Assembly: GCA_035712365.1 (NCBI GenBank)
Contig: DASTAW010000017.1
Coordinates: 1-58,038 of the forward strand
Source of the DNA: Terriglobia bacterium
GTDB lineage: Bacteria; Acidobacteriota; Terriglobia; UBA7540
Length of the DNA stretch: 58,038 nt
Reading direction: 5' to 3'
Translations under genes and position numbers: made by a program
Notes under the pieces: generated by a model
The model's input: only the letters and a program-made list of their open reading frames with translations
Told to the model about the DNA's origin: nothing
The model's database searches: none
Shown here: positions 1 through 58,038 of the stretch, one piece after another
Position numbering within the stretch: position 1 is the first letter of the stretch
Layout of the letters: each line of letters opens with the position of its first letter

Positions 1-233
1 GGAACTGCTGACCTTTTTCGATTTTCCCCGGCATCTCTGGCGCAAGCTGCGCACCACCAACGCCATCGAGCGCTGCTTTGTGGAAGTCCGTCGCCGCACC
101 CGGCCCATGGTCTGCTTCGTCAACGTCGAAAGCCTCGACCGCATCATCTATGCCATCTTCAATGGAATAAATGAGAAGTCTCAATGGAAAAACCGCACCC
201 TCCACCTTTTTACACAAGCAGCTTGACATCACC
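1..233 (+). mobile_element. Right end of an IS256-family insertion sequence
   Basis: This stretch is the 3' end of an insertion sequence. It aligns with the reverse complement of 57275-57500, including the non-coding tail after the transposase stop. The two copies agree through CTTGACATCACC and then diverge (AATCGAGG here, GCTTGGGT in the other copy), which places the element's right end at about position 233. The left part of the element lies outside the window, so terminal inverted repeats and target duplications cannot be assessed. Confidence 0.8.
2..226 (+). CDS. IS256-family (mutator-type) transposase, C-terminal fragment
   Basis: The frame is open from the window edge to a TGA at 224-226 and gives 74 residues. 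It holds the typical C-terminal stretch of mutator transposases: an aromatic/proline segment (TFFDFPRHLWRKLRTTNAIE), then ERCFVEVRRRTRPM and a tail ending NRTLHLFTQAA. TTNAIER is the conserved block around the last catalytic acidic residue (the E in NAIER) of the DDE domain. The protein is truncated by the window edge, so activity cannot be judged. It is nearly identical over its last 50 residues to the minus-strand copy at 57282, but differs earlier (FDFPRHLWRK against FSFPRHLWKK), so it is a separate copy and not an assembly duplicate of that one. Confidence 0.85.
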   Translation, partial: ELLTFFDFPRHLWRKLRTTNAIERCFVEVRRRTRPMVCFVNVESLDRIIYAIFNGINEKSQWKNRTLHLFTQAA

Positions 234-328
234 AATCGAGGACAATTACTTGTAATTTTAAAGGTTGTGGGATAGCATTCCGCGACTGGTAAGCAGCCGT
301 TCGCTCGGAGCGGTGATGGGAGGAATAT

Positions 329-1909
329 ATGGAACCGAAAGCCGCACCCAATAGGAAAAGTGCTCGTGCGGTTTTGATCGGCTTTGTAGCTTTGTTACTG
401 CCAGCACTGGCCGTCGCGGGCCAGCAGCAGGCTGCACCGGAGAACACGCTGGTTCGAAGGCCCATAAAGGCTGTTGGCTATGAGGTGGGCGGCGGAGCAA
501 CCCGAGTTGATCTGGCTGGCACTCGGCTTATGCCAGGCGCCAACGGAGAAGCCAGGATTGAGGCCAAAAAGGGCGTAACAGATATTGAGGTCGCCATCAC
601 AGGCCTGATTCGGCCCGAGCAACTCGCCAGCGAATTCCTCACCTATGTCTTGTGGGCTGCGTCACCGGATGGCCGCACCATGAATCTGGGAGAAATCCAG
701 GCCAGCAAGGCCGGGAATGGCCAAATCAAGGCTACCACGCAGTTTCAGACCTTCTCACTGTTTGTCACCGCCGAACCCTATTTTGCGGTCAGTCGCCCCA
801 GTGAACTGATTGTCCTCGAGAACCAGCCTGGTAAATCCACCAAGGGCAAAATCTTTGAAGTTAAGGACTACCCTCTCCTGGAGCGCGGCCAGTATGAGAA
901 ACTAGGGAACCCACTGGCACTCTCGCTTGACCTCAAGCACGTCCCGCTGGAGATGTACGAGGCAAGAAACTCCGTGGAGATCGCCAAATCCCGCGACGCA
1001 GAAAAGTACGCCCCGGAAATCTTCACTAAGGCAGAGAGCAGCCTGAAAATGTCAGAGAACCTGCTGGCCAGGAAGGCAGGCAGGAAGCAGATCATCTCGC
1101 AGGCGAGGCAGACGGTGCAGTTTTCAGAGGACGCTCGCGCCCTGGCCGTAAAGCGCCAGGAAGCCGAGCGGATCGAACAGGCAAGCCAGGCTGCAGCCGC
1201 GAAGGCCCGAGCTGAAGCCGAGGCAAAGGCAGCGGCGCAAGCGGCGGAAGCCAAACGCCAGGCCGACGAGGAGGCCCAGCGTCAGGCGGAGCTGGCGGCA
1301 GCCAGAGAAGCGCAACTGAAGGCGGAAACCGAAGCCATTGCGGCAAAGGAAGCGGCAGCCCGGGCGCAAGCCCAAGTCTTGGCGGAGAAGGAAGCTGCGG
1401 CCCGGCAGGACGCCGAACGCGCCCGACAGGTAGCCCAAGCCCTTCGCGCCCAGTTATTGGACCAACTCAACGCGGTTCTCGAAACCCGCGACACGCCGCG
1501 AGGCCTGGTGGTGACCATGGCCGATGTGTTATTCGACACCGGGAAATACAACCTGCGCCCCGAAGCCCGCGAGCGGCTGGCCCGGCTCTCAGGAATCGTG
1601 TCATCGCATCCCGGGCTGGTTCTCCAAGTGGAAGGTCATACCGACAGCGTGGGAAGCGATGAATTCAACCAGAAGCTTTCCGAGCAGCGCGCTGAGGCGG
1701 TCCGCGGCTATCTCATCGGGCAGGGATTGGCCCAGAACACGATTTCGGCCGTGGGGCTCGGTAAAGCTATGCCGATTGCGGATAACAGCACCGCGGAAGG
1801 ACGGCAGAAAAACCGCCGAGTGGAAATCATCGTGTCGGGCGAAGTGATTGGGGCGAAGATCGGTAGCAGCCATGGGCAGTCGAAACCCGACGGCCAGAGC
1901 GCACCCTAA
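329..1909 (+). CDS. OmpA-family protein with long Ala/Glu coiled coil
   Basis: Envelope protein of 526 residues that probably ties the outer membrane to peptidoglycan. The ATG at 329 follows a GGGAGGA SD site. A signal peptide (hydrophobic core about residues 15-30, cleavage after AVA) is followed by an unrecognised beta-rich N-terminal region (about 45-230), a strongly charged Ala/Glu/Lys/Gln coiled coil (about 250-380), and a C-terminal OmpA peptidoglycan-binding domain (about 400-505). The OmpA domain shows VLFDTGKYNLRPEAR, VEGHTDSVGS, LSEQRAEAVRGYL and KNRRVEI, the usual diaminopimelate-binding and fold motifs. There is no beta-barrel domain, so it resembles Pal/OmpA-like periplasmic tethers more than porins. 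It converges on the minus-strand regulator gene with only 24 bp between stops. Function beyond peptidoglycan binding is inferred. Confidence 0.88.
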   Translation: MEPKAAPNRKSARAVLIGFVALLLPALAVAGQQQAAPENTLVRRPIKAVGYEVGGGATRVDLAGTRLMPGANGEARIEAKKGVTDIEVAITGLIRPEQLASEFLTYVLWAASPDGRTMNLGEIQASKAGNGQIKATTQFQTFSLFVTAEPYFAVSRPSELIVLENQPGKSTKGKIFEVKDYPLLERGQYEKLGNPLALSLDLKHVPLEMYEARNSVEIAKSRDAEKYAPEIFTKAESSLKMSENLLARKAGRKQIISQARQTVQFSEDARALAVKRQEAERIEQASQAAAAKARAEAEAKAAAQAAEAKRQADEEAQRQAELAAAREAQLKAETEAIAAKEAAARAQAQVLAEKEAAARQDAERARQVAQALRAQLLDQLNAVLETRDTPRGLVVTMADVLFDTGKYNLRPEARERLARLSGIVSSHPGLVLQVEGHTDSVGSDEFNQKLSEQRAEAVRGYLIGQGLAQNTISAVGLGKAMPIADNSTAEGRQKNRRVEIIVSGEVIGAKIGSSHGQSKPDGQSAP

Positions 1910-1933
1910 GGCACGAATCGCGGGGCTGGGTGG

Positions 1934-3928
1934 TTAAGGCGGTAGCCCGACGCGGCGAACCAGGTCTTTGAATCTCGGGTCTGAGCGAATGGGATCCCAG
2001 GCTTGTTCCTGCTTGAGATACGCCGTCAGGAAATTGCGCTCCTCGTAGGCTCTGTCTAGCCAGGCGAAAGCATGGTCCCGGTCGCCCAAGTCGACATAAA
2101 CCATCGCCAGCACTATCCTCGGAATGTATCTGTGCCTGGCCTCCTCTTCCAGCCCACCGACCCATTCGCGAAGGGCGGTCTTAAAGTCGCCATTGGCGAA
2201 CCCGTCTGTTAGCGCATCGGCAAGCACGGGAAAGCCAGACAGGGCCATCGTCCTCTCCCATTCCCGAATGGCGTCGTCCTTTCTCCCAGAGGCTTCCAGA
2301 CACTTCGCCAAATACCAGTGCCACCCGGCGTCTGTGGATTTTGTCTTGTCCAGGTAGTCCCGCATTTGTTCGACCTGGTCCTCAGAGCCGAAATTGGGAG
2401 CGGTTGGATCATCAGACTCGAGTTGCCGCTCCAACCCCCTCTCTTTCTGGCCTTCATCCCGCCGCCCCATCTCCAGGAGATAGTCGGAATAACCGCCATG
2501 AGCGGATGCAGAGTTTGAGTTCAGCTCCACCGCCCGTTGGAATTCTTTGCCCGCACTCGACCAGCTCCAGTCATGCTCATATTGTGTCAGCAAGAGAGCC
2601 TTGGCCAAATGAGCTTCTACAAGCGTCTCATCCAGCGCCAACGCCTTCTCAACCTCGACCTTGGCTCTGGGGAGTAGATCCAAGTGCGGGACCTGTGGTG
2701 AGCTCAGAGCCTCATAAAACCCCAGATGGGCGCGAGCGTAGCCGGGGTCATCCCGAACCGCTTCCTTGAAATACCCGACGGCTCTTTGGAATGCCTCTTC
2801 GCTGGACTTCTCCCGGCCTTTCCGCAATTCCTGATCGATTGATCTACTCAAATAAAAGCGACCTGCAAGATAAGCGTCGTGAGCTTCCGGACTTACCGGC
2901 CGCGCGCTGGCCAAAATACCACTTTCCCGCGGCGTCAACGTCACCTGGATCTGCTCGGCGATTGACCGCGCCACTTCCCGTTGCAAGGCCATCACATCTT
3001 CAGCGCGGCGCTCGAAGCTTGCTCCCCAGAGATGTTTGTCGGTGGTCCCGTTAATTAACTGGGCGGTGATCCGCACGCGGCCGCCGGATCGCATGACCGT
3101 CCCCTCGACCAGCGCATCCGCCCCGAGTTCGCGCGCGATTTCCGGCATGGACTTATCAGTCTTCTTGAACCGCATCACTGAAGTCCGTGAGATCACCTTC
3201 AAGGCTGCGATCTGGGAAAGGTCCGTGATCAATTCCTCAGTCATGCCATCGGCGAAGTATTCCTGTGCGGGGTCGCCTGAAAGATTGGTTAACGGCAGCA
3301 CAGCGATGGACTGGATTCGCTGAGGCGATTCACGGCCTGCCCCAACAGCCTTTAACAATTGCTCCCGCACGCGAGCTACATCCAGGGCGATCAATAACGC
3401 CAGGAATAAAACCAGCGCCGCCACCACGGCAAGCCGCCATGTTTGCAGGGTCGGCCGCTTCCGGGAGACTTGCAGGGTAGCTGCCAGCCCCATTGGGAAT
3501 GCACTCGATGAGAGGACGGGCGCTGACGCGGGGGCACAGTTCTTAAGCGGCTCGGTTCCGTTCCCAGACGGTCGGATCATTTCTACCGTCGCGATGAAAC
3601 GGTATCCACGCCGGGGCACAGTCTCGACGTAGCGGGGAACATCAGCCGACTCGCCCAGAGCTTCGCGCAGCCGCTTGACAGCGTTGTTAAGCCCGTGGTC
3701 GAAGTCTACGAAGGTGTCGGCAGGCCAGATTCTTTGCCGCAGTTCGTCCCGGGTCACAACCTCGCCTGCTCGTTCCAGAAGAATGCGCAAGACCTGAAAC
3801 GGCTGGTCCTGCAGCCGGATTCTAACTCCCTGCTTACGTAACTCACAGGCGTCGAGATCAGCCTCGAACACGCCGAACCGCGCCGCCCCCGCCGCAGCTC
3901 TAGAGTCCGCATTCATGGACTTGGCCAC
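1934..3928 (-). CDS. Winged-helix (OmpR/CadC-type) membrane protein with TPR sensor region
   Basis: Predicted one-component regulator of 664 residues. An N-terminal Trans_reg_C winged helix (about 20-115) carries the usual family features (LLERAGEVVTRDELRQRIWP, NAVKRLREALGE, VETVPRRGYRF). It is followed by a linker, one membrane helix (about 165-185, LAVVAALVLFLALLIALDVA), a TolB-N/FlgO-like domain (about 205-330: IAVLPLTNLSGDPAQEYFADG, GADALVEGTVMRSGGRVRI), and several TPR-like helical repeats to the C terminus. This architecture is common and expanded in Acidobacteriota. By topology the DNA-binding domain is cytoplasmic and the TolB-like/TPR part extracytoplasmic, as in CadC; the ligand is unknown. 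ATG 3928 is used; an in-frame ATG four codons downstream (3916) is possible. It is transcribed divergently from the FG-GAP gene at 4131, a plausible but unproven target. Confidence 0.85.
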   Translation of the reverse strand: MAKSMNADSRAAAGAARFGVFEADLDACELRKQGVRIRLQDQPFQVLRILLERAGEVVTRDELRQRIWPADTFVDFDHGLNNAVKRLREALGESADVPRYVETVPRRGYRFIATVEMIRPSGNGTEPLKNCAPASAPVLSSSAFPMGLAATLQVSRKRPTLQTWRLAVVAALVLFLALLIALDVARVREQLLKAVGAGRESPQRIQSIAVLPLTNLSGDPAQEYFADGMTEELITDLSQIAALKVISRTSVMRFKKTDKSMPEIARELGADALVEGTVMRSGGRVRITAQLINGTTDKHLWGASFERRAEDVMALQREVARSIAEQIQVTLTPRESGILASARPVSPEAHDAYLAGRFYLSRSIDQELRKGREKSSEEAFQRAVGYFKEAVRDDPGYARAHLGFYEALSSPQVPHLDLLPRAKVEVEKALALDETLVEAHLAKALLLTQYEHDWSWSSAGKEFQRAVELNSNSASAHGGYSDYLLEMGRRDEGQKERGLERQLESDDPTAPNFGSEDQVEQMRDYLDKTKSTDAGWHWYLAKCLEASGRKDDAIREWERTMALSGFPVLADALTDGFANGDFKTALREWVGGLEEEARHRYIPRIVLAMVYVDLGDRDHAFAWLDRAYEERNFLTAYLKQEQAWDPIRSDPRFKDLVRRVGLPP

Positions 3929-4045
3929 CCTGTTGTTGACGCAAGTCTACCACAGGTTCAACTCGTAAGATATATGACCCTCTAAGTCCCATTTCATCAA
4001 CCACAAACCTCGTTATGAGCAGGAGCGAAATTAGAGCGTGGCTGG

Positions 4046-4063
4046 CCATTGACACGTCAATGG
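4046..4063. promoter_or_regulatory. 8-2-8 inverted repeat in a divergent intergenic region
   Basis: CCATTGAC-AC-GTCAATGG is a perfect 8-bp dyad with a 2-bp centre. It lies in the 202-bp gap between the winged-helix/TPR gene (start 3928, minus) and the FG-GAP gene (start 4131, plus), 68 bp before the latter. Size and symmetry fit a dimeric regulator site. The protein that binds it is unknown, and a chance dyad is possible. Confidence 0.35.
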
Positions 4064-4130
4064 TGGCAATGCGAAAAACTGACCAAAGTAAGGCCAATCA
4101 GCGTCGAGATATCCGCTGGGGAGGTGCTCG

Positions 4131-6233
4131 ATGAAGGGCAGCGGCCGCTACCACTCAATTTCAATTTGTCTATTGGTTTCCACAGCCGTGCTGTTTTGGC
4201 TGTTCTGTCGTCCGCCTGTGGCGGCAGCAGTCGAATTCAGCAATGCGATTAGCTATGCTGCGGGAATTAACCCGGTTGCCATAGTCACAGGCGACTTTAA
4301 TGGCGACGGCAAGCCGGACCTGGCGGTCGTGAACGCTGGCGACGGGACAACCACCAACCCGGGCAACGTGAGCATCCTGCTCGGCAAGGGCGATGGCACC
4401 TTCCAGGCCGCCGTGAACTACCCTGCCGGCCAAAGCCCAAATTCGATTGCGGTCGGCGACTTCAACGGCGACGGCAAGCTCGACTTGGCTGTCGCTAACC
4501 AGGGCATCGCGCTTCAAGCAATAGACGGCACCGTCAGCATCCTCTTGGGCAAGGGCGATGGCACGTTCCAGGCCGCCGTAGACTACACTGCGGGAAAGAT
4601 TCCATACTCAATTGCGGCTGGCGACTTCAATGGTGACGGCAAGCCCGATCTGGCGGTGGTCAATGCCGCTAACTCCCAGACCGCCACGCCCATCGATGGC
4701 GATCTGAGTATCTTGCTGGGCATTGGGGACGGAACCTTCCAGCCAGCCGTGGACTATCAGCCCTGCCCGTCGCCGGTGTCGGTCCTCCTTGCCGATCTCA
4801 ATCACGACGGAAATCTGGACGTGATCGCGCTGGATCAATCAACCGCTGCCCCCTCAGGAGTTTTGCTGGGTAACGGAGATGGCACTTTCCAGTCGCCCCT
4901 GCCCTTCAGTGCAGGAGGGCAGGGCGTGCTGGGCGACTTCAATCGCGACGGCAAATTGGACCTGGCGCTCAGGGTGGATCTTCTCCTGGGCAACGGCGAT
5001 GGTACCTTTCAGCCGGAAGTCACAATCGACCTAGGCGTTTTCTCAACCGTCGCGGTGGCCACCGATATCAATGGGGACGGCAAGCTCGATTTGGTCGGGT
5101 GGTACACGGCGTTTTGTTTCGACCGGACGAATTGTACGCCCGGCGTATACCCTGCCATTCTGCTCGGCCGTGGAGACGGGACTTTTTCGCGGCTAACGGA
5201 CACCTTCCCAGGCGCAATTGTCGGGGTCAAGGCCGCTGCGGATTTTAATGGTGACAACTTACCCGACCTGGTGGGGATTGACGGGAGTTCCGGTAAGGTC
5301 AACATCTTACTGAATGCGAGCCCCACATCGACGAAAGTAGACCTCGCGCTCGGAATGTCGCCGTCTAACAACACCCTCGCCGCGGGAACTAATCAGACTT
5401 TCAGGATTTCCGTTCTTAACGAAGGACCGATAGATGCCACGGGCGTGACCGTGACGGACATGCTGCCTGCAGAACTCACGTTCGTCTCGGCGAAAGCCAG
5501 CCAGGGCAGTTGCCAGGGAACGAGTTCGATTAGCTGCGACCTTGGCTCGCTGCTCTCGCCGGGCTCCGCAATGGTGACAATCACAGCAACCGTCAATGCA
5601 CCCGGCACAGGCAATACAATCACGAACCAAGCCAGTGTATCAGCAACCGAATCGGATTCAAACCTGGCAAACAATTCCGCCTCTGCCGTTACAAACATTC
5701 TGGACTTCCAGATGTCCGTTTCGGCGACCTCTTTGACAGTGGCCGCAGGCGCCTCCGCATCAGCCACAGTCTCGGTCGTGCCGGTTGGCGGATTCAACCA
5801 GGCTGCCACGCTCGCCTGTACGGGCGCGCCCAGCAACGCAACATGTGAAATCTCACCCGCTTCGCTGGCCCTGGACGGGTCGGACATGGCTTCGGCAACT
5901 CTGACGGTCAAGACGACGGCACGCTCTTCCGCACTGCCATTTGGCGGGACGAAGCCCTTCGTATTCACAAAACCTCTGCTCATCTTCTGGGCAACGTTTT
6001 TGATGCTGTTGTTACTGGTGGCGTGCAATGCAAGAGATCCCTGGCGTCGCAGTGCCGCGCGAGGCTTAATGTTCGCCACAGTGGCCCTGCTGGTTGTGAC
6101 CTGGGCCGCCTGCGGCGGAGGTAATAACACGGTTGGTTCTGGTGGACCGCCGCCGGAAGTTTCAACGCTGACCATCACCGCCACCGCCGGCAGTTTTACA
6201 CAGAGAGCGACGGTGACGCTCACCATTAAGTGA
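4131..6233 (+). CDS. Secreted FG-GAP/VCBS repeat protein with DUF11 domain and C-terminal membrane helices
   Basis: Predicted surface or secreted protein of 700 residues. The ATG at 4131 follows GGGGAGG. A signal peptide (ICLLVSTAVLFWLFC, cleavage near AAA) is followed by at least six FG-GAP/VCBS blades (about 45-400). Each has a calcium-loop motif such as GDFNGDGKPDLAVV paired with ILLGKGDGTFQ; together they should form a seven-bladed integrin-type propeller. A DUF11/CARDB-like beta-sandwich (about 403-525: GTNQTFRISVLNEGP, LANNSASAVT) and a second Ig-like module (about 530-610) follow. Unusually, the C terminus has two hydrophobic helices (LLIFWATFLMLLLLVAC and FATVALLVVTWAAC) and then a short beta-rich tail. 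The two cysteines after the helices look lipobox-like but are not N-terminal. The ligand is unknown; adhesion or polymer binding is inferred. Confidence 0.85.
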   Translation: MKGSGRYHSISICLLVSTAVLFWLFCRPPVAAAVEFSNAISYAAGINPVAIVTGDFNGDGKPDLAVVNAGDGTTTNPGNVSILLGKGDGTFQAAVNYPAGQSPNSIAVGDFNGDGKLDLAVANQGIALQAIDGTVSILLGKGDGTFQAAVDYTAGKIPYSIAAGDFNGDGKPDLAVVNAANSQTATPIDGDLSILLGIGDGTFQPAVDYQPCPSPVSVLLADLNHDGNLDVIALDQSTAAPSGVLLGNGDGTFQSPLPFSAGGQGVLGDFNRDGKLDLALRVDLLLGNGDGTFQPEVTIDLGVFSTVAVATDINGDGKLDLVGWYTAFCFDRTNCTPGVYPAILLGRGDGTFSRLTDTFPGAIVGVKAAADFNGDNLPDLVGIDGSSGKVNILLNASPTSTKVDLALGMSPSNNTLAAGTNQTFRISVLNEGPIDATGVTVTDMLPAELTFVSAKASQGSCQGTSSISCDLGSLLSPGSAMVTITATVNAPGTGNTITNQASVSATESDSNLANNSASAVTNILDFQMSVSATSLTVAAGASASATVSVVPVGGFNQAATLACTGAPSNATCEISPASLALDGSDMASATLTVKTTARSSALPFGGTKPFVFTKPLLIFWATFLMLLLLVACNARDPWRRSAARGLMFATVALLVVTWAACGGGNNTVGSGGPPPEVSTLTITATAGSFTQRATVTLTIK

Positions 6234-6279
6234 TCTGAGATACAGGAATCGAGTGCTGGCTGACCCACCGTGGCGGGGT

Positions 6280-6295
6280 CCGCTTGGGAAAGCGG
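6280..6295. terminator. Small hairpin between convergent genes
   Basis: CCGCTT-GGGA-AAGCGG is a perfect 6-bp stem with a 4-base loop, between the stop of the FG-GAP gene (6233) and the stop of the convergent isomerase-like gene (6313). There is no T-run on either side, so an intrinsic bidirectional terminator is only possible. Confidence 0.3.
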
Positions 6296-6312
6296 CCGGC
6301 GGCGCAGCTTGC

Positions 6313-7263
6313 CTACGCCAGGGCTTTCTTGACCACTCGCAGCAGGCCTTGCATGGAACGCTCGGTGGTCTGCTGGTGGGTCATGCCGGGGGCCTTGAAC
6401 TCGCATTCCAGCGACATGGTTCCGTCGTAGTGGGCACGAGCGAGCGCCCGCAACTGGCCCGCGAGATTGATGACGCCCTCGTCGGCAAAGGTTTCGTGGC
6501 ACTGCTTGCCGCCCGGGCCGCACTGCATCCCTTTCAGGTGGAGGTGCCAGATGCGGCTCTTGTCGAGCGCGTCATAGCCGTCCGGGTATGACACCTCGCC
6601 GTGCGTGTAGCCGTTGCCCACGTCCCAGTTGAAGCCCACAATCGAAGCCGGCGTCTTTTTGAGAATCGCGGCGGTTTCGTGCCCGGTTCCGCCGTTGCAC
6701 GATTCTTCATTCTCAATCACCAGCCGCACGCCTTCCCCGTGGGCCACCTCCGCGGCCTTCGACAGCTCTTCGGAAACGCGCGAATAGATTTTTTCCGGCT
6801 CGGATACGCGCCAGAAGGTGAAGCCGCGAACCTTGTCCGTTCCCCAGGCGTGGCAGCGTTCGGCGGCGCGCTTCAGCAGGTCCATCTGGCCCGAGTAAGG
6901 ATAGGCATCCTTCTGGGCGCTAACAGGTTTTGTTCCCGGCAGCGCGCACTTGTAGAGGGCCGAATCCACCACCGAACATTTGAACTGATACTCGCCGAGC
7001 AGTTGCTTCACCCGCCTGATCTCTTCCGGCGTTGCCTCGGTGTTGTATTTTCCCCGAATGGCGCGAATCTCAACCCACGACAGGCCGTAGCCCTTCATGA
7101 GCTTCAGGGCGTCACCCAGGTCCGGCGAAAAGCCGTCGCTGATGGCTCCAAGTTTGAACCTGCCGAACGATTGTGCGGGCAGGCCCCAGGCCTCCGCGCC
7201 CTGCGCGCAAAAAGCGGCCCCGGCCGCCAGAACAGAATTCTTCAGGAACGTACGGCGCTGCAT
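6313..7263 (-). CDS. Tat-exported sugar phosphate isomerase/epimerase-like TIM barrel protein
   Basis: Xylose-isomerase-like TIM barrel protein of 316 residues. The open frame extends upstream to 7497, but the start is placed at ATG 7263 because GGAGG precedes it and the protein then begins with a twin-arginine signal, MQRRTFLKNSVLAAGAAF. The barrel spans about 35-310 with family-like features: SWVEIRAIRGKYN near the N terminus, VIENEESCNGGTGHETA (an acidic metal-ligand region), GFNWDVGN and IWHLHLKG (Asp and His ligands), and a late Glu in MSLECEF. Family members isomerise or epimerise keto-sugars or inositols; the substrate here is unknown. Tat export implies folding with a cofactor in the cytoplasm and function in the periplasm, unlike the classic cytosolic enzymes. 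Confidence 0.85.
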   Translation of the reverse strand: MQRRTFLKNSVLAAGAAFCAQGAEAWGLPAQSFGRFKLGAISDGFSPDLGDALKLMKGYGLSWVEIRAIRGKYNTEATPEEIRRVKQLLGEYQFKCSVVDSALYKCALPGTKPVSAQKDAYPYSGQMDLLKRAAERCHAWGTDKVRGFTFWRVSEPEKIYSRVSEELSKAAEVAHGEGVRLVIENEESCNGGTGHETAAILKKTPASIVGFNWDVGNGYTHGEVSYPDGYDALDKSRIWHLHLKGMQCGPGGKQCHETFADEGVINLAGQLRALARAHYDGTMSLECEFKAPGMTHQQTTERSMQGLLRVVKKALA

Positions 7264-7638
7264 TGTTGAAACCTCCGGATGGATCTTTTGCCACCGGACG
7301 ACCGATAAGGCCGCCGAAGACAGAGAAACAGTATACTGCCAGAATTTCTCCCGTCGATGAAAGAATGAACTTTGAATTACGAAGGGTGAACGATGAGCCT
7401 TTAAGGATGAAGGGTGAAGGGTGAGGTGTGAAGGATGAAACAGAAAGCCCGAGCGACGGAGTCCAGGTGCACGCGCAGTGCGATGCCGCGATTTCACTTA
7501 TCCAATTTCAAATGCCAAATTCCAGAACTGAAAAACCCACCACTCAGGACCACAAAGTCATTCATAATTCCTAATTTGTAATTACCCGGATTCATCATCT
7601 CTTCACTGGCCACTAATCACTTACCACTAACTACTGCC
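7264..7638. repeat. Repeat-rich spacer downstream of ADOP gene 1
   Basis: This 375-bp gap has no convincing gene. At about 7385-7440 it carries a degenerate tandem array of 7-8 bp units of the type GATGAAGGGTGA. From 7500 to 7600 it is AT-rich with CAAATGCCAAATTCC and TAATTTGTAATTAC segments. At 7610-7638 it ends in CACTAATCACTTACCACTAA, the element that recurs just downstream of each of the three ADOP stop codons. Confidence 0.6.
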
Positions 7639-10299
7639 TTATTCGTGTCTCAGCGCCACCATGGGATCCACTTTCGACGCTCTGCGCGCGGGGATGTAGC
7701 ATGCCGCCAGCGCCACGGCGATCAGGACCACTGAGACGGCGACGAACGTGAGCGGATCGGTGGGCGTGACGCTGTAAAGCAAGCCCGCCAGGAACCGCGT
7801 CAACACGAATGCCCCGGCAATCCCGATCGCAACCCCGGTCAGCGCCAGTTTCAGTCCCTGCCCAATAACCATCCTTAGAACGTCTCCCTTCTCCGCCCCC
7901 AGCGCCATGCGGATGCCGATTTCCCGGGTGCGCTGCGACACCGAGTACGAAATCACCCCAAAGATTCCGATGGTGGCGAGGAGCAGCGCAATCGCGCTGA
8001 ATGAGGCCATCAGTAAGGTGCGGAACCGCTCCTGCGCGACGGAGGCGCCGAGCACGTCCGGGAAGGATTGGACATCCGTCACCGGCAGGTCCTTGTCAAT
8101 GGAGTGTACGACTTCGCTGATGTGGCGGGCCACGCTCGATGGGCTAGACGAACTCCTTACAACGACCTCCCCTCCCCAAAGAGGCGCCTGGGGGAAGGGC
8201 ACATACATCATCGGACCGGGCTCCCGGCTGAGCGCTACGTCCCGCACGTCGCCGACCACGCCGACGATTTTGCGCGACACATCGCTGTTTGGCGGAAATC
8301 CAAACCTCATTTGTCTTCCGATCGGGTCCTGGTTCGGGAAATAGCGCCGTGCCAGCGTTTCGCTGATGATCGCCACCATCGGGTTGGACGGCGAATCCTG
8401 CTCGGAGAAAAAGCGGCCCCGGAGCAGTGGAATTCGCATCACGCGAAAATATTCAGGGCTCACCGTGGCGTAATCGGCGGTGCTGGTTTTGCCAGGTGGA
8501 AGCGGAGGATTCCCTGCGATGGTAAATGCAAAGTTGGCTTCGCCTTGGCGGTCCATCGGGAGCGGACCCCCCAGTGCGGAATCCCGCAGGCCGGGCTGCG
8601 CATGAAGCCGCGCCAACAGGTCCCTGGAGAAAGCCGTCCACTGCTGCGGTGTCGAATATTCAAACTGGGGGAGAGAAACCTCAGCCTCTGTGACGTTCTC
8701 CGGGTCGAAACCCGGATTGACCGACGTGACCCGCGCAAAGCTGCGGATGAGGAGGCCGCCCGCAACCAAAAGCACCATTGCAAGCGAAATTTCTGCAATC
8801 GAAAGGAAACTGCGCATATACCGGCCGCCCCGTTGGCCGGCACGCTCGCTGCCCTCCTGGATGGCTGTCTGCAAGTTGGACGGGGCTGCCAGGAACGCGG
8901 GCGCCAGTCCAAACACCAGCGCGGCGGCAAGAGACAACAACAGCGCGAACACAAGGACCGGCCCACCAACGTGAATTGAATTGATCCGGGTCACATCCGG
9001 CGGCAAAAAAGGACGGAAACTCCAGACCCCCCAGGCCGCAAGGACCACGCCAGCAATTCCGCCGAGCAATCCCAGCAAAGCGCTTTCCGTCAGCAATTGC
9101 CGGACAATGCGGGCGCGTCCCGCCCCCAGCGTGGTCCGCATGGCAATCTCGTGCGCGCGGGAAGTGGCGCGCGATAGAAGCAGGTTCGCAATGTTGGCGC
9201 AGGCGATCAACAGCACCAGGCCAACCGCCGCCAGCAAAACAAGGAGCGCGGGTTTCACGTCCCCAACCACCAGTTGCCGGAAGGGCACAATCCGGATCTT
9301 CACTCCGGAGTCTTGCGCGGGATATTCCTTCGCAAGCCGCGCGCTCAGCGTGTCCATCTCGGCCTGAGCCTCCGCAATGGATGCGCCCGGTTTTAGCCGG
9401 CCAACGCCGCTCATCACAGGCACGCCGGGCTTCAATGTCAAAGGTCCGAACACAGGGTCCTGCGCGATGGGAATCCATACGTCCTGATGGACAGCCCCGT
9501 CAGGATAGTGAAAGCTTGCCGGCAGGATTCCGACAACGCTGAAAGAACGCATGTCCAGGTTGATGGATCGGCCAATAAGGGCCGGATCGGAACCAAAGCG
9601 GGTGCGCCAGAGGTTTTCGCTCAGCAGGGCCACGGGCGCGGCGCCTCTCTTGCCATCCTCGGGCAGCAGCGTGCGGCCCGCCAGGGGCTTGGCGCCCAGC
9701 AGCAGAAATATCTCGGGCGTCACATCCGCAGTGTTCACAATGGATGGCTCGCCTGTTCCGGTCAAGGTAAGATCGTGAAATGAATTTCCAGCCATCTCGC
9801 TGAACACGCGGTTCTGCTGGCGTATCTCGGTGAAGTCCCTGTAGGAAATTCCTCCGAGCGCGTCCGATTGTTTCAGTGGAACATCGAACATCAGGACGAT
9901 TTGATCGGGATGGGGATAGGAGAGCGGTCGCAAAAGCACCGCGTCCACGACGCTGAAAATCGCCGTGTTGGCGCCGATGCCAAGCGCCAGGGTGAGGATT
10001 GCGATCACAGTGAAGCCCGGATTGCGCCGAAGCTGGCGGAGCCCATAGTGGAGGTCCTGGGCGGCTTCGTGGATCACGCGCACGCCCCAACTGTCACGGC
10101 ATTCTTCTTTCATTTGCTCAATCCCTCCAAACTCACGAAGAGCCGCATAGCGGGCTTCTTCCACGCTCATGCCTTTGGCGGCGTTTGCTTCAATCAATCT
10201 GTCGAGGTGGAAGCGCAGCTCCGCGCTCAGATCGTCTTCCACGCGCTTCTTCCGGAACAACGACCGCAGCCGAAGCGGCAATTTGTAAATCCAGCGCAT
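7639..10299 (-). CDS. ADOP-type ABC permease 1 (MacB/FtsX-like, orphan)
   Basis: Membrane protein of 886 residues of the acidobacterial duplicated orphan permease type. It opens with the family-specific cytoplasmic N terminus (MRWIYKLPLRLRSLFRK; then EARYAALREFGG and KEECRDSWGVR, about 1-85). Then comes PGFTVIAILTLALGIGANTA (first membrane helix), a MacB-PCD periplasmic domain, and an FtsX three-helix block around 345-460. A second membrane helix, second periplasmic domain and final FtsX block (about 770-880, ending KVDPMVALRHE) complete a head-to-tail internal duplication. No ABC ATPase gene lies nearby, hence orphan. Mechanotransmission or efflux, as in MacB, is family knowledge; the substrate is unknown. 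No SD precedes the ATG at 10299. It is the last gene of the padR-ADOP cluster and the most divergent of the three. Confidence 0.9.
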   Translation of the reverse strand: MRWIYKLPLRLRSLFRKKRVEDDLSAELRFHLDRLIEANAAKGMSVEEARYAALREFGGIEQMKEECRDSWGVRVIHEAAQDLHYGLRQLRRNPGFTVIAILTLALGIGANTAIFSVVDAVLLRPLSYPHPDQIVLMFDVPLKQSDALGGISYRDFTEIRQQNRVFSEMAGNSFHDLTLTGTGEPSIVNTADVTPEIFLLLGAKPLAGRTLLPEDGKRGAAPVALLSENLWRTRFGSDPALIGRSINLDMRSFSVVGILPASFHYPDGAVHQDVWIPIAQDPVFGPLTLKPGVPVMSGVGRLKPGASIAEAQAEMDTLSARLAKEYPAQDSGVKIRIVPFRQLVVGDVKPALLVLLAAVGLVLLIACANIANLLLSRATSRAHEIAMRTTLGAGRARIVRQLLTESALLGLLGGIAGVVLAAWGVWSFRPFLPPDVTRINSIHVGGPVLVFALLLSLAAALVFGLAPAFLAAPSNLQTAIQEGSERAGQRGGRYMRSFLSIAEISLAMVLLVAGGLLIRSFARVTSVNPGFDPENVTEAEVSLPQFEYSTPQQWTAFSRDLLARLHAQPGLRDSALGGPLPMDRQGEANFAFTIAGNPPLPPGKTSTADYATVSPEYFRVMRIPLLRGRFFSEQDSPSNPMVAIISETLARRYFPNQDPIGRQMRFGFPPNSDVSRKIVGVVGDVRDVALSREPGPMMYVPFPQAPLWGGEVVVRSSSSPSSVARHISEVVHSIDKDLPVTDVQSFPDVLGASVAQERFRTLLMASFSAIALLLATIGIFGVISYSVSQRTREIGIRMALGAEKGDVLRMVIGQGLKLALTGVAIGIAGAFVLTRFLAGLLYSVTPTDPLTFVAVSVVLIAVALAACYIPARRASKVDPMVALRHE

Positions 10300-10718
10300 G
10301 ATGAAAATCCAGTGGCAAGTAAATAGTGGTCAGCGACCAGCCGGGTAGTGCAGAGTTGTTTTTCAACTCTGCGGTTCTTAATTTTTATGAAAAAGTAGTG
10401 ACACCCCTACGCACGACTCTACTCTGCCACGTCGGCGGCACAATTTGAAATCTGAAATTTCAGATGTCAGATCCCATAACCCAAAACGCAGAACTCAGAG
10501 CTAGCAACGGCGTCGTAAAGCCGCCGCCCGTCCCATTTCAAATCTCAAATTTCAGATTTCAAATCTCTCCCCATAACTCAGAGCCCTGAACCCAGAACCG
10601 GCACCCGCGGGGTAAAGCCGCTCCTACGCCCTGTTTCAAATCTCAAATATTGGCATTCACAACTCGCAACTTGTAATTGCCGTGGCTCGTCACTAACCAC
10701 TCATCACTAACCACTGCC
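10300..10718. repeat. Repeat-rich spacer between ADOP genes 1 and 2
   Basis: A 419-bp spacer without a credible gene. Next to the ADOP-1 start it has a block with GGTCAGCGACCAGCCGG (about 10328), shared in variant form by the other two ADOP 5' flanks. It then carries three copies of a self-complementary AT-rich motif built from TTTGAAATCTCAAATTTCAG-type words (about 10441-10470, 10534-10567, 10625-10650), alternating with CCCAGAACC/CATAACCC words. It ends at 10690-10718 with CACTAACCACTCATCACTAA just after the ADOP-2 stop. Confidence 0.65.
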
Positions 10719-13451
10719 TCATTCGTATCTCAGCGCCACCATCGGATCAACCTTGGCCGCGCGGCGGGCGGGAACGACAGCGGCGGCCAGAGTCACCGCC
10801 GCCAGAGTGGCGATGGTTGCGCCAATGGACACTGGATCGCCCCCACTCACTCCGAAAAGCAGCGAGCTGAAAATCCGCGCCGTCGCCATGCCGCCCAATA
10901 TTCCCGCCACCGCTCCAACCAGCAGCATCAGAGCTGCTTCGCGCACTACCATCCCGAGAACGTCCCGGCGATTTGCGCCGAGCGCCATTCGAACGCCGAT
11001 CTCCCGCGTCCGTCCGGCGACGCGATAGGACAGAGTTCCGTAAACACCCACATACACCAGCGCCAGAACCAGCAGGCCAAAAAGCGCCGAAAGCTTCGCC
11101 ACCAGCACCTGCGAAGTGACCGAATCGGTTACCAGATCGCCTGCTGTCTCCACGCTGTCAATAATGACGTTCGGATCCGAATCGTGAATCCTGGTTCTCA
11201 CGCTGCTGGCCAATGCGCGAGGGTTCCCCACGGCTCGCACTTCGAGGTTCGGAGCGCCGAAGTCGTCGAAGCTGGCGCTGCTCAGAGGTGCGTACACGCG
11301 CCTGCGCACCGCCGCGCGAATACCGTGATCGTGAACATCGCGCGCCACGCCAATGATGTCGTAAGGCGGCTGTCCGGGATGATCGGAGTCCGCGATGTAC
11401 ACCTTATGCCCCAGGGGATTGCGGCGGCCAAAATAGAACTTGGCGAAGGTCTCGTTCACCACCATCACCCGCGCGCCGCTTTGGAAATCCTGCTGGCTGA
11501 TTTCGCGCCCGAGCACGATGGGCACACCGATGGCGCTGAAATAATTCGGCCCAACCTCGTCGTCGGCAGAGTGCAGATCCCCTTTTTTGACGGGAGTGAA
11601 TCCGTCGATGCGAATATCGTCACTCGATTCGTCGCCGCTGAACAGACCGTTCGACGATGCCGTCACGCTGCGCACGCCCGGCAGGCTTGCCAGGCCTTCC
11701 AGCAGCTTGCGGGTTTGGTTCAAAATTTCCGGCCCCTTGTAGCCGCTGGTGACAAGGTCCACTTTCGCCAGCACCAGATGATCGCGGCTGTATCCGAGGT
11801 CAACCTCCTGCAGTTTGCGAAGGCTCCGGACGAGCAGCGCCGAAGCCATGAGCACCAGCACACCAAGCGCGATCTGCGAGCCCACCAGAAGGGAGCCTGC
11901 GCGGCCCCAGTTGCGGCTGGCGCCCCGGTCGCCCTCTCTGAGAGCGCTGTCCAAATCAGCACGGAGAGAACGAAGCGCGGGCGCCAGGCCAAATAGCAGG
12001 CCCACCGCCAGGCATACGACGGCGGTGAACACAAACACTCGCCGGTCAACGCCCACCGCCAGCATGTTCGTGCTGCCGCGGCTGGTCATACTCACGAGAG
12101 CGCCAGCTCCCCATTCAGCCACCAGCAAGCCCAGCGCGCCGCCCATGGCAACCAGCAGCATGACTTCTGTCATCACCTGGCGAAAAACCCTGCCGCGCCC
12201 GGCGCCCACCGCCAGCCGCACGGCAAACTCACGCTGGCGGGTTGCCGATCGCGCCAGCAATAAATTTGCGACGTTCACGCACGCCACCAGCAACACCACC
12301 CCGACCAGCCCCATCAGCAGGAGCAAAGGAGTTGAAAATTCCTCCCGCAGCCGTGAAAGGCCTCGCCCGCCCGGCGACACCTCAACATCAAATTTCATAG
12401 TCCGCATGGCGCCGCGGTCGTCCGCGGTAAGGCTGGCCGAAAGCGTTTCAGTGAGCGCTTGCCTGACCACCGCAACCGCATCCTCCCGTGCCTGCGGGAT
12501 GGTAACGCCCGGGCGAAGCCGCCCCATCAGCAGCAAAGTCGAGATGTCGGGCGTCTCCAGAAAGTTGCGCCCGGGCAATACCTGGGGCTCCATCATCATG
12601 GGAACCCAGAGGTCCGCGCGGTCGCCCACCACCTCGCCGAAGAATCCGGGCGGAGCCACTCCGATGATCGTTAAAGGATAATTATTCAGGCGCACGGTGC
12701 GCCCGATCACGGCGGAATCGCCCGAGAAGCGGTCGCGCCAGTAGTCATAACTGATCACCACAACCGGATCTCCGCCAGGAACACGGTCTTCCGCAGCCGT
12801 GAACGTCCGGCCAAGCAGCGGCTGGACGCCAAGCGTCTCGAAATAATTGCCGGTCACAAGCCTGCCTCTGGCCTTTTCCGCGCCGCGGTCAATCCTGATC
12901 TGCAAACTGTCAATGTGTGCGCTGGCCAGCAGAGACGAGAACACGCGGTTCTGGTCGCGCACCTGGCAATAGAGAGGATACGAAAAAATATCCGTGCGCG
13001 GAGTCCCATTCGACCAGCCATGAACGTGGCTGGGATTGCCGATCGCAACGAGTTGATCGGGCGCTCGGACCGGCAGCGCGCGAAGCATCAGCGCGTTAAT
13101 CACGCTGAAAATTGCTGTGTTGGCGCCAATGCCCAGCGCAAGCGTTAGAACAGCAACAAGTGTGAAGCCCGGATTGCGCCGAAGCTGGCGCAGGCCGTAA
13201 CGGAGATCCTGCCCAAGTTCACTGACAATGCGCACGCCCCAACTGTCTCGGCATTCTTCTTTCATCTGCTCCATACCTCCAAATTCACGCAGTGCTGCGT
13301 AGCGTGCTTCTTCCGCGTCCAGGCCTTGGGCGAGCTTCTCTTCGATCAGCTTTTCGAGGTGAAAGCGCACTTCATCGTTGAGTTCGTTCTCAACGCCGCT
13401 CTTCCTGAACAGCGATCGCAACCGAAGCGGCAATTTGTAAATCCAGCGCAT
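10719..13451 (-). CDS. ADOP-type ABC permease 2 (MacB/FtsX-like, orphan)
   Basis: Second permease of the cluster, 910 residues, with the same double MacB-PCD/FtsX layout. The N-terminal 90 residues are nearly identical to those of the neighbours (EARYAALREFGGMEQMKEEC, then PGFTLVAVLTLALGIGANTA). The periplasmic part differs strongly and begins ALMLRALPVRAPDQLVAIGN. The first FtsX block is at about 370-480 (LLMGLVGVVLLVACVNVANL), the second at about 785-900, ending KVDPMVALRYE. Conserved ends with variable periplasmic domains suggest paralogues specialised for different partners or cargoes. There is no SD before the ATG; the upstream DNA is the repeat-type spacer. The 334-419 bp spacers make simple translational coupling with neighbours unlikely, although co-transcription from the padR promoter is possible. 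Confidence 0.9.
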   Translation of the reverse strand: MRWIYKLPLRLRSLFRKSGVENELNDEVRFHLEKLIEEKLAQGLDAEEARYAALREFGGMEQMKEECRDSWGVRIVSELGQDLRYGLRQLRRNPGFTLVAVLTLALGIGANTAIFSVINALMLRALPVRAPDQLVAIGNPSHVHGWSNGTPRTDIFSYPLYCQVRDQNRVFSSLLASAHIDSLQIRIDRGAEKARGRLVTGNYFETLGVQPLLGRTFTAAEDRVPGGDPVVVISYDYWRDRFSGDSAVIGRTVRLNNYPLTIIGVAPPGFFGEVVGDRADLWVPMMMEPQVLPGRNFLETPDISTLLLMGRLRPGVTIPQAREDAVAVVRQALTETLSASLTADDRGAMRTMKFDVEVSPGGRGLSRLREEFSTPLLLLMGLVGVVLLVACVNVANLLLARSATRQREFAVRLAVGAGRGRVFRQVMTEVMLLVAMGGALGLLVAEWGAGALVSMTSRGSTNMLAVGVDRRVFVFTAVVCLAVGLLFGLAPALRSLRADLDSALREGDRGASRNWGRAGSLLVGSQIALGVLVLMASALLVRSLRKLQEVDLGYSRDHLVLAKVDLVTSGYKGPEILNQTRKLLEGLASLPGVRSVTASSNGLFSGDESSDDIRIDGFTPVKKGDLHSADDEVGPNYFSAIGVPIVLGREISQQDFQSGARVMVVNETFAKFYFGRRNPLGHKVYIADSDHPGQPPYDIIGVARDVHDHGIRAAVRRRVYAPLSSASFDDFGAPNLEVRAVGNPRALASSVRTRIHDSDPNVIIDSVETAGDLVTDSVTSQVLVAKLSALFGLLVLALVYVGVYGTLSYRVAGRTREIGVRMALGANRRDVLGMVVREAALMLLVGAVAGILGGMATARIFSSLLFGVSGGDPVSIGATIATLAAVTLAAAVVPARRAAKVDPMVALRYE

Positions 13452-13785
13452 GGCAAAAACCAGGGGTTAGTGGTTAGGGGTTAGTGACCAGCCGGTTAGT
13501 GCGCTTTGAAATCTCAAGTCTCAAATTGCAGAACCCATAACCCAAAACCCCGAACCTAGAAAGTCATCCGCAATTCGCAACTCGTAATTTCCGCTCCGCG
13601 GCCTTCCGCAAACGGCTCAATTTGAAATCTCAAATTTCAGATTTCAAATTTCAGACCTAAACTCATAACCCAGAACGCAGAACTAAAAACTCGTTCGTAA
13701 TTCGAAATAGCGGTGGCTCCCCTTTCATCGCTCTGCCCCTATGGCCTCTCTGCTAGCCGCTACCCACTAATCACTAACCACTGCC
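13452..13785. repeat. Repeat-rich spacer between ADOP genes 2 and 3
   Basis: A 334-bp spacer with the same grammar as its neighbours. GGGGTTAGTGGTTAGGGGTT and GTGACCAGCCGG lie beside the ADOP-2 start (13465-13500). The TTTGAAATCTCAA-type motif occurs at about 13506-13530 and 13619-13656, with CATAACCCAGAACGCAGAAC words in between. CTAATCACTAACCACTGCC at 13765-13785 adjoins the ADOP-3 stop. No gene is recognised. Confidence 0.65.
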
Positions 13786-16512
13786 TTATTCGTACCGCAG
13801 CGCCACCATCGGATCGACCTTGGCCGCGCGGCGGGCAGGCAGATAACCTGCGAGCATGGCAAACATCATCAGAAGAATGGCGGCAGCAGCCATTGACAGC
13901 GGATCGCTCGAGCTGAGCCCGAAGAGCATGGTTGACACCAGCCGCCCGGCCGCCAGCGAAATCGGCAGCCCAACGAGCAATCCGATTCCCACCAGGATGA
14001 GGCTCTCGCGCATAACCATCCAGAGAACATTCGAGCGGCCAGCCCCCATCGCCATGCGAATGCCGATTTCGTTTGTCCGGCGGGTCACGGCATAGGACAT
14101 GAGGCCGTAAATACCAATGCAGGCGAGGAAAACTGCCAGGAGGCCAAAGAAAGCCGAAAGCCGGGCTACCAGGGCTTGGCTGGCCACGGATTGGCCCACT
14201 TGCTCCACGAGTGTGCTTTGGTATGTGATGGGGAGACTGCGGTCCACCTCACCCACCGCGCGGCGAACTTCCGCGATGATTGCCGAAGGGGCGCCCGTGT
14301 AGCGGACTTCGAAGTCGTGGTAGTAGCCTGTATTTTGGGTATACGGATAATAAGCCGCCGGCTCAGGTTTTTCATCCAGGCTGACGTACTTTGCATCGCC
14401 CACCACGCCCACCACTTCGATGTTTCCGCTGTCCTTCTGTTCATCCCCAATGCCAAACCGGCGGCCAATGGGCGAGCTGCCGGCGAAATATATCTTCGCC
14501 ATCGTTTCGTTAATGACGGCGACTTTTGGCGAGGTTGCCGTGTCCTGCGGGCCCAGCACACGGCCAACGAGCAAGGGAATCCCCATCGCGGCGAAATAAT
14601 CCGGCCCCACGACGTTGTGCTCCACGTTTGGCTGGTGGGTTTGTGGAGCGTGCCCTTGCACCACAACGTCGGTGCTCCATTCACCCTGGTTGAAGGTAAA
14701 GAAGGAAATACTCGCGCCGCGCACTCCGGGCTCCGCGCTCACCTTTTGCTCAATCTGCTGATAGAGACTGACGAGATGGGAATCTTCCTTGTAGCCCACG
14801 GCCGCCGGGTCGATTGCGAACAAAAGCACGTTGTCCTTATCGAATCCCGTATTGACGCTGCCGAGCTTGATAAGAGTGCGCAGGAAGAGTCCAGCGCCGA
14901 TAAGGAGCACCAGCGAGAGAGCAACCTGGGAAACAACCAGCGATTTGGCCAGGCGGCCGCGGCCCGCTGCAGGAGCTCCGCCTCTGGCTTCCTTGAGCGC
15001 CGGCGTCAGGTCAATCCGCGTGGCGCGAAGTGCCGGGACGGTTCCAAACAGGAGCGCGGTGAGGCACGAAACCACAAACGTAAAGGCAAACACACGGGCA
15101 TCGGGCGATACGCTCAGCGGCAGTGGCGACTGGCCCGTAGATACCATCGCCAGCAGCGCCGCGCTGGCCCACGTGGCGAACAATATTCCCACAATCCCGC
15201 CAGCGAGAGCGACCATCAGGCTCTCGGTCAGCATTTGGCGCACCAGCCGCCGACGCCCGGCTCCAATGGCCATGCGAACCGCGATTTCTCTCTGCCGGGT
15301 GGCCGCGCGGGCCAGCAGGAGATTGGCGATGTTGACGCAGGCGATCAGCAGCACGAGCCCGACGACAACCATCAGCACCTGCAAAGGCAGCGAAAAGTCC
15401 AGGCGAAGGTGGGAGAGACCTCGCGCCATGGGAGTCAGCGGGATGTGAGCGCGTTCGAGCCGCTGTTGCTGGTCTTTAGTAAGAACAGAACCCGCAAAAC
15501 CCTGCCAGATCTGACGGGCCAGCAGATTCACGTTGGCCTCGGCCTGCGCGGCCGAGACGCCGGGTTTCAGACGCCCAAGGATATAGAGCGACTCAAACCA
15601 CTTGTCGTCCAGCCCGTTCCAGCCGGGCGAGACCTGCTTCTCCATCGAGAGAGGAATCCAAAGGTCGGGCGACTCGCCAACCTCGGTGCCAAAGAATTCA
15701 GGCGGAGTAACGCCGATGATGGTATAAACGGTCGACCTGAAAGTTATCGTTTTGCCCACGATCGACGGGTCGCGTGAAAAGCGCCGGTTCCACCAGGAGT
15801 AGCTGGCGATGGCGATGGGATGGCCTCCCTCGGGCTCGTCATCTGCTCTGGAGAACATCCGCCCCATGATGGGGCTGACGCCCAGCATCGAAAAGTACGT
15901 CCCGGAAACGAGTTGCACATTCACGGGTTCCAGGTTGGCACTCTCTCCCACCTTGCCGTGCATGTGTTCGAAAAACAGGCTCAGAACCGCGCTTGTCTCT
16001 GAAAACACCTGGTTCTTTTGCCGAAGCCCAAGATAAAAGGGATAGGAATAGATGCTGGTGTAGGCGAACGTCGACGTGCTGCCCCTTGCGTGGCCCGTTC
16101 CCAGCAAAACAAGCTGGCCGGGATTCTGGACCGGCAACTGCCGCAGCATGACGGCGTTCAGAAGGCTGAAAATCGCTGTGTTGGCGCCAATGCCAAGCGC
16201 GAGCGTGAGGACAGCAACAATTGTGAAGCCCGGATTGCGGCGCAACTGCCGCAGGCCGTAGCGAACGTCCTGCCCGAGCTCACCGATAAAGCGCACGCCC
16301 CAACTGTCGCGGCATTCTTCTTTCATCTGCTCGATACCTCCAAATTCACATAGGGCTGCATAGCGGGCTTCTTTCGCGCTCATACCCTTGGCCGCGTTTT
16401 CTTCAATCAGCTTTTCCAGATGGAAGCGCATCTCGTCGTTGAGTTCACTCTCAACGCGGTTCTTGCTGAACAGCGACCGCAGCCGAAGTGGCAATCTGTA
16501 AATCCAGCGCAT
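13786..16512 (-). CDS. ADOP-type ABC permease 3 (MacB/FtsX-like, orphan)
   Basis: First permease downstream of padR, 908 residues, same architecture as the other two: conserved cytoplasmic N terminus (MRWIYRLPLRLRSLFSKNRV), first helix PGFTIVAVLTLALGIGANTA, periplasmic MacB-PCD domain (about 135-340), FtsX block with LLIACVNIANLLLARAATRQ, and a second domain pair ending KVDPMVALRYE. The periplasmic part is closer to permease 2 than to permease 1 (shared features include PEFFGTEVGESPDLWIPLSM). The start ATG at 16512 has no SD. It lies 289 bp from the padR stop. As with most ADOP proteins, no ATP-binding partner is encoded in the window. Confidence 0.9.
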   Translation of the reverse strand: MRWIYRLPLRLRSLFSKNRVESELNDEMRFHLEKLIEENAAKGMSAKEARYAALCEFGGIEQMKEECRDSWGVRFIGELGQDVRYGLRQLRRNPGFTIVAVLTLALGIGANTAIFSLLNAVMLRQLPVQNPGQLVLLGTGHARGSTSTFAYTSIYSYPFYLGLRQKNQVFSETSAVLSLFFEHMHGKVGESANLEPVNVQLVSGTYFSMLGVSPIMGRMFSRADDEPEGGHPIAIASYSWWNRRFSRDPSIVGKTITFRSTVYTIIGVTPPEFFGTEVGESPDLWIPLSMEKQVSPGWNGLDDKWFESLYILGRLKPGVSAAQAEANVNLLARQIWQGFAGSVLTKDQQQRLERAHIPLTPMARGLSHLRLDFSLPLQVLMVVVGLVLLIACVNIANLLLARAATRQREIAVRMAIGAGRRRLVRQMLTESLMVALAGGIVGILFATWASAALLAMVSTGQSPLPLSVSPDARVFAFTFVVSCLTALLFGTVPALRATRIDLTPALKEARGGAPAAGRGRLAKSLVVSQVALSLVLLIGAGLFLRTLIKLGSVNTGFDKDNVLLFAIDPAAVGYKEDSHLVSLYQQIEQKVSAEPGVRGASISFFTFNQGEWSTDVVVQGHAPQTHQPNVEHNVVGPDYFAAMGIPLLVGRVLGPQDTATSPKVAVINETMAKIYFAGSSPIGRRFGIGDEQKDSGNIEVVGVVGDAKYVSLDEKPEPAAYYPYTQNTGYYHDFEVRYTGAPSAIIAEVRRAVGEVDRSLPITYQSTLVEQVGQSVASQALVARLSAFFGLLAVFLACIGIYGLMSYAVTRRTNEIGIRMAMGAGRSNVLWMVMRESLILVGIGLLVGLPISLAAGRLVSTMLFGLSSSDPLSMAAAAILLMMFAMLAGYLPARRAAKVDPMVALRYE

Positions 16513-16801
16513 GGTGAAACGCCAGTGGTTAGGGATCAGGGGTCAGTGTCTAGCCGGGCAGTTCAATTTGAAATCTCAAATCTCAAATTTCGGATTTGAG
16601 AATCCATAACTCATAATCCAGAACGCAGAACTACAAAACGCATTCGTAATTCGTAACTCGTAATTTCCGCCCCGCGACCTTCCGCAAACGGCTCACTTTG
16701 AAATTTCAAATTTCAGATCTCAGATTTCAGAACCCATCACTCGTAATTCGTAACCCGCAATTCGTAGTCGCGGTTCTTTCAACCGTCCAATAACGCATTT
16801 G
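16513..16801. repeat. Repeat-rich spacer between ADOP gene 3 and padR
   Basis: Same composition as the other spacers: CAGTGGTTAGGGATCAGGGG and GTCTAGCCGGGCAG beside the ADOP-3 start (16520-16560), TTTGAAATCTCAAATCTCAA at about 16565, a second AAATTTCAAATTTCAG block at about 16696-16730, and AACCCATCACTCGTAATTCG words up to 16760. The CACTAACCAC element is lacking at the padR end, which fits that element being tied to ADOP gene ends. Confidence 0.6.
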
Positions 16802-17131
16802 TTACGCCTTTTCCAGCACCAGACCAATGGCCGTGGAGAGGCGTATCCAGTTGGCCTCTTCCTGCTCCAGATATTTGCGGCCAGCCGGCGTCAGCGAATA
16901 GTACTTGGCGCGGCGGTTGTTGTCAGACTCTCCCCACTTCGCCCTGATCCAGCCGTTCTGCTCCAGGCGATGGAGCGCGGGATAGAGCGCGCCCTGGTTC
17001 ACCTGCAGCACTTCGCCCGACACCTGCCGGATGCGCTGCGCGATGCCCCACCCGTGCCGCGGCTCGGGCGTAATCGTTTTGAGAATCAGGAGGTCCAGCG
17101 TTCCCTGGACCAGATCACTCGGTTTGCTCAT
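16802..17131 (-). CDS. PadR-family transcriptional regulator
   Basis: Winged-helix repressor of 109 residues, typical of the short PadR subfamily that accompanies ADOP genes. The ATG at 17131 follows GGGGAGA. The core motifs are visible: LVQGTLDLLILKTITPEPRH in helix 1, GWGIAQRIRQVSG, VNQGALYPALHRLEQNGWI (recognition helix and wing) and RRAKYYSLTPAGRKYL. The C terminus is one helix for dimerisation (EEANWIRLSTAIGLVLEKA), as in PadR-s2 proteins. Members are usually derepressed by stress or phenolic or antimicrobial ligands; the ligand here is unknown. It heads a co-oriented run with three ADOP permeases, its likely targets, and sits behind a promoter covered by a dyad (17149-17182) that it probably binds. 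Confidence 0.9.
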   Translation of the reverse strand: MSKPSDLVQGTLDLLILKTITPEPRHGWGIAQRIRQVSGEVLQVNQGALYPALHRLEQNGWIRAKWGESDNNRRAKYYSLTPAGRKYLEQEEANWIRLSTAIGLVLEKA

Positions 17132-17148
17132 CTTCTCTCCCCTCAGTC

Positions 17149-17182
17149 ATTGACAATACTTCATACCACGGCTCTTGTCAAT
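17149..17182 (-). promoter_or_regulatory. padR promoter with an inverted repeat covering -35 and -10
   Basis: On the minus strand, TTGACA (17181-17176) is followed after 17 bp by TATTGT (17158-17153), a fair sigma70-type pair ending about 20 bp before the padR start. ATTGACAA (17149-17156) and TTGTCAAT (17175-17182) form a perfect 8-bp inverted repeat with an 18-bp spacer, one arm on each promoter hexamer. This is the layout expected for an autoregulated repressor. Confidence 0.55.
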
Positions 17183-17690
17183 AATCAAGGGGAGAACCTT
17201 TTCTTGCGCAGGAAGAATTGATGCTCGGGGGGACGAAGCCCGCCCTCGCCCCGCCAAAACCATGTGCCATCCGGAAAGGCACTGCCCGGTGTGTCGTGCC
17301 CGGCGCGTGCGCGGCGGGCGGTGCTGCTTTATTGCAAGTAGGCTTGTTACAGAGCCTACATAACTGAACACCTACCCCAAATGGGACAAATGGGACGTTT
17401 GGGACATTTGAAGTTGATTTTTTAAGTAAGTGAAAAATAAGCACTTATCAAAAGCCCGCTGGGAATTTTAGCGCCTCTTTGCAAAACATGTCTAATTTCA
17501 GGACAGTGGGAAAAAATTGCGCGCTCTCCTGCAGCGCAAACATCGGCCCGCAGACCGGTGAATGTCAATCGCTCGCCGCTCGACCTCGCAAGCACAAATC
17601 GGTGGCGAGGAAACCGGGCCGTGGCAGGCGCAGGCCTCTCGTGCGCTCGCCCGAAGGAAAACGTCATCGAAATTTTCTGCTGTACACCTG
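17183..17690. other. Non-coding region between padR and the lactate permease operon
   Basis: No convincing gene was found in this part of the 760-bp divergent region. It contains a hairpin GTAGGCT-8 nt-AGCCTAC (17338-17359), three consecutive 9-bp units of the form AAATGGGAC (17379-17404; the third is GTTTGGGAC), and an AT-rich stretch at 17405-17465. Short frames here lack SD sites and family features. Confidence 0.5.
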
Positions 17691-17719
17691 TTCAAATTCC
17701 GCCAAATCAGGCTTACACT
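17691..17719 (+). promoter_or_regulatory. Candidate promoter for the lactate permease operon
   Basis: TTCAAA (17691-17696), a 17-bp spacer and TACACT (17714-17719) each match four of six consensus sigma70 bases. It lies about 170 bp before the permease start. This is the best-looking pair in the upstream region but is weak evidence on its own. Confidence 0.3.
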
Positions 17720-17891
17720 CCTTGGGGGAAAGCAGCGCGGATCCCGGCAACATTTTGCAGCGGCTCCTGAGTGCAGGTGATTGGCACGACTCGTCTGCGG
17801 GCTGCGCAGCCGTGCCGATCAACCGGGCGTTCTGGCGGGTTGTTCCATCGCACCGGCCGTGCCCAGACCCGCAGCAAAGGAGAGGAGAGCT

Positions 17892-19499
17892 TTGTTCAAT
17901 CAGGTGCTCGATCCGATGCACGGTGTGGGGCTGACGGCGCTGATGGCTCTGCTCCCGGTGATTCTGCTCCTGGTGCTGCTGGCGGTGTTTCGGGTGACGG
18001 CGTGGCTCGCGACGCTGATTGGAGCCATCGTAACCCTGGGGCTTGCGCTCCTGGTGTGGCAGGTTCCAATGGGCAATGCCGTCAAGGCCTGCCTGTATGG
18101 AAGTGCCACGGGAGTATGGGCGGTTGACTGGATCACCTTTTGGGGCGTCATCATCTTCAACACGCTGACCCTGACGGGAGTTTTCGGCGATTTCCAGAAA
18201 TGGCTGACCGCCAAGGCCACCGCCGACGTGCGAGTGCAGACCATTCTGCTGGCCTGGGCCTTTGGCGCGCTGCTGGAAGGATTGGTTGGCTTCGGGTATC
18301 CGTGGGCGGTGGTCGCGCCGCTGCTGATCGCCCTGGGCATTCGCGACCTGGACGCCATCCGTGTGGCGGCGATAGCCAACAATGCTCCGGTATCGTTCGG
18401 AGCGCTGGGCGTTCCCATCATCGCCCTGGCTGCGGTGACGGGCCTGCCGCTGATGTCCTTGTCGGCATCCATCGGAAAGATCGTTGCGCTGCTGGCGCTG
18501 GTTCCCCCCTGGGTGCTGATCTACCTGGTGGCGGGAAAGCGCGGGCTGCGTGGCGCCTGGCCGCTGGCGGTGGTGGGATCGCTGGCATACATCGCCGGGC
18601 AATATCCTGTTTCGCAGTACCTGGGACCTTATTTACCCGACATCAGCGGAGCGGTGGTTTGTTTTGTCGCACTGCTGGTGCTGCTGCGCTTCTGGAAGCC
18701 CGCTGAGACGCTCGGCTATGGAGGCGTCCCGGTGCCGGAAACGGCGACGGACCCCTCCAGCGGGCACGGACTGACGCGGCGGCGGGTGCTGGCGGCGTGG
18801 GCCCCGTTTTTCCTGCTGGTGATTGTTGTGGTCCTTTGGACCGGCCCGTGGTCGTCGCTGCCCGGCATTACGCTGGCGAGCTTCAATGTGGAGGGAATTT
18901 CATCCCTGAGCCACAAGCTGATCAGCGCCTCGTTTGGGTTCAAGCCGTTCATCGGCGGAACGTCGATTATGGTCTCCTGGATCTTGATCGCGCTGATGCT
19001 GCGTCCGGGAAAGTCAATCCTGCAAGCCGTCTTCCGGCGGACGATGAGCCAGATGTGGGGAGCGCTGCTGGTGGGCGTTTTTATCTTTGCGCTGGCCTAT
19101 ATTTTTAATTACTCGGGCATGGCTTCATCGCTGGCGTATGCGTTCTCGAAGCTGGGCGTATGGTTCATTGTGGTGGCGCCGATCCTGGGGTGGATTGGCG
19201 TGGCATTATCAGGTAGCAACACCTCGACGAACGCCATGTTCGGGGCCTTCCAGGCGATGGTGGGCAACCTGCTGGGCTTCCCGCCGTTGCTGGCGCCATC
19301 GCTGAACTCGGTAGGCGCGGAAGTGGGCAAGCCGATTGCTCCGCAGACAGCGAGCGTCGGCGTGGCCACAACAGGATATGTGCGAAACGAAGGCGAAGTG
19401 ATCCGGCACAACATGGGATGGACACTGGTCCTGGTGGGCGTGCTGATCTGCATCGGCCTCTTTTACTACTTTGTGATTCCCCAAGCGATGATGCGCTGA
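17892..19499 (+). CDS. L-lactate permease (LctP/LldP family)
   Basis: Polytopic transporter, about 535 residues and 12-14 membrane segments, for proton-coupled uptake of lactate or glycolate. The open frame reaches back to 17781. TTG 17892 is preferred because AAAGGAGAGGAG lies just before it and the protein then begins as family members do (QVLDPMHGVGLTALMALLPV). Diagnostic LctP features are GVWAVDWITFWGVIIFNTLT, LLEGLVGFGYPWAVVAPLLI, NNAPVSFGALGVPI, ALSGSNTSTNAMFG and GAEVGKPIAPQTASVGVATT. It is slightly shorter than the usual 550-560 residues in the central loop. It is followed within 225 bp by a secreted cupin gene, then a beta-helix gene, so lactate could be co-regulated with carbohydrate processing. 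No lactate dehydrogenase (lldD/lutABC) is nearby. Confidence 0.88.
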   Translation: MFNQVLDPMHGVGLTALMALLPVILLLVLLAVFRVTAWLATLIGAIVTLGLALLVWQVPMGNAVKACLYGSATGVWAVDWITFWGVIIFNTLTLTGVFGDFQKWLTAKATADVRVQTILLAWAFGALLEGLVGFGYPWAVVAPLLIALGIRDLDAIRVAAIANNAPVSFGALGVPIIALAAVTGLPLMSLSASIGKIVALLALVPPWVLIYLVAGKRGLRGAWPLAVVGSLAYIAGQYPVSQYLGPYLPDISGAVVCFVALLVLLRFWKPAETLGYGGVPVPETATDPSSGHGLTRRRVLAAWAPFFLLVIVVVLWTGPWSSLPGITLASFNVEGISSLSHKLISASFGFKPFIGGTSIMVSWILIALMLRPGKSILQAVFRRTMSQMWGALLVGVFIFALAYIFNYSGMASSLAYAFSKLGVWFIVVAPILGWIGVALSGSNTSTNAMFGAFQAMVGNLLGFPPLLAPSLNSVGAEVGKPIAPQTASVGVATTGYVRNEGEVIRHNMGWTLVLVGVLICIGLFYYFVIPQAMMR

Positions 19500-19514
19500 C
19501 CTTAGGAGGAATGG

Positions 19515-19724
19515 ATGAAGCGATTACGATATTTACTTTTGGCGTCTGGCGCGGCGTTTCTGTTGACGAGCGGTTCATGGCATTTCAGATGGCGAGGGTG
19601 GGAGATCCTGCCGGCGTCGGACGCGGCATCTTTGTTTACGATTTCTCGAAAGCTCCTGCATCGGGGAAATAGGAGAATGGCGGTGGCGCCTAAAACAGGA
19701 AACTATTTCAAAAGCGAGGTCTGT
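19515..19724 (+). other. Possible leader or N-terminal extension ORF in frame with the cupin gene
   Basis: ATG 19515 has a strong SD (TTAGGAGGAATGG) only 16 bases after the permease stop. The frame begins with a signal-peptide-like MKRLRYLLLASGAAFLLTSG and continues without a stop through unrecognised sequence into the cupin ORF, which has its own signal peptide at 19725. It may be a remnant of a deleted exported protein, an upstream coupling ORF, or an alternative longer start giving 225 residues. The double signal peptide argues against one long protein. Confidence 0.3.
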
Positions 19725-20192
19725 ATGAACATTCTAAAGAAAGCATTCACGGGAGTCTGTGTTATCGGCGTCATGCTTGCGTGGACCGCGGCGGCAACTG
19801 CAGCGCAGGACTCTTCACCAAAGGTCCAGTACTACTCGCAACAGCAGGTAGCTGCCGCCTTTGCCAAGGGCGCAAAACTGGTTGAGGGCAGCGCCGGACA
19901 TGTTGTCTACCAGGTGTTAACGGCACGGCGGGACGGTCCAGGCGAGGTGGAGGTCCACGCGCTCGACACGGACATTATTTACATCATCAAGGGAACAGCA
20001 ACCTTTGTGACAGGCGGAAAGATTATCGACGCCAGAAATTCAGCCCCGAACGAAGTGCGTGGCAAATCGAGCCAGGGCGGCACACCGCACCAACTGGGTC
20101 CGGAGGACATCATCATTATCCCTCCTAAGGTGCCTCACTGGTTCGAGGCTGTGCAGCCTCCGTTTTTATATCTTGTGATCAAGGTACGCTAG
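19725..20192 (+). CDS. Secreted cupin-domain protein
   Basis: Small exported protein of 155 residues. The start is placed at ATG 19725, since the product then begins with a clear signal peptide (MNILKKAFTGVCVIGVMLAW, cleavage near ATA|AQ) after a GCGAGG SD. A single cupin barrel (about 60-150) shows the first motif around EVEVHALDTDIIYIIKGTAT, a central GKSSQGGTPHQLGPEDIIII, and the second-motif histidine in PPKVPHWFEAV. The first motif lacks the classical HxH pair (HALDTD instead), so metal binding may be altered. It sits between the lactate permease and the beta-helix gene on the same strand. The substrate is unknown; carbohydrate or small-molecule binding is inferred only from the fold. 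Confidence 0.8.
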   Translation: MNILKKAFTGVCVIGVMLAWTAAATAAQDSSPKVQYYSQQQVAAAFAKGAKLVEGSAGHVVYQVLTARRDGPGEVEVHALDTDIIYIIKGTATFVTGGKIIDARNSAPNEVRGKSSQGGTPHQLGPEDIIIIPPKVPHWFEAVQPPFLYLVIKVR

Positions 20193-20240
20193 TCTTCCCC
20201 AACAACGGTGTAATCACATGACCAGATAAGGAGAACTCGA

Positions 20241-21611
20241 ATGGCAAAGCCTGATCGTCTTGGATTCACGCGCCGTGGTTTCATCGGGGCTGCGGCGACG
20301 CTTGCCGGAAGCGCATTTGCGGTGCCCGGCGTAGCGAGCGAACAGGATGGGACGATGCCGGCGGCAGCCCCTTCAACGGCCGCAGGCGAGCCCAGATGGG
20401 ACGCTCTCAGCGTCACAGTCGGACCTCAGAAGGCCGACCTGGTGGGAGCCAGCGAAAAAGTGATTCAGGCGGCGGTGGATTACATCGCGGGGTGGGGCGG
20501 AGGGACAGTGCACATCCTGCCCGGAACTTACCGCATGCGGAACTCAGTGTCGCTGCGGTCCGGTGTGCGAATTCTGGGAAGTGGCCAGGATTCCGTCCTG
20601 ATCAAAGAGCCCGAAGTTAAAACAAAACTGGCGGAAGACTCCACTTCCTGGCAACAGGAAGTCGTACTGGCCGATCCCAGCGGCTTCGAGGTGGGCGACG
20701 GAGTGTGCCTCCAAGTGATTGACGAGTGGCACCAGGGAGCCTGGTTCATCCAGCGATCGCTCGTGGCGCGCAACGGCAACCGATTCAAATTGAACAAGCC
20801 GCTGAGCGACGATGACTTCACCGTGAAAGGCAAAGCGACGATTGGGACGCTCTTCCCACTGCTCAACGTAGACGGTGTTTCGGACGTGCGAATTGAGAAT
20901 ATCGCCCTGGACGGCAACCGCGCGAAGCAGGAGTCTCTCTACCACAATTGGGGAAACATCCTGGGTGGCGTATGGCTGAACAAGAGCAACCGGATCGAGA
21001 TGCGCAAAGTCATCTCGCGGGAGTCCTGCGCCGACGGCATCAGCGCGCAGACATGTAATGACCTGCTGATTGAAGATTGCCATTGCGTCAATAACGTGGG
21101 ATTTGGCATCCATTCCGGCACCGGCTCCGAGCGGCATATTGCCCGCAACAACAGGCTGGAAAACAATTACATCGGTTACTACTTCTGCTGGGGTGTGCGT
21201 TTCGGGCTGGCAGAAAACAACACCATTCTGAACAACTCCGAATACGGCGTCCGGCTGGGGCAGAAGGATACCGACAATGTTGTGCGAAACAACGAAATCC
21301 GGAACAGCGGCAAGGTCGGGGTGATCTTCGAGAGAGTGGGAGACGATCCAGCCTACTCGCCTGATCGAAACCGGCTGGAAGCAAACCGCATTATTGACAG
21401 CGGCGGAGAAACGGGCGTCGGAGTCGACGTGGAAGGTGTAACGAAGAACGCAGTGATCGAGCGGAACGAGATTGCAGAAACCCGCCAGCCGTTGAAGCGC
21501 ACTGGCCTGAGGATCGGCGCCCGTACGCGCGGCGTTAGGCTTGACGCCAACCGCGTTACAGGATTCTCGGTAAACGTCCTGGACCTGCGGAAAGCAATTG
21601 CCAGAGCATAA
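20241..21611 (+). CDS. Tat-exported right-handed parallel beta-helix protein (pectate lyase-like)
   Basis: Predicted periplasmic or extracellular carbohydrate-active protein, 456 residues. The ATG follows AAGGAGAAC. The N terminus is a twin-arginine signal (LGFTRRGFIGAAATLAGSAF). From about residue 70 it has the start of pectate-lyase-3-type folds (DYIAGWGGGTVHILPGTYRM, with SLRSGVRILGSG). Between 210 and 440 there are regular beta-helix coils rich in N/R ladders (LEDNYIGYYF-like turns, NNTILNNSEYGVRLGQ, VVRNNEIRNSGKVGVIFERV), typical of PbH1 repeats. Such proteins act as polysaccharide lyases, hydrolases or epimerases; catalytic residues cannot be assigned from sequence alone. It is 48 bp downstream of the cupin gene, probably in the same operon. 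Confidence 0.85.
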   Translation: MAKPDRLGFTRRGFIGAAATLAGSAFAVPGVASEQDGTMPAAAPSTAAGEPRWDALSVTVGPQKADLVGASEKVIQAAVDYIAGWGGGTVHILPGTYRMRNSVSLRSGVRILGSGQDSVLIKEPEVKTKLAEDSTSWQQEVVLADPSGFEVGDGVCLQVIDEWHQGAWFIQRSLVARNGNRFKLNKPLSDDDFTVKGKATIGTLFPLLNVDGVSDVRIENIALDGNRAKQESLYHNWGNILGGVWLNKSNRIEMRKVISRESCADGISAQTCNDLLIEDCHCVNNVGFGIHSGTGSERHIARNNRLENNYIGYYFCWGVRFGLAENNTILNNSEYGVRLGQKDTDNVVRNNEIRNSGKVGVIFERVGDDPAYSPDRNRLEANRIIDSGGETGVGVDVEGVTKNAVIERNEIAETRQPLKRTGLRIGARTRGVRLDANRVTGFSVNVLDLRKAIARA

Positions 21612-21804
21612 GCGGCAAATACACCTGACTCGGGTGGAGATTATTCTCCGCCTGGCTCGGCACACACCGCCAGCACCGCGATGGGCGCGGAGGGATTCGA
21701 CGGTGCTTTCGCCGGAAGAACTGAGAGAGGCGAGGATGAGTCCTGGGGCCCGCTGCTTTTGAAATCCTTTGTCGCTGCGGGAGGAGACAGGGCCTGGCGA
21801 CGCC

Positions 21805-23463
21805 TTAAGTTCGGATGCCGAGATCTTTTAGTGCGGCCCCGGCGCCGGATAAATTCTCAAGCCTCATCTCAGAGTACTTGCGCGACAGGATAACCCCTGG
21901 AGCGCCGGCATTGAAAGCCGCCTTCACGGCATTCCGAACGTCCGAGGGCTGCGTCTTCTTTTGTCCCTTGCCAGTAGGAATGTCAATGTCGATGCCAGGG
22001 TAGATCCTTGTCTTCCCGTCTGGTCCGGAGGCATCTGGTCCATTGGCAGGACCTGCAAGATCGGTATTCGGAGAGCCCACGGGCACCTTGGCCGATCTAA
22101 CATCATTTAGAGCTCGCCTCGTTTCACGGTAAACGTAATCCGACGAGAACCCGGCCGTGCGCAGCTTGTCTAACGGCGCCTCCCCCTGATATCCCAGAAT
22201 GTTGTAGTACAACTCCAGCACGGATTGGGCCGGCGCATCATGCCAAATGGTTGAGTGGACGCCGTCGATGTAATTGGCCATGCGAGGACCGGCGCAGTTG
22301 TTGTACATGCAAATCTTCAAAATGTCGGCGTATTGACTGAGTATTCGATAGTCCTGTTCGGCGCGGTAAAAGGGATTGAAGGAGTTCAGATGCATCACAT
22401 GGAACCCCGCCTCGAGGTTGGTATTGATGCTTTTGGCCGTGCCGTAGATTCGACCGTAAACTTCCCGCTGACTGTCCGTCCAGAGCTTCTCCCAGGCCAG
22501 GATCTCGGGGTATTCCAGCAGCAGCCGCCAGAAAGTGACAAAATAACCATCACTTGGCCTGGGCCCCGTCCATGCTGCCCGCACCCAGTGATCAAGCTGC
22601 ATCATACCCTGCCGTGCCCGATCGACGTTGATGCCTTGCTGTTCTCCCTTTCGTGCACAGTGCTCGCAAAAGCAGGTTAGGACCGCCTGGCCACGGTCAG
22701 CGTCGATGGCATTATTCAGTGCGCCCTGACGTTCGCAGCACCACATCACTCCGTCCACGTCGTAGGACTTGGTCCAATCCTCAACCATCGAGCTGAGAAA
22801 GTTCTGGAGGTAAGGATTGTTCAGACACGACTGGTCCGTCTTGCGGCCATAGACATCCACCTCCGCAGCTTTTTCAAAGTTGTCCAGCAATCGCGGATTG
22901 TAAACATCCTCGAACCAGCAGATGGATTTCATTCCCCGCTTCTTTGCCTTCGGGACAACTTCGCCCAGCACATCAAAGTTGCCCAGATCTGGCGCCCGGA
23001 AATTCTTAAAGATCGTTCCAGCGTAATATTCCGCATGGACCTCGGCGAAGTCTCCGCCATGGAAGGTGTCCGTATCGTACTTCTGGACTCCGTGGTCGGG
23101 CAGCGGATGTCCGGGAATTTGCCTTCCCTCAATACCCCGCCCATAGCTGAAGACCGCAATCATCAGCGTGTTAACACCGGCCCGCTCCTGGAGCGTATCG
23201 AGAACTTTGTCAACTCCTTCATCACTGAAGGACACGGCGGGGACCTGAATCGCCACGACCTTCTTTTCTGATTTCTGTGGGCCGCCATCCTCTGACTGCG
23301 CGTTCGCCGGGACTGCCGCCTGGATTGCGCCCGCACGGCCACCGACTGCGGCCGCCGACGCGGCAGCAACATTCTTGAGGAAAGTGCGTCGGGATGGATT
23401 TGCCGCTTGAACCTTTGAGGCGTTCTCTGGCCTCTCTGACAGACCAGAATCGTGATCTCGCAT
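21805..23463 (-). CDS. Tat-exported putative TIM-barrel glycoside hydrolase-like protein A
   Basis: Exported protein of 552 residues. ATG 23463 is preferred over the TTG just upstream because the GGGGAGG SD is then well spaced. A late twin-arginine motif (NPSRRTFLKNVAAASAAAVG, about residues 25-45) is preceded by a hydrophilic lead. The remainder resembles the hypothetical glycosyl hydrolase (GHL) TIM barrels: IAVFSYGRG near the start, KKRGMKSICWFEDVYN, SCLNNPYLQNFLSSMVEDW, YDVDGVMWCCERQG, and a CFCEHCARKG dicysteine element before the helical region. The Cys pair and the Asp in DVDGV are conserved in GHL6-like proteins; no proven catalytic pair is visible. It is the last gene of the minus-strand glycan locus, 85 bp after the next hydrolase-like gene. 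Confidence 0.75.
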   Translation of the reverse strand: MRDHDSGLSERPENASKVQAANPSRRTFLKNVAAASAAAVGGRAGAIQAAVPANAQSEDGGPQKSEKKVVAIQVPAVSFSDEGVDKVLDTLQERAGVNTLMIAVFSYGRGIEGRQIPGHPLPDHGVQKYDTDTFHGGDFAEVHAEYYAGTIFKNFRAPDLGNFDVLGEVVPKAKKRGMKSICWFEDVYNPRLLDNFEKAAEVDVYGRKTDQSCLNNPYLQNFLSSMVEDWTKSYDVDGVMWCCERQGALNNAIDADRGQAVLTCFCEHCARKGEQQGINVDRARQGMMQLDHWVRAAWTGPRPSDGYFVTFWRLLLEYPEILAWEKLWTDSQREVYGRIYGTAKSINTNLEAGFHVMHLNSFNPFYRAEQDYRILSQYADILKICMYNNCAGPRMANYIDGVHSTIWHDAPAQSVLELYYNILGYQGEAPLDKLRTAGFSSDYVYRETRRALNDVRSAKVPVGSPNTDLAGPANGPDASGPDGKTRIYPGIDIDIPTGKGQKKTQPSDVRNAVKAAFNAGAPGVILSRKYSEMRLENLSGAGAALKDLGIRT

Positions 23464-23548
23464 CAATTCTCCTCCCCTTCTGGTTCCGCCAGGATCGCTG
23501 GACGGCCAGCATTAGCCGGCGCCCTAATTTCTGAGAATCGTCGCCGCC

Positions 23549-25111
23549 TTATGATGCGTGCCGGCCGTTTGGCCGCAGCGTGAGCGTACCGTCTTCATTC
23601 AATTTCTGATGGCAGGCCCATCTTACCGGATATCGCATGCCTTTCACTTCGATCGCCGCCCTCAGTCTGAGCCCTTGCCACTTGGTTCCCTTGGGCAGCA
23701 CAAATTGCGCCTGACGGACTTTTCCCGGCAACGGATATCCGGGGTCGAGGCAGCCGCTCTTCAGCACTTTTCCATCCGGGCTTTCCACGCTGACCCGCAG
23801 CACACCCGGAACGCCTGCAATGCCGTCGTTCGCAAAGCCGATAATCAGCCCGAGGTATCCTTTGTCCTCGTAGCTCCAGATGAACGACGGTCTTACCCGG
23901 TAACCGATGCGCGCATTAATGCGGTCAAACCACTTCGGAAACGCGTGGTACCAGCTCGTCAAGTTCTCGGCGCTGATCCCGTGGAAGTTCCAGAGAGACC
24001 AGTAATTGGCTCCAACGTCCATCACGTGCGCAATCATGTCATCGGAAGGCGACACGCCCTCGTCCACGCGAACAGATTGCGGTGGTCGGGCCGGTATGCC
24101 CTGTTCGATTGTGACGCCAATCCAGGGCGGGCGATTGCTCAGGGCCTCGATCTGCTCGTTCTCGATAAAAATCGTGTCGCTCCGAATCCAATTGTTGCTG
24201 CGGACCGTGCGGTCGAGCACCTCCGAATTTCCAACTCTGCTGAAATCCGGCTGCGTGTTGGTGAGCAACGGCGTCTTCGTGAAGTGTTCGAGCTGGACTT
24301 CCAGCATGTTCACCCAGGTCCTCTCCGCGGTCTGATAGTCTGGAAAGGGAGTATTGGTGAATGGCCATGTGTGGCCCTCGCCCCAGAATCCGTACATGAA
24401 GGTATCCATGAATTCGATCATGGGACTTCCGTTGAACTCCGCCGCCAGCAATCCAACCAACTCCTTGAATGCCTGCTGAAAGAAAGGATCAGCAAATTGT
24501 GGCTGATAGTGCGCGTTCGGGTTGTTCTCGCGATTGGCGCCAGGCCATGTGCCCCCGGTCAGTTTTACCATGGGGACCTTATCAAGGATGAACTGGGGCA
24601 GCGCCGGTTCGTGATAGTCCGGAGCGCTCATCTGAATTCGGTAAGCAATACGCTTGTCGTATTTTTTGGACAACTCGAAAATGAGCTTCAGGTAATCGGG
24701 AAACTCAAGACGCCCCGGATTTGGCTGGATTTCTCTCCAGGTAGGACGAATATAAAGCTTTTGTCCCAGCGGAAACCGGACCAGATCTTCGATCGCCTGC
24801 GGGATGTTGTCTGACTTGATCTCCGCCGTCCCCATGTCCGCCGTGATGTACGTTATCAGCCCCTTGCCATAGCCGGGCACAACCTCATCCGATGGCATGG
24901 TTGTCATCACGACTTCGTCGCTCGGGATAATGGCGTCTGGAGGGTACTGTGGGAAGGGCCCCTGGTTCAGCCGGTCGGTTACGGCCGGGCCCGAGCCAAA
25001 ATCGTACTTCCCCCAATTGTGGGCAGGGACAATGCCCTGGGCCGACTTTGCGCCGACCCCCGCTGCTGCCACGAGAGCACTGCTGTTCTTCAGGAAATTT
25101 CTGCGATTCAT
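23549..25111 (-). CDS. Tat-exported putative glycoside hydrolase-like protein B (DUF4832-like)
   Basis: Exported protein of 520 residues. The ATG at 25111 has a GGGAGG SD, and the Tat signal MNRRNFLKNSSALVAAAGVG is unambiguous. A TIM barrel (about 85-400) carries features common to GH5/GH42/DUF4832-like enzymes: YIRPTWREIQPNPGRLEFPD (the tryptophan-glutamate-proline first-strand pattern), FMYGFWGEGHTWPF (candidate acid/base Glu), and SLWNFHG late in the barrel. A C-terminal beta-sandwich (about 405-515, with GVPGVLRVSVESPDGKVLKS) resembles the DUF4832 tail. The substrate is unknown. Its position downstream of the TonB receptor and TPR genes supports a role in periplasmic glycan breakdown. Confidence 0.75.
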   Translation of the reverse strand: MNRRNFLKNSSALVAAAGVGAKSAQGIVPAHNWGKYDFGSGPAVTDRLNQGPFPQYPPDAIIPSDEVVMTTMPSDEVVPGYGKGLITYITADMGTAEIKSDNIPQAIEDLVRFPLGQKLYIRPTWREIQPNPGRLEFPDYLKLIFELSKKYDKRIAYRIQMSAPDYHEPALPQFILDKVPMVKLTGGTWPGANRENNPNAHYQPQFADPFFQQAFKELVGLLAAEFNGSPMIEFMDTFMYGFWGEGHTWPFTNTPFPDYQTAERTWVNMLEVQLEHFTKTPLLTNTQPDFSRVGNSEVLDRTVRSNNWIRSDTIFIENEQIEALSNRPPWIGVTIEQGIPARPPQSVRVDEGVSPSDDMIAHVMDVGANYWSLWNFHGISAENLTSWYHAFPKWFDRINARIGYRVRPSFIWSYEDKGYLGLIIGFANDGIAGVPGVLRVSVESPDGKVLKSGCLDPGYPLPGKVRQAQFVLPKGTKWQGLRLRAAIEVKGMRYPVRWACHQKLNEDGTLTLRPNGRHAS

Positions 25112-25373
25112 CAGTAATCATGCCTCCCCTCGCCGGATGGGTTAAGAGCTTTCGGTACGATACACCGCTAGTGAACCGACGCGTTCTCGTCGGGTCCTGT
25201 TATGAATTGAAACTTTTACGATACCAGGCCGGGTTCCGCCATCACTGCGGAGGTCTGGCCAAACACTTCGGCGCGATCCTGCTCAGCGCCCGCGGAGGGC
25301 CGGGATCACTGAACAGCCCACCAGCATCACCACGCCCTTTTGCATGCTCGCGGACGGAATCTCGTAGAATTTC

Positions 25374-26984
25374 TCACTCGTTTGAGTTTTTCCGCGCGGC
25401 TGGATCGTGCGAGCCCGCGAGAGTTGTGTCGCCCTTCTTTTCCTTCCCCTTTAGCTGCTGAAAAAGGCGCATTTGCTCCATACCTTCTTCCTGACGGCCC
25501 ATGCGGAGATAGGCCCGAGCCAGGGCGTAGTGCGCGCCGCTCGGTTTCGGGTCGAGCTTCACCGCCAATTCGAGTTCCGGCAGGGCCCTCCCGGTGTCGC
25601 CCTTGGTCAACTCAAGGTTGCCAAGCAGATAGTGCGCTTCAGCGAGCGATGGATCAAGAGTAAGCGCCTTCCTCAGCAAAGCTATGGCCCGATCTTCGAT
25701 CTTGCTTCCGTTGGCGCCGCGGTAGGTCAGCAGCATCCTGCCATACTGCAAGTAGAGGTCGGGATCTTTGGGGAAGTAGCTGATGATCCTCTCAAACGTG
25801 GCCTCCGCCTCATCAATTCTTCCGTCATCCACCTGGGCAGAGGCGAGCCCGAGCAGCGATTGCTGGTCCTTCGGATTCAGTTCCACAGCCTGCGCATAAG
25901 TTTTTTCAGCAGCCTTCAATTCACCCAATTTATATTGGGCAAGGCCAAGAAACCGGTAGGCCTTGTACGAGTGGGGAGCTACCTGGACGGCTTTCCGAGC
26001 GGCAACCAGCGCGCCGTTGTAGCGATTGTCGTGCAACAGCATCAGGCCCACGTCCAGATAATTGGACTCGCGCGAAGGATCGAGGCCGATGGCCCTGTCC
26101 ATAAGCGCCACCGCCTGCTTGACGTGGTCCTGTTTAAATTCGCACCAGGCCATCAGGTCGTCGATATCTGAGGTCTCGTGTCCGGCATCCAGCAGACGTT
26201 GAAGCGTCGCCCGGCTCTCCCTAAAGTGGCCGGCGTGGTATTGGGCGAGTGCAATGTTATACCCGAGACTCGCTTTGTCGGGATAGGTCGCCTCAATTGA
26301 CCGGAACAAATGTTCCGCCAGGTCATAATCGCCCGCCTGGTCTGCAACTTGCCCTCCCAGGAAAATCCCTTCAGGTCCCTCCGAATGATTTTCGAGCCCC
26401 CGAAGGACCTCCCGTGCTTTCTCCGATTTTCCGGTCTGATAATAACAGCGGGCTAGCGCCACCTGGGCTTTGGAATGCTTCTGCACTTCCTGTGGCACGG
26501 ATTCGAGAAGCGGGAGGGCCGTGTGATAGTCCTTGAGTTCTTCATCCACCATTCCCAGCAGAAGCGTGGATGTGGTTTCGCCCGGCTCCGCCTTCAGTAT
26601 CCGCTCCAGGTTCTGCCTGGCTGCCTGAAACTGCCCCATTTGGAACTGGTTTGAGGCAAGGTTACGGCGCGTCCGCACGTCCAGAGGGTTGAGGCGCAGC
26701 GCTTTTTCAAGATAAGAAGTTGATTCGGGGAGCTTCTGCTCCATGCCCAGCACCGCCCCAAGAAAAGCAAGACAGGCAGGATCGTCAGGGGTGAGCTTGG
26801 CTGCCTGGCGCAATTCCGCCTCGGCATTTTTCAAATCGCCTTGCTGGACCAGTGCCGTTGCGTGCGCCACATGCTGCTGTGCATCAGCAAGGTTATTGGG
26901 CAAAGTGTGAGCGGCTTGCGCCCAGAAACAGAGATAAAGGGCTAGAATGGCGTAGATAAGACGCGAGGTTGGCACTCTTCCCAT
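25374..26984 (-). CDS. Exported TPR-repeat protein
   Basis: Protein of 536 residues made almost entirely of tetratricopeptide repeats after a signal peptide (LIYAILALYLCFWAQAAHTL). About 12 TPR units can be followed from residue 35 to 515, for example LKNAEAELRQAAKLTPDDPA, SYLEKALRLNPLDVRTRRNL, KAAEKTYAQAVELNPKDQQS and LRKALTLDPSLAEAHYLLGN. The C terminus is charged (KGKEKKGDTT). Such proteins are scaffolds for complexes at the membrane. Here it sits 155 bp downstream of the TonB receptor gene and upstream of two hydrolase-like genes, so it may organise the uptake machinery in place of SusD-like proteins. That role is inference from context. Confidence 0.85.
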   Translation of the reverse strand: MGRVPTSRLIYAILALYLCFWAQAAHTLPNNLADAQQHVAHATALVQQGDLKNAEAELRQAAKLTPDDPACLAFLGAVLGMEQKLPESTSYLEKALRLNPLDVRTRRNLASNQFQMGQFQAARQNLERILKAEPGETTSTLLLGMVDEELKDYHTALPLLESVPQEVQKHSKAQVALARCYYQTGKSEKAREVLRGLENHSEGPEGIFLGGQVADQAGDYDLAEHLFRSIEATYPDKASLGYNIALAQYHAGHFRESRATLQRLLDAGHETSDIDDLMAWCEFKQDHVKQAVALMDRAIGLDPSRESNYLDVGLMLLHDNRYNGALVAARKAVQVAPHSYKAYRFLGLAQYKLGELKAAEKTYAQAVELNPKDQQSLLGLASAQVDDGRIDEAEATFERIISYFPKDPDLYLQYGRMLLTYRGANGSKIEDRAIALLRKALTLDPSLAEAHYLLGNLELTKGDTGRALPELELAVKLDPKPSGAHYALARAYLRMGRQEEGMEQMRLFQQLKGKEKKGDTTLAGSHDPAARKNSNE

Positions 26985-27139
26985 TCCGAGCCTCTGACCA
27001 GATATTCAGAATAGCGGGGATTGATTTCAGGTCAAAGACACTTATCAAAAACCTTCGCGAGAGAGGCAAGATGCGCGAAATCGCCTGGCCTGGCTGCTGC
27101 GAAAGAGGCTTGGCTGGATAACCAGCCAAGCCTGACCTT

Positions 27140-30100
27140 TCAGAACACAAAATGGATGCCGATCTGGCCGTGTCGAGGCTGGTTCTCCTGGTAGAAGATA
27201 CCACCGAATCCATCAGCACCATAGCCGGTCCCATCGTTCGTATTCGCCGCAGGAGCCCCGAACCGAGGATTGTTCAGGGAGTTGAAGAAATCGCCTCGCA
27301 CTTCAATAAACATGTTCTCCCTGATGCGGAATTGCTTGGCGATCGAGAGGTCAAGATTGGCGATGCCCGGCACTCGGCAGTTCGATAAGTATCGCGGCGC
27401 AGTGCCGTCCATCTGGTCTGCCGGGTGCGAGAAGGCACTATTGTTAAAATAACTCGCCGTTCCATTGGCAATATTGTCGAGGCTCGCGCCGCTGCACGGG
27501 TTGCCAATCAAATTGGGGCGCTGGTGGCCGTCGGCCACAAGCAGGTTCGAGTCATCCACAGAAATAGGCTGCCCGGTCTGGAAAGTGACGAACGGGGTAA
27601 GTTTCCATCCGCCAACCACTCCATCGAGCACTCTGTTCATATTCGAGCCAAATCGCTGCCCGTGCCCGACGGGCAAGTCATAGATCACTGCGAAGGTCAG
27701 ACGCTGCGGCGTGTCATTGGCGCTGACACTCTTCTCCAGCGCAAGATTGGTGTAGTCCTGCGGAGAACCGACGAACCCAATGCCTGCGCCACCGCCACCA
27801 CCGATCCAGGCGTTGCCTCCGGCATCGGAGTTATCGAGGAACTTCGAGAACGTATAGTTACCCACAAATGACAAGCCCTTCGCTGCCCGTTTTTCAAAAC
27901 GCACCTGGAGAGCATGGTAGCTGCTGTTGGCAACAAAAAGCGGGAAGCCGGTGAAACCTCCGTCGAATTGCGGGTAAGGACGCAACAGGTTGATCTGAGG
28001 AATTGTATCATTGTTATAGATCGAACCAGGGGCATCGAAAATCTGAGTTGGCCCCGGCTGGAAAAGGTAAGCGAAAGGATTCGGCACCAGGTTCGCCAAT
28101 CCGGTCGATCCATACTTCACTCGGTTCGCCGCGTTAATAAAGTCGCGGTTCTCCGTGGAGTAGTTCCACGGCAGATGAGTGCCGCGGTTCCCCACGTAGT
28201 CCACTTCCAGCATCGTGTTGCCCCACTGGTGCTGGATGCCAGCATTCCACTGGTAAATTTCGCCCGTTCTGAAGGTGTCGCTTCCATGATTCTCGGCATA
28301 GTAACCCCAAAGGCTGAGTGGTCCATACTTCCCCTGCTGGGGAAGGTTGAAGCCAAGGGGAAAAGGATTTCCCATGGTTGCGAGCTGAGTGATTCCGCCA
28401 TCCAGGGATGAGGGAGAGCTGGCATCGGACTGCCAGGCGCCTCCGCCGTATTGCCAGTTGGTGGCGAAGCTCATCCCATGGTACAGTCCCGCGCCTGCGT
28501 GAATAACAGTGTTTCCGGTAAGCCGGTAAGCAAAGCTGAGGCGCGGCCCGAGGTCAAAAATAGAAGCGTTCGCGTGCCGGTTGTGGGGTCCGGCAAGAAT
28601 CATGGTTCCCGTAAGCGGGCCCACCCCTGGAACGGTGATTCCCGAGGGGCACGAGAAACAGCTGAACATGTTGCGGTCTTGCCGCTCGCTATATGGAACC
28701 GTCCATTCCCAGCGCAGTCCCGCCCCAACCGTCAGGCGGGAAGTTGCCTTCCAGTCGTCCTGCACAAACACAGCGCCGACGGACGATTTGTTGGACACGT
28801 GAGGACGCAGCGCGAAGCCACCGTTGCCATACCAGCCCAGCAGCAACGAGGCCACGCTGCTGCCCTGGGAAAAGTCAGGGCTGAAGACGCTCTGCATGGT
28901 CTCTCCCTGTCCGAACGAAAAAGACCCGGAGGTTGTGTCCGGCTGGAAGAAGTTGTTAAGGAAGATCCGTTCCTCGCCGCCGAACTTGAGGCTGTGATTC
29001 CCGTACATCTTCGTAGCTACGGAATCGAACATCCACTGCGTATCGCCTTCCACGGTGTCCGTACAGCAGCCATTGTTGGACGCAAGAGTTGCATAGTTAT
29101 CGAGCGAGATGGTGGGGAAATGGATCTCTCGGTACCAGACGTTGTTAATCATGCTCTCGGGAAAGCCTATGCTCAAGGGATCTACTGTTACCAATGCCTG
29201 CTCGGGATAGTTATCACGGATTACTCCCACCCGGTTGACCCAGAGCAGGGTGGGGCTTACGGTCCAGGTATCCTCCAGAGCCACGTCGTGCGTGATGGCT
29301 TTTGAGACTACGGGTGTCAGGAAGTCATCCGGAGTGTTGGTCGAGCCATGGCTCATGCTGAACCGGCCCGTCAGGCGATTGGCCGCCGAGAAGTTTTGGT
29401 CAATCTTGAGGTCCATCTGCCAGGATGGACTCGTTTCAATCAGCTTATCGGAGAAATTGCCCAGATGCCCGGGCCCTACACCGGCGTCCGTTGGCTGTGG
29501 GTAAAGGTTAACCAGTTGCGCGGCGATGGGGTCGACGCAGGTGGGCTTGGGAGCGCAGAGGTTTGTGGCGCCCATAGGAATCATGTTGTTAGCAAATGGT
29601 TGGCGCACATAATCTCCACTTCCATCAGGAGCAACTTGGTATGGATTGAAGATCTGCCTCAGACTCCCGTCATCATTGAATGATTGTGAGAAGTCCCCTT
29701 GCCGCTCGAGCAGAGTTGGAACCGTTTTATTCACAACGATGGGGGAGTTGTTGCGAAACCGCTCGTAGTCGAAGAAGAAGAAGGTCTTGTCCTTTACGAT
29801 CGGCCCACCAACCGATCCTCCGTACTGATCGTGAGTGTATTGGCCCTTGGTCCCGCCACCCTGGTTGGTGAAAAAATCGTTCGCATCCAGGCCTGGCCGG
29901 CGGAAAAACCAGTACCCGCTACCATGGAACTTGTTGGTGCCTGATTTGGTAACGACGTTGACCACCGTGCCGCCGTTATTTCCGTACTCGGCGGACATAT
30001 TGTTATTTTGCAATCTGAATTCCTGTAAAGCGTCGACGTCGGGCATGTAGCCCACGTCCGTGTTGCCGCCCTCGCCACCCTCAGGCCGCGTCGCCAGCAC

Positions 30101-30769
30101 TCCATCCAGCCTGAACTCCGCCGTGCCGTATCGCTGCCCGTTCGAGGCAAATACGGTGCCGCCCAGCATGTCCGCCGAGGCGCCCGAAACCTGGGTGACG
30201 CCTCCGGAAAGGTATGAGAGGTTCGCGATATTCCGGTCCAGCAAAGGCAAACTCTGGATGTACTGATTGTTGACGGTTGTGCCTAATGCCGCACTCACCG
30301 TATTCAGCAGCGGCGCCGCGCCCGTGACTTCCACGATCTGCTGCGTGCTCCCGACTTGCAATGTGACGTCCTGGTCCGTCTGGGTTCCGATTCGTAGCTC
30401 CATCGACGGGAAAACCCAAGTTTTGAAGCCGGCCTTTTCCACCTTCAAGCGGTAAATCCCCGGCTTGAGATAGTTGAAGATATAAAGACCGGCGCTGTCG
30501 GTTCGCGCTCCGGTCTGCACCTGTGTTGCAATTGCTGTCGCGGTGACCGCCGCATCCGGAATGACGGCCCCGGTGGGGTCTTTGACAGTTCCGCGCAGCA
30601 ATGCTGTGTCTGTCCCCTGGGCCCACCCGGCAACAGGCTGCAGGGCGCAGATTGCCAGCCCTGCCAATATGCAGCTTGCCAGAGCGAAATAGGAAACAGG
30701 GCCCCGGAATTTAAGAAGGAAGTTTACTGCACGCCTGGGGTCGGTGGTTGAAAAGTAGCTCGCCCGCAT
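27140..30769 (-). CDS. TonB-dependent receptor, Oar-like, with carboxypeptidase regulatory domain
   Basis: Outer-membrane transporter of 1,209 residues, the usual size for acidobacterial Oar/CarboxypepD-reg receptors. The ATG at 30769 follows AAGGAGGG. A signal peptide with a long N region (cleavage near GWA|QG, about residue 51) precedes a CarboxypepD_reg-like beta-sandwich (about 55-145: RGTVKDPTGAVIPDAAVTAT, GLYIFNYLKPGIYRLKVEKA). The plug domain (about 150-270) has EYGNNGGTVVNVVTKSGTNK followed by WFFRRPGLDANDFF. The barrel of about 900 residues ends in an aromatic strand (GQIGIHFVF), as required for BAM insertion. There is no SusD partner gene. Such receptors import large oligosaccharides or peptides; the TPR protein and hydrolase-like genes downstream point to glycans. 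Confidence 0.92.
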   Translation of the reverse strand: MRASYFSTTDPRRAVNFLLKFRGPVSYFALASCILAGLAICALQPVAGWAQGTDTALLRGTVKDPTGAVIPDAAVTATAIATQVQTGARTDSAGLYIFNYLKPGIYRLKVEKAGFKTWVFPSMELRIGTQTDQDVTLQVGSTQQIVEVTGAAPLLNTVSAALGTTVNNQYIQSLPLLDRNIANLSYLSGGVTQVSGASADMLGGTVFASNGQRYGTAEFRLDGVLATRPEGGEGGNTDVGYMPDVDALQEFRLQNNNMSAEYGNNGGTVVNVVTKSGTNKFHGSGYWFFRRPGLDANDFFTNQGGGTKGQYTHDQYGGSVGGPIVKDKTFFFFDYERFRNNSPIVVNKTVPTLLERQGDFSQSFNDDGSLRQIFNPYQVAPDGSGDYVRQPFANNMIPMGATNLCAPKPTCVDPIAAQLVNLYPQPTDAGVGPGHLGNFSDKLIETSPSWQMDLKIDQNFSAANRLTGRFSMSHGSTNTPDDFLTPVVSKAITHDVALEDTWTVSPTLLWVNRVGVIRDNYPEQALVTVDPLSIGFPESMINNVWYREIHFPTISLDNYATLASNNGCCTDTVEGDTQWMFDSVATKMYGNHSLKFGGEERIFLNNFFQPDTTSGSFSFGQGETMQSVFSPDFSQGSSVASLLLGWYGNGGFALRPHVSNKSSVGAVFVQDDWKATSRLTVGAGLRWEWTVPYSERQDRNMFSCFSCPSGITVPGVGPLTGTMILAGPHNRHANASIFDLGPRLSFAYRLTGNTVIHAGAGLYHGMSFATNWQYGGGAWQSDASSPSSLDGGITQLATMGNPFPLGFNLPQQGKYGPLSLWGYYAENHGSDTFRTGEIYQWNAGIQHQWGNTMLEVDYVGNRGTHLPWNYSTENRDFINAANRVKYGSTGLANLVPNPFAYLFQPGPTQIFDAPGSIYNNDTIPQINLLRPYPQFDGGFTGFPLFVANSSYHALQVRFEKRAAKGLSFVGNYTFSKFLDNSDAGGNAWIGGGGGAGIGFVGSPQDYTNLALEKSVSANDTPQRLTFAVIYDLPVGHGQRFGSNMNRVLDGVVGGWKLTPFVTFQTGQPISVDDSNLLVADGHQRPNLIGNPCSGASLDNIANGTASYFNNSAFSHPADQMDGTAPRYLSNCRVPGIANLDLSIAKQFRIRENMFIEVRGDFFNSLNNPRFGAPAANTNDGTGYGADGFGGIFYQENQPRHGQIGIHFVF

Positions 30770-30899
30770 TTTTCCCTCCTTGAGGAGTTCAGACCCGACG
30801 ACTCAGACAATCACAACGAATAACAGGACCCACTCATCGCGCAAGAACTGAATTGGGGAATGTACCTATCTAAGCCTCTATAACACCTGTATGTGGGCA

Positions 30900-30928
30900 G
30901 TTCTAACGCGAAGGCATTACTTTGTCAA
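30900..30928 (-). promoter_or_regulatory. Sigma70-type promoter for the TonB receptor gene
   Basis: On the minus strand, a perfect TTGACA (30928-30923) and TAGAAC (30905-30900, four of six) are separated by 17 bp. Transcription would begin near 30893, giving a leader of about 120 bases before the start at 30769. The rest of the 368-bp gap (30770-31137) holds no gene. Confidence 0.5.
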
Positions 30929-31137
30929 GGATTTTTTCTATTGTTTTCGATTTGGAAACTAATCGTAAGGCAGGAGGAGCTTTCGTTTGGCTGAGGAACA
31001 TCATTGATTATCACCAGTCTGTCTGGTTGATGGCGGTAACCTGGAAAGGAAACGTAAGCCGTGCCGGGAGCGTCTGGGTGGTCAAAGCCAGGATCGTCGG
31101 TCTCTGATCGACGGCGCTTTATTCACGAGTGAAGCCT

Positions 31138-33174
31138 CTACTCGAGCCACACGACCGCACCCTTATCGATCACGGGCACGACAACGCGAAGCCGTTCGCC
31201 ACTCCGTTCGACGGGAAGATTTCGGGCCTTCCCCAGGAAAGGCAAAACAAATGCTCTGCTCCCCGTATCTGGAGGGAAGAAGATCTCGACGTTCTTTTCC
31301 GGAATCTGCGTTGCATTTTGCCGCGGCCGGAGGCCTTTGAAGTTGGCAAGGAAGACATGGGCCTTGCCATCCACCCGCGCCGTCTGGGCCGTGACGAAAG
31401 GTGATGCGTTAATCTGTACGGGCAAATTGACTTTGAGAGCCCCAATGGCATTCGTGTCGAATTCATGCCTCAGCGACTGGAAACTCCGCCCGGTGGCCGT
31501 ACCTTGGGAAGCGGCCTGGCTGAACTCCTTGCCCAATGTCTGCCAATACGCGCGTCCTGGGCACTCGGGGAGGTAGACGTATCCTCCCCCGGCAGCGCCG
31601 CTTGATCTTTCGCCCGAATTCCGGATTCCAAGAAAATGGTGGAGCGCATTGGACGGGCGAACCTGGCCGCCTTCATCGCACTGGCCAGACTGGCCCGAAA
31701 CAATAAGCTTGCCTCCGGACCTGGCGTGGGATTCCAGGGCCTTAATTTCCACGTCGCTCAGGCAGCGCGCGTCCGGCAAGGCAAGGATCGGCCCGCGAAA
31801 ATCAGCCAGGGTCCTCGGTGTGACAATCTGAAATTCTAGATGGGAATGCATCAGCAACGCCATGGTCCCGAAGTAGGAATCGAGGAATTCTTCCGCAAAG
31901 TAGTCCCGCGTGCGCGGCGAGAAATAGACGCCAATCGGGTGAATAGGCGTCCGCGAATTATAAAACGTCGTGTCGTGTTGCTCGATCCAGGCGAAAATCT
32001 TCTTTCGCATTGCGATGTCATTCGAGCCCGACATCACGTGGCCATGGACGTCCCAGCAATTTGTACCCGCCATGAGCTGTGCAGAAAACAGGTTCTGCAT
32101 CTCCTCGCCGGGGCTGACGCCCTTCTCGCCGTCCCACGAATAGCTGAGCATCCAGGTCGGTTTTTTGCCGGCAAAGGCGCGAAAGCTGTACATGCCGATC
32201 ATGAAGTGCAGCCAGTCGAGCGACGTCTTCCTCGAAGCGTTCCCTACTCCACTCCATTCATACTCGTGAGCAATCAGGTCGATCACGTCGTAAAGTTGAT
32301 AAACATCTGAGCCAACCCGCACGGCCTCGAATTCAATACCCGGATAGATTTCCGCTATGGTCACGCCTTTCGGGTTCACTGATTTGAAGTTGTCCCCGAC
32401 TTCCTTCATGAACTCGGTAATCGTGGTGATGCGGAAATCCACCCAGCGGCGAAAATTAGCATCGGAGAAATCGCCCAGCTTCAGGCCGGTCATGGCATTC
32501 AACCCGGTGCGCTTCTTGAACTCGGCCACCGTGTACTTGTCGAAGCTGGCCCAGGTCTTCTCCCAGCCGGTAAAATGCGTCATCCAGTAGGGGATATCCA
32601 CGTAGATGCCGTCGATGCCCGTGGCCGCAATCTGGCGGACGTGTTCCATGTAAATCTTGCGCCACTCGGGAACATAGGGGCTGACCCAGACATCCTCATC
32701 GCCCTTCCGGATCCAGAAGGCCGTGCCTCCCCCAAACAGCGCCGGCTCGCCCGTGATCTTCCTCTGGACCCAGTCAGGATGGTCCTTGTAGAGGGAGTGC
32801 TTTACGGTGGCGGCGTTCGCAGTGATGCACTCGAATCCCGCAACGTAGACAAAGGCATAATTGCCCGCGGCGTGCGCTTTCTCAGCCACTGCTTTGATCG
32901 CCTTCAGCTTTTCGGCTGGATCGAGAAAACTCTCATAGCGTCCCTCGATGTCATTGTCAGTCTCAATGCCGAAGACGTGCGTCTCCGTCGCTTCCCGGAC
33001 GATCTCGTCAACTCGGTCCAGCCTGAGGGAGTTGCCCGATATGCGGACATAATTAATCCAGGGTAAAGGTTTTGACGAACTGCCGGCCTGCGCTGCCGCC
33101 AGTTGACGCGGCTTGCAAATGACCACAGCTATACCGGCCAACTGGGCTTGAAGGAACCCGCGACGTGAAATCAT
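31138..33174 (-). CDS. Tat-exported putative glycoside hydrolase-like protein C (GHL6-like with GATase-like domain)
   Basis: Exported protein of 678 residues. ATG 33174 is chosen over TTG 33180 because AAGGAGA is then 7 bases away. The Tat-like signal is ISRRGFLQAQLAGIAVVICK. A TIM barrel (about 40-400) resembles hypothetical glycosyl hydrolase 6: AAGNYAFVYVAGFECI, HPDWVQRKITGEPALFGGGT, GIDGIYVDIPYWMTHFTGWE (candidate catalytic Asp after DGI) and MLSYSWDG. A second domain (about 440-540: LADFRGPILALPDARCLSDV, GGKLIVSGQSGQ) resembles the GATase-1-like trimerisation domain of GH42-type beta-galactosidases. A short beta-sandwich ends the protein. It lies upstream of the TonB receptor gene on the same strand but is separated by that gene's own promoter. 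Confidence 0.78.
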   Translation of the reverse strand: MISRRGFLQAQLAGIAVVICKPRQLAAAQAGSSSKPLPWINYVRISGNSLRLDRVDEIVREATETHVFGIETDNDIEGRYESFLDPAEKLKAIKAVAEKAHAAGNYAFVYVAGFECITANAATVKHSLYKDHPDWVQRKITGEPALFGGGTAFWIRKGDEDVWVSPYVPEWRKIYMEHVRQIAATGIDGIYVDIPYWMTHFTGWEKTWASFDKYTVAEFKKRTGLNAMTGLKLGDFSDANFRRWVDFRITTITEFMKEVGDNFKSVNPKGVTIAEIYPGIEFEAVRVGSDVYQLYDVIDLIAHEYEWSGVGNASRKTSLDWLHFMIGMYSFRAFAGKKPTWMLSYSWDGEKGVSPGEEMQNLFSAQLMAGTNCWDVHGHVMSGSNDIAMRKKIFAWIEQHDTTFYNSRTPIHPIGVYFSPRTRDYFAEEFLDSYFGTMALLMHSHLEFQIVTPRTLADFRGPILALPDARCLSDVEIKALESHARSGGKLIVSGQSGQCDEGGQVRPSNALHHFLGIRNSGERSSGAAGGGYVYLPECPGRAYWQTLGKEFSQAASQGTATGRSFQSLRHEFDTNAIGALKVNLPVQINASPFVTAQTARVDGKAHVFLANFKGLRPRQNATQIPEKNVEIFFPPDTGSRAFVLPFLGKARNLPVERSGERLRVVVPVIDKGAVVWLE

Positions 33175-33462
33175 GTTCAATCTCCTTGTGGGTCACGAAT
33201 CTTAGCAGCAACTGTTTCCGTTTTCCAGTCCCCCAAATTCGGAGGCAGTCTCGTGTGCGAAGTGCTGGGAAGAATAGACCGGCGGAAAAATCGTTCAGGC
33301 TGGAGTCAGAACACGCAGAGATCGCGCACGACGAGATAGGCCCGGCAATCGCACGGCGTGTCCACACAGGTTGTTCGGTGATGGTGGCCGCAAGGGTCGG
33401 TAACCGCGGCCTGGCGGCCCTGACTGCTGATGAAGGCCGTCCGATTTGCTTTGGGGAATGCT

Positions 33463-33741
33463 TCAACGGCGGGAATCGTCCGGCCCGGTGGGGACTATCC
33501 GCCTCACCCATTCGCCGGCGCGTGCTTTGGCGGAATCGGACCGGCGAGTGAGCGAGGGGAACAGGTCACGCAGTTTTTGCAGAAGCCTGCGTGCCCATAC
33601 ATATTCCGCCGAGAGGACCGTAATTCCGAGCAGAAGGAACGGCAGGCCTGGAAGGATGGGAAGCAAAAGGCCCAATACGCCCAGGGAAACAAGGCTCCAT
33701 CCCGCAGCCAGACCCAGTAATCGTTTAAATCTTCTCGTCAC
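33463..33741 (-). CDS. Small membrane protein, PGPGW/DUF454-like
   Basis: Membrane protein of 92 residues starting at GTG 33741. Two closely spaced hydrophobic helices (LLGLAAGWSLVSLGVLGLLL and LPGLPFLLLGITVLSAEYVW) are joined by the short PILPGLPF turn typical of the YbaN/DUF454 and PGPGW groups. A basic, amphipathic C-terminal region follows (RRLLQKLRDLFPSLTRR). The function of these families is not established. The SD is weak (GCAGG). It is divergent from the GT87 gene and has no obvious operon partner. Confidence 0.65.
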   Translation of the reverse strand: MTRRFKRLLGLAAGWSLVSLGVLGLLLPILPGLPFLLLGITVLSAEYVWARRLLQKLRDLFPSLTRRSDSAKARAGEWVRRIVPTGPDDSRR

Positions 33742-34027
33742 GAGATTGGAACCTGCACGCCCGTCATCTCAATTATATATCCAGTTCCATCGGAGTGGTT
33801 GGGCGAGGCTTCCGGGATTTGCATCCTCGGCTTCGGGAAGCTGTTTTCCGCGTTCTTTCCGCTAATCACCACCGGCAGGGCCGACTTGGACGCCGGCACT
33901 AGCACCCTGCAAGCCAGTGTTGCAGGCCGGTATCGCACATAGCGTGCCCTGGACACACCACCCGCCAACAAGCATTTTGCTGCCCATTGACACCCTGGTG
34001 ACAAATTCTGAAGGCTGGTCTTCTAGT

Positions 34028-36289
34028 ATGCTTTGGCAGATGAACAACATCGCCCACTCGCCGGCCGACCCAAAAGGTCCGGCGGCAGGACAATCTGGAA
34101 GCGGAGCGGCGCAGTCCGACCCGGCCCGCCTCGGCACAAGGGTGTTCCCGCGAGCCGAGTCTGCAGTTCTGCTGCTTCTCATCGGCATGTTTCTGTGGCG
34201 AGGTTTTCTGCCCGGGTGGAGGTCGCTCAAGACCGATTTCCCCAATTACTACCTGGCTGCCCGCATTTATCGTCAGGGTTTACCGCTGGAGCGGGTGTAC
34301 GACTGGACCTGGTTTGCACGGCAGAAAGACTACTCCGGAATCGAGAACCCGATCGTAGGATTTGCGTCACTGACCCTGCTCTCAATGCTGCCTGTGGAGC
34401 CGATGGCCTCATTGCCGCCGCTGAAAGCCAAGCGGTTGTGGCTGATCGTGAACCTGATTTTCTTAGGTTTGGCCATTCTTCTTCTGAACCAGATGTCGAA
34501 GCTCGGGCTGCGACGGGTGATGATTCTCACCTTTCTCGCCTTGGACCCGCTCTCGATCAACTTCCTCTACGGCCAGATGCACGTTCTCGTGCTTTTCCTG
34601 CTGACTTTGGCCGCCTGGGCTTATTTAAGAGGCCTGCCAGCAACTTCCGGAGCTGCCTTGGCGGCGGCCTCAGCTCTCAAGATTTATCCCGCCTTTTTTC
34701 TGTTCTACTTCATTCGGAAAAAGCAATGGCGTGCCGTCTTCGGACTGGTGGCGGGCTGCATTATCCTTGCAGGACTGTCAGTTGCGCTCTTCGGGTGGCC
34801 GGCCAACCGGACTTACTTATTCCAGGGCCTGCCCCGGGCAATGTCAGGAACTGTTCTAGACCCTTACGCCGTGCGCTGGAACTCACTCACGGCACTGCTC
34901 CGTCGGTTGTTCATCGGAGAGCCGGACCTTAATCCACACCCTCTGATGCATTTCCCGCCGGCTTTCGCTGTTCTGCAGCCGTTATGCCAGGCCATACTTT
35001 TCGTCTCCATTCTCTGGCTGGTTAATTCGCGCCGGACCGATCCCGCAAGGGCAAGGCTGGAATGGGGAAGCTTCGTCGCGCTGCTTCTGGTCCTTTCCAC
35101 TGCGCCGGGTCCTTATCACTTTTGCGTGCTGGTTCTTTCCGCAACGCTTGTTGCGGATTATCTGATTCGTATGGGGAAGATGCGTGTGCTGGCTGCATGG
35201 ATTGCCCTGTATACGCTTGTCTGTCTTCCGATTTACCGCTGGATGCCTTCCGCACCGGCGGGGTGGCAGTCCCTTCTCAGCTTCCCACGGCTTTACGCGG
35301 AGATTGCCTTGTGGCTCTTCATGCTCTGGGAGCTTAATCGCGCATCTGGCACGCCTCTCACTCTGCGGCTGCGGACCGGGGACGCAGCAATTTTCGGAAT
35401 GATCTTTTTCTTCTTATTTGGCGCGGGAGTGGCGAGTAATTTTCGAAGCCTACGCGGTCAGTTCGACAACTATGCCGGCCGAGTGGTCTCTCCGCTGGGC
35501 AGTTTTATGACGACGGAGCCCGCTGTAGGCAGCGGTGCGACCTGGTTCGTAAGCATGACGATTGCCGGTTTCGAGCTGACCTCCCTGCAAGGCACGCATA
35601 CGCGGAGCTTCAGTTTCGCTTCAGACGCCTTTCACCCGGCATGGTCGTCTGGCGTCGGCCAGCTTTGGGTGGAGCTCTCCGGCGCAAAGTCGCGCATCGT
35701 CCGAATCGGCCAGCCTGACCAACGAGACCACCGCGCTCTTCCGGTCACCATGGTCGAGGACGCCACTATGCCCGCGGTCTCAGCCGACGGTCGATGGCTG
35801 GCGTTTATCAGGGAAGTCAAAGGCCGAGGAAGCCTTTGGGTAGTAAACCTGATGGAGCGAAAGCAGCAGGCGGGTCCGCTGCCGGCACGGGAAGTCGCCG
35901 GACCGAGTGACGACGTCTGGGACGTCTCGTTCGGTTCGAATGACCGGGTCCTTTACTCGGCGCAGCCCCTCGGAAAGCTGGAACTCTTTAGCGCCGATCC
36001 GGCATCGCTCCAAGTCAAACCAATTTCGACAGGTTCCCCGGCCCCGTCGCGGTTTCCGGCCGTGTCGCCGGACGGGGAATGGCTCGCCTACAGCCGGGAA
36101 GAAGGCGGCGCCTGGCATCTCGCGCTCGTCGATCTGAAAACAGGTCGCGACGTCCGGCTGACTCGCGGTACATGCAACTCCACGCATCCCGCCTGGACAG
36201 AAGACTCGAAATCCATCATCTATGCCACCGACTGCGGGCGCGGACTGGGGCTTACGGCGCTGGCCCGGCTTGCAGTCCCTCAGCGCTGA
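34028..36289 (+). CDS. GT87-like membrane glycosyltransferase fused to a PD40/TolB-type beta-propeller
   Basis: About 753 residues from ATG 34028. The frame opens at 33917, and GTG 33998 or ATG 34040 are alternatives; none has a strong SD. The N-terminal half (about 30-470) is a polytopic GT87/DUF2029-type domain with about 11 membrane segments and the family opening KTDFPNYYLAARIYRQGLPL, plus FLYGQMHVLVLFLLTLAAWA and KIYPAFFLFYFIRKKQW. GT87 enzymes use polyprenyl-phosphate mannose as donor in actinobacteria; the acceptor here is unknown. The last 250 residues are a periplasmic beta-propeller of PD40/WD40-like repeats (SFASDAFHPAWSSG, ATMPAVSADGRWLAFIREVK, FPAVSPDGEWLAYSREEGGA, THPAWTEDSKSIIYATDC). 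A transferase-propeller fusion is uncommon. Confidence 0.8.
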   Translation: MLWQMNNIAHSPADPKGPAAGQSGSGAAQSDPARLGTRVFPRAESAVLLLLIGMFLWRGFLPGWRSLKTDFPNYYLAARIYRQGLPLERVYDWTWFARQKDYSGIENPIVGFASLTLLSMLPVEPMASLPPLKAKRLWLIVNLIFLGLAILLLNQMSKLGLRRVMILTFLALDPLSINFLYGQMHVLVLFLLTLAAWAYLRGLPATSGAALAAASALKIYPAFFLFYFIRKKQWRAVFGLVAGCIILAGLSVALFGWPANRTYLFQGLPRAMSGTVLDPYAVRWNSLTALLRRLFIGEPDLNPHPLMHFPPAFAVLQPLCQAILFVSILWLVNSRRTDPARARLEWGSFVALLLVLSTAPGPYHFCVLVLSATLVADYLIRMGKMRVLAAWIALYTLVCLPIYRWMPSAPAGWQSLLSFPRLYAEIALWLFMLWELNRASGTPLTLRLRTGDAAIFGMIFFFLFGAGVASNFRSLRGQFDNYAGRVVSPLGSFMTTEPAVGSGATWFVSMTIAGFELTSLQGTHTRSFSFASDAFHPAWSSGVGQLWVELSGAKSRIVRIGQPDQRDHRALPVTMVEDATMPAVSADGRWLAFIREVKGRGSLWVVNLMERKQQAGPLPAREVAGPSDDVWDVSFGSNDRVLYSAQPLGKLELFSADPASLQVKPISTGSPAPSRFPAVSPDGEWLAYSREEGGAWHLALVDLKTGRDVRLTRGTCNSTHPAWTEDSKSIIYATDCGRGLGLTALARLAVPQR

Positions 36290-36377
36290 CGGCTCACAGG
36301 CAGGAACCGCCGGGGAAGGGAGACTGCAGGTTCCTGGCTGCGCTCAGGATGAGAATGCATCGGTGAAAAAGTACCCT

Positions 36378-36632
36378 TCACGGACCCTCATTTGGGGCCC
36401 TGGACACGAATTCCAACCCCGCGTCTTCCTCGATGCTCTCGACGCTCAGAAATACATCACCGACATGCTCATCTTTGATCATGATTCCGCCGCCAAACTC
36501 ATCGATGTGCCAATCCATCGCCGGGTCGCCCGTGTAGCGCGTCACTGTAAATTCAACCCTGCCGGGATGACCATTGAGCTTTATGTGATCTCCGCACTTT
36601 ATCTCTTCGCCCGATTTGTAAAGGAATGACAT
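36378..36632 (-). CDS. Small conserved hypothetical protein (GDHI-LNGHPGRVEF type)
   Basis: Soluble protein of 84 residues, ATG at 36632. It has a beta-rich pattern, CGDHIKLNGHPGRVEFTVTR then DWHIDEFGGGIMIKDEHVGD, seen in a widespread uncharacterised family of short proteins. There are no cysteine pairs, helices or signal. It lies 36 bp downstream of the enolase-superfamily gene and could be co-transcribed. No function is known; binding of a charged ligand by the conserved His/Asp/Gly loop is speculation. Confidence 0.65.
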   Translation of the reverse strand: MSFLYKSGEEIKCGDHIKLNGHPGRVEFTVTRYTGDPAMDWHIDEFGGGIMIKDEHVGDVFLSVESIEEDAGLEFVSRAPNEGP

Positions 36633-36668
36633 GACGTGCTAACGCTCCAAAAGCCGTTCATCCCGTGG

Positions 36669-38000
36669 CTATTGCTTGATCACCGTTCCATCGTACCGCC
36701 GGACAATGCCCCAGCCGCCGTTCAGGTGGTCAGGCCCGTCGCGGAAGGGATGTTTGGCCGCAAGCTGCTCGTCGATTTCGATCCCCCAGCCTGGCGCGTC
36801 GGTGGCGTAGAGATAGCCGTCCTTGAAAGTCGCGCAGCCCTTGAAGATTTCGGCCTCGAGGCCGGTGATGATGCCGCCTTCCTGGATGCCGAAGTTCGTG
36901 CTGGCAAGGTCGAGGTGCAATTGCGCCGTATGGCCAACGGGCGAAACATCTCCCGGCCCGTGCCACGCGGTCTTCACGCCGTACATTTCGCCGAGAATGG
37001 CGATCTTCCTTGCCGGCGTCAACCCTCCCGCCTGCGAGAGATGCACGCGGATGTAATCGATCAGCCGGCCTTCGATCAGCGGCTTCCATTCGTGCGGGCT
37101 GTTGAACAGCTCGCCCATGGAGAGCGAGGTTGCGCACTGCTGCCGGATCTGCCGGAAGTAGTCAATCTGCTCGGGCGAGAGCACGTCCTCGAGATAGAAC
37201 AGCCGAATGGGCTCCAATTCCTTGGCAAACTGCGCAGCCTGGTGCGGGCTCACACGCTCGTGTACGTCGTGGATCAGTTCGATTTCTTCACCCAGTTGCG
37301 CGCGGCATTCTTCGAGCACCTTCCGCGTCAGCCGCATATAAGGACCCGGTTCCCACACCGGCCCCGAGTGCAAGCCGCGCATGGGCGGGCCGCTAGCTGG
37401 GCCGTAGGACGACATACCGGGCACGCCCACCATCACCTTGACAACCTTGAAACCCTGAGCCATCAGCCCGCGCACGCGATCGACGGCCTCCGAGGGTTCC
37501 GTGCCTCCAATCGTTCCGTAGACCAATGCCGCTTCGCGCGCCTTGCCGCCCAGCAATTGGTAGACGGGCATGTTGGCCTGGCGGCCCTTGATGTCCCACA
37601 GCGCCTGGTCAACACCGCTGATGGCGTTGTTCAGCACGGGCCCGTTGCGCCAGTAGGAGCTGTTGTAGCAGGCCTGCCAGGTGTCCTCGATGCGGTCGCA
37701 GGGTTTGCCCACGAGCAGGGGCTTCAGATATTTCTCCACCGCGGGCACCACCAGATCGGCGCGCTGCGTGAAAGTGGCGCAACCGTAACCGTAAAGGCCG
37801 TCCTGATCAGTAATAATCTTCACCACTACCAGCCGCACGCCGGCCGGCTGCGTGGTGATCACCTGGATGTCTTTGATGACGGGCGTCGGCAAGCCGCGTG
37901 TCGCACGGGTCTCCCGCTCTTGTGCCGCCAGCGGCTGCGCCGAAAGCGCCGCGCCCACGGCCCCGGCCATGCCAAGCTTGAAGTACTCTCGTCTGTCCAT
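36669..38000 (-). CDS. Tat-exported mannonate dehydratase-like enolase superfamily protein
   Basis: Protein of 443 residues of the mandelate racemase/enolase superfamily, ManD-like subgroup. ATG 38000 is preferred over the frame opening at 38042 because AAGGAG precedes it and a twin-arginine-like signal follows (MDRREYFKLGMAGAVGAALS). The capping domain (about 40-140) and barrel keep the ManD signature: D245 and H247 in IHDVHERVSP, E271 in FYLEDVLSP, E297 in SMGELFNS, H347 in AWHGPGDVSPVGH, then NFGIQE and APGWGIEIDE. Three acidic metal ligands and two catalytic histidines are therefore intact. ManD homologues dehydrate mannonate or gluconate; the exact sugar acid is not decided by sequence. 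The exported location is unusual for this family outside Acidobacteriota and Planctomycetes. Confidence 0.87.
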   Translation of the reverse strand: MDRREYFKLGMAGAVGAALSAQPLAAQERETRATRGLPTPVIKDIQVITTQPAGVRLVVVKIITDQDGLYGYGCATFTQRADLVVPAVEKYLKPLLVGKPCDRIEDTWQACYNSSYWRNGPVLNNAISGVDQALWDIKGRQANMPVYQLLGGKAREAALVYGTIGGTEPSEAVDRVRGLMAQGFKVVKVMVGVPGMSSYGPASGPPMRGLHSGPVWEPGPYMRLTRKVLEECRAQLGEEIELIHDVHERVSPHQAAQFAKELEPIRLFYLEDVLSPEQIDYFRQIRQQCATSLSMGELFNSPHEWKPLIEGRLIDYIRVHLSQAGGLTPARKIAILGEMYGVKTAWHGPGDVSPVGHTAQLHLDLASTNFGIQEGGIITGLEAEIFKGCATFKDGYLYATDAPGWGIEIDEQLAAKHPFRDGPDHLNGGWGIVRRYDGTVIKQ

Positions 38001-38191
38001 GCGAAACTCCTTAAACATGAAGGCAGCGATGGACGCTATCAAAGCCGGCTACGGCTGTCAAGCTGCCCGGCTGAGACCTGCGTGCCAGCCGCCGCTGAGG
38101 CTTGTGCCAACGAATACGCTCAGGTAAACTCTTCGAAAACTGCTATCTCGCAGAGGTCAGAATCTGCGGCTCGCGCGGCCGGACGGGACAT

Positions 38192-38222
38192 TTCGCACGA
38201 GATCCGAAAAACTATCTATAAT
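38192..38222 (+). promoter_or_regulatory. Candidate promoter for the TSUP-DUF1634-antiporter operon
   Basis: A perfect TATAAT (38217-38222) lies in an otherwise GC-rich gap and is the clearest -10 hexamer here. The best -35, TTCGCA (38192-38197), needs a 19-bp spacer, so strength is uncertain. Transcription would start near 38229, giving a 50-base leader to ATG 38282. Confidence 0.35.
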
Positions 38223-38281
38223 TAGACTTGTTGTGCAACCCAGTTCTGCGCCGGTATGCGCGGCCAGCGCCTCAAGAACGC

Positions 38282-39112
38282 ATGGTCTCATTTCAACTCT
38301 TATTTCCGGTTTCTGTCCTGGCAGGCTTCGTAGGCGCGATGGGCGGCATGGGGGGCGGGATCATTCTCATCCCCGTGCTCACATTCCTTGGAATCGACAT
38401 CAAGCATGCCATCGCCATCAGCATCCTTTCCGTGATTGCAACTTCCAGCGGATCGGCCTCGGCGTATGTCCGCGACCACCTCACCAATCTTAAAGTGGGA
38501 ATGTTTCTTGAAATGTTCACCATCGCCGGGGCGATCGCGGGGGCCCGCATCACTCTCGCATCGTCGCCGCAGCCCCTCTACATCATTTTTGGGGCGGTGC
38601 TGCTGGCGTCATGGATTGCGCTGCTGATGGATAAGCATCCCTCCGGGCAAAAGCCTGCGTCGCAGGACGCGTTTACCCGCTGGCTGGAGATGGAAGGCAG
38701 TTACCCGGATGTCGTTACCGGGCAAACGGTGGAGTACAAGGCCGTCCGGGCTTACATGGGCGCGCCCCTGATGTTTGGAGCAGGAATCGTGGCCGGCCTG
38801 CTCGGAATTGGCGCTGGCGCGGTGAAGGTCCTGATCCACGACCTGGTGATGGGTCTCCCTCCCAAGGTCTCCACCACCACCAGCAACCTGATTATCGGCG
38901 TCACGGCGCTCGCCGGCACCAGCGTTTACCTGGCGGCCGGACTCATCAATCCGGGGCTGGCCGTGCCGGTGATTCTGGGAGTGGTTGGCGGGGCTTTCCT
39001 GGGCACGCGAGTGCTGGTCCGCCTGACCAACCAGGCCGTGCGCCTATTCTTTCTTGTGATTCTGCTGCTCATGGCGGTTGAGATGATAACGAGGGGCCTG
39101 CAGGGCATTTAG
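38282..39112 (+). CDS. TSUP/TauE-SafE family sulfite or organosulfonate exporter
   Basis: Membrane protein of 276 residues from ATG 38282 (the frame opens at TTG 38228; the SD is weak). Two homologous four-helix halves are visible: an N-terminal half with VLAGFVGAMGGMGGGIILIP and DIKHAIAISILSVIATSSGS, and a C-terminal half with GAGIVAGLLGIGAGAVKVLI and KVSTTTSNLIIGVTALAGTS. The repeated GxxGxGGG motifs and the Ser/Thr-rich AxxTS segments are TSUP hallmarks. A hydrophilic loop of about 60 residues separates the halves. Members move sulfite, sulfolactate, thiosulfate or similar anions. The stop is 2 bp before the DUF1634 gene, a pairing found repeatedly in bacteria and archaea. Confidence 0.88.
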   Translation: MVSFQLLFPVSVLAGFVGAMGGMGGGIILIPVLTFLGIDIKHAIAISILSVIATSSGSASAYVRDHLTNLKVGMFLEMFTIAGAIAGARITLASSPQPLYIIFGAVLLASWIALLMDKHPSGQKPASQDAFTRWLEMEGSYPDVVTGQTVEYKAVRAYMGAPLMFGAGIVAGLLGIGAGAVKVLIHDLVMGLPPKVSTTTSNLIIGVTALAGTSVYLAAGLINPGLAVPVILGVVGGAFLGTRVLVRLTNQAVRLFFLVILLLMAVEMITRGLQGI

Positions 39113-39114
39113 CG

Positions 39115-39525
39115 ATGAGTCCACCAGTTCCTTCCACCAGGACCGGGCCCGTAGGGGAGGCACGGCAGTTCGAGATGGATTCTGTGGTGGGTGTCGTCCT
39201 CCGGGACGGCATCTTGCTCAGCCTGGGGTTGATCGTTCTCGGGATGTTCTGGAGATGGCTCCGCACCGGTGGCCTGGCGCTGGATTACCAGATCGCCGGC
39301 ACGAACCTGTTTGAATTCGTAACCGGAGAGGTCCGCCTGGCCTTGCATGGCAGTGTCCGGCCCCGCCTGCTGATTAATCTGGGCATTGCCGTGCTCATGC
39401 TCACGCCCTTCATTCGAGTGGCCGTGTCGATGGTTTACTTCATGGGGGTCCTCAGGAACTGGAAGTACACCTGCTTCACGGCTATTGTCCTTATTGTTCT
39501 CACTTACAGCCTGTTTCTGCGCTAG
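39115..39525 (+). CDS. DUF1634 membrane protein
   Basis: Protein of 136 residues with three membrane helices (LRDGILLSLGLIVLGMFWRW, LLINLGIAVLMLTPFIRVAV and YTCFTAIVLIVLTYSLFLR). The RVAVSMVYFMG and RNWKYTCFTAIVL features match DUF1634. The family is unstudied but is almost always next to TSUP-family transporters, as here, and is probably an accessory subunit. Its ATG lies 2 bp after the TSUP stop, so translational coupling is likely. It starts with a Pro-rich cytoplasmic lead. Confidence 0.85.
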   Translation: MSPPVPSTRTGPVGEARQFEMDSVVGVVLRDGILLSLGLIVLGMFWRWLRTGGLALDYQIAGTNLFEFVTGEVRLALHGSVRPRLLINLGIAVLMLTPFIRVAVSMVYFMGVLRNWKYTCFTAIVLIVLTYSLFLR

Positions 39526-39591
39526 CGCCTGCCCCAGGGGGTGCTTTCGCTCTGCTGTTCCCCTCGACTATTTCGCTTGCGGACAGTTACA

Positions 39592-40917
39592 ATGGGGGGA
39601 ATTGGGCAGGATCGTCTGGTTCTTGCCGGTCAATTGGAGAGAATCTGCTTGCCGCTCATCGAAGCCTTACTCCTGCTTCTGCTGCTCTCCCGTACTTTCG
39701 GAGAAATCTCAGAACATTTCGGCCAGCCTGCCATGATTGGCGAAATCGCAGCAGGCGTGGTGCTGGGCCCTTCTCTCCTTGGAGTTGTCCACTTCACGGA
39801 TGAAATCAAAGCCGTTGCCGATCTGGGCGTCCTGCTGCTGGTCTTCCTGGCCGGGATGGACATGAACCTGAAGACGCTGTGGGATTCCTTCCGCGGCCGC
39901 AGCGCGTCTGTTGCGGTGGCGGGCTTCATCCTGCCCATGCTGCTGGGATTCCTGGTGGGCCAGGCATTTCATCTGGGCCCCACGAGATCGATCTTTATCG
40001 GCCTCTGCATCGCCATCACCGCTCTTCCCGTAAGCGTTCGAATCCTGATGGACCTTGGGAAAGTGCAGACCGAGATCGGGCAAAGGATCATTTCGGCGGC
40101 CGTATTCAACGACGTGACATCCCTGCTGATCCTCGGCGTCATCCTCGACGTAAAAGTAAAGGGAGGGGGGCCTTCCACAGCCCTCGCCTCCACCGGGATT
40201 GCGCTGTTCAAGGCCGTCACCTTCATGGCCGTGTTCATCCTGGCCGCTCGAGTTGCCAAGCGCTATTCTCCCCATCGGTTTCTCCGGCGGAAAGACCGTC
40301 TTTACCGCATACTGGTCCGGCTGAAGGGCAGGGAGTCTGCCTTTGCCATCGCTCTGCTCTTTGTCATTGCGTTTGCCAGTTTTTCTCAGGTCCTGGGATT
40401 ACAGTTCGTCGTGGGGGCATTTTTTGGTTCGATGCTGCTCAGTTACGAAGTGCTTGGTGAGGCCAGGTTCCGGGAAGTTCAGAAAACGGCTTCCGACATC
40501 ACCATGGGGTTCCTCGGGCCCATTTTTTTCGCGGCAATCGGGCTTGAATTTGACGCTGCAAGCCTGAGAGATTGGTGGCTGGTCGCGGCGATTCTGGCAG
40601 CCGCTGTTGTGGGCAAAATCTTCGGCGGGTACGCGGGCGGCCGCCTCGCCAAACTGACGCCGATGGAAAGCTGGGCGGTCGGGATCGGCCTGAATGGCCG
40701 GGGAATCATGGAACTCGTCATCGCAAATATCGCCCTGTCCAATAATTTTATCGGGCAGCGCCTGTTCACCGCTCTCGTGCTCATGGCGGTGGTAACCACA
40801 TTTGCCACGCCGTTCCTGCTGAAGATCGCATACACTCAGTTACCCGCCGCCGAACCGAGCGCCTTCGGCGGTGCTGCCGAGCCCCGCGGTGAACAAGCTC
40901 AAACGCCTGTAAGATGA
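39592..40917 (+). CDS. CPA2-family (KefB/GerN-like) sodium or potassium/proton antiporter
   Basis: Polytopic antiporter of about 441 residues. Possible starts are ATG 39592 or TTG 39649; the latter has the better SD (TTGGAGAG) and would leave the first membrane helix intact. About 12-13 helices show CPA2 features: MIGEIAAGVVLGPSLLGVVH, VADLGVLLLVFLAGMDMNLK, FNDVTSLLILGVIL (the ND-type ion site in transmembrane helix 5) and GRGIMELVIANIAL. There is no C-terminal TrkA-N domain, unlike KefB/KefC, so it resembles NapA/GerN-type Na+/H+ antiporters. It is 66 bp downstream of the DUF1634 gene and is probably the third gene of the operon. It converges with serA. Confidence 0.87.
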   Translation: MGGIGQDRLVLAGQLERICLPLIEALLLLLLLSRTFGEISEHFGQPAMIGEIAAGVVLGPSLLGVVHFTDEIKAVADLGVLLLVFLAGMDMNLKTLWDSFRGRSASVAVAGFILPMLLGFLVGQAFHLGPTRSIFIGLCIAITALPVSVRILMDLGKVQTEIGQRIISAAVFNDVTSLLILGVILDVKVKGGGPSTALASTGIALFKAVTFMAVFILAARVAKRYSPHRFLRRKDRLYRILVRLKGRESAFAIALLFVIAFASFSQVLGLQFVVGAFFGSMLLSYEVLGEARFREVQKTASDITMGFLGPIFFAAIGLEFDAASLRDWWLVAAILAAAVVGKIFGGYAGGRLAKLTPMESWAVGIGLNGRGIMELVIANIALSNNFIGQRLFTALVLMAVVTTFATPFLLKIAYTQLPAAEPSAFGGAAEPRGEQAQTPVR

Positions 40918-40993
40918 GCAAGATGAAGTACGCGGCGGCGGCCCCACCGCCTGCCGGCAGCACGTCAAAATGGCCTTCCCATCTGCACCCTGC

Positions 40994-42187
40994 CTAGTAA
41001 AGGGCTCGGGAGCGGATGGTGTGCGGTATGCTTTCAAGCGCGCTGACCAGCCCTGGGTCCCATTGCTGGTTGATGTCGAGTATGGCGTAGCCGACTTCGC
41101 CCCTGGTATCCAGCACCTGGCGTTCCACGTTGATTCCCCGGTCTCCGAACACCTTGTTGATGGCCAGCAGCATGCCGGGCTGGTTCCGATGGATGTGCAC
41201 CAGGCGGTGCGCCTCTGGCGCGAGTTCAAGACGGCAGTGCGGGAAGTTGACGCTGAGGATGGTATCGCCGGCTTCCACGTAACGGTGGATCCGCGCTGAA
41301 ACCAGATGCGCGATGTGGAGCTGGGCCTCCTCCGTGCTTCCGCCGATGTGCGGCGTGAGGACCACATTGGGGAGGTTCTGCAGCTTATCGGTAAAAGCGC
41401 CGCCTTTCGCCTTTGGCTCCTTCGGGAAAACGTCGATGGCCGCCCCTTTCAGTTTTCCGCAGCGCAGGTTTTCCGCAAGCGCCTCATGGTCCACCACGAA
41501 GCCCCGGCTCAAGTTCAGAAAATATGACCCCTCTTTCATCAGCCGAAACTCATCAGCGCCGAAGAACCCCCGATTGTGCGGGCGGCCGTCAACGTGCAGC
41601 GTTACGAAATCCGATTTTTCGAGCAGTTCCTCAAAGCTGACCTTCTTGGCGTTGCCGCGCGCCAGCACCTCCGACACGTCATTGAAGATCACTTTCATCC
41701 CGATGGCCTGGGCCAGCTCTGAAAGCTGCGAGCCGATTTTGCCATAGCCCACAATGCCCACGGTCAGGCCGCGCACCTCGTGGCAGCCTGCGGCGCTCTT
41801 CTGCCATGACCCCTGGTGGAGCGCCACGCTGCCGTCAAAGACGCGCCGCGCCAGCATGATGATCTCTCCCAGCACCAGCTCCGCCACAGAGCGCGTATTG
41901 CTATGGGGATCATTAAAGACAGCGATGCCACGGTCCGAGCAGGCGGGCAGCTCAATCTGGTCCGTGCCGATGCAGAACGCGCCTACCACCAGCAGCCGGG
42001 GGGCAGCGTCCAGCACGCGCGCCGTGACCCTGGTCTTGGAGCGGATTCCCAGCACCTCCACGTCCTTGACCTCATCAATGAGCGCGGACTCATCCAGACT
42101 GCCTTGCAGCGTTCTCACTTCATAGCCGTCCTTAATGAATGGAGCGGCGGCGGTTTCGTGAATGTTTTCGAGAAATAGCGCTTTCAT
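40994..42187 (-). CDS. serA: D-3-phosphoglycerate dehydrogenase with ACT domain
   Basis: Cytoplasmic enzyme of 397 residues that oxidises 3-phosphoglycerate to phosphohydroxypyruvate, the first step of serine synthesis. Length and layout match the short SerA type (E. coli SerA, about 410): substrate domain, NAD domain with GIVGYGKIGSQ (about 145-153), and C-terminal ACT-type domain (about 328-397: RNQPGMLLAINKVFGDRGIN). The catalytic triad is present as R228 (NLSRGF), E257 (DVFPKEP) and H280 (LTPHIGGSTEEAQ). The ACT domain is the serine feedback site in E. coli-type enzymes. HVDGRPHNRGFFG replaces the more usual HVPLTPETKG around the active-site loop. The start ATG is at 42187. It overlaps no neighbours and appears monocistronic. 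Confidence 0.93.
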   Translation of the reverse strand: MKALFLENIHETAAAPFIKDGYEVRTLQGSLDESALIDEVKDVEVLGIRSKTRVTARVLDAAPRLLVVGAFCIGTDQIELPACSDRGIAVFNDPHSNTRSVAELVLGEIIMLARRVFDGSVALHQGSWQKSAAGCHEVRGLTVGIVGYGKIGSQLSELAQAIGMKVIFNDVSEVLARGNAKKVSFEELLEKSDFVTLHVDGRPHNRGFFGADEFRLMKEGSYFLNLSRGFVVDHEALAENLRCGKLKGAAIDVFPKEPKAKGGAFTDKLQNLPNVVLTPHIGGSTEEAQLHIAHLVSARIHRYVEAGDTILSVNFPHCRLELAPEAHRLVHIHRNQPGMLLAINKVFGDRGINVERQVLDTRGEVGYAILDINQQWDPGLVSALESIPHTIRSRALY

Positions 42188-42305
42188 CTTAGGGTTTTCA
42201 TCCTCGCTTCCGGGCCAGTCAGGAACGGCCCCTCTCTTCGGTGATTAGATGACGAATGCGAAACTTACTATTCTAGTGCCTGCGCCCCCGCGACGCGAGT
42301 CGTTC

Positions 42306-42334
42306 TTGCAGGCGACTGCAACGCGGAATATTCC
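42306..42334. promoter_or_regulatory. Two adjacent dyads upstream of serA
   Basis: TTGCAG-GCGA-CTGCAA (42306-42321) is a perfect 6-bp inverted repeat, and GGAATATTCC (42325-42334) is a perfect 10-bp palindrome only 3 bp further. Both lie about 120-150 bp upstream of the serA start, in the 754-bp gap 42188-42941. They could be operator sites or a leader hairpin; nothing identifies a regulator. Confidence 0.3.
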
Positions 42335-42476
42335 ACGATGTCGATTTATTGAATGAGAAAACCTGGCAGGAATCAGGTGGAACTTCGGAGTTCGGGGTCA
42401 GTTCAGAGGTGTTGCAGGGCGGCGCCTCGACAGGCTCGTTGCCGCCCTGGCATAACGCGCTTGAAAAGCTTACGCC

Positions 42477-42650
42477 TCAGTACTCCCCTCTTTTCCACTG
42501 TGAGCGGGTTACCGAGCGGCGTTCAGGGCCACGCAAAACGGGTACAAGCCGCGACTGTCTTTTCCTGGGTGTTCCGTTCTCGTCAAACGCATGAAAATAG
42601 AGGAAACAAAAGACACTGAGAACTGCGAGAAACTGCAATAGCAAGGTCAT
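42477..42650 (-). CDS. Possible small single-span membrane protein
   Basis: 57 residues from ATG 42650, which has a good SD (GGAGGGGGG, 9-base spacing). It has one N-terminal membrane helix (TLLLQFLAVLSVFCFLYFHA) followed by a basic tail (TPRKRQSRLVPVLRG). No family was recognised. The SD, the single helix and the charge asymmetry support a real gene, but an open frame of this length can arise by chance in GC-rich DNA. Confidence 0.4.
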   Translation of the reverse strand: MTLLLQFLAVLSVFCFLYFHAFDENGTPRKRQSRLVPVLRGPERRSVTRSQWKRGEY

Positions 42651-42941
42651 TTGGGCCCCCCTCCCCACGGGCGAACCTACCAAATCGACAATCCCATCCT
42701 AGCCTGGGGCCGTCACCTTAACAATTCAACTTTAGTTCCAACGGCGCTGGTACCGGGGTTTCGGGCGGCATAACCGGTGGTGCCGGTAACTCTTTAAGTC
42801 CCTGGAGCTCATTTGACCCCTCGCAGCGGGTCCGTTGCTGAAGGCGGGAATCTGGCCAGACTTGGTGTACACTACAGTCCTCTGTTCCGGCATCGAAAGC
42901 TAAAACAGGGCGCGTCACGTCGCCCGACAAAGGAGGGGACT

Positions 42942-43343
42942 ATGCTCGGCGAAATGATTGCTGATTTGAAGGGCAAGCGAACAGGAAGGAGAGTCCTGTC
43001 GGTGGACAAGGGATTCAAAGTGGAAGTGTCGGTTGAATCGACTGGAAAGCTGCTCGGATTCGACGTCATGGAAGTCGTGACCTACTGGTCAGAGTCAAGG
43101 CCGGACGGCACACTCTATGGTGAAGGGCATGGGGTCATTGTCGGGGCTGATGGTAACAACGCAACATGGAAAGGCCAGGGTGTCGGCAGGTTTGGCGATG
43201 GCGGCGCGGTTAGTTATCGCGGCGCCATCTATTACAGCACGGCCTCGCCCAACCTGGCGCGATTGAATACCGTCGCCGCCGTTTTTGAGTTTGATGCGGA
43301 TGCCGAAGGGAATACTCGCTCCAAGTTTTGGGAGTGGAAGTAG
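42942..43343 (+). CDS. Conserved hypothetical beta-rich protein
   Basis: Cytoplasmic protein of 133 residues. ATG 42942 is preferred over an upstream open frame because AAAGGAGGGG precedes it. It has a family-like pattern of GKRTGRRVLSVDKGFKVEVS near the start, then TYWSESRPDGTLYGEGHGVI, NNATWKGQGVGRFGDGGAVS and YRGAIYYSTASPNLARLNTV, ending in EFWEWK-type residues. I recognise this as a widespread uncharacterised family of about 130-150 residues with a predicted calycin-like or lipocalin-like barrel. The function is unknown. The nearest genes are serA and the receiver-like gene, neither clearly linked. Confidence 0.75.
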   Translation: MLGEMIADLKGKRTGRRVLSVDKGFKVEVSVESTGKLLGFDVMEVVTYWSESRPDGTLYGEGHGVIVGADGNNATWKGQGVGRFGDGGAVSYRGAIYYSTASPNLARLNTVAAVFEFDADAEGNTRSKFWEWK

Positions 43344-43577
43344 GCCCGCACACCCTGTTGGCGCTCCTGTGAAGCGTCCGCTGGCCCGGTGTGCGGCATT
43401 TCGGGGGCGGTTTTCGCACCCGCCTTTCCCCGCGAAGGAAGAAGTCTGATTCGTTTGGCGCTGAGAAATTCCGGCAAGCAATTCGGCCGAGCTTCACGAA
43501 TGCGAGACAGGTTGGTAACATAGAGGCGCGCAATAGCGCACGCGGGGGGAGTTTTGCCTCTTGCGCCGCCGCTCGGG

Positions 43578-44048
43578 TCAAGTCTCGTTCGGCGAGGGCG
43601 AATGACCAAACAGAGACCGGACAAACCTTGCCAGGTCGAACAAAAGCCCCTCGACGGACCGCCGATGATAGATGTATCGCTCGACTGATTCGAACGTTTT
43701 CTGGTCATTCACTTCGGCGTTGATCACAAGGACTTTTCCCACCATGTTCGGCCAGACCTCTCCAATGCCGTAGCCCCTGCCGGCGGGCTTGCCCCGTGAA
43801 CACCTCAGGTCAAGGATGGCGGTGTCAAACGACCTGCGATGAAGCGTGAACAAATCAAGTCTTGAGTTTGCGGCGACTACCCGCCGGCTGTCCAGCTTCC
43901 TGATCAAGGTCAGGAGATTATCGATAGCGGGTTCGTCCGCGACAATCAGGACCTTCCGGTTGGCTGATTTGTTCGCCACGAAGACTCTGCAGGCTGCACG
44001 TTCAGCTCCGGAATCATGGACTTTCTGGAGCCGTTTATTGAAATTCAC
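43578..44048 (-). CDS. Degenerate response-regulator receiver-like protein
   Basis: Stand-alone receiver-like protein of 156 residues. GTG 44048 is preferred because GGGAGG lies six bases upstream; a longer frame opens at GTG 44078. The CheY-like fold is suggested by NRKVLIVADEPAIDNLLTLI (beta1-alpha1), FDTAILDLRCSRGK (beta3 with the putative phospho-acceptor Asp) and VGKVLVINAEVNDQ in the beta4-beta5 region. The acidic pair of beta1 is reduced (VADEP) and the switch Thr/Ser and Lys are not convincing. Phosphorylation is therefore doubtful. The N-terminal 35 residues are basic and unassigned. It has no kinase or output domain and no partner nearby. Confidence 0.65.
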   Translation of the reverse strand: MNFNKRLQKVHDSGAERAACRVFVANKSANRKVLIVADEPAIDNLLTLIRKLDSRRVVAANSRLDLFTLHRRSFDTAILDLRCSRGKPAGRGYGIGEVWPNMVGKVLVINAEVNDQKTFESVERYIYHRRSVEGLLFDLARFVRSLFGHSPSPNET

Positions 44049-44428
44049 CTTCAACCTCCCTTTCCAGGCCTGTCTCACCCTTATGGATGGGTCATGCGGC
44101 CTGAAAAGCCCCCTTTGGCTGCGCCTGCAAGAACGTCATTTGACGGACTACTCTCCCAGGGCAAGACTGCCCCACACCGTAGCATGCTAACCGTTCTGGC
44201 GAGGCAAGCCAATGTTACTTTAGTTCTACCTCCGGGCCTGCTGGGACGGCATGCCAGCCCTTCCTTCCCGGAATTCTATTCAACATCCCGGCGACGTTAT
44301 CTCCCTCCCAGGAGCGCCCGGTACTTACTCATTCTCAAGGCCGTAGTATACTGTGCGCGGCAATTCTTCCAGTGAAATGAAGCGGCCGGGCCGGTCGCCA
44401 GAAGTAAGGCCCGCCCCAGGAGGAACTT
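44049..44428. other. Intergenic region upstream of the transhydrogenase gene
   Basis: 380 bp between two divergent genes. A TATACT hexamer (44347-44352) about 75 bp before ATG 44429 is the best -10-like sequence, but no good -35 accompanies it. An open frame across the region lacks an SD and any family features. No repeats or hairpins stand out. Confidence 0.4.
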
Positions 44429-45706
44429 ATGGAGCGCGAATACGCGTTTGAGATGGTGACATCCGGCATCCGGTTCGGAGCTGGGGTCACGCGCGAGCTA
44501 GGCGCGGAGTTGTCTGACCTGGGCAAGCGGCACGTTCTGGTGCTCACGGACCCGAATCTGCGCAGCCTGCCGCCGGTTGCCACGGTGCTTGAGTCGCTGA
44601 GCGGCCAGAAAATCCGCTATTCAGTTTTCGACCGCGTGCGCATCGAGCCCACCGACGAATCATTCAAGGAAGCCATTGCCGCAGCGCAGGCGGACGACTT
44701 TGATGCGTTTGTCGCGGTGGGCGGCGGCTCCACGATGGACACCGCCAAGGCCGCCAACCTTTACTCCTGCTACCCGGCTGACTTCCTGGAATACGTCAAC
44801 CCGCCGATCGGCAGGGGCCAGCCCGTCCCGGGTCCGCTCAAGCCGCTGATCGCCATACCCACTACGGCGGGCACCGGCAGCGAAACCACCGGGGTTGCCA
44901 TCTGTGACCTCGAGTCGCTCCATGCCAAGACCGGAATTGCCCACCGCCGGTTGAAACCAACCATCGGCCTGGTCGATCCGGAGAACACGCGCACGCTGCC
45001 TCCGGAAGTGGCCGCCTCCTCGGGACTCGATGTGCTGTCCCACGCCATCGAATCCTTCACGGCATTGCCTTACCTCGAGCGCCCCCGGCCTGACCGGCCG
45101 ATTATGCGTCCGGCGTATCAAGGTTCGAACCCCATCAGCGACGTCTGGAGCCTGGAGGCGCTGCGGCTTGTGGCCGCCTACTTGAAGCGCGCCGTGGCCG
45201 ATCCGGGTGATGACGAGGCCCAGGCGTCCATGCTGCTGGCCTCCTCGTATGCCGGCATCGGATTTGGAAACGCCGGTGTGCATCTACCGCATGGGATGTC
45301 ATATCCAGTGTCGGGGCTGGTGAGGAATTTCCGGCCTCGCGGCTACAGCGTTGATCATCCCATGGTCCCGCACGGGATCTCGGTGATCCTGAACGCGCCC
45401 GCCGTCTATCGTTTCACGGCGCAGGCATGCCCGGAGCGCCACATGAAGGCGGCGGAAATTCTCGGGGCCAAAGTAACCGGCGCGAAGTTGGAAGATGCGG
45501 GCAGGATTCTCGCCGATCAGGTGGTCGAGTTCATGCTCGACCTCAAGGTGCCCAACGGCCTGCGCGCGCTTGGATACGACGCGAGCGACATCCCGGCCCT
45601 CGTGGAAGGCACGCTGCCCCAGCACCGCGTCACTAAACTGTCTCCACGATCTGCCTCAGCCGACGACCTGGCACAACTCTTCTCCGACGCCATGACCGCG
45701 TGGTAG
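44429..45706 (+). CDS. Hydroxyacid-oxoacid transhydrogenase-like iron-containing alcohol dehydrogenase
   Basis: Cytoplasmic group III alcohol dehydrogenase of 425 residues, closest by pattern to ADHFE1/HOT enzymes, which move hydride between gamma-hydroxybutyrate and 2-oxoglutarate with a tightly bound NAD. The ATG follows AGGAGG. The NAD site is VAVGGGSTMDTAKA (about 96-108), with PTTAGTGSETTGVA at 144-157. The Fe/Zn ligands are D201, H205, H288 and H315 (GLDVLSHAIES, HLPHGMSYP, DHPMVPHGISV). The HOT-specific tail PERHMKAAEILGA and RVTKLSPRSASADDL is present. It is about 40 residues shorter than human ADHFE1, which has a mitochondrial presequence. Promoter and neighbours give no pathway. Confidence 0.88.
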   Translation: MEREYAFEMVTSGIRFGAGVTRELGAELSDLGKRHVLVLTDPNLRSLPPVATVLESLSGQKIRYSVFDRVRIEPTDESFKEAIAAAQADDFDAFVAVGGGSTMDTAKAANLYSCYPADFLEYVNPPIGRGQPVPGPLKPLIAIPTTAGTGSETTGVAICDLESLHAKTGIAHRRLKPTIGLVDPENTRTLPPEVAASSGLDVLSHAIESFTALPYLERPRPDRPIMRPAYQGSNPISDVWSLEALRLVAAYLKRAVADPGDDEAQASMLLASSYAGIGFGNAGVHLPHGMSYPVSGLVRNFRPRGYSVDHPMVPHGISVILNAPAVYRFTAQACPERHMKAAEILGAKVTGAKLEDAGRILADQVVEFMLDLKVPNGLRALGYDASDIPALVEGTLPQHRVTKLSPRSASADDLAQLFSDAMTAW

Positions 45707-45798
45707 TAACACCCGCGGCGCCGTTTGGAAATCGCCAGAAGGTTCAGCAGACCGACTGAGAGCAGGGATTGGAAAACGGCGGAAGGCCCATCTCACTA

Positions 45799-46671
45799 CT
45801 ACAACGGAGTTTCCTTGATCCCCCTGATGAGCTCTTTCAGGAAAACCAGAATGTGGTCAATTCGTCTCTCGTCTTCCCCAAACGATTCAAAATGCTTTGC
45901 CATCTGGCGGACGAGGCGGTATTGGCCTGTTCCGGCAGTTTCGGCCTGGAGTGTTTGCTGAATCCTGGCACGCGTTTCCGGTTTGGCGATGCTGCCGATG
46001 TCACGCCCCAGCAGCCGGCAACCGGCCTGAGTGTAGTCAAAATCCTCAACGCCCATTAAGTCATGATGCTCTTCCATCAACCGGCCGTAATTCCCTGCGT
46101 CCAGGTAATTTTCCATGATAAACGCCAGGTCGTAGGCATCCTTGTCCCTTTCTGACGGGCGATCAGCCCAGGCGACAATTTTTAGGATCGCCAGCCCTGC
46201 CGGGGACGCCACGCGAATGTCCAAAGGCGGGCGGGCTCTCACGCGGACTAGCTGCGCGGCCTGGTAGGCTTCCTCAAAGCCCAACGTGCTCATGATGAAA
46301 TCATGGTCAGGAGGCCAGCTTAGCTTGCGGTCAGGGTCAGCGGTCCCTCCAAAGGGTATGATGTCCACCGGCAGCTCGTTACGGTAGATCAGCCGCTGAG
46401 TCTCTCTGGCTTCAGCAAACTGCTTGGAGTCGAGCAAAGCCTGCTTCAATTGGTCGAATTCATTCCAGCCAGAGACCCGTACTGCAACATCAACGTCCTT
46501 TGTGGCGCGTCCGCTGCGGATGCTGAACCCCTTTTCCATGATGGTGTCCCGCGCAGTTGCCCCAACCAGGAAAAACGGGACACCCATGGATGCAGCAGCC
46601 CCGCCGAGCGCTTCATAAAATTCGAGGGTCGATTGATCAATGTTCGCGGACAAATCGAGCAATTTGAGCAT
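45799..46671 (-). CDS. AbiEii-type nucleotidyltransferase toxin (type IV TA system)
   Basis: 290 residues from ATG 46671 (the open frame extends to 46731). Nucleotidyltransferase-fold protein of the AbiEii/AbiGii group. The glycine-rich loop is LVGATARDTIMEKG (about 35-48). The Asp pair is in ATKDVDVAVRV (D59, D61). A third Asp is in PVDIIPFGG (D103). The late KIVAWADRPSERDKDAYDLA motif (about 164-183) is the family-specific motif IV. Related toxins (MenT) transfer nucleotides to tRNA 3' ends and arrest growth; the substrate here is inferred. Its start lies 35 bp inside the AbiEi gene, so the pair is translationally coupled, antitoxin first. All catalytic residues look intact. Confidence 0.82.
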   Translation of the reverse strand: MLKLLDLSANIDQSTLEFYEALGGAAASMGVPFFLVGATARDTIMEKGFSIRSGRATKDVDVAVRVSGWNEFDQLKQALLDSKQFAEARETQRLIYRNELPVDIIPFGGTADPDRKLSWPPDHDFIMSTLGFEEAYQAAQLVRVRARPPLDIRVASPAGLAILKIVAWADRPSERDKDAYDLAFIMENYLDAGNYGRLMEEHHDLMGVEDFDYTQAGCRLLGRDIGSIAKPETRARIQQTLQAETAGTGQYRLVRQMAKHFESFGEDERRIDHILVFLKELIRGIKETPL

Positions 46672-47674
46672 CGTAAAGCTGCCTAGCCGTTTCAAGATTC
46701 CGGGCGTCTCCGGTACGCAGTAAATCGGCATACGCCAGGATGGGATGGACAGTCCCCTGGTTCGTCCAGTCCACGCGGGCGTCCCAGAATGCCTTCAGAA
46801 CTTCCACGCTTCCCCGAGCATCTTTTCTCAGCCGGTGGGTGGCCAGCAGCGGGCCCGGCAGGCCTCTCACATAAATCGTTATGTCTTCCGGCTTCAGATA
46901 TTGGGTCAGCCGGGCGGCTGCAATCTCGCCTCCCCAAAAGGCCTGCTGCTCTTGGATGTGCGCCTTTTGCCACCAGTCTCGATCCGGGGCGGCGTACCGC
47001 CCTATCACCAACTTCGGCCTCAGTTGTTCCGGGTAAGCGGTTACCCATCGCTCCAGCAGTTGCTCCTTCTGGACCAGCTTCCTGCCATGTTCGGGGAGCT
47101 TCAGCAGATAGCCGAGCCTTTCCAAGTCCCCAAAAATCCAGCCGATTGCTCCAAGGGCCACATCAGCCGCCTCGGCGACGGTTCGATACGGAGCGTTGAG
47201 CAGTTCTTGCTTGCAGAGCAACGCAAAAATCACTTTGAGGCCTGCCTGCCGGAATGCCCGCCTCGGCCGTTCCGTGAAGAGTTTGGCCGGGGGCTTTTGG
47301 CCCTTTATGTAGATGAAAACGCCCGGCACGTCCAGGTAGGCGTTCCCCACAGTGTCCAGAAAGAATACGTTGATCCGCTTCAGCCGCTCGGCCATATTCG
47401 GGTTCACATACTCTGCCGCCAGTAGAGCAGGCTGCGGCAGGCGGGCAACCTGTTCTGCGACTCTGCCTAGGCTGTTCGGATTAACCACGCGTTTGACTTC
47501 CACCACAAACCGCTTCGTGACGCCGTGCGTGGCCAGCCGGACCACAGCAGCCGCGTTTCTCCAGCGCGGCCCCCTTGGCTCAACCAGTTCGGCGTGGAGC
47601 TTGGGACCGATGGCCTCCTGGAACGCGTTCAGGGCCCTCTCCAGTATTTCCACTTCGGCGGTATGTTCGAGCAT
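46637..47674 (-). CDS. AbiEi-type antitoxin and transcriptional regulator (type IV TA system)
   Basis: 345 residues, start ATG 47674. The N-terminal 125 residues look like a PD-(D/E)XK-like module: AAAVVRLATHGVTKRFVVEV carries an E59-x-K61 pair before VVNPNSLG, with YVNPNMAERLKRINVFFLDT forming a further strand and D107. The middle (about 140-215) holds a winged-helix segment, AGLKVIFALLCKQELLNAPY then AEAADVALGAIGWIFGDLER. The C-terminal third is a helical/beta domain ending AQIARFVREH, probably the toxin-facing AbiEi domain. In known AbiE systems AbiEi represses its own promoter through inverted repeats and neutralises AbiEii by separate means; the dyads at 47737-47789 fit this. Whether the nuclease-like module is active is unknown. 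Confidence 0.8.
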   Translation of the reverse strand: MLEHTAEVEILERALNAFQEAIGPKLHAELVEPRGPRWRNAAAVVRLATHGVTKRFVVEVKRVVNPNSLGRVAEQVARLPQPALLAAEYVNPNMAERLKRINVFFLDTVGNAYLDVPGVFIYIKGQKPPAKLFTERPRRAFRQAGLKVIFALLCKQELLNAPYRTVAEAADVALGAIGWIFGDLERLGYLLKLPEHGRKLVQKEQLLERWVTAYPEQLRPKLVIGRYAAPDRDWWQKAHIQEQQAFWGGEIAAARLTQYLKPEDITIYVRGLPGPLLATHRLRKDARGSVEVLKAFWDARVDWTNQGTVHPILAYADLLRTGDARNLETARQLYDAQIARFVREH

Positions 47675-47736
47675 CTGGGTTAGCCTTTCTTTCTTCTCAG
47701 GTGAAGGTTGTCTCTACCTTACCGCCTGGCTCCGGC

Positions 47737-47789
47737 TGTTCATTGAACATCAATGTTCATTATACGTGAACGACGATAAAAAATGAACA
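47737..47789 (-). promoter_or_regulatory. abiE promoter with a cluster of TGAACA half-sites
   Basis: A perfect minus-strand TATAAT (47764-47759) lies about 85 bp upstream of the antitoxin start. It is surrounded by alternating half-sites: TGTTCA at 47737, TGAACA at 47744, TGTTCA at 47754 (overlapping the -10 hexamer), TGAACG at 47767 and TGAACA at 47784. The central dyad TGAACAT-CA-ATGTTCA (47744-47759) is perfect. No good -35 is seen. The arrangement suggests cooperative autorepression by AbiEi. Confidence 0.6.
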
Positions 47790-47989
47790 TTGTTTGACCT
47801 GCAACCATAGGTAACGGCTATCATTGTTGTTCAGTTGAGCTTAGCCGAGGGGCAGGCAGCCCCTGCGGTTGCGGATTTGCTTCTTTCCGGCCAGAGAAGT
47901 CAAAATCCCGCCCGACTGTCGCGCCGCGCAAAATGGGTTTCCGTTAACGCGCTCCTGGGAGGGCTTAGCTCTAGATGTGCGGGATTCGT

Positions 47990-48490
47990 TTAATCTTTGT
48001 GGATGTTTTCGAGGGCCTGCTCAAAGGTGACGACCTGGCCGCCGTGCTGCTGGCGATAGGCTTCGGCGTCTTCCTGTGAGGCGAAGGCGACCAGGACGGG
48101 CAGGCAGCGGTCATAGATGCGCATCTCCACTCCATGGCCCGGCATGCGCTGGATGGCAGGATTGTGGCGAGTGCAATACTGCACGTCGCCGCCCATGTCG
48201 TAATATGCCGAACGCGCGGCAATCAGGCGTCCGGAGTTGAAGTCGGTGGCCAGTTCCTTACGCGCCTCTCCAGGGTTGTTGATGATGTGGTGCATCGCAC
48301 AGGCGGGACAGCAGGCATCGATGGCGCCATGGGCCGTCTCGATTCGAAATTCTAATTGCTTCATGATTCCGCGTCCGCAGATCTCGCAGACGGCCGGCTG
48401 CTTTGGAGTCAACTCGCGATGGACCAGCCAGGCCGCGCCGACGGCAATCGCAATGATTAAAACCGCAATCGAGAGCCGGCTGCGTCTCAT
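47990..48490 (-). CDS. NosL-like membrane-anchored copper-binding protein
   Basis: 166 residues. The ATG at 48490 follows CAGGAGA. One N-terminal membrane helix (IAVLIIAIAVGAAWLVH) anchors a periplasmic domain with CEICGRGI (C35, C38), ACCPACAMHH (C60, C61, C64) and C106. The C-terminal half has the NosL pattern of DFNSGRLIAARSAYYDMGGD and ASQEDAEAYRQQHGGQVVTF. NosL proteins carry Cu(I) for nitrous oxide reductase. No nos genes are present here, and the gene ends the Cu/Ag efflux operon 130 bp after cusA, so delivery of periplasmic copper to the pump is a reasonable inference. Confidence 0.75.
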   Translation of the reverse strand: MRRSRLSIAVLIIAIAVGAAWLVHRELTPKQPAVCEICGRGIMKQLEFRIETAHGAIDACCPACAMHHIINNPGEARKELATDFNSGRLIAARSAYYDMGGDVQYCTRHNPAIQRMPGHGVEMRIYDRCLPVLVAFASQEDAEAYRQQHGGQVVTFEQALENIHKD

Positions 48491-48620
48491 GGCTTTCTCC
48501 TGGGATTGCTTTTATTGTACCACTCGGAAGGTTGGCCACTGAACAACCAGCCGGAGACGAAGCTTTATCCGCCTGCCCGGCCGAGGATATGTTCTGTATC
48601 TCGCTGATACAACGGAAGGT

Positions 48621-51600
48621 CTATGCTATGTCCTCATCGCTGTTTTCTTGTGACGCCCGCAGCGTGCCGCGACGAAGCGCGCGTTCTTTCATCATGGCGA
48701 AGAACACTGGGACAAGGATCAGCACATGAATGGTTGACGTCACCATACCGCCGACGATGGGCGCGGCGATAGGCTTCATGACGTCGGACCCCACGCCGGT
48801 TTCCCACAAAATCGGTATCAGGCTGGCCAGCACCACGCTGACGGTCATCAGCTTGGGCCGCAGGCGCATGACCGCGCCCTCAATCGCGGCGGCTTCGATG
48901 TCCTCATGCGCAACAGGCGTGGCCGCGGCAAGGCGCCGGTCGAGCGCTTCGTGCAGATAGACAACCATCACCACGCCGGTTTCAATCGCAATGCCAAACA
49001 GCGCGATGTAGCCCACCCAGACCGCCACACTGAACTCATAGCCGAGCAGCCATTGTAAGATCAGGCCGCCGGTCAGGGCATAGAAGGTTGGAAGAATCAG
49101 CACAAAAGCCTCAGTCGCAGAACGGAAGATCAGGTAGAGGAGCATGAATATAACGAAGAACACCAGCGGGACGATCAGTTCCAGCCGCTCCTTCGCCCGA
49201 ACCTCGAACTCGTATTCACCGGACCAACGATAGGAAGTGCCCTGAGGTAAATTCAACTTTTGCTGGAGCAGCGCATCGGCCTTTTGAACAAAACCTCCGT
49301 AGTCGCTGGTATTCAAGTCCACATAAACGTAACCGGTCAACTGCCCGTCCTCGTCCCGGATCATTGCCGGGCCGCGCGAGTAGGAGGTGCTTGCCACTTC
49401 GTTTAGGGGCACCTGCGCTCCGCTGGGCGTGGAAAGCAGCACGCGCCCAAGGGCATCAAGGTTGTCGCGGAAGTCGCGATTGTAGCGGACGTTCACCGGG
49501 TACCGTTCGCGCCCCTGAATATTGACTGCGATATTCTCACCGCCGATTCCAGAAGTCACGGCCCGCTGCACGTCCGCCACCGTCAAGCCATAACGCGCCG
49601 CCTGCGCGCGGTCCACCTGGACGTTGACATAAAAACCTTGCGAGACGCGTTCCGCAAACACCGAGCGCACTCCATCGAGGCCCGACAGCAGGCTTTCGAC
49701 ACGCTCGCCGGCCTGCTGAATGTCTGCCACGGTCGCGCCCTGGATTTTCAGGCCAACAGGTGTTTTTATTCCAGTGAGTTCCATATCCAGCCGGTTTTGG
49801 ATGGGCATCGTCCAGGTGTTGGTTAGGCCTGGGAATTGCAGCTTGGCGTCCATCTCCTGCACCAGCTTCGAGTACGTCATCCCCGCGGGCCACTTCGATC
49901 GCGGCTTCAGGACGACCGTCGTATCAAACATGGAAAGCGGGGCGTTGTCCGTTGCGCTGTCCGACCGGCCCACGGCCCCCATAACGGTTTCAACCTCAGG
50001 GAAGGACTTGATGATTCGGTCCTGCTCCTGCATCAGGCTGGAGGCCTGCGTAATTGAAATGCCCGGGTAGGCCGTCGGCATGTACAAGGCGTCGCCTTCG
50101 TAAAACGGCGGCATAAACTGGCTGCCCATGCGAAACGCCAGAGGGATCGTCAATGCAAAGAAAAGAAGATTGGCAAGCAGAGTGAGGACCCGGTGGCGCA
50201 GGCACCAGCGCAGAACAGGAAGGTAAACGGCCTGCGTAAATCGTGAAATGGGATTGGCTGATTCCGGCCTCAAACGCCCGCGAATAAAGATCAGCATCAG
50301 CACGGGGACAAGGGTGATGGCGAGGATTGACGAGAAGCCAATGGCCAGAGTTTTGGTCCAGGCCAGCGGACGGAACATCCGGCCTTCCTGCGCTTCCAAC
50401 AGAAAGACAGGAAGGAACGAAACCACAATGATGACGAGCGAAAAGAAGATGGGAGATCCGACCTGCTTGGCTGCGGATAACAGGAGCCTGCGGCGTTCCC
50501 GGCGACTGACGGCGCCCGGAACAGCCTCTGCAGACCCGCTCCCGCCTGTCTCGGCAACACCCGGCCCTGGCGGTTGTTCCCCCTCCGGCGGGAGTGCCGG
50601 CGAGGCGCTTGCCTCAAGTTCGTGCTGGCGTTCCGAGAGGGTGCGATAGCCGTTTTCCACCATCACAATGGCGGCGTCAACCAGGACCCCAATGGCCAGT
50701 GCCAGCCCGCCCAGCGACATGATGTTGGCGGTTATGTGGAAGTAGTACATCGGGATAAAGGATGCAACGACGGCGATGGGAAGAGTCAGGATAGCGATAA
50801 GGGCAGAACGAAAGTGGAAAAGGAATATGATGATGACGAGACTGACGATGATGACTTCTTCCAGAAGGTCCCGCTGCAACGTGCCGATCGACTCGTGGAT
50901 CAGCTCAGATCGGTCGTATGCCGGAACGATTTCCACACCGGCAGGGAGGGAAGACCTGATTTCTGAGATTTTCTGTTTGATCCCGTTGATCACGTTGAGC
51001 GCGTTCTGCCCAAAACGCATCACCACAATTCCGCCCACCGTTTCGCCCCTGCCATTCCAGTCGATGGCTCCGCTGCGAATGTCTGGCCCAAAGGCAACCG
51101 TTCCCAGGTCGCTCACCATCACGGGCACGCCGTTGTGCGTACCGACGGGAACATCAGCAAGGTCATCGAGAGACTTGAAATAGCCGAGCCCGCGCACCAT
51201 GTATTCCGCGCCGCCGAGTTCGAGCAGGCGTCCGCCGACTTCGTTGGTGCTCGCGCGGACGCGCTCGATGACCGTTGAGAGCGGAATGTTCAGTGCCTGG
51301 AGCTTTTCAGGGTCGAGGCGGACCTGGTACTGGCGTACAAATCCGCCGATGGTCGCCACTTCCGCGACTCCGGGAACAGTCGCAAGCTGGTAGCGAAGAT
51401 ACCAGTCCTGGAGGCTGCGAAGGTCGGCCAGGTTCTGTTTGTGGCTGTGGTCCACCAGAACGTATTCGTAAACCCAGCCTGCGCCGGTGGCGTCCGGACC
51501 CAGCACCGGATTCACTCCCGAAGGCAGTTTGCCCTGCAGTTGCTGGAGGTATTCCAGCACTCGTGAGCGCGCCCAGTAGAGGTCGGTGCCATCCTGAAAA

Positions 51601-51887
51601 ACGACATAGACATACGAATCGCCAAACATCGTTTCAGCACGGACGTTTTTCACTCGCGGCGCCGCAAGCATGGTGGTGACGATGGGATAAGTCACCTGAT
51701 CCTCGATGATATTGGGCGGCTGCCCTGCCCAGCCGGTGTGGATGATCACCTGAACATCGGAAATGTCGGGTAGCGCGTCCAGAGAAATATTTTTCATCGA
51801 CCAGATGCCGGCGAGGACCAGGAGGAACACTCCGGTAAAAACCAGGAATCGGTTGCGCGCGCACCAGTCAATCAGGCGGGCTATCAC
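48621..51887 (-). CDS. cusA: Cu/Ag efflux RND pump (CusA/CzcA family)
   Basis: Inner-membrane RND transporter of 1,088 residues. GTG 51887 follows AAGGAGGG. It has 12 membrane helices with two large periplasmic loops, including ALAIGVLVDAAIVMVEN in helix 4 with the proton-relay Asp. Methionines M603 (LYMPTAYPGI), M653 (APLSMFDTT) and M702 (IQNRLDMELTGIKTP) align with the three-Met metal path of E. coli CusA, which favours Cu(I)/Ag(I) over Zn/Co. The loop after helix 4 (about 425-465) is a Pro/Gly/Glu-rich low-complexity stretch not seen in E. coli CusA. The gene starts 1 bp after the adaptor stop (GGAGGGATGTAACGTG), so translation is coupled. Confidence 0.93.
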   Translation of the reverse strand: MIARLIDWCARNRFLVFTGVFLLVLAGIWSMKNISLDALPDISDVQVIIHTGWAGQPPNIIEDQVTYPIVTTMLAAPRVKNVRAETMFGDSYVYVVFQDGTDLYWARSRVLEYLQQLQGKLPSGVNPVLGPDATGAGWVYEYVLVDHSHKQNLADLRSLQDWYLRYQLATVPGVAEVATIGGFVRQYQVRLDPEKLQALNIPLSTVIERVRASTNEVGGRLLELGGAEYMVRGLGYFKSLDDLADVPVGTHNGVPVMVSDLGTVAFGPDIRSGAIDWNGRGETVGGIVVMRFGQNALNVINGIKQKISEIRSSLPAGVEIVPAYDRSELIHESIGTLQRDLLEEVIIVSLVIIIFLFHFRSALIAILTLPIAVVASFIPMYYFHITANIMSLGGLALAIGVLVDAAIVMVENGYRTLSERQHELEASASPALPPEGEQPPGPGVAETGGSGSAEAVPGAVSRRERRRLLLSAAKQVGSPIFFSLVIIVVSFLPVFLLEAQEGRMFRPLAWTKTLAIGFSSILAITLVPVLMLIFIRGRLRPESANPISRFTQAVYLPVLRWCLRHRVLTLLANLLFFALTIPLAFRMGSQFMPPFYEGDALYMPTAYPGISITQASSLMQEQDRIIKSFPEVETVMGAVGRSDSATDNAPLSMFDTTVVLKPRSKWPAGMTYSKLVQEMDAKLQFPGLTNTWTMPIQNRLDMELTGIKTPVGLKIQGATVADIQQAGERVESLLSGLDGVRSVFAERVSQGFYVNVQVDRAQAARYGLTVADVQRAVTSGIGGENIAVNIQGRERYPVNVRYNRDFRDNLDALGRVLLSTPSGAQVPLNEVASTSYSRGPAMIRDEDGQLTGYVYVDLNTSDYGGFVQKADALLQQKLNLPQGTSYRWSGEYEFEVRAKERLELIVPLVFFVIFMLLYLIFRSATEAFVLILPTFYALTGGLILQWLLGYEFSVAVWVGYIALFGIAIETGVVMVVYLHEALDRRLAAATPVAHEDIEAAAIEGAVMRLRPKLMTVSVVLASLIPILWETGVGSDVMKPIAAPIVGGMVTSTIHVLILVPVFFAMMKERALRRGTLRASQENSDEDIA

Positions 51888-51888
51888 G

Positions 51889-53466
51889 TTACATCCCTCC
51901 TTGCGCGTTGACGCTCAGTTGCTTCATGGCCACGGTCTGCCCGTTCTTCTGCGCTGTGATCGCCACCTGCCACGTTCCTCCAGTCTGGAGTTGTCCGCTG
52001 CCTTGGTAGAAGCCGCCTCCGCGGTCGGTGAGCGTGAAGATGCTCTGCATCGCTGCCATGCCCATGGCCGGCATGGCCGGCATAAAGAACCGGACTTTCA
52101 CTTCTGCGCCGGTGATCGGTTTGCCGTCGGGCCCCGTCAGCTTGACTCGCACCGTGTTCTGGCCTTTGGTCGGCGGGGACGGTGAGGTGGTGAAGTCCAC
52201 GGTTGCCTGACGGGCGTTCGCCATGTTCATCGAGGCCGCTGCTCCGGCGCCGGGCGGTGGCGGTACAAAGGAGCCGAGCGCTGCCTGGAGCTGGCTTTCG
52301 GAATCGACCAGGAAGTTTGCCGAGGTCACAATCTTCTCGCCCGGCTTCAGTCCTTTGAGCACGCTGTAGTAGTCACCCGCGCGCCGCCCCAGCGTCACCT
52401 CACGCGGTTCGAGATACCCGCCTCCATGATCGACAAAAACCACGTTGCGCGTGCCGGTGTGGAACACTCCGGGCACCGGAATTGCAAGACGTCGGCCGAT
52501 CGGAATTTTCAGCATGACGTTAACGAACATGCCGGGCGTAAGCTTCAGTTCCGGGTTCTGGAAAACGAGCCGCACCTTTGTGGTTCGTGTGTCCATGTTG
52601 ACTTCGGGATAGACGAAATCCACGCGCCCTGAAAACGTGCGGCCGGGATAGGCGTCGGTCGTCACCGTGGCGGGCTGGCCGCGGCGAATCTGGCCGATGT
52701 CACTCTGGAAAACTTCGGCATTGACCCAGACGGTGGAAAGGTCGGCAAGGGTGTAAAGCCGCGTGGCCGGCTCGACGTAAAGGTTCGGCAGGGCGTTGCG
52801 CTCGGTGATATAGCCCGACACCGGAGAATCGATCTCAAGATCGTGCCGGATTTCCCCGGTCTTCTCAATGTGGTCAATCTCGCGCGATGGAATGTCCCAT
52901 TGCTGTAGTCGCGCGCGCGCGGCGGTGAGCAGCGATTCGGCGCCCGAGGCCACGCCCGGTACGGTGCTCTGCGCCAGCAAGCCGCTGTTCTTTCTGGCCA
53001 GCAGATACTCCTGCTCCGTCGTCACCAGTTGCGGACTGTAGATGGTGAAGAGCGGCTGGCCCTTGCGGACGTACTGATAGGTTGCGTCCGCATAAACTTT
53101 GGTGATCCAGCCTGAGAAGCGCGTCTGCACGTAGGCCTGGCGGCGCTCATCCACCGCAACGTTGCCCGCCGCGCGGATTTCGTCCGTCAGTTCCCGCAAT
53201 ACAACCTCGCCGCTGGTGACGCCGATGCTTTGCAGCCGCTGGGGGGAGAGCTGGACCGGCGCGAGCGCGGCAGCAGCGGCTCCGGGAGCGGTTTCAGCAG
53301 CAGGGCTTTGCTCGGCTGCCGGGGCCGCCGTGCCCATTTGTTTCGGCCCTGAAGCCCGGCGTTCTTGCGCGACGTAGCGCCACGCGATCAACGCCACGGC
53401 AGCGGCGAGCGCGATGCTCAGCCCCAGCGTGATCTGGAATGCTTTGCGATAATCCTTCATGGCCAT
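51889..53466 (-). CDS. cusB: Cu/Ag efflux membrane-fusion adaptor (CusB/CzcB family) with C-terminal FixH/YtkA-like domain
   Basis: Periplasmic adaptor of 525 residues that joins pump and outer-membrane channel. The start is 53466 or, with comparable SD support, ATG 53460. One N-terminal membrane helix (FQITLGLSIALAAAVALIAW) precedes a linker rich in Ala/Pro, then barrel-sandwich, helical hairpin and beta-barrel domains (GVTSGEVVLRELTDEIRAAG, TRFSGWITKVYADA, SPVSGYITERNALP, TPGMFVNVMLKIPIG). After the usual adaptor end an extra domain of about 110 residues (415-525) resembles FixH/YtkA modules, with a Met cluster FFMPAMPAMGMAAM likely to bind Cu(I)/Ag(I). E. coli CusB lacks this tail and uses an N-terminal Met site and CusF instead. 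It is co-transcribed with cusA and the TolC-like gene. Confidence 0.9.
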   Translation of the reverse strand: MAMKDYRKAFQITLGLSIALAAAVALIAWRYVAQERRASGPKQMGTAAPAAEQSPAAETAPGAAAAALAPVQLSPQRLQSIGVTSGEVVLRELTDEIRAAGNVAVDERRQAYVQTRFSGWITKVYADATYQYVRKGQPLFTIYSPQLVTTEQEYLLARKNSGLLAQSTVPGVASGAESLLTAARARLQQWDIPSREIDHIEKTGEIRHDLEIDSPVSGYITERNALPNLYVEPATRLYTLADLSTVWVNAEVFQSDIGQIRRGQPATVTTDAYPGRTFSGRVDFVYPEVNMDTRTTKVRLVFQNPELKLTPGMFVNVMLKIPIGRRLAIPVPGVFHTGTRNVVFVDHGGGYLEPREVTLGRRAGDYYSVLKGLKPGEKIVTSANFLVDSESQLQAALGSFVPPPPGAGAAASMNMANARQATVDFTTSPSPPTKGQNTVRVKLTGPDGKPITGAEVKVRFFMPAMPAMGMAAMQSIFTLTDRGGGFYQGSGQLQTGGTWQVAITAQKNGQTVAMKQLSVNAQGGM

Positions 53467-53488
53467 TTCCTCTCTCCGGCTTGCTTCA

Positions 53489-54850
53489 TCAGGGAATCTG
53501 GATTCCGGTCAGTTGTTCAAGCCGGGCCAGCGCGCTTTCGTGCTCGGCCAGCGTGCGCCAGTACTCGATGTCCAGGTCGAGTACGTCCACAAAAGAGCTG
53601 AGCAGCGTTTCAAAGTCCTGCTGGGCTGATTGGTAGGCGGCAAGTCCGGCATTGAACGTGGCCGTAGCCTGTGGAATCAGTCCCTCGCGATAAATCTTGA
53701 GGACTTTGGAGTCCGAGTCGGCCACCAGATACTGGTCGCGCACTTCGAAATAGGTCTGCTGGACCTGCGCTTCATATTCACGGCGCGCGCTATTCAGTTG
53801 TTCGCCCGCTTCGGCCACTTCCGGCCTCTGCCGCCGACTGCGGTAAATGGGAAGCCTGACGCCGAACGTCGCCATGTAATAATCGCGGAAGGGCGCGCCC
53901 GTGTGCTGCCACATGTATTGCAGGCTGAAGTCAGGATAAAAATCCTTCCGGGCCAGTTCCACCTGCAGGCTGCGGTCCTGCACCATCTCATGCTGAGCGC
54001 CGACTTCCGGGTTCCCTGTGCGGACGGCTGCCAGCAGGTCATCGGAGCTATAGGGCAGTGAGGTTTCTGTGAGCTTCTCCGTGATGATGTCCGCTGAATC
54101 CTGCGGCCGGTTCAGAAGCTGTTTGAGTTGCGCCTGGAGGGTTTGCATTTGCTGGCGGTATTGCGTGGCGTCCCGCAGGAGTTTTGTCTGCTGCAACTGC
54201 GCCTTGAGCACATCCTGCTGGTTGCCCTGGCCTGTCCGGTAACGGGCCTCTGCAATCTTTTCAATCTGCTCCAGAAGTTTCTTGTCCTTTTCGAGGATCG
54301 AAAGCGTCTGTCGAACATAGTCGAGACGAAAATATGCGGCTTTGACTTGTTCAATAACTGACCGCCTGACCGCGTCAGCCTGCTGTCGCAGAGTGTCCGC
54401 TTTGCGGCGGGCAATTTCCCCTCGAAGCCGCAGTTTGCCCGGATAAGGCAAATCCTGGGAAACGCCCACTCCGATATAGGCGAAGTCGCTATTTGAGAAC
54501 CCGGCGAAAGGGCGTGGGCTTCCAACCGCGAGCTGCTGGACGGTAATTTGGGGGTCTGGCAGCGTCGAAACCTGGGAAGGCGCCTGCGTGGCTGCCTGCC
54601 ATTCCCGCTTTGCCGCCAGGATTTGCGGATTGTTCTGTTCCGCTTCTTTTACCAGTTGCGCCAAAGGCATGGGCGATTGGGCGGGTTGCGCCGGCGTCGG
54701 CCCTTCCGCAAGCTGCGCGGCCCTTGCTGGCGTTGAAATCGGACAGGCAACAGCAACCAGCAGAATAGCGACGGGCAGAGCAATGTCCCGGCCACGGGCC
54801 GGGCCCGTTCGTCGATGACCATACCCTTTGAGTGGTTGAAGAATGCTCAC
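53489..54850 (-). CDS. cusC: TolC-family outer-membrane channel of the Cu/Ag efflux system
   Basis: 453 residues. GTG 54850 follows GGGAGG and overlaps the preceding gene's stop by four bases (GTGA). A signal peptide (IALPVAILLVAVACPISTPA) is followed by two OEP (outer-membrane efflux) repeats: MPLAQLVKEAEQNNPQILAA with PYPGKLRLRGEIARRKADT, and NPEVGAQHEMVQDRSLQVEL with DFSLQYMWQHTGAPFRDYY and RLPIYRSRRQRPEVAEAGEQ. The length is typical for CusC/CzcC. It is not clearly lipidated. The cysteine in VACP near the signal end could be a lipobox, which would parallel the lipidated E. coli CusC. It is upstream of the adaptor and pump genes, the common CBA order. Confidence 0.87.
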   Translation of the reverse strand: MSILQPLKGYGHRRTGPARGRDIALPVAILLVAVACPISTPARAAQLAEGPTPAQPAQSPMPLAQLVKEAEQNNPQILAAKREWQAATQAPSQVSTLPDPQITVQQLAVGSPRPFAGFSNSDFAYIGVGVSQDLPYPGKLRLRGEIARRKADTLRQQADAVRRSVIEQVKAAYFRLDYVRQTLSILEKDKKLLEQIEKIAEARYRTGQGNQQDVLKAQLQQTKLLRDATQYRQQMQTLQAQLKQLLNRPQDSADIITEKLTETSLPYSSDDLLAAVRTGNPEVGAQHEMVQDRSLQVELARKDFYPDFSLQYMWQHTGAPFRDYYMATFGVRLPIYRSRRQRPEVAEAGEQLNSARREYEAQVQQTYFEVRDQYLVADSDSKVLKIYREGLIPQATATFNAGLAAYQSAQQDFETLLSSFVDVLDLDIEYWRTLAEHESALARLEQLTGIQIP

Positions 54851-55584
54851 TGCTGCCTCCCTTCGGAATACGCAAGGCCTTTTAGATCGCGGCTGTAGAC
54901 GGCATCCCAGAGCCTGTCAAACAGCTTGCGCGACATTGGCTGCTTGAGTTCAAACTCAAAGGTTTCGCGGTAGCCCTGCATGCGGAAGTGGTAGGGACCG
55001 GGATGGGCGATCGTCTCGATGTCCGCCCAGCGCCAGCTCCTGCCGCCGCGCCCGCCGGACGTCACGTAGTCGATCCCTCCGTCGCGGAAACAGAGTGCTC
55101 CGTTGGTTCCTCCGCCAAAAGTGCGATGGCGGGCGGGCAGAGACGCAAAGCAGGAGGCGTCAGGATCAGGCCGGCCGTTCTCCACCGGCTTTTGGACCCG
55201 GCGCGCAAGGGCTTCGGCCACTGACGGCGGCACGGGGTCAGTAAGGCGGAAGTGAAATGCGCGATCGCCCGAACGATGCCAGCCTCGATTCTGATAAGTT
55301 TCGAGGTCAAGGCGGTTCGCTTCGAGGCGGAAGCTCCGAATCTCGGTATACGGCCAGCGCAGCGGCGACCCCTTGTTCGGACGAAATTCGACACCTCGAT
55401 CATTGATCTCGAGAGTCCCGGAAGTTTTTGATATCACATGGCGCAACCGCGCAGGCGACTGCCACAGTGTGGTTCCCGCTCCGGATCCCAGCTTGGCTTG
55501 CGGCCCCGGACGCGCGGCAAATGGGCTGCCGGGAACAACGCAAAGCGCTAAAGAGAGCGAAGCAATATGGAAGACTCCTCGCAT
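54847..55584 (-). CDS. Exported uncharacterised protein in the Cu/Ag efflux operon (PH-like)
   Basis: 245 residues. The ATG at 55584 follows AGGAGG. A signal peptide (VFHIASLSLALCVVPGSPFA) precedes two beta-rich repeats separated by an Arg-rich linker: LEINDRGVEFRPNKGSPLRW with YTEIRSFRLEANRLDLETYQ, and CFRDGGIDYVTSGGRGGRSW with WADIETIAHPGPYHFRMQGY. The paired beta-strands with a following helix (KLFDRLWDAVYS) resemble bacterial PH or PH-like folds, but this is a structural guess. The stop overlaps the TolC-like start by four bases, so the gene belongs firmly to the operon. No metal-binding motif is obvious. Confidence 0.72.
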   Translation of the reverse strand: MRGVFHIASLSLALCVVPGSPFAARPGPQAKLGSGAGTTLWQSPARLRHVISKTSGTLEINDRGVEFRPNKGSPLRWPYTEIRSFRLEANRLDLETYQNRGWHRSGDRAFHFRLTDPVPPSVAEALARRVQKPVENGRPDPDASCFASLPARHRTFGGGTNGALCFRDGGIDYVTSGGRGGRSWRWADIETIAHPGPYHFRMQGYRETFEFELKQPMSRKLFDRLWDAVYSRDLKGLAYSEGRQQ

Positions 55585-55662
55585 GACGGACCTCCTGATA
55601 AAGCTGATGGTGTGAAATGGAGAAACGATAGCGTGAAGGTTTTCACGCTGCGAGGCGGGTTG

Positions 55663-56016
55663 CTAAATCAGGAGAGAGTGGTGGATGGTGTAAAGCTCGC
55701 CGGGCGGTGAGTAGCAATGGACATCATACTGGACGTTCGCTGCCCGTATCGCGCCGGGAATTGCGCTGGAATGCGGAAGGGTTGCCACGACCGCGTAGGC
55801 GACAGCCGGAGCGGTGACTTCGGCTGCCTGCTGAAGCTGATTGGCTGGCCCGGGTACTCCCGTGGTGCAGCAGGTCTGAAGCTGGCTTGCCGGAGCGCAA
55901 GGCATCGAAGTGCAACAATTCATCGACGCATGGCCTGCCATCAGCGGACCGAAGCAGCCTCCCATGGTCGCAAAAAGGAATGCACCGAGCAGCACGATGG
56001 GCTTCGCCTTCCTCAT
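55663..56016 (-). CDS. Small exported Cys-rich protein heading the Cu/Ag efflux locus
   Basis: 117 residues with an N-terminal signal or lipoprotein-like segment (AKPIVLLGAFLFATMGGC; MGGC could serve as a lipobox). The mature part begins with a cysteine-rich segment: NCCTSMPCAP (C34, C35, C40), TCCTT (C49, C50) and a single late Cys (VHCYSPPGEL), interspersed with Met and His. It then has an Ala/Gln-rich region. Paired Cys and Met/His in an exported leader of a Cu/Ag pump operon suggest metal binding or sensing. No family was recognised. The ATG at 56016 lies close behind TATGCT/TAAGAT -10-like hexamers, so the leader may be very short; no SD is visible. Confidence 0.65.
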   Translation of the reverse strand: MRKAKPIVLLGAFLFATMGGCFGPLMAGHASMNCCTSMPCAPASQLQTCCTTGVPGPANQLQQAAEVTAPAVAYAVVATLPHSSAIPGAIRAANVQYDVHCYSPPGELYTIHHSLLI

Positions 56017-56149
56017 ACGGTGTGCATCTTAGCATAACTTGCGTCGCGCCGTCCGCGACCCGACCCATAATTCGAGGGCTTTTTCAGATCGGGAAAACAT
56101 CATCCGGCCCCGATGGGGCTTGGTTACCACCCCCGAGTTCTTATTGATT

Positions 56150-57067
56150 CTAAAGGAGAAGAAAGATGGCCGGAGTAAACAATGCCACATCCACCAGCAC
56201 CCGGAATTGATCAATGGCCAGTGATTTCTCCTTGTAACGAATTAAAGTAAAAGCCAGGGCGCTGAGCAGTTCCGCTGCCGGAATTTGCCAGTGCAGCCGT
56301 CCGTAACCGGAAATCATATAAGTGGCGGCAATGGCGGCTGCCACAAGGGAAAGCAACGTGAAACGCCTGCCCATCCAGACGGTCCATGGGTGTGGCAGCC
56401 CGAATCGACGGCCGCGCAGGCGGCTCCATTCTGCGTACTCAATGGCCGCGCAGTTCATCCAGCACAAAGCTGCAAAAACCACGCAAGACGGCGCCAGCGT
56501 GACGGTGCTCTCCGTCATGTTCTGCCAAACCGGAAAACACGTGCCGAGCGCAAACAGAATACCCACCAGCATTTCTTTGGGCAGCAGCCACCCGCGCCGC
56601 GGCGACACCAGATGCACGATGAGCAGGTAAATCCCGACGCCAAGAAGGACGATGACGCCGTCGCCAAAGATCCTGACGTCTAACTGCGTCAGCGCCAGCC
56701 ACGCCGCCAATACGGACCCGGCGCAGAGGGGAAACAGAAACAACCAAAGATGCCGGCGATAAAACATATGCCGCGTGGCTTCGGCATCATCGGGGGGAGA
56801 TCCCAAAGCGTCGAGCAGCCGGTCCGCTACATAGATCAGCCACACCACCAGCGCCAGAAGAAGAGTGACGCCCGCGCCAAGCCGCACGTGGAACGACTTG
56901 GCAAAAAGCAATTGCCACAGCACGGCCACCGCAGGTGCGTCCAGACTGAGCACCGTCAGCCACAAAAGCGGCGTTGACTCGGAAACCGGCCGGGCGCCGC
57001 GCTCGAAGCGCGCATCCGGTTTATGCGCGCTCGCAACCTCCCTTTTTTCCACTGGCGTCACGCTCAT
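56150..57067 (-). CDS. Polytopic membrane protein of unknown function
   Basis: 305 residues with about eight hydrophobic helices, for example VLWQLLFAKS, GAGVTLLLALVVWLIYVADR, LWLFLFPLCAGSVLAAWLAL and DGVIVLLGVGIYLLIVHLVS. VVWLIYVADRLLDALG is followed by HMFYRRHLWL; this Asp-containing loop after a helix is mildly reminiscent of UbiA prenyltransferases, but the NDxxDxxxD motif is absent. A second loop (HPWTVWMGRRFTLL) is basic. A charged cytoplasmic lead (1-30) precedes the first helix. There is no operon partner: the Cu/Ag gene downstream is 133 bp away, and the IS elements flank it on the other side. Confidence 0.6.
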   Translation of the reverse strand: MSVTPVEKREVASAHKPDARFERGARPVSESTPLLWLTVLSLDAPAVAVLWQLLFAKSFHVRLGAGVTLLLALVVWLIYVADRLLDALGSPPDDAEATRHMFYRRHLWLFLFPLCAGSVLAAWLALTQLDVRIFGDGVIVLLGVGIYLLIVHLVSPRRGWLLPKEMLVGILFALGTCFPVWQNMTESTVTLAPSCVVFAALCWMNCAAIEYAEWSRLRGRRFGLPHPWTVWMGRRFTLLSLVAAAIAATYMISGYGRLHWQIPAAELLSALAFTLIRYKEKSLAIDQFRVLVDVALFTPAIFLLL

Positions 57068-57274
57068 TGCTGAATTTCAGGTTGACGGATTCGGCCGCGA
57101 GGCGCAAGGAATTTTCTCGATGGCCTTCCCGTGGCATCGAGACAAGCAGCCGGACTCAATTGCTGATTTGCAAGGTGTGGGTATCTTACTCGTCTGCCCG
57201 TGGCCCGTCTCCGCCCATCGAGCGAAAGCGAAGCATGTCATATGGGTGAGCCCAGGTAAGCGTTGCACCCAAGC

Positions 57275-57723
57275 GGTGATGTCAAGCTGCTTGTGTAAAA
57301 AGGTGGAGGGTTCGGTTTTTCCATTGATGCTTCTCATTTATTCCATTGAAGATGGCATAGATGATGCGGTCGAGGCTTTCGACGTTGACGAAGCAGACCA
57401 TGGGCCGGGTGCGGCGACGGACTTTCACAAAGCAGCGCTCGATGGCGTTGGTCGTTCGCAGCTTTTTCCAGAGGTGCCGCGGAAAGCTGAAGAAGGTGAG
57501 CAACTCCGGCAGGTCTCGCTCCAGGCGCTTCACCATGGCCGGATAGCTGCTTTGCCAGCGGGAGCGGAAGACTCGGAAAGCCGCCCGCGCCGCCTGGCGG
57601 CTCTCGGCCCGATAGATCGCCTGCGCATCGGCCTTCACCTGGTCACGGTCGCGCCTGCGGACCTTCTCAAGAATATTCCGCATCTTGTGCACCCAGCAGC
57701 ATTGATGCTTCATCTGCGGGTAA
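57275..57723 (-). pseudogene. 5'-truncated IS256-family transposase and right end (minus-strand copy)
   Basis: Homology to the IS runs from a KHQCCWVHKMRNILEKVRRR stretch (from about 57711 downward) to the stop at 57282 and continues to the element end at about 57275. The coding part corresponds to the C-terminal 143 residues, including TTNAIERCFVKV. Upstream, homology ends abruptly after the codons for YPQ, at about 57723, where the opposite-strand copy takes over. The frame stays open to 57971 only by reading the antisense of that copy. The catalytic Asp residues upstream are missing, so it is non-functional. Confidence 0.8.
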
Positions 57724-57740
57724 GGCGGCCGGCAGGACGG

Positions 57741-58038
57741 CAGCTGCTGGGATTTGTGCGCAGCCGGGGCGAGAGCCAGGCGGCTTGGGAAGGACTGCTG
57801 ATGAATCTGTTTCGACGCGGGCTGGAAGGGAGGAATCTGCAGCTGATTATCACCGACGGATGCGAGGGGCTGGCGGCGGCGATCCAGACCGTTTACCCGC
57901 AGGTGAAGCATCAATGCTGCTGGGTGCATAAGATGCGGAACATCCTGGAGAAGGTCCGCAGGCGTGACCACGACCAGGTCAAGTCGGACGCCCAGGCGAT
58001 CTACCTCGCCGAAGGACGCAAGCAGGCGCTGGCCGCTT
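57741..58038 (+). CDS. IS256-family transposase, internal fragment (plus-strand copy, truncated at both ends)
   Basis: The frame reads QLLGFVRSRGESQAAWEGLL, then LQLIITDGCEGLAAAIQTVY and KHQCCWVHKMRNILEKVRRR, ending ...EGRKQALAA at the window edge. The ITDGCEGL motif carries the second catalytic Asp of the DDE domain, and CCWVHKMRN is the following conserved block. The N-terminal part, including the first catalytic Asp, is missing because homology starts only at about 57738-57741, next to the oppositely oriented copy. By alignment with the minus-strand copy, about 69 bases of IS would separate this end from base 1 of the window, which carries the next part of the same gene in the same orientation. 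Confidence 0.78.

Follow-up and report, generated by a model that had tools for sequence, protein, structure and literature searches.

The window analysed here, a stretch of 58,038 nucleotides of contig DASTAW010000017.1 from a Terriglobia bacterium, carries five co-oriented open frames, which encode a TonB-type receptor, a TPR protein and three barrel proteins with RR signals, here called GHL_C, DUF_B and GHL_A (Table 1). The co-orientation stated in the preliminary description is confirmed, all five frames being found on the minus strand. They are separated, in ascending coordinates, by 82, 262, 155 and 368 bp. An ATG lying in frame two codons into GHL_C accounts for the end at 33174 reported earlier.

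Table 1. Genes of the locus, in the direction of transcription
Gene	Position	Strand	Description
GHL_C	31138-33180	-	Exported three-domain glycosidase-like protein; first gene in the direction of transcription
Oar-like TonB-dependent receptor	27140-30769	-	N-terminal carboxypeptidase-regulatory-like domain
TPR-repeat protein	25374-26984	-	N terminus resembling a secretion signal (by eye); lineage-specific component of the locus
DUF_B	23549-25111	-	Predicted Tat-exported protein with TIM barrel and beta domain, putative divergent glycosidase of the DUF4832 superfamily; core of the finding
GHL_A	21805-23466	-	Predicted Tat-exported protein resembling GHL10/GHL6; last of the five genes

Conservation of gene order in relatives had been set beforehand as a check that could refute this grouping. 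The five-gene order recurs in a sister genome (G037, locus L100) with 83-90% identity, and the order receptor, TPR protein, DUF_B in another genome (G012, locus L102) with 51-68% identity; the arrangement is thus more than chance. A third genome, G038, of the same genus, has DUF_B at 87% identity with its partners absent within 19.9 kb, which counts against the galactosamine reading developed below.

Twin-arginine signals had been attributed to all three barrel proteins. GHL_A (18.4 bits) and DUF_B indeed match TIGR01409 over the cut-off, whereas GHL_C has no TIGR01409 match and displays an RR-x-F motif at its start. With starts picked by script, RRxF lies within the first 60 residues in 37 of the 40 aligned DUF_B rows (the window and 39 of 46 picked representatives) but in only 2 of the 20 GHL_C rows (the window and all 19 representatives), the window being one of the two. 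Consequently, the RR signal characterises DUF_B but not the relatives of GHL_C.

The receptor matches PF25183 OMP_b-brl_4 (632 bits) and PF13620 CarboxypepD_reg (71.8 bits). The TPR protein has clear repeats (TPR_19, 171 bits) and is retained in G037 (83%) and G012 (51%). A TPR protein stands beside DUF_B only within the window's own family (L006/L100 and L011/L102); at an 80-bit cut there was no TPR match beside DUF_B in 80 further loci, some of them short. The suggestion that it could be a SusD substitute is thus unsupported as a general feature, and we rejected it as such. The Pfam matches, conserved order and neighbourhoods do support the locus as first described: SusD-less, linked to a TonB receptor, devoted to glycan use and encoding three hydrolase-like proteins of poorly known families. 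It resembles the SusC/SusD polysaccharide-utilisation loci of Bacteroidota in linking a TonB-type receptor with exported glycosidases, but the receptor here is of Oar type (PF25183) and SusD is not among the Pfam matches listed for the five genes and three neighbours (for the TPR protein, the best 25 of 41 families).

DUF_B gave nothing in a Pfam scan up to E 0.1 except a TAT model below its cut-off, and hmmscan found no match to PF16116 DUF4832 (gathering score 29.2 bits) up to the same E value. The earlier label ‘DUF4832-like’, which hmmscan does not show, is nonetheless borne out by profile-profile comparison: hhalign aligns DUF_B with a DUF4832 set at 98.5% (E 2e-15, 365 columns), with controls against GHL_C and GHL_A at 6.5% and 7.3%. 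On these profiles DUF_B is a distant relative of DUF4832 hydrolases. Its model (mean pLDDT 84.7) has two tied best matches, beta-amylase 1b90 (Z 18.8, rmsd 3.8 over 288) and an entry for a mannanase (Z 18.0); GH35/GH42/GH5 entries come next, and GH35 beta-galactosidases rank top in Foldseek. With an alpha-acting beta-amylase tied with a mannanase, the predicted folds leave the linkage unfixed, which counts against the galactosamine reading. Residues E245 and E336 are identical in 40/40 rows, and we regard the catalytic residues as putative. The DUF4832 alignment comprises 12 of 19 loci, seven having been omitted because they were fragments, had a wrongly chosen frame or, in one case, contained masked letters. 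The WGE motif found after strand 4 of DUF_B is likewise placed in at least 6 of these 12 rows, and in three further rows the pattern search stopped at an earlier WGE; the remaining three have no WGE, so that E245, the putative acid residue, is not fully conserved in this set, a point against the galactosamine reading. Solved relatives were sought by sequence for DUF_B, GHL_A and the GH135 protein of locus L079, none being convincing, and a search for viral carriage gave four pattern matches, none of them a relative.

GHL_C comprises a TIM barrel, a GATase-like/GH42M-like domain and a C-terminal beta domain. It passes PF02638 GHL10 (28.6 bits, cut-off 27.9), while its GH42M score of 15.6 bits is below the cut-off of 25.8. 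In the AlphaFold2 model (mean pLDDT 77.7) this architecture is of the GH42/GH164 type, the full-length protein (residues 36 to 680) matching GH164 6t7g with Z 21.4 and rmsd 3.8 over 526, in agreement with the ‘GATase-like’ domain described before. The closest match of the barrel itself is PgaB 4p7n (Z 23.0, rmsd 3.2 over 305), whose C-terminal hydrolase we take to be GH153, and the top Foldseek match is exo-beta-glucosaminidase 8oug (E 6e-20); these nearest folds act on beta links, again a point against the alpha-linked polymer preferred below. Membership of the PgaB family was rejected, the resemblance lying in the fold alone: identity to PgaB and GH164/GH42 is 10-12%, the profile comparison with E. 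coli PgaB gives 19% probability over 69 aligned columns, and PgaB, although the best PDB sequence match of the GHL_C profile, is a weak one (E 0.061). GHL_A is below the cut-offs of both PF02638 GHL10 (25.5, cut-off 27.9) and PF14871 GHL6 (26.3, cut-off 35); it is found in 6 of 39 family genomes and 5 of the 66 DUF_B loci counted below. That the three barrels share a close ancestor was likewise rejected, hhalign giving 0.2% for GHL_C and GHL_A beside the low control values above, and blastp of GHL_A against the other two giving no match up to E 1. When the barrels were checked for non-carbohydrate families, the two that were modelled, DUF_B and GHL_C, gave predicted glycosidase folds.

Neighbours were counted in 66 loci of at least 8 kb, taken from the best 80 of 116 DUF_B loci after 14 shorter ones were dropped; longer overlapping script-picked frames displaced the DUF_B frame in L035 and L059 and the GHL_C frame in L089. 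A TonB-dependent receptor of the cluster of the window's receptor is present in 30 of the 66 loci and in 17 of 20 GHL_C loci, and GHL_C and such a receptor together accompany DUF_B in 17/66. AgaZ/GatZ occurs in 10 loci (an AgaZ-like gene in L084, at 103 bits, comes on top of these), AgaS in 9, one or the other in 17, PfkB in 8 and GH36 in 19. A DeoR-type regulator is found in 9; of these, one was tested and had its highest score against AgaR, below the cut-off. Against a galactosamine route count the 32/66 loci with neither an aga nor a GH36 gene and the 7 of 20 GHL_C loci without this set, one of which (L079) has GH135. AgaZ and GH36 also serve galactose routes, a further point against the galactosamine reading.

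Some loci bring these elements close together. In G244 (L139), a genome of another family, AgaS, PfkB, FBA, AgaZ, GH36, an amidohydrolase, GH36 and DUF_B follow one another on one strand within 12 kb. In L107, a GHL_C relative fused to a GH36 melibiase domain lies next to DUF_B. L076 and L079 each have a GH135/Spherulin4 gene next to DUF_B and GHL_C (91.7 and 92.8 bits, cut-off 30.2); as these are near kin (DUF_B 93%), they count as one lineage. L047 holds a GH135 remnant of only 43 residues, and no GH135 over the cut-off was found in 297 sampled genomes of the phylum. Pfam places DUF4832 proteins within a few genes of DUF_B in L074 and L084, and our own profile does so in L028 and L078. Within the small DUF_B clade of the window, in a quick tree (forks 80 and 89, not starred), L052 has AgaS, PfkB and GH36, and L092 has GH36.

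The 297 genomes, a sample not chosen through DUF_B, include 16 with near-full-length AgaZ, 7 with DUF_B and 3 with both (Fisher one-sided p 0.004, not corrected for ancestry). ‘Near full length’ was our own choice: it keeps 16 of 24 genomes over the cut-off and excludes 8 short matches and 16 below the cut-off. G244 is one of the three genomes with both; in the other two, AgaZ stands at a distance from DUF_B or on a separate contig, and G260 combines three copies of DUF_B with no match to AgaZ, both of which count against a shared route. So does the genome of the window, 98.89% complete, which gave no AgaZ/GatZ match. Its best AgaS-family match reaches 109 bits against a cut-off of 529.2, which 1 of 14 control genomes passes, and scores higher to GlmD and GlmS. 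Representatives of aga, GH36 and GH135 had no match in the window itself. Contig 8 of the same genome groups homologues of GH36 (52% to L060), PfkB (59% to L076) and SIS (53% to L031), which may serve the same route as the locus.

From the computed genes, conserved order, DUF4832 relation, folds and neighbourhoods of relatives we infer a substrate, a linkage and a direction of transport. Our preferred reading, which we hold at somewhat short of an even chance, is that the locus serves the SusD-less, TonB-linked uptake and breakdown of an exopolysaccharide that contains galactosamine, most probably one of the alpha-1,4-linked GalNAc/GalN/Gal kind, as in fungal galactosaminogalactan or bacterial Pel. 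Exported DUF_B would cut the polymer, GHL_C, in other genomes together with its fused or neighbouring GH36 partner, would trim the pieces, and the Oar-like receptor would carry the oligosaccharides into the periplasm. In the cytoplasm, an SIS-type deaminase/isomerase and a PfkB kinase would lead via tagatose phosphates to glycolysis. Where the earlier description had no known substrate for any of the proteins, polymers containing galactosamine or galactose can now be put forward as a hypothesis.

Several known systems echo parts of this scheme. SIR_1591, a barrel protein of DUF4832 whose model resembles beta-amylase and beta-galactosidase, broke up Pel-driven aggregates in one report; there it was also dispensable for aggregation and Pel production, which counts against the galactosamine reading (PMC12345266). 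This protein of the streptococcal pel locus and DUF_B both combine a TIM barrel with a C-terminal beta domain, and the best fold matches of both include beta-amylases and beta-galactosidases, those of SIR_1591 being taken from its published description. While SIR_1591/DUF4832 is membrane-anchored in a synthase operon, DUF_B is predicted to be Tat-exported in a TonB-linked setting. Families GH135 (Sph3), GH114 (Ega3), GH166 (PelA) and GH191, endo-galactosaminidases, cut galactosaminogalactan or Pel according to two further sources (PMC12054363, PMC11356417). A GH135-family gene adjoins DUF_B in the one acidobacterial lineage mentioned above, whereas the fold matches listed for DUF_B itself are GH14, GH35, GH42 and GH5. 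Like the enteric aga operon, the loci of relatives hold AgaS, AgaZ/KbaZ, an AgaR-like regulator, a PfkB-type kinase and a class II aldolase. Unlike it, they link TonB receptors and exported hydrolases, a phosphotransferase uptake protein is not among the best 25 of 64 neighbour families, and no aga representative matches the window.

The target could instead be a polysaccharide of plants or microbes that contains galactose but no amino sugar, such as galactomannan or arabinogalactan side chains, with GH36 acting as alpha-galactosidases and AgaZ/PfkB as a tagatose-phosphate route from galactose. GH36/melibiase is indeed more frequent in the 66 loci than any single aga gene, one galactose-1-phosphate uridylyltransferase occurs among the neighbours, and the DUF_B and GHL_C models resemble GH35/GH42 beta-galactosidases. 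We nevertheless find this unlikely: some of the same loci hold an AgaR-like regulator and AgaS, a GalN-6-P deaminase/isomerase of the pathway described in a review (PMC12118421), GH135 would be left unexplained, and the DUF4832 relation points to Pel. Other GalNAc- or GlcN-containing targets, namely glycoprotein glycans, PNAG or a mixed biofilm matrix, would suit the PgaB-like barrel of GHL_C, its weak PgaB sequence match and the exo-beta-glucosaminidase at the top of Foldseek; with so short and poor a PgaB profile alignment, and with AgaZ/AgaS indicating the galacto series, this appears quite unlikely.

The absence of AgaZ from the genome and the solitary DUF_B of G038 would fit five genes that share no pathway, the aga linkage seen elsewhere being not transferable and DUF_B here having switched substrate. 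An Oar-like receptor nearby would then be unremarkable, as 54 matching pieces in the 4.67 Mb of the genome, when merged by eye, amount to about 43 of them. Yet the orders kept in G037 and G012 and the recurrence of GHL_C and the receptor with DUF_B make such a coincidence distinctly improbable in our view. We give still less credit to the idea that the set serves to remodel or recycle exopolysaccharide or envelope made by the cell itself instead of providing food. PgaB (in pgaABCD), PelA, Sph3 and SIR_1591 do sit in polysaccharide-making clusters, according to the literature, but DUF_B is linked with a TonB receptor and catabolic genes, and a polysaccharide synthase is not among the best 25 of 64 neighbour families.

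Few soil bacteria are as common as the Acidobacteriota, and what they feed on is poorly known. Extending the galactosamine reading, one may speculate, although we consider it somewhat unlikely as a whole, that Acidobacteriota, together with KSB1 and certain Bacteroidota, feed on cationic galactosamine slime produced by fungi and bacteria, using SusD-less TonB loci. Two unassigned glycosidase families would do the cutting, DUF_B as a beta-amylase-like alpha-galactosaminidase and GHL_C, GH36-fused in one genome; the window would be a reduced version with its intracellular half on another contig. If the galactosamine reading is right, Acidobacteriota would occupy a niche as consumers of fungal and bacterial biofilm polymers, a testable food source, and two hydrolase families would be named for testing that might help to disperse biofilms. 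An independent hint of feeding on galactosamine polymers comes from a 2026 rhizosphere study, in which treatment with a galactosaminogalactan-making fungus raised Acidobacteria and Planctomycetota and a synthase mutant raised them less, the authors suggesting for the mutant a lost platform or lost nutrients (PMC13245733).

According to a frame check, the five frames claimed in the preliminary description are all present on the minus strand (see table), and in transcription order from GHL_C to GHL_A they are separated by 368, 155, 262 and 82 bp. The GHL10 match of GHL_C barely exceeds the Pfam cut-off. Twin-arginine signals had been proposed for all three barrel proteins; the proposal holds for DUF_B and GHL_A, and in GHL_C it comes down to an RR-x-F motif with no match to a TAT model. 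Within the first 60 residues, RRxF is found in 37 of 40 DUF_B rows versus 2 of 20 GHL_C rows, that of the window and one other.

The five-gene set of the window, in transcription order
Gene	Position	Strand	Remark
GHL_C	33180-31138	-	first
Oar-like receptor	30769-27140	-	second; PF25183, 632 bits (Pfam)
TPR protein	26984-25374	-	third; TPR repeats backed by Pfam/NCBIfam scan
DUF_B	25111-23549	-	fourth; TAT signal above cut-off
GHL_A	23466-21805	-	fifth; TAT signal above cut-off

DUF_B falls into no Pfam family. Its model is good (pLDDT 84.7) and displays a TIM barrel with a C-terminal beta domain. Among solved structures, GH14 beta-amylases score highest (1b90, Z 18.8, rmsd 3.8 over 288), level with a mannanase entry (9m20, Z 18.0); GH35, GH42 and GH5 enzymes come next at Z 16-17. 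Foldseek places GH35 first (5jaw, E 8.8e-12). The modelled fold thus says glycosidase, but since beta-amylase, mannanase and GH35/GH42/GH5 matches are mixed it leaves the choice between an alpha and a beta link undecided. Two glutamates, E245, nine residues past strand 4, and E336, directly past strand 7 in the model, are invariant across all 40 rows; they sit roughly at the sites of the catalytic carboxylates in such barrels and are putative catalytic residues. The DUF_B profile aligned to DUF4832 proteins from the same family of genomes at 98.5%, E 2e-15 over 365 columns; two further barrels served as negative controls. The glutamate of the WGE motif occupies the expected place in at least 6 of 12 DUF4832 rows, as well as in that of locus L115 in the profile alignment; three of the 12 lack WGE, so that this residue is incompletely kept in the DUF4832 set. 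At least one family of the five-gene set, the glycosidase-like DUF_B, has no model in Pfam or NCBIfam, the two libraries scanned.

DUF4832 genes occur in pel clusters (PMC7112168). The DUF4832 barrel protein SIR_1591 of S. intermedius is described in PMC12345266 as resembling beta-amylases and beta-galactosidases in its model, and folds of both kinds are likewise found for DUF_B. In that paper, added purified SIR_1591 disrupted preformed Pel-dependent aggregates, and neither aggregation nor Pel production needs the protein (PMC12345266).

The model of GHL_C is fair (pLDDT 77.7). The closest fold to its barrel is the hydrolase domain of PgaB (4p7n, Z 23.0); at full length it is nearest to GH164 (6t7g, Z 21.4 over 526 residues), along with a beta-1,2-glucosyltransferase and GH42 enzymes, and the first Foldseek row is an exo-beta-glucosaminidase (8oug). 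Membership of GHL_C in the PgaB family was considered and set aside, the sequence link being too weak. Genome G260 has its GHL_C match in the stretch L107, where a 1288-residue frame (8305-12171, minus strand) is a natural fusion of a melibiase (GH36) domain and GHL_C, with DUF_B as the next gene upstream.

The gene order is conserved in relatives. In G037, of the window's genus, all five genes stand in the same order, with identities of 83-90%, and the window's beta-helix, cupin and lactate-permease genes come after them. G012, of a different genus in the family, keeps receptor, TPR protein and DUF_B in order (51-68%) on a contig that stops about 1 kb past DUF_B. In G038, again of the window's genus, DUF_B (87%) has no partners within 19.9 kb. 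Across the family, DUF_B is present in 11 of 39 genomes and GHL_A in 6 of 39; of 297 sampled genomes of the phylum, 7 have DUF_B and 3 have GHL_C, with the window's own counted both times.

Cultured carriers of DUF_B loci include Paracidobacterium acidisoli 4G-K13 (L035) and Acidobacterium sp. S8 (L043). Of the best 80 among 116 DUF_B loci, those spanning 8 kb and upwards, 66 in all, were used for a neighbour count based on our own frame picking and clustering. A receptor is found in 30 and GHL_C in 20, 17 of which also have the receptor; GHL_A is found in 5. The other neighbours are GH36 (19), Amidohydro_2 (13), AgaZ (10), AgaS (9), a DeoR-type regulator (9) and PfkB (8), so that 34 loci carry at least one gene of the aga/GH36 set and 32 carry none. 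One representative of each was assigned to GatZ/KbaZ (549 bits), DeoR, SIS, PfkB and Melibiase; matches to the AgaS family (275), AgaR (190) and agaZ_gatZ (519 bits) all lie below curated cut-offs.

Since DUF_B itself served to choose these loci, a search for AgaZ and one for DUF_B, both in the 297 phylum genomes, were compared as well. Near-full-length AgaZ occurs in 16 and DUF_B in 7; they coincide in 3 genomes versus 0.4 expected (p 0.004, shared ancestry ignored). G244 carries on one strand, in order, matches to AgaS, PfkB, class II aldolase, AgaZ, GH36, amidohydrolase, GH36 and DUF_B. In G195, PfkB, AgaS, AgaZ and GH36 are clustered and DUF_B lies at another place; in G234, DUF_B and AgaZ are on separate contigs. 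A quick tree was built from 79 DUF_B rows, with labels given by locus and hence alike for paralogues of one locus. Its starred branches require the aga/GH36 label to change at least seven times. This count sets the label against the 11 GHL_C-without-aga rows alone and leaves out 23 ungrouped rows; 23 of 500 shuffles gave a number no higher. The label is thus clustered to some extent, yet spread over several clades. The window's own small clade includes L052 and L092 (forks 80 and 89, not starred).

In two relatives' loci, L076 and L079, a Spherulin4 gene (PF12138; 91.7 and 92.8 bits) precedes DUF_B and GHL_C. Spherulin4 is the family to which Sph3/GH135, a fungal hydrolase of galactosaminogalactan, belongs (PMC11356417, PMC12054363). 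Searching the PDB directly with the L079 sequence gave no Sph3 match, and its GH135 assignment hence comes from Pfam. With DUF_B 93% identical between them, the two loci are closely related and so count as one lineage. A 43-residue remnant of the GH135 gene is present in L047, a locus with AgaS and DUF_B. GH135/Spherulin4 is rare in the phylum, none of the 297 genomes exceeding the cut-off and one giving a weak match below it.

No GatZ/AgaZ was found in the window's genome. Its contig 8 carries, within about 10 kb, a GH36-like protein (52% to that of L060 over 824 residues), a PfkB (59% to L076), an Amidohydro_2 protein and a SIS protein. The latter is 53% identical to the SIS protein beside an AgaR-like regulator in L031 and 26-28% to nine AgaS-cluster members, and its scores against GlmD and GlmS exceed that against AgaS. 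Because contig 8 resembles the gene set of the relatives' loci, the intracellular half of the route may lie at this second place.

The observation behind the preliminary description is sound, and its general idea, that acidobacteria use glycans through a scheme not yet described, is a reasonable one. Its statement that no substrate is known can now be replaced by a testable proposal, a galactosamine-containing exopolysaccharide, for which the family-level case is better than that of the window, whose genome lacks AgaZ. The locus would be a form of TonB-linked glycan use, a known kind of scheme. No described locus of this kind appeared among the open-access papers listed for Acidobacteria, nor among the 10 of 99 listed by a wider search.

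Contig 59 of the window's genome carries another paralogue of DUF_B (36%), accompanied by a receptor of its own; close by is an Amidohydro_2-like protein, 27% identical to the representative of the Amidohydro_2 cluster. In twelve loci (L025, L026, L028, L031, L038, L039, L048, L049, L055, L062, L070, L071) a second paralogue, 36-39% identical to the window's DUF_B, comes directly or shortly after the first, and such pairing suggests two enzymes with different roles. A small CBM9-like protein close to DUF_B in 9 of the 66 loci (L025, L026, L028, L031, L038, L039, L048, L049, L071) is a candidate glycan-binding partner.

Elsewhere in the window, a plus-strand row of lactate permease (PF02652), cupin and right-handed beta-helix genes (17781-21611) keeps its order beside GHL_A in L100, the G037 locus. 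An enolase-superfamily dehydratase (36669-38042, minus) is near the ManD and D-galactonate dehydratase families (399 and 390 bits, both below curated cut-offs) and by eye has an RR-type export-like N terminus, odd in a cytosolic enzyme. A single plus-strand frame (33917-36289) unites a GT87 membrane glycosyltransferase domain with C-terminal WD40-like PD40 repeats, an unusual pairing. The minus strand also carries a tandem of three large permease-like paralogues whose N termini closely resemble one another (7639-16512), an AbiEii/AbiEi-type toxin-antitoxin pair with overlapping frames (45799-47674) and an efflux pump of the AcrB family (PF00873) which, by eye, adjoins adaptor- and outer-membrane-factor-like frames (48621-54850), presumably a metal efflux set.
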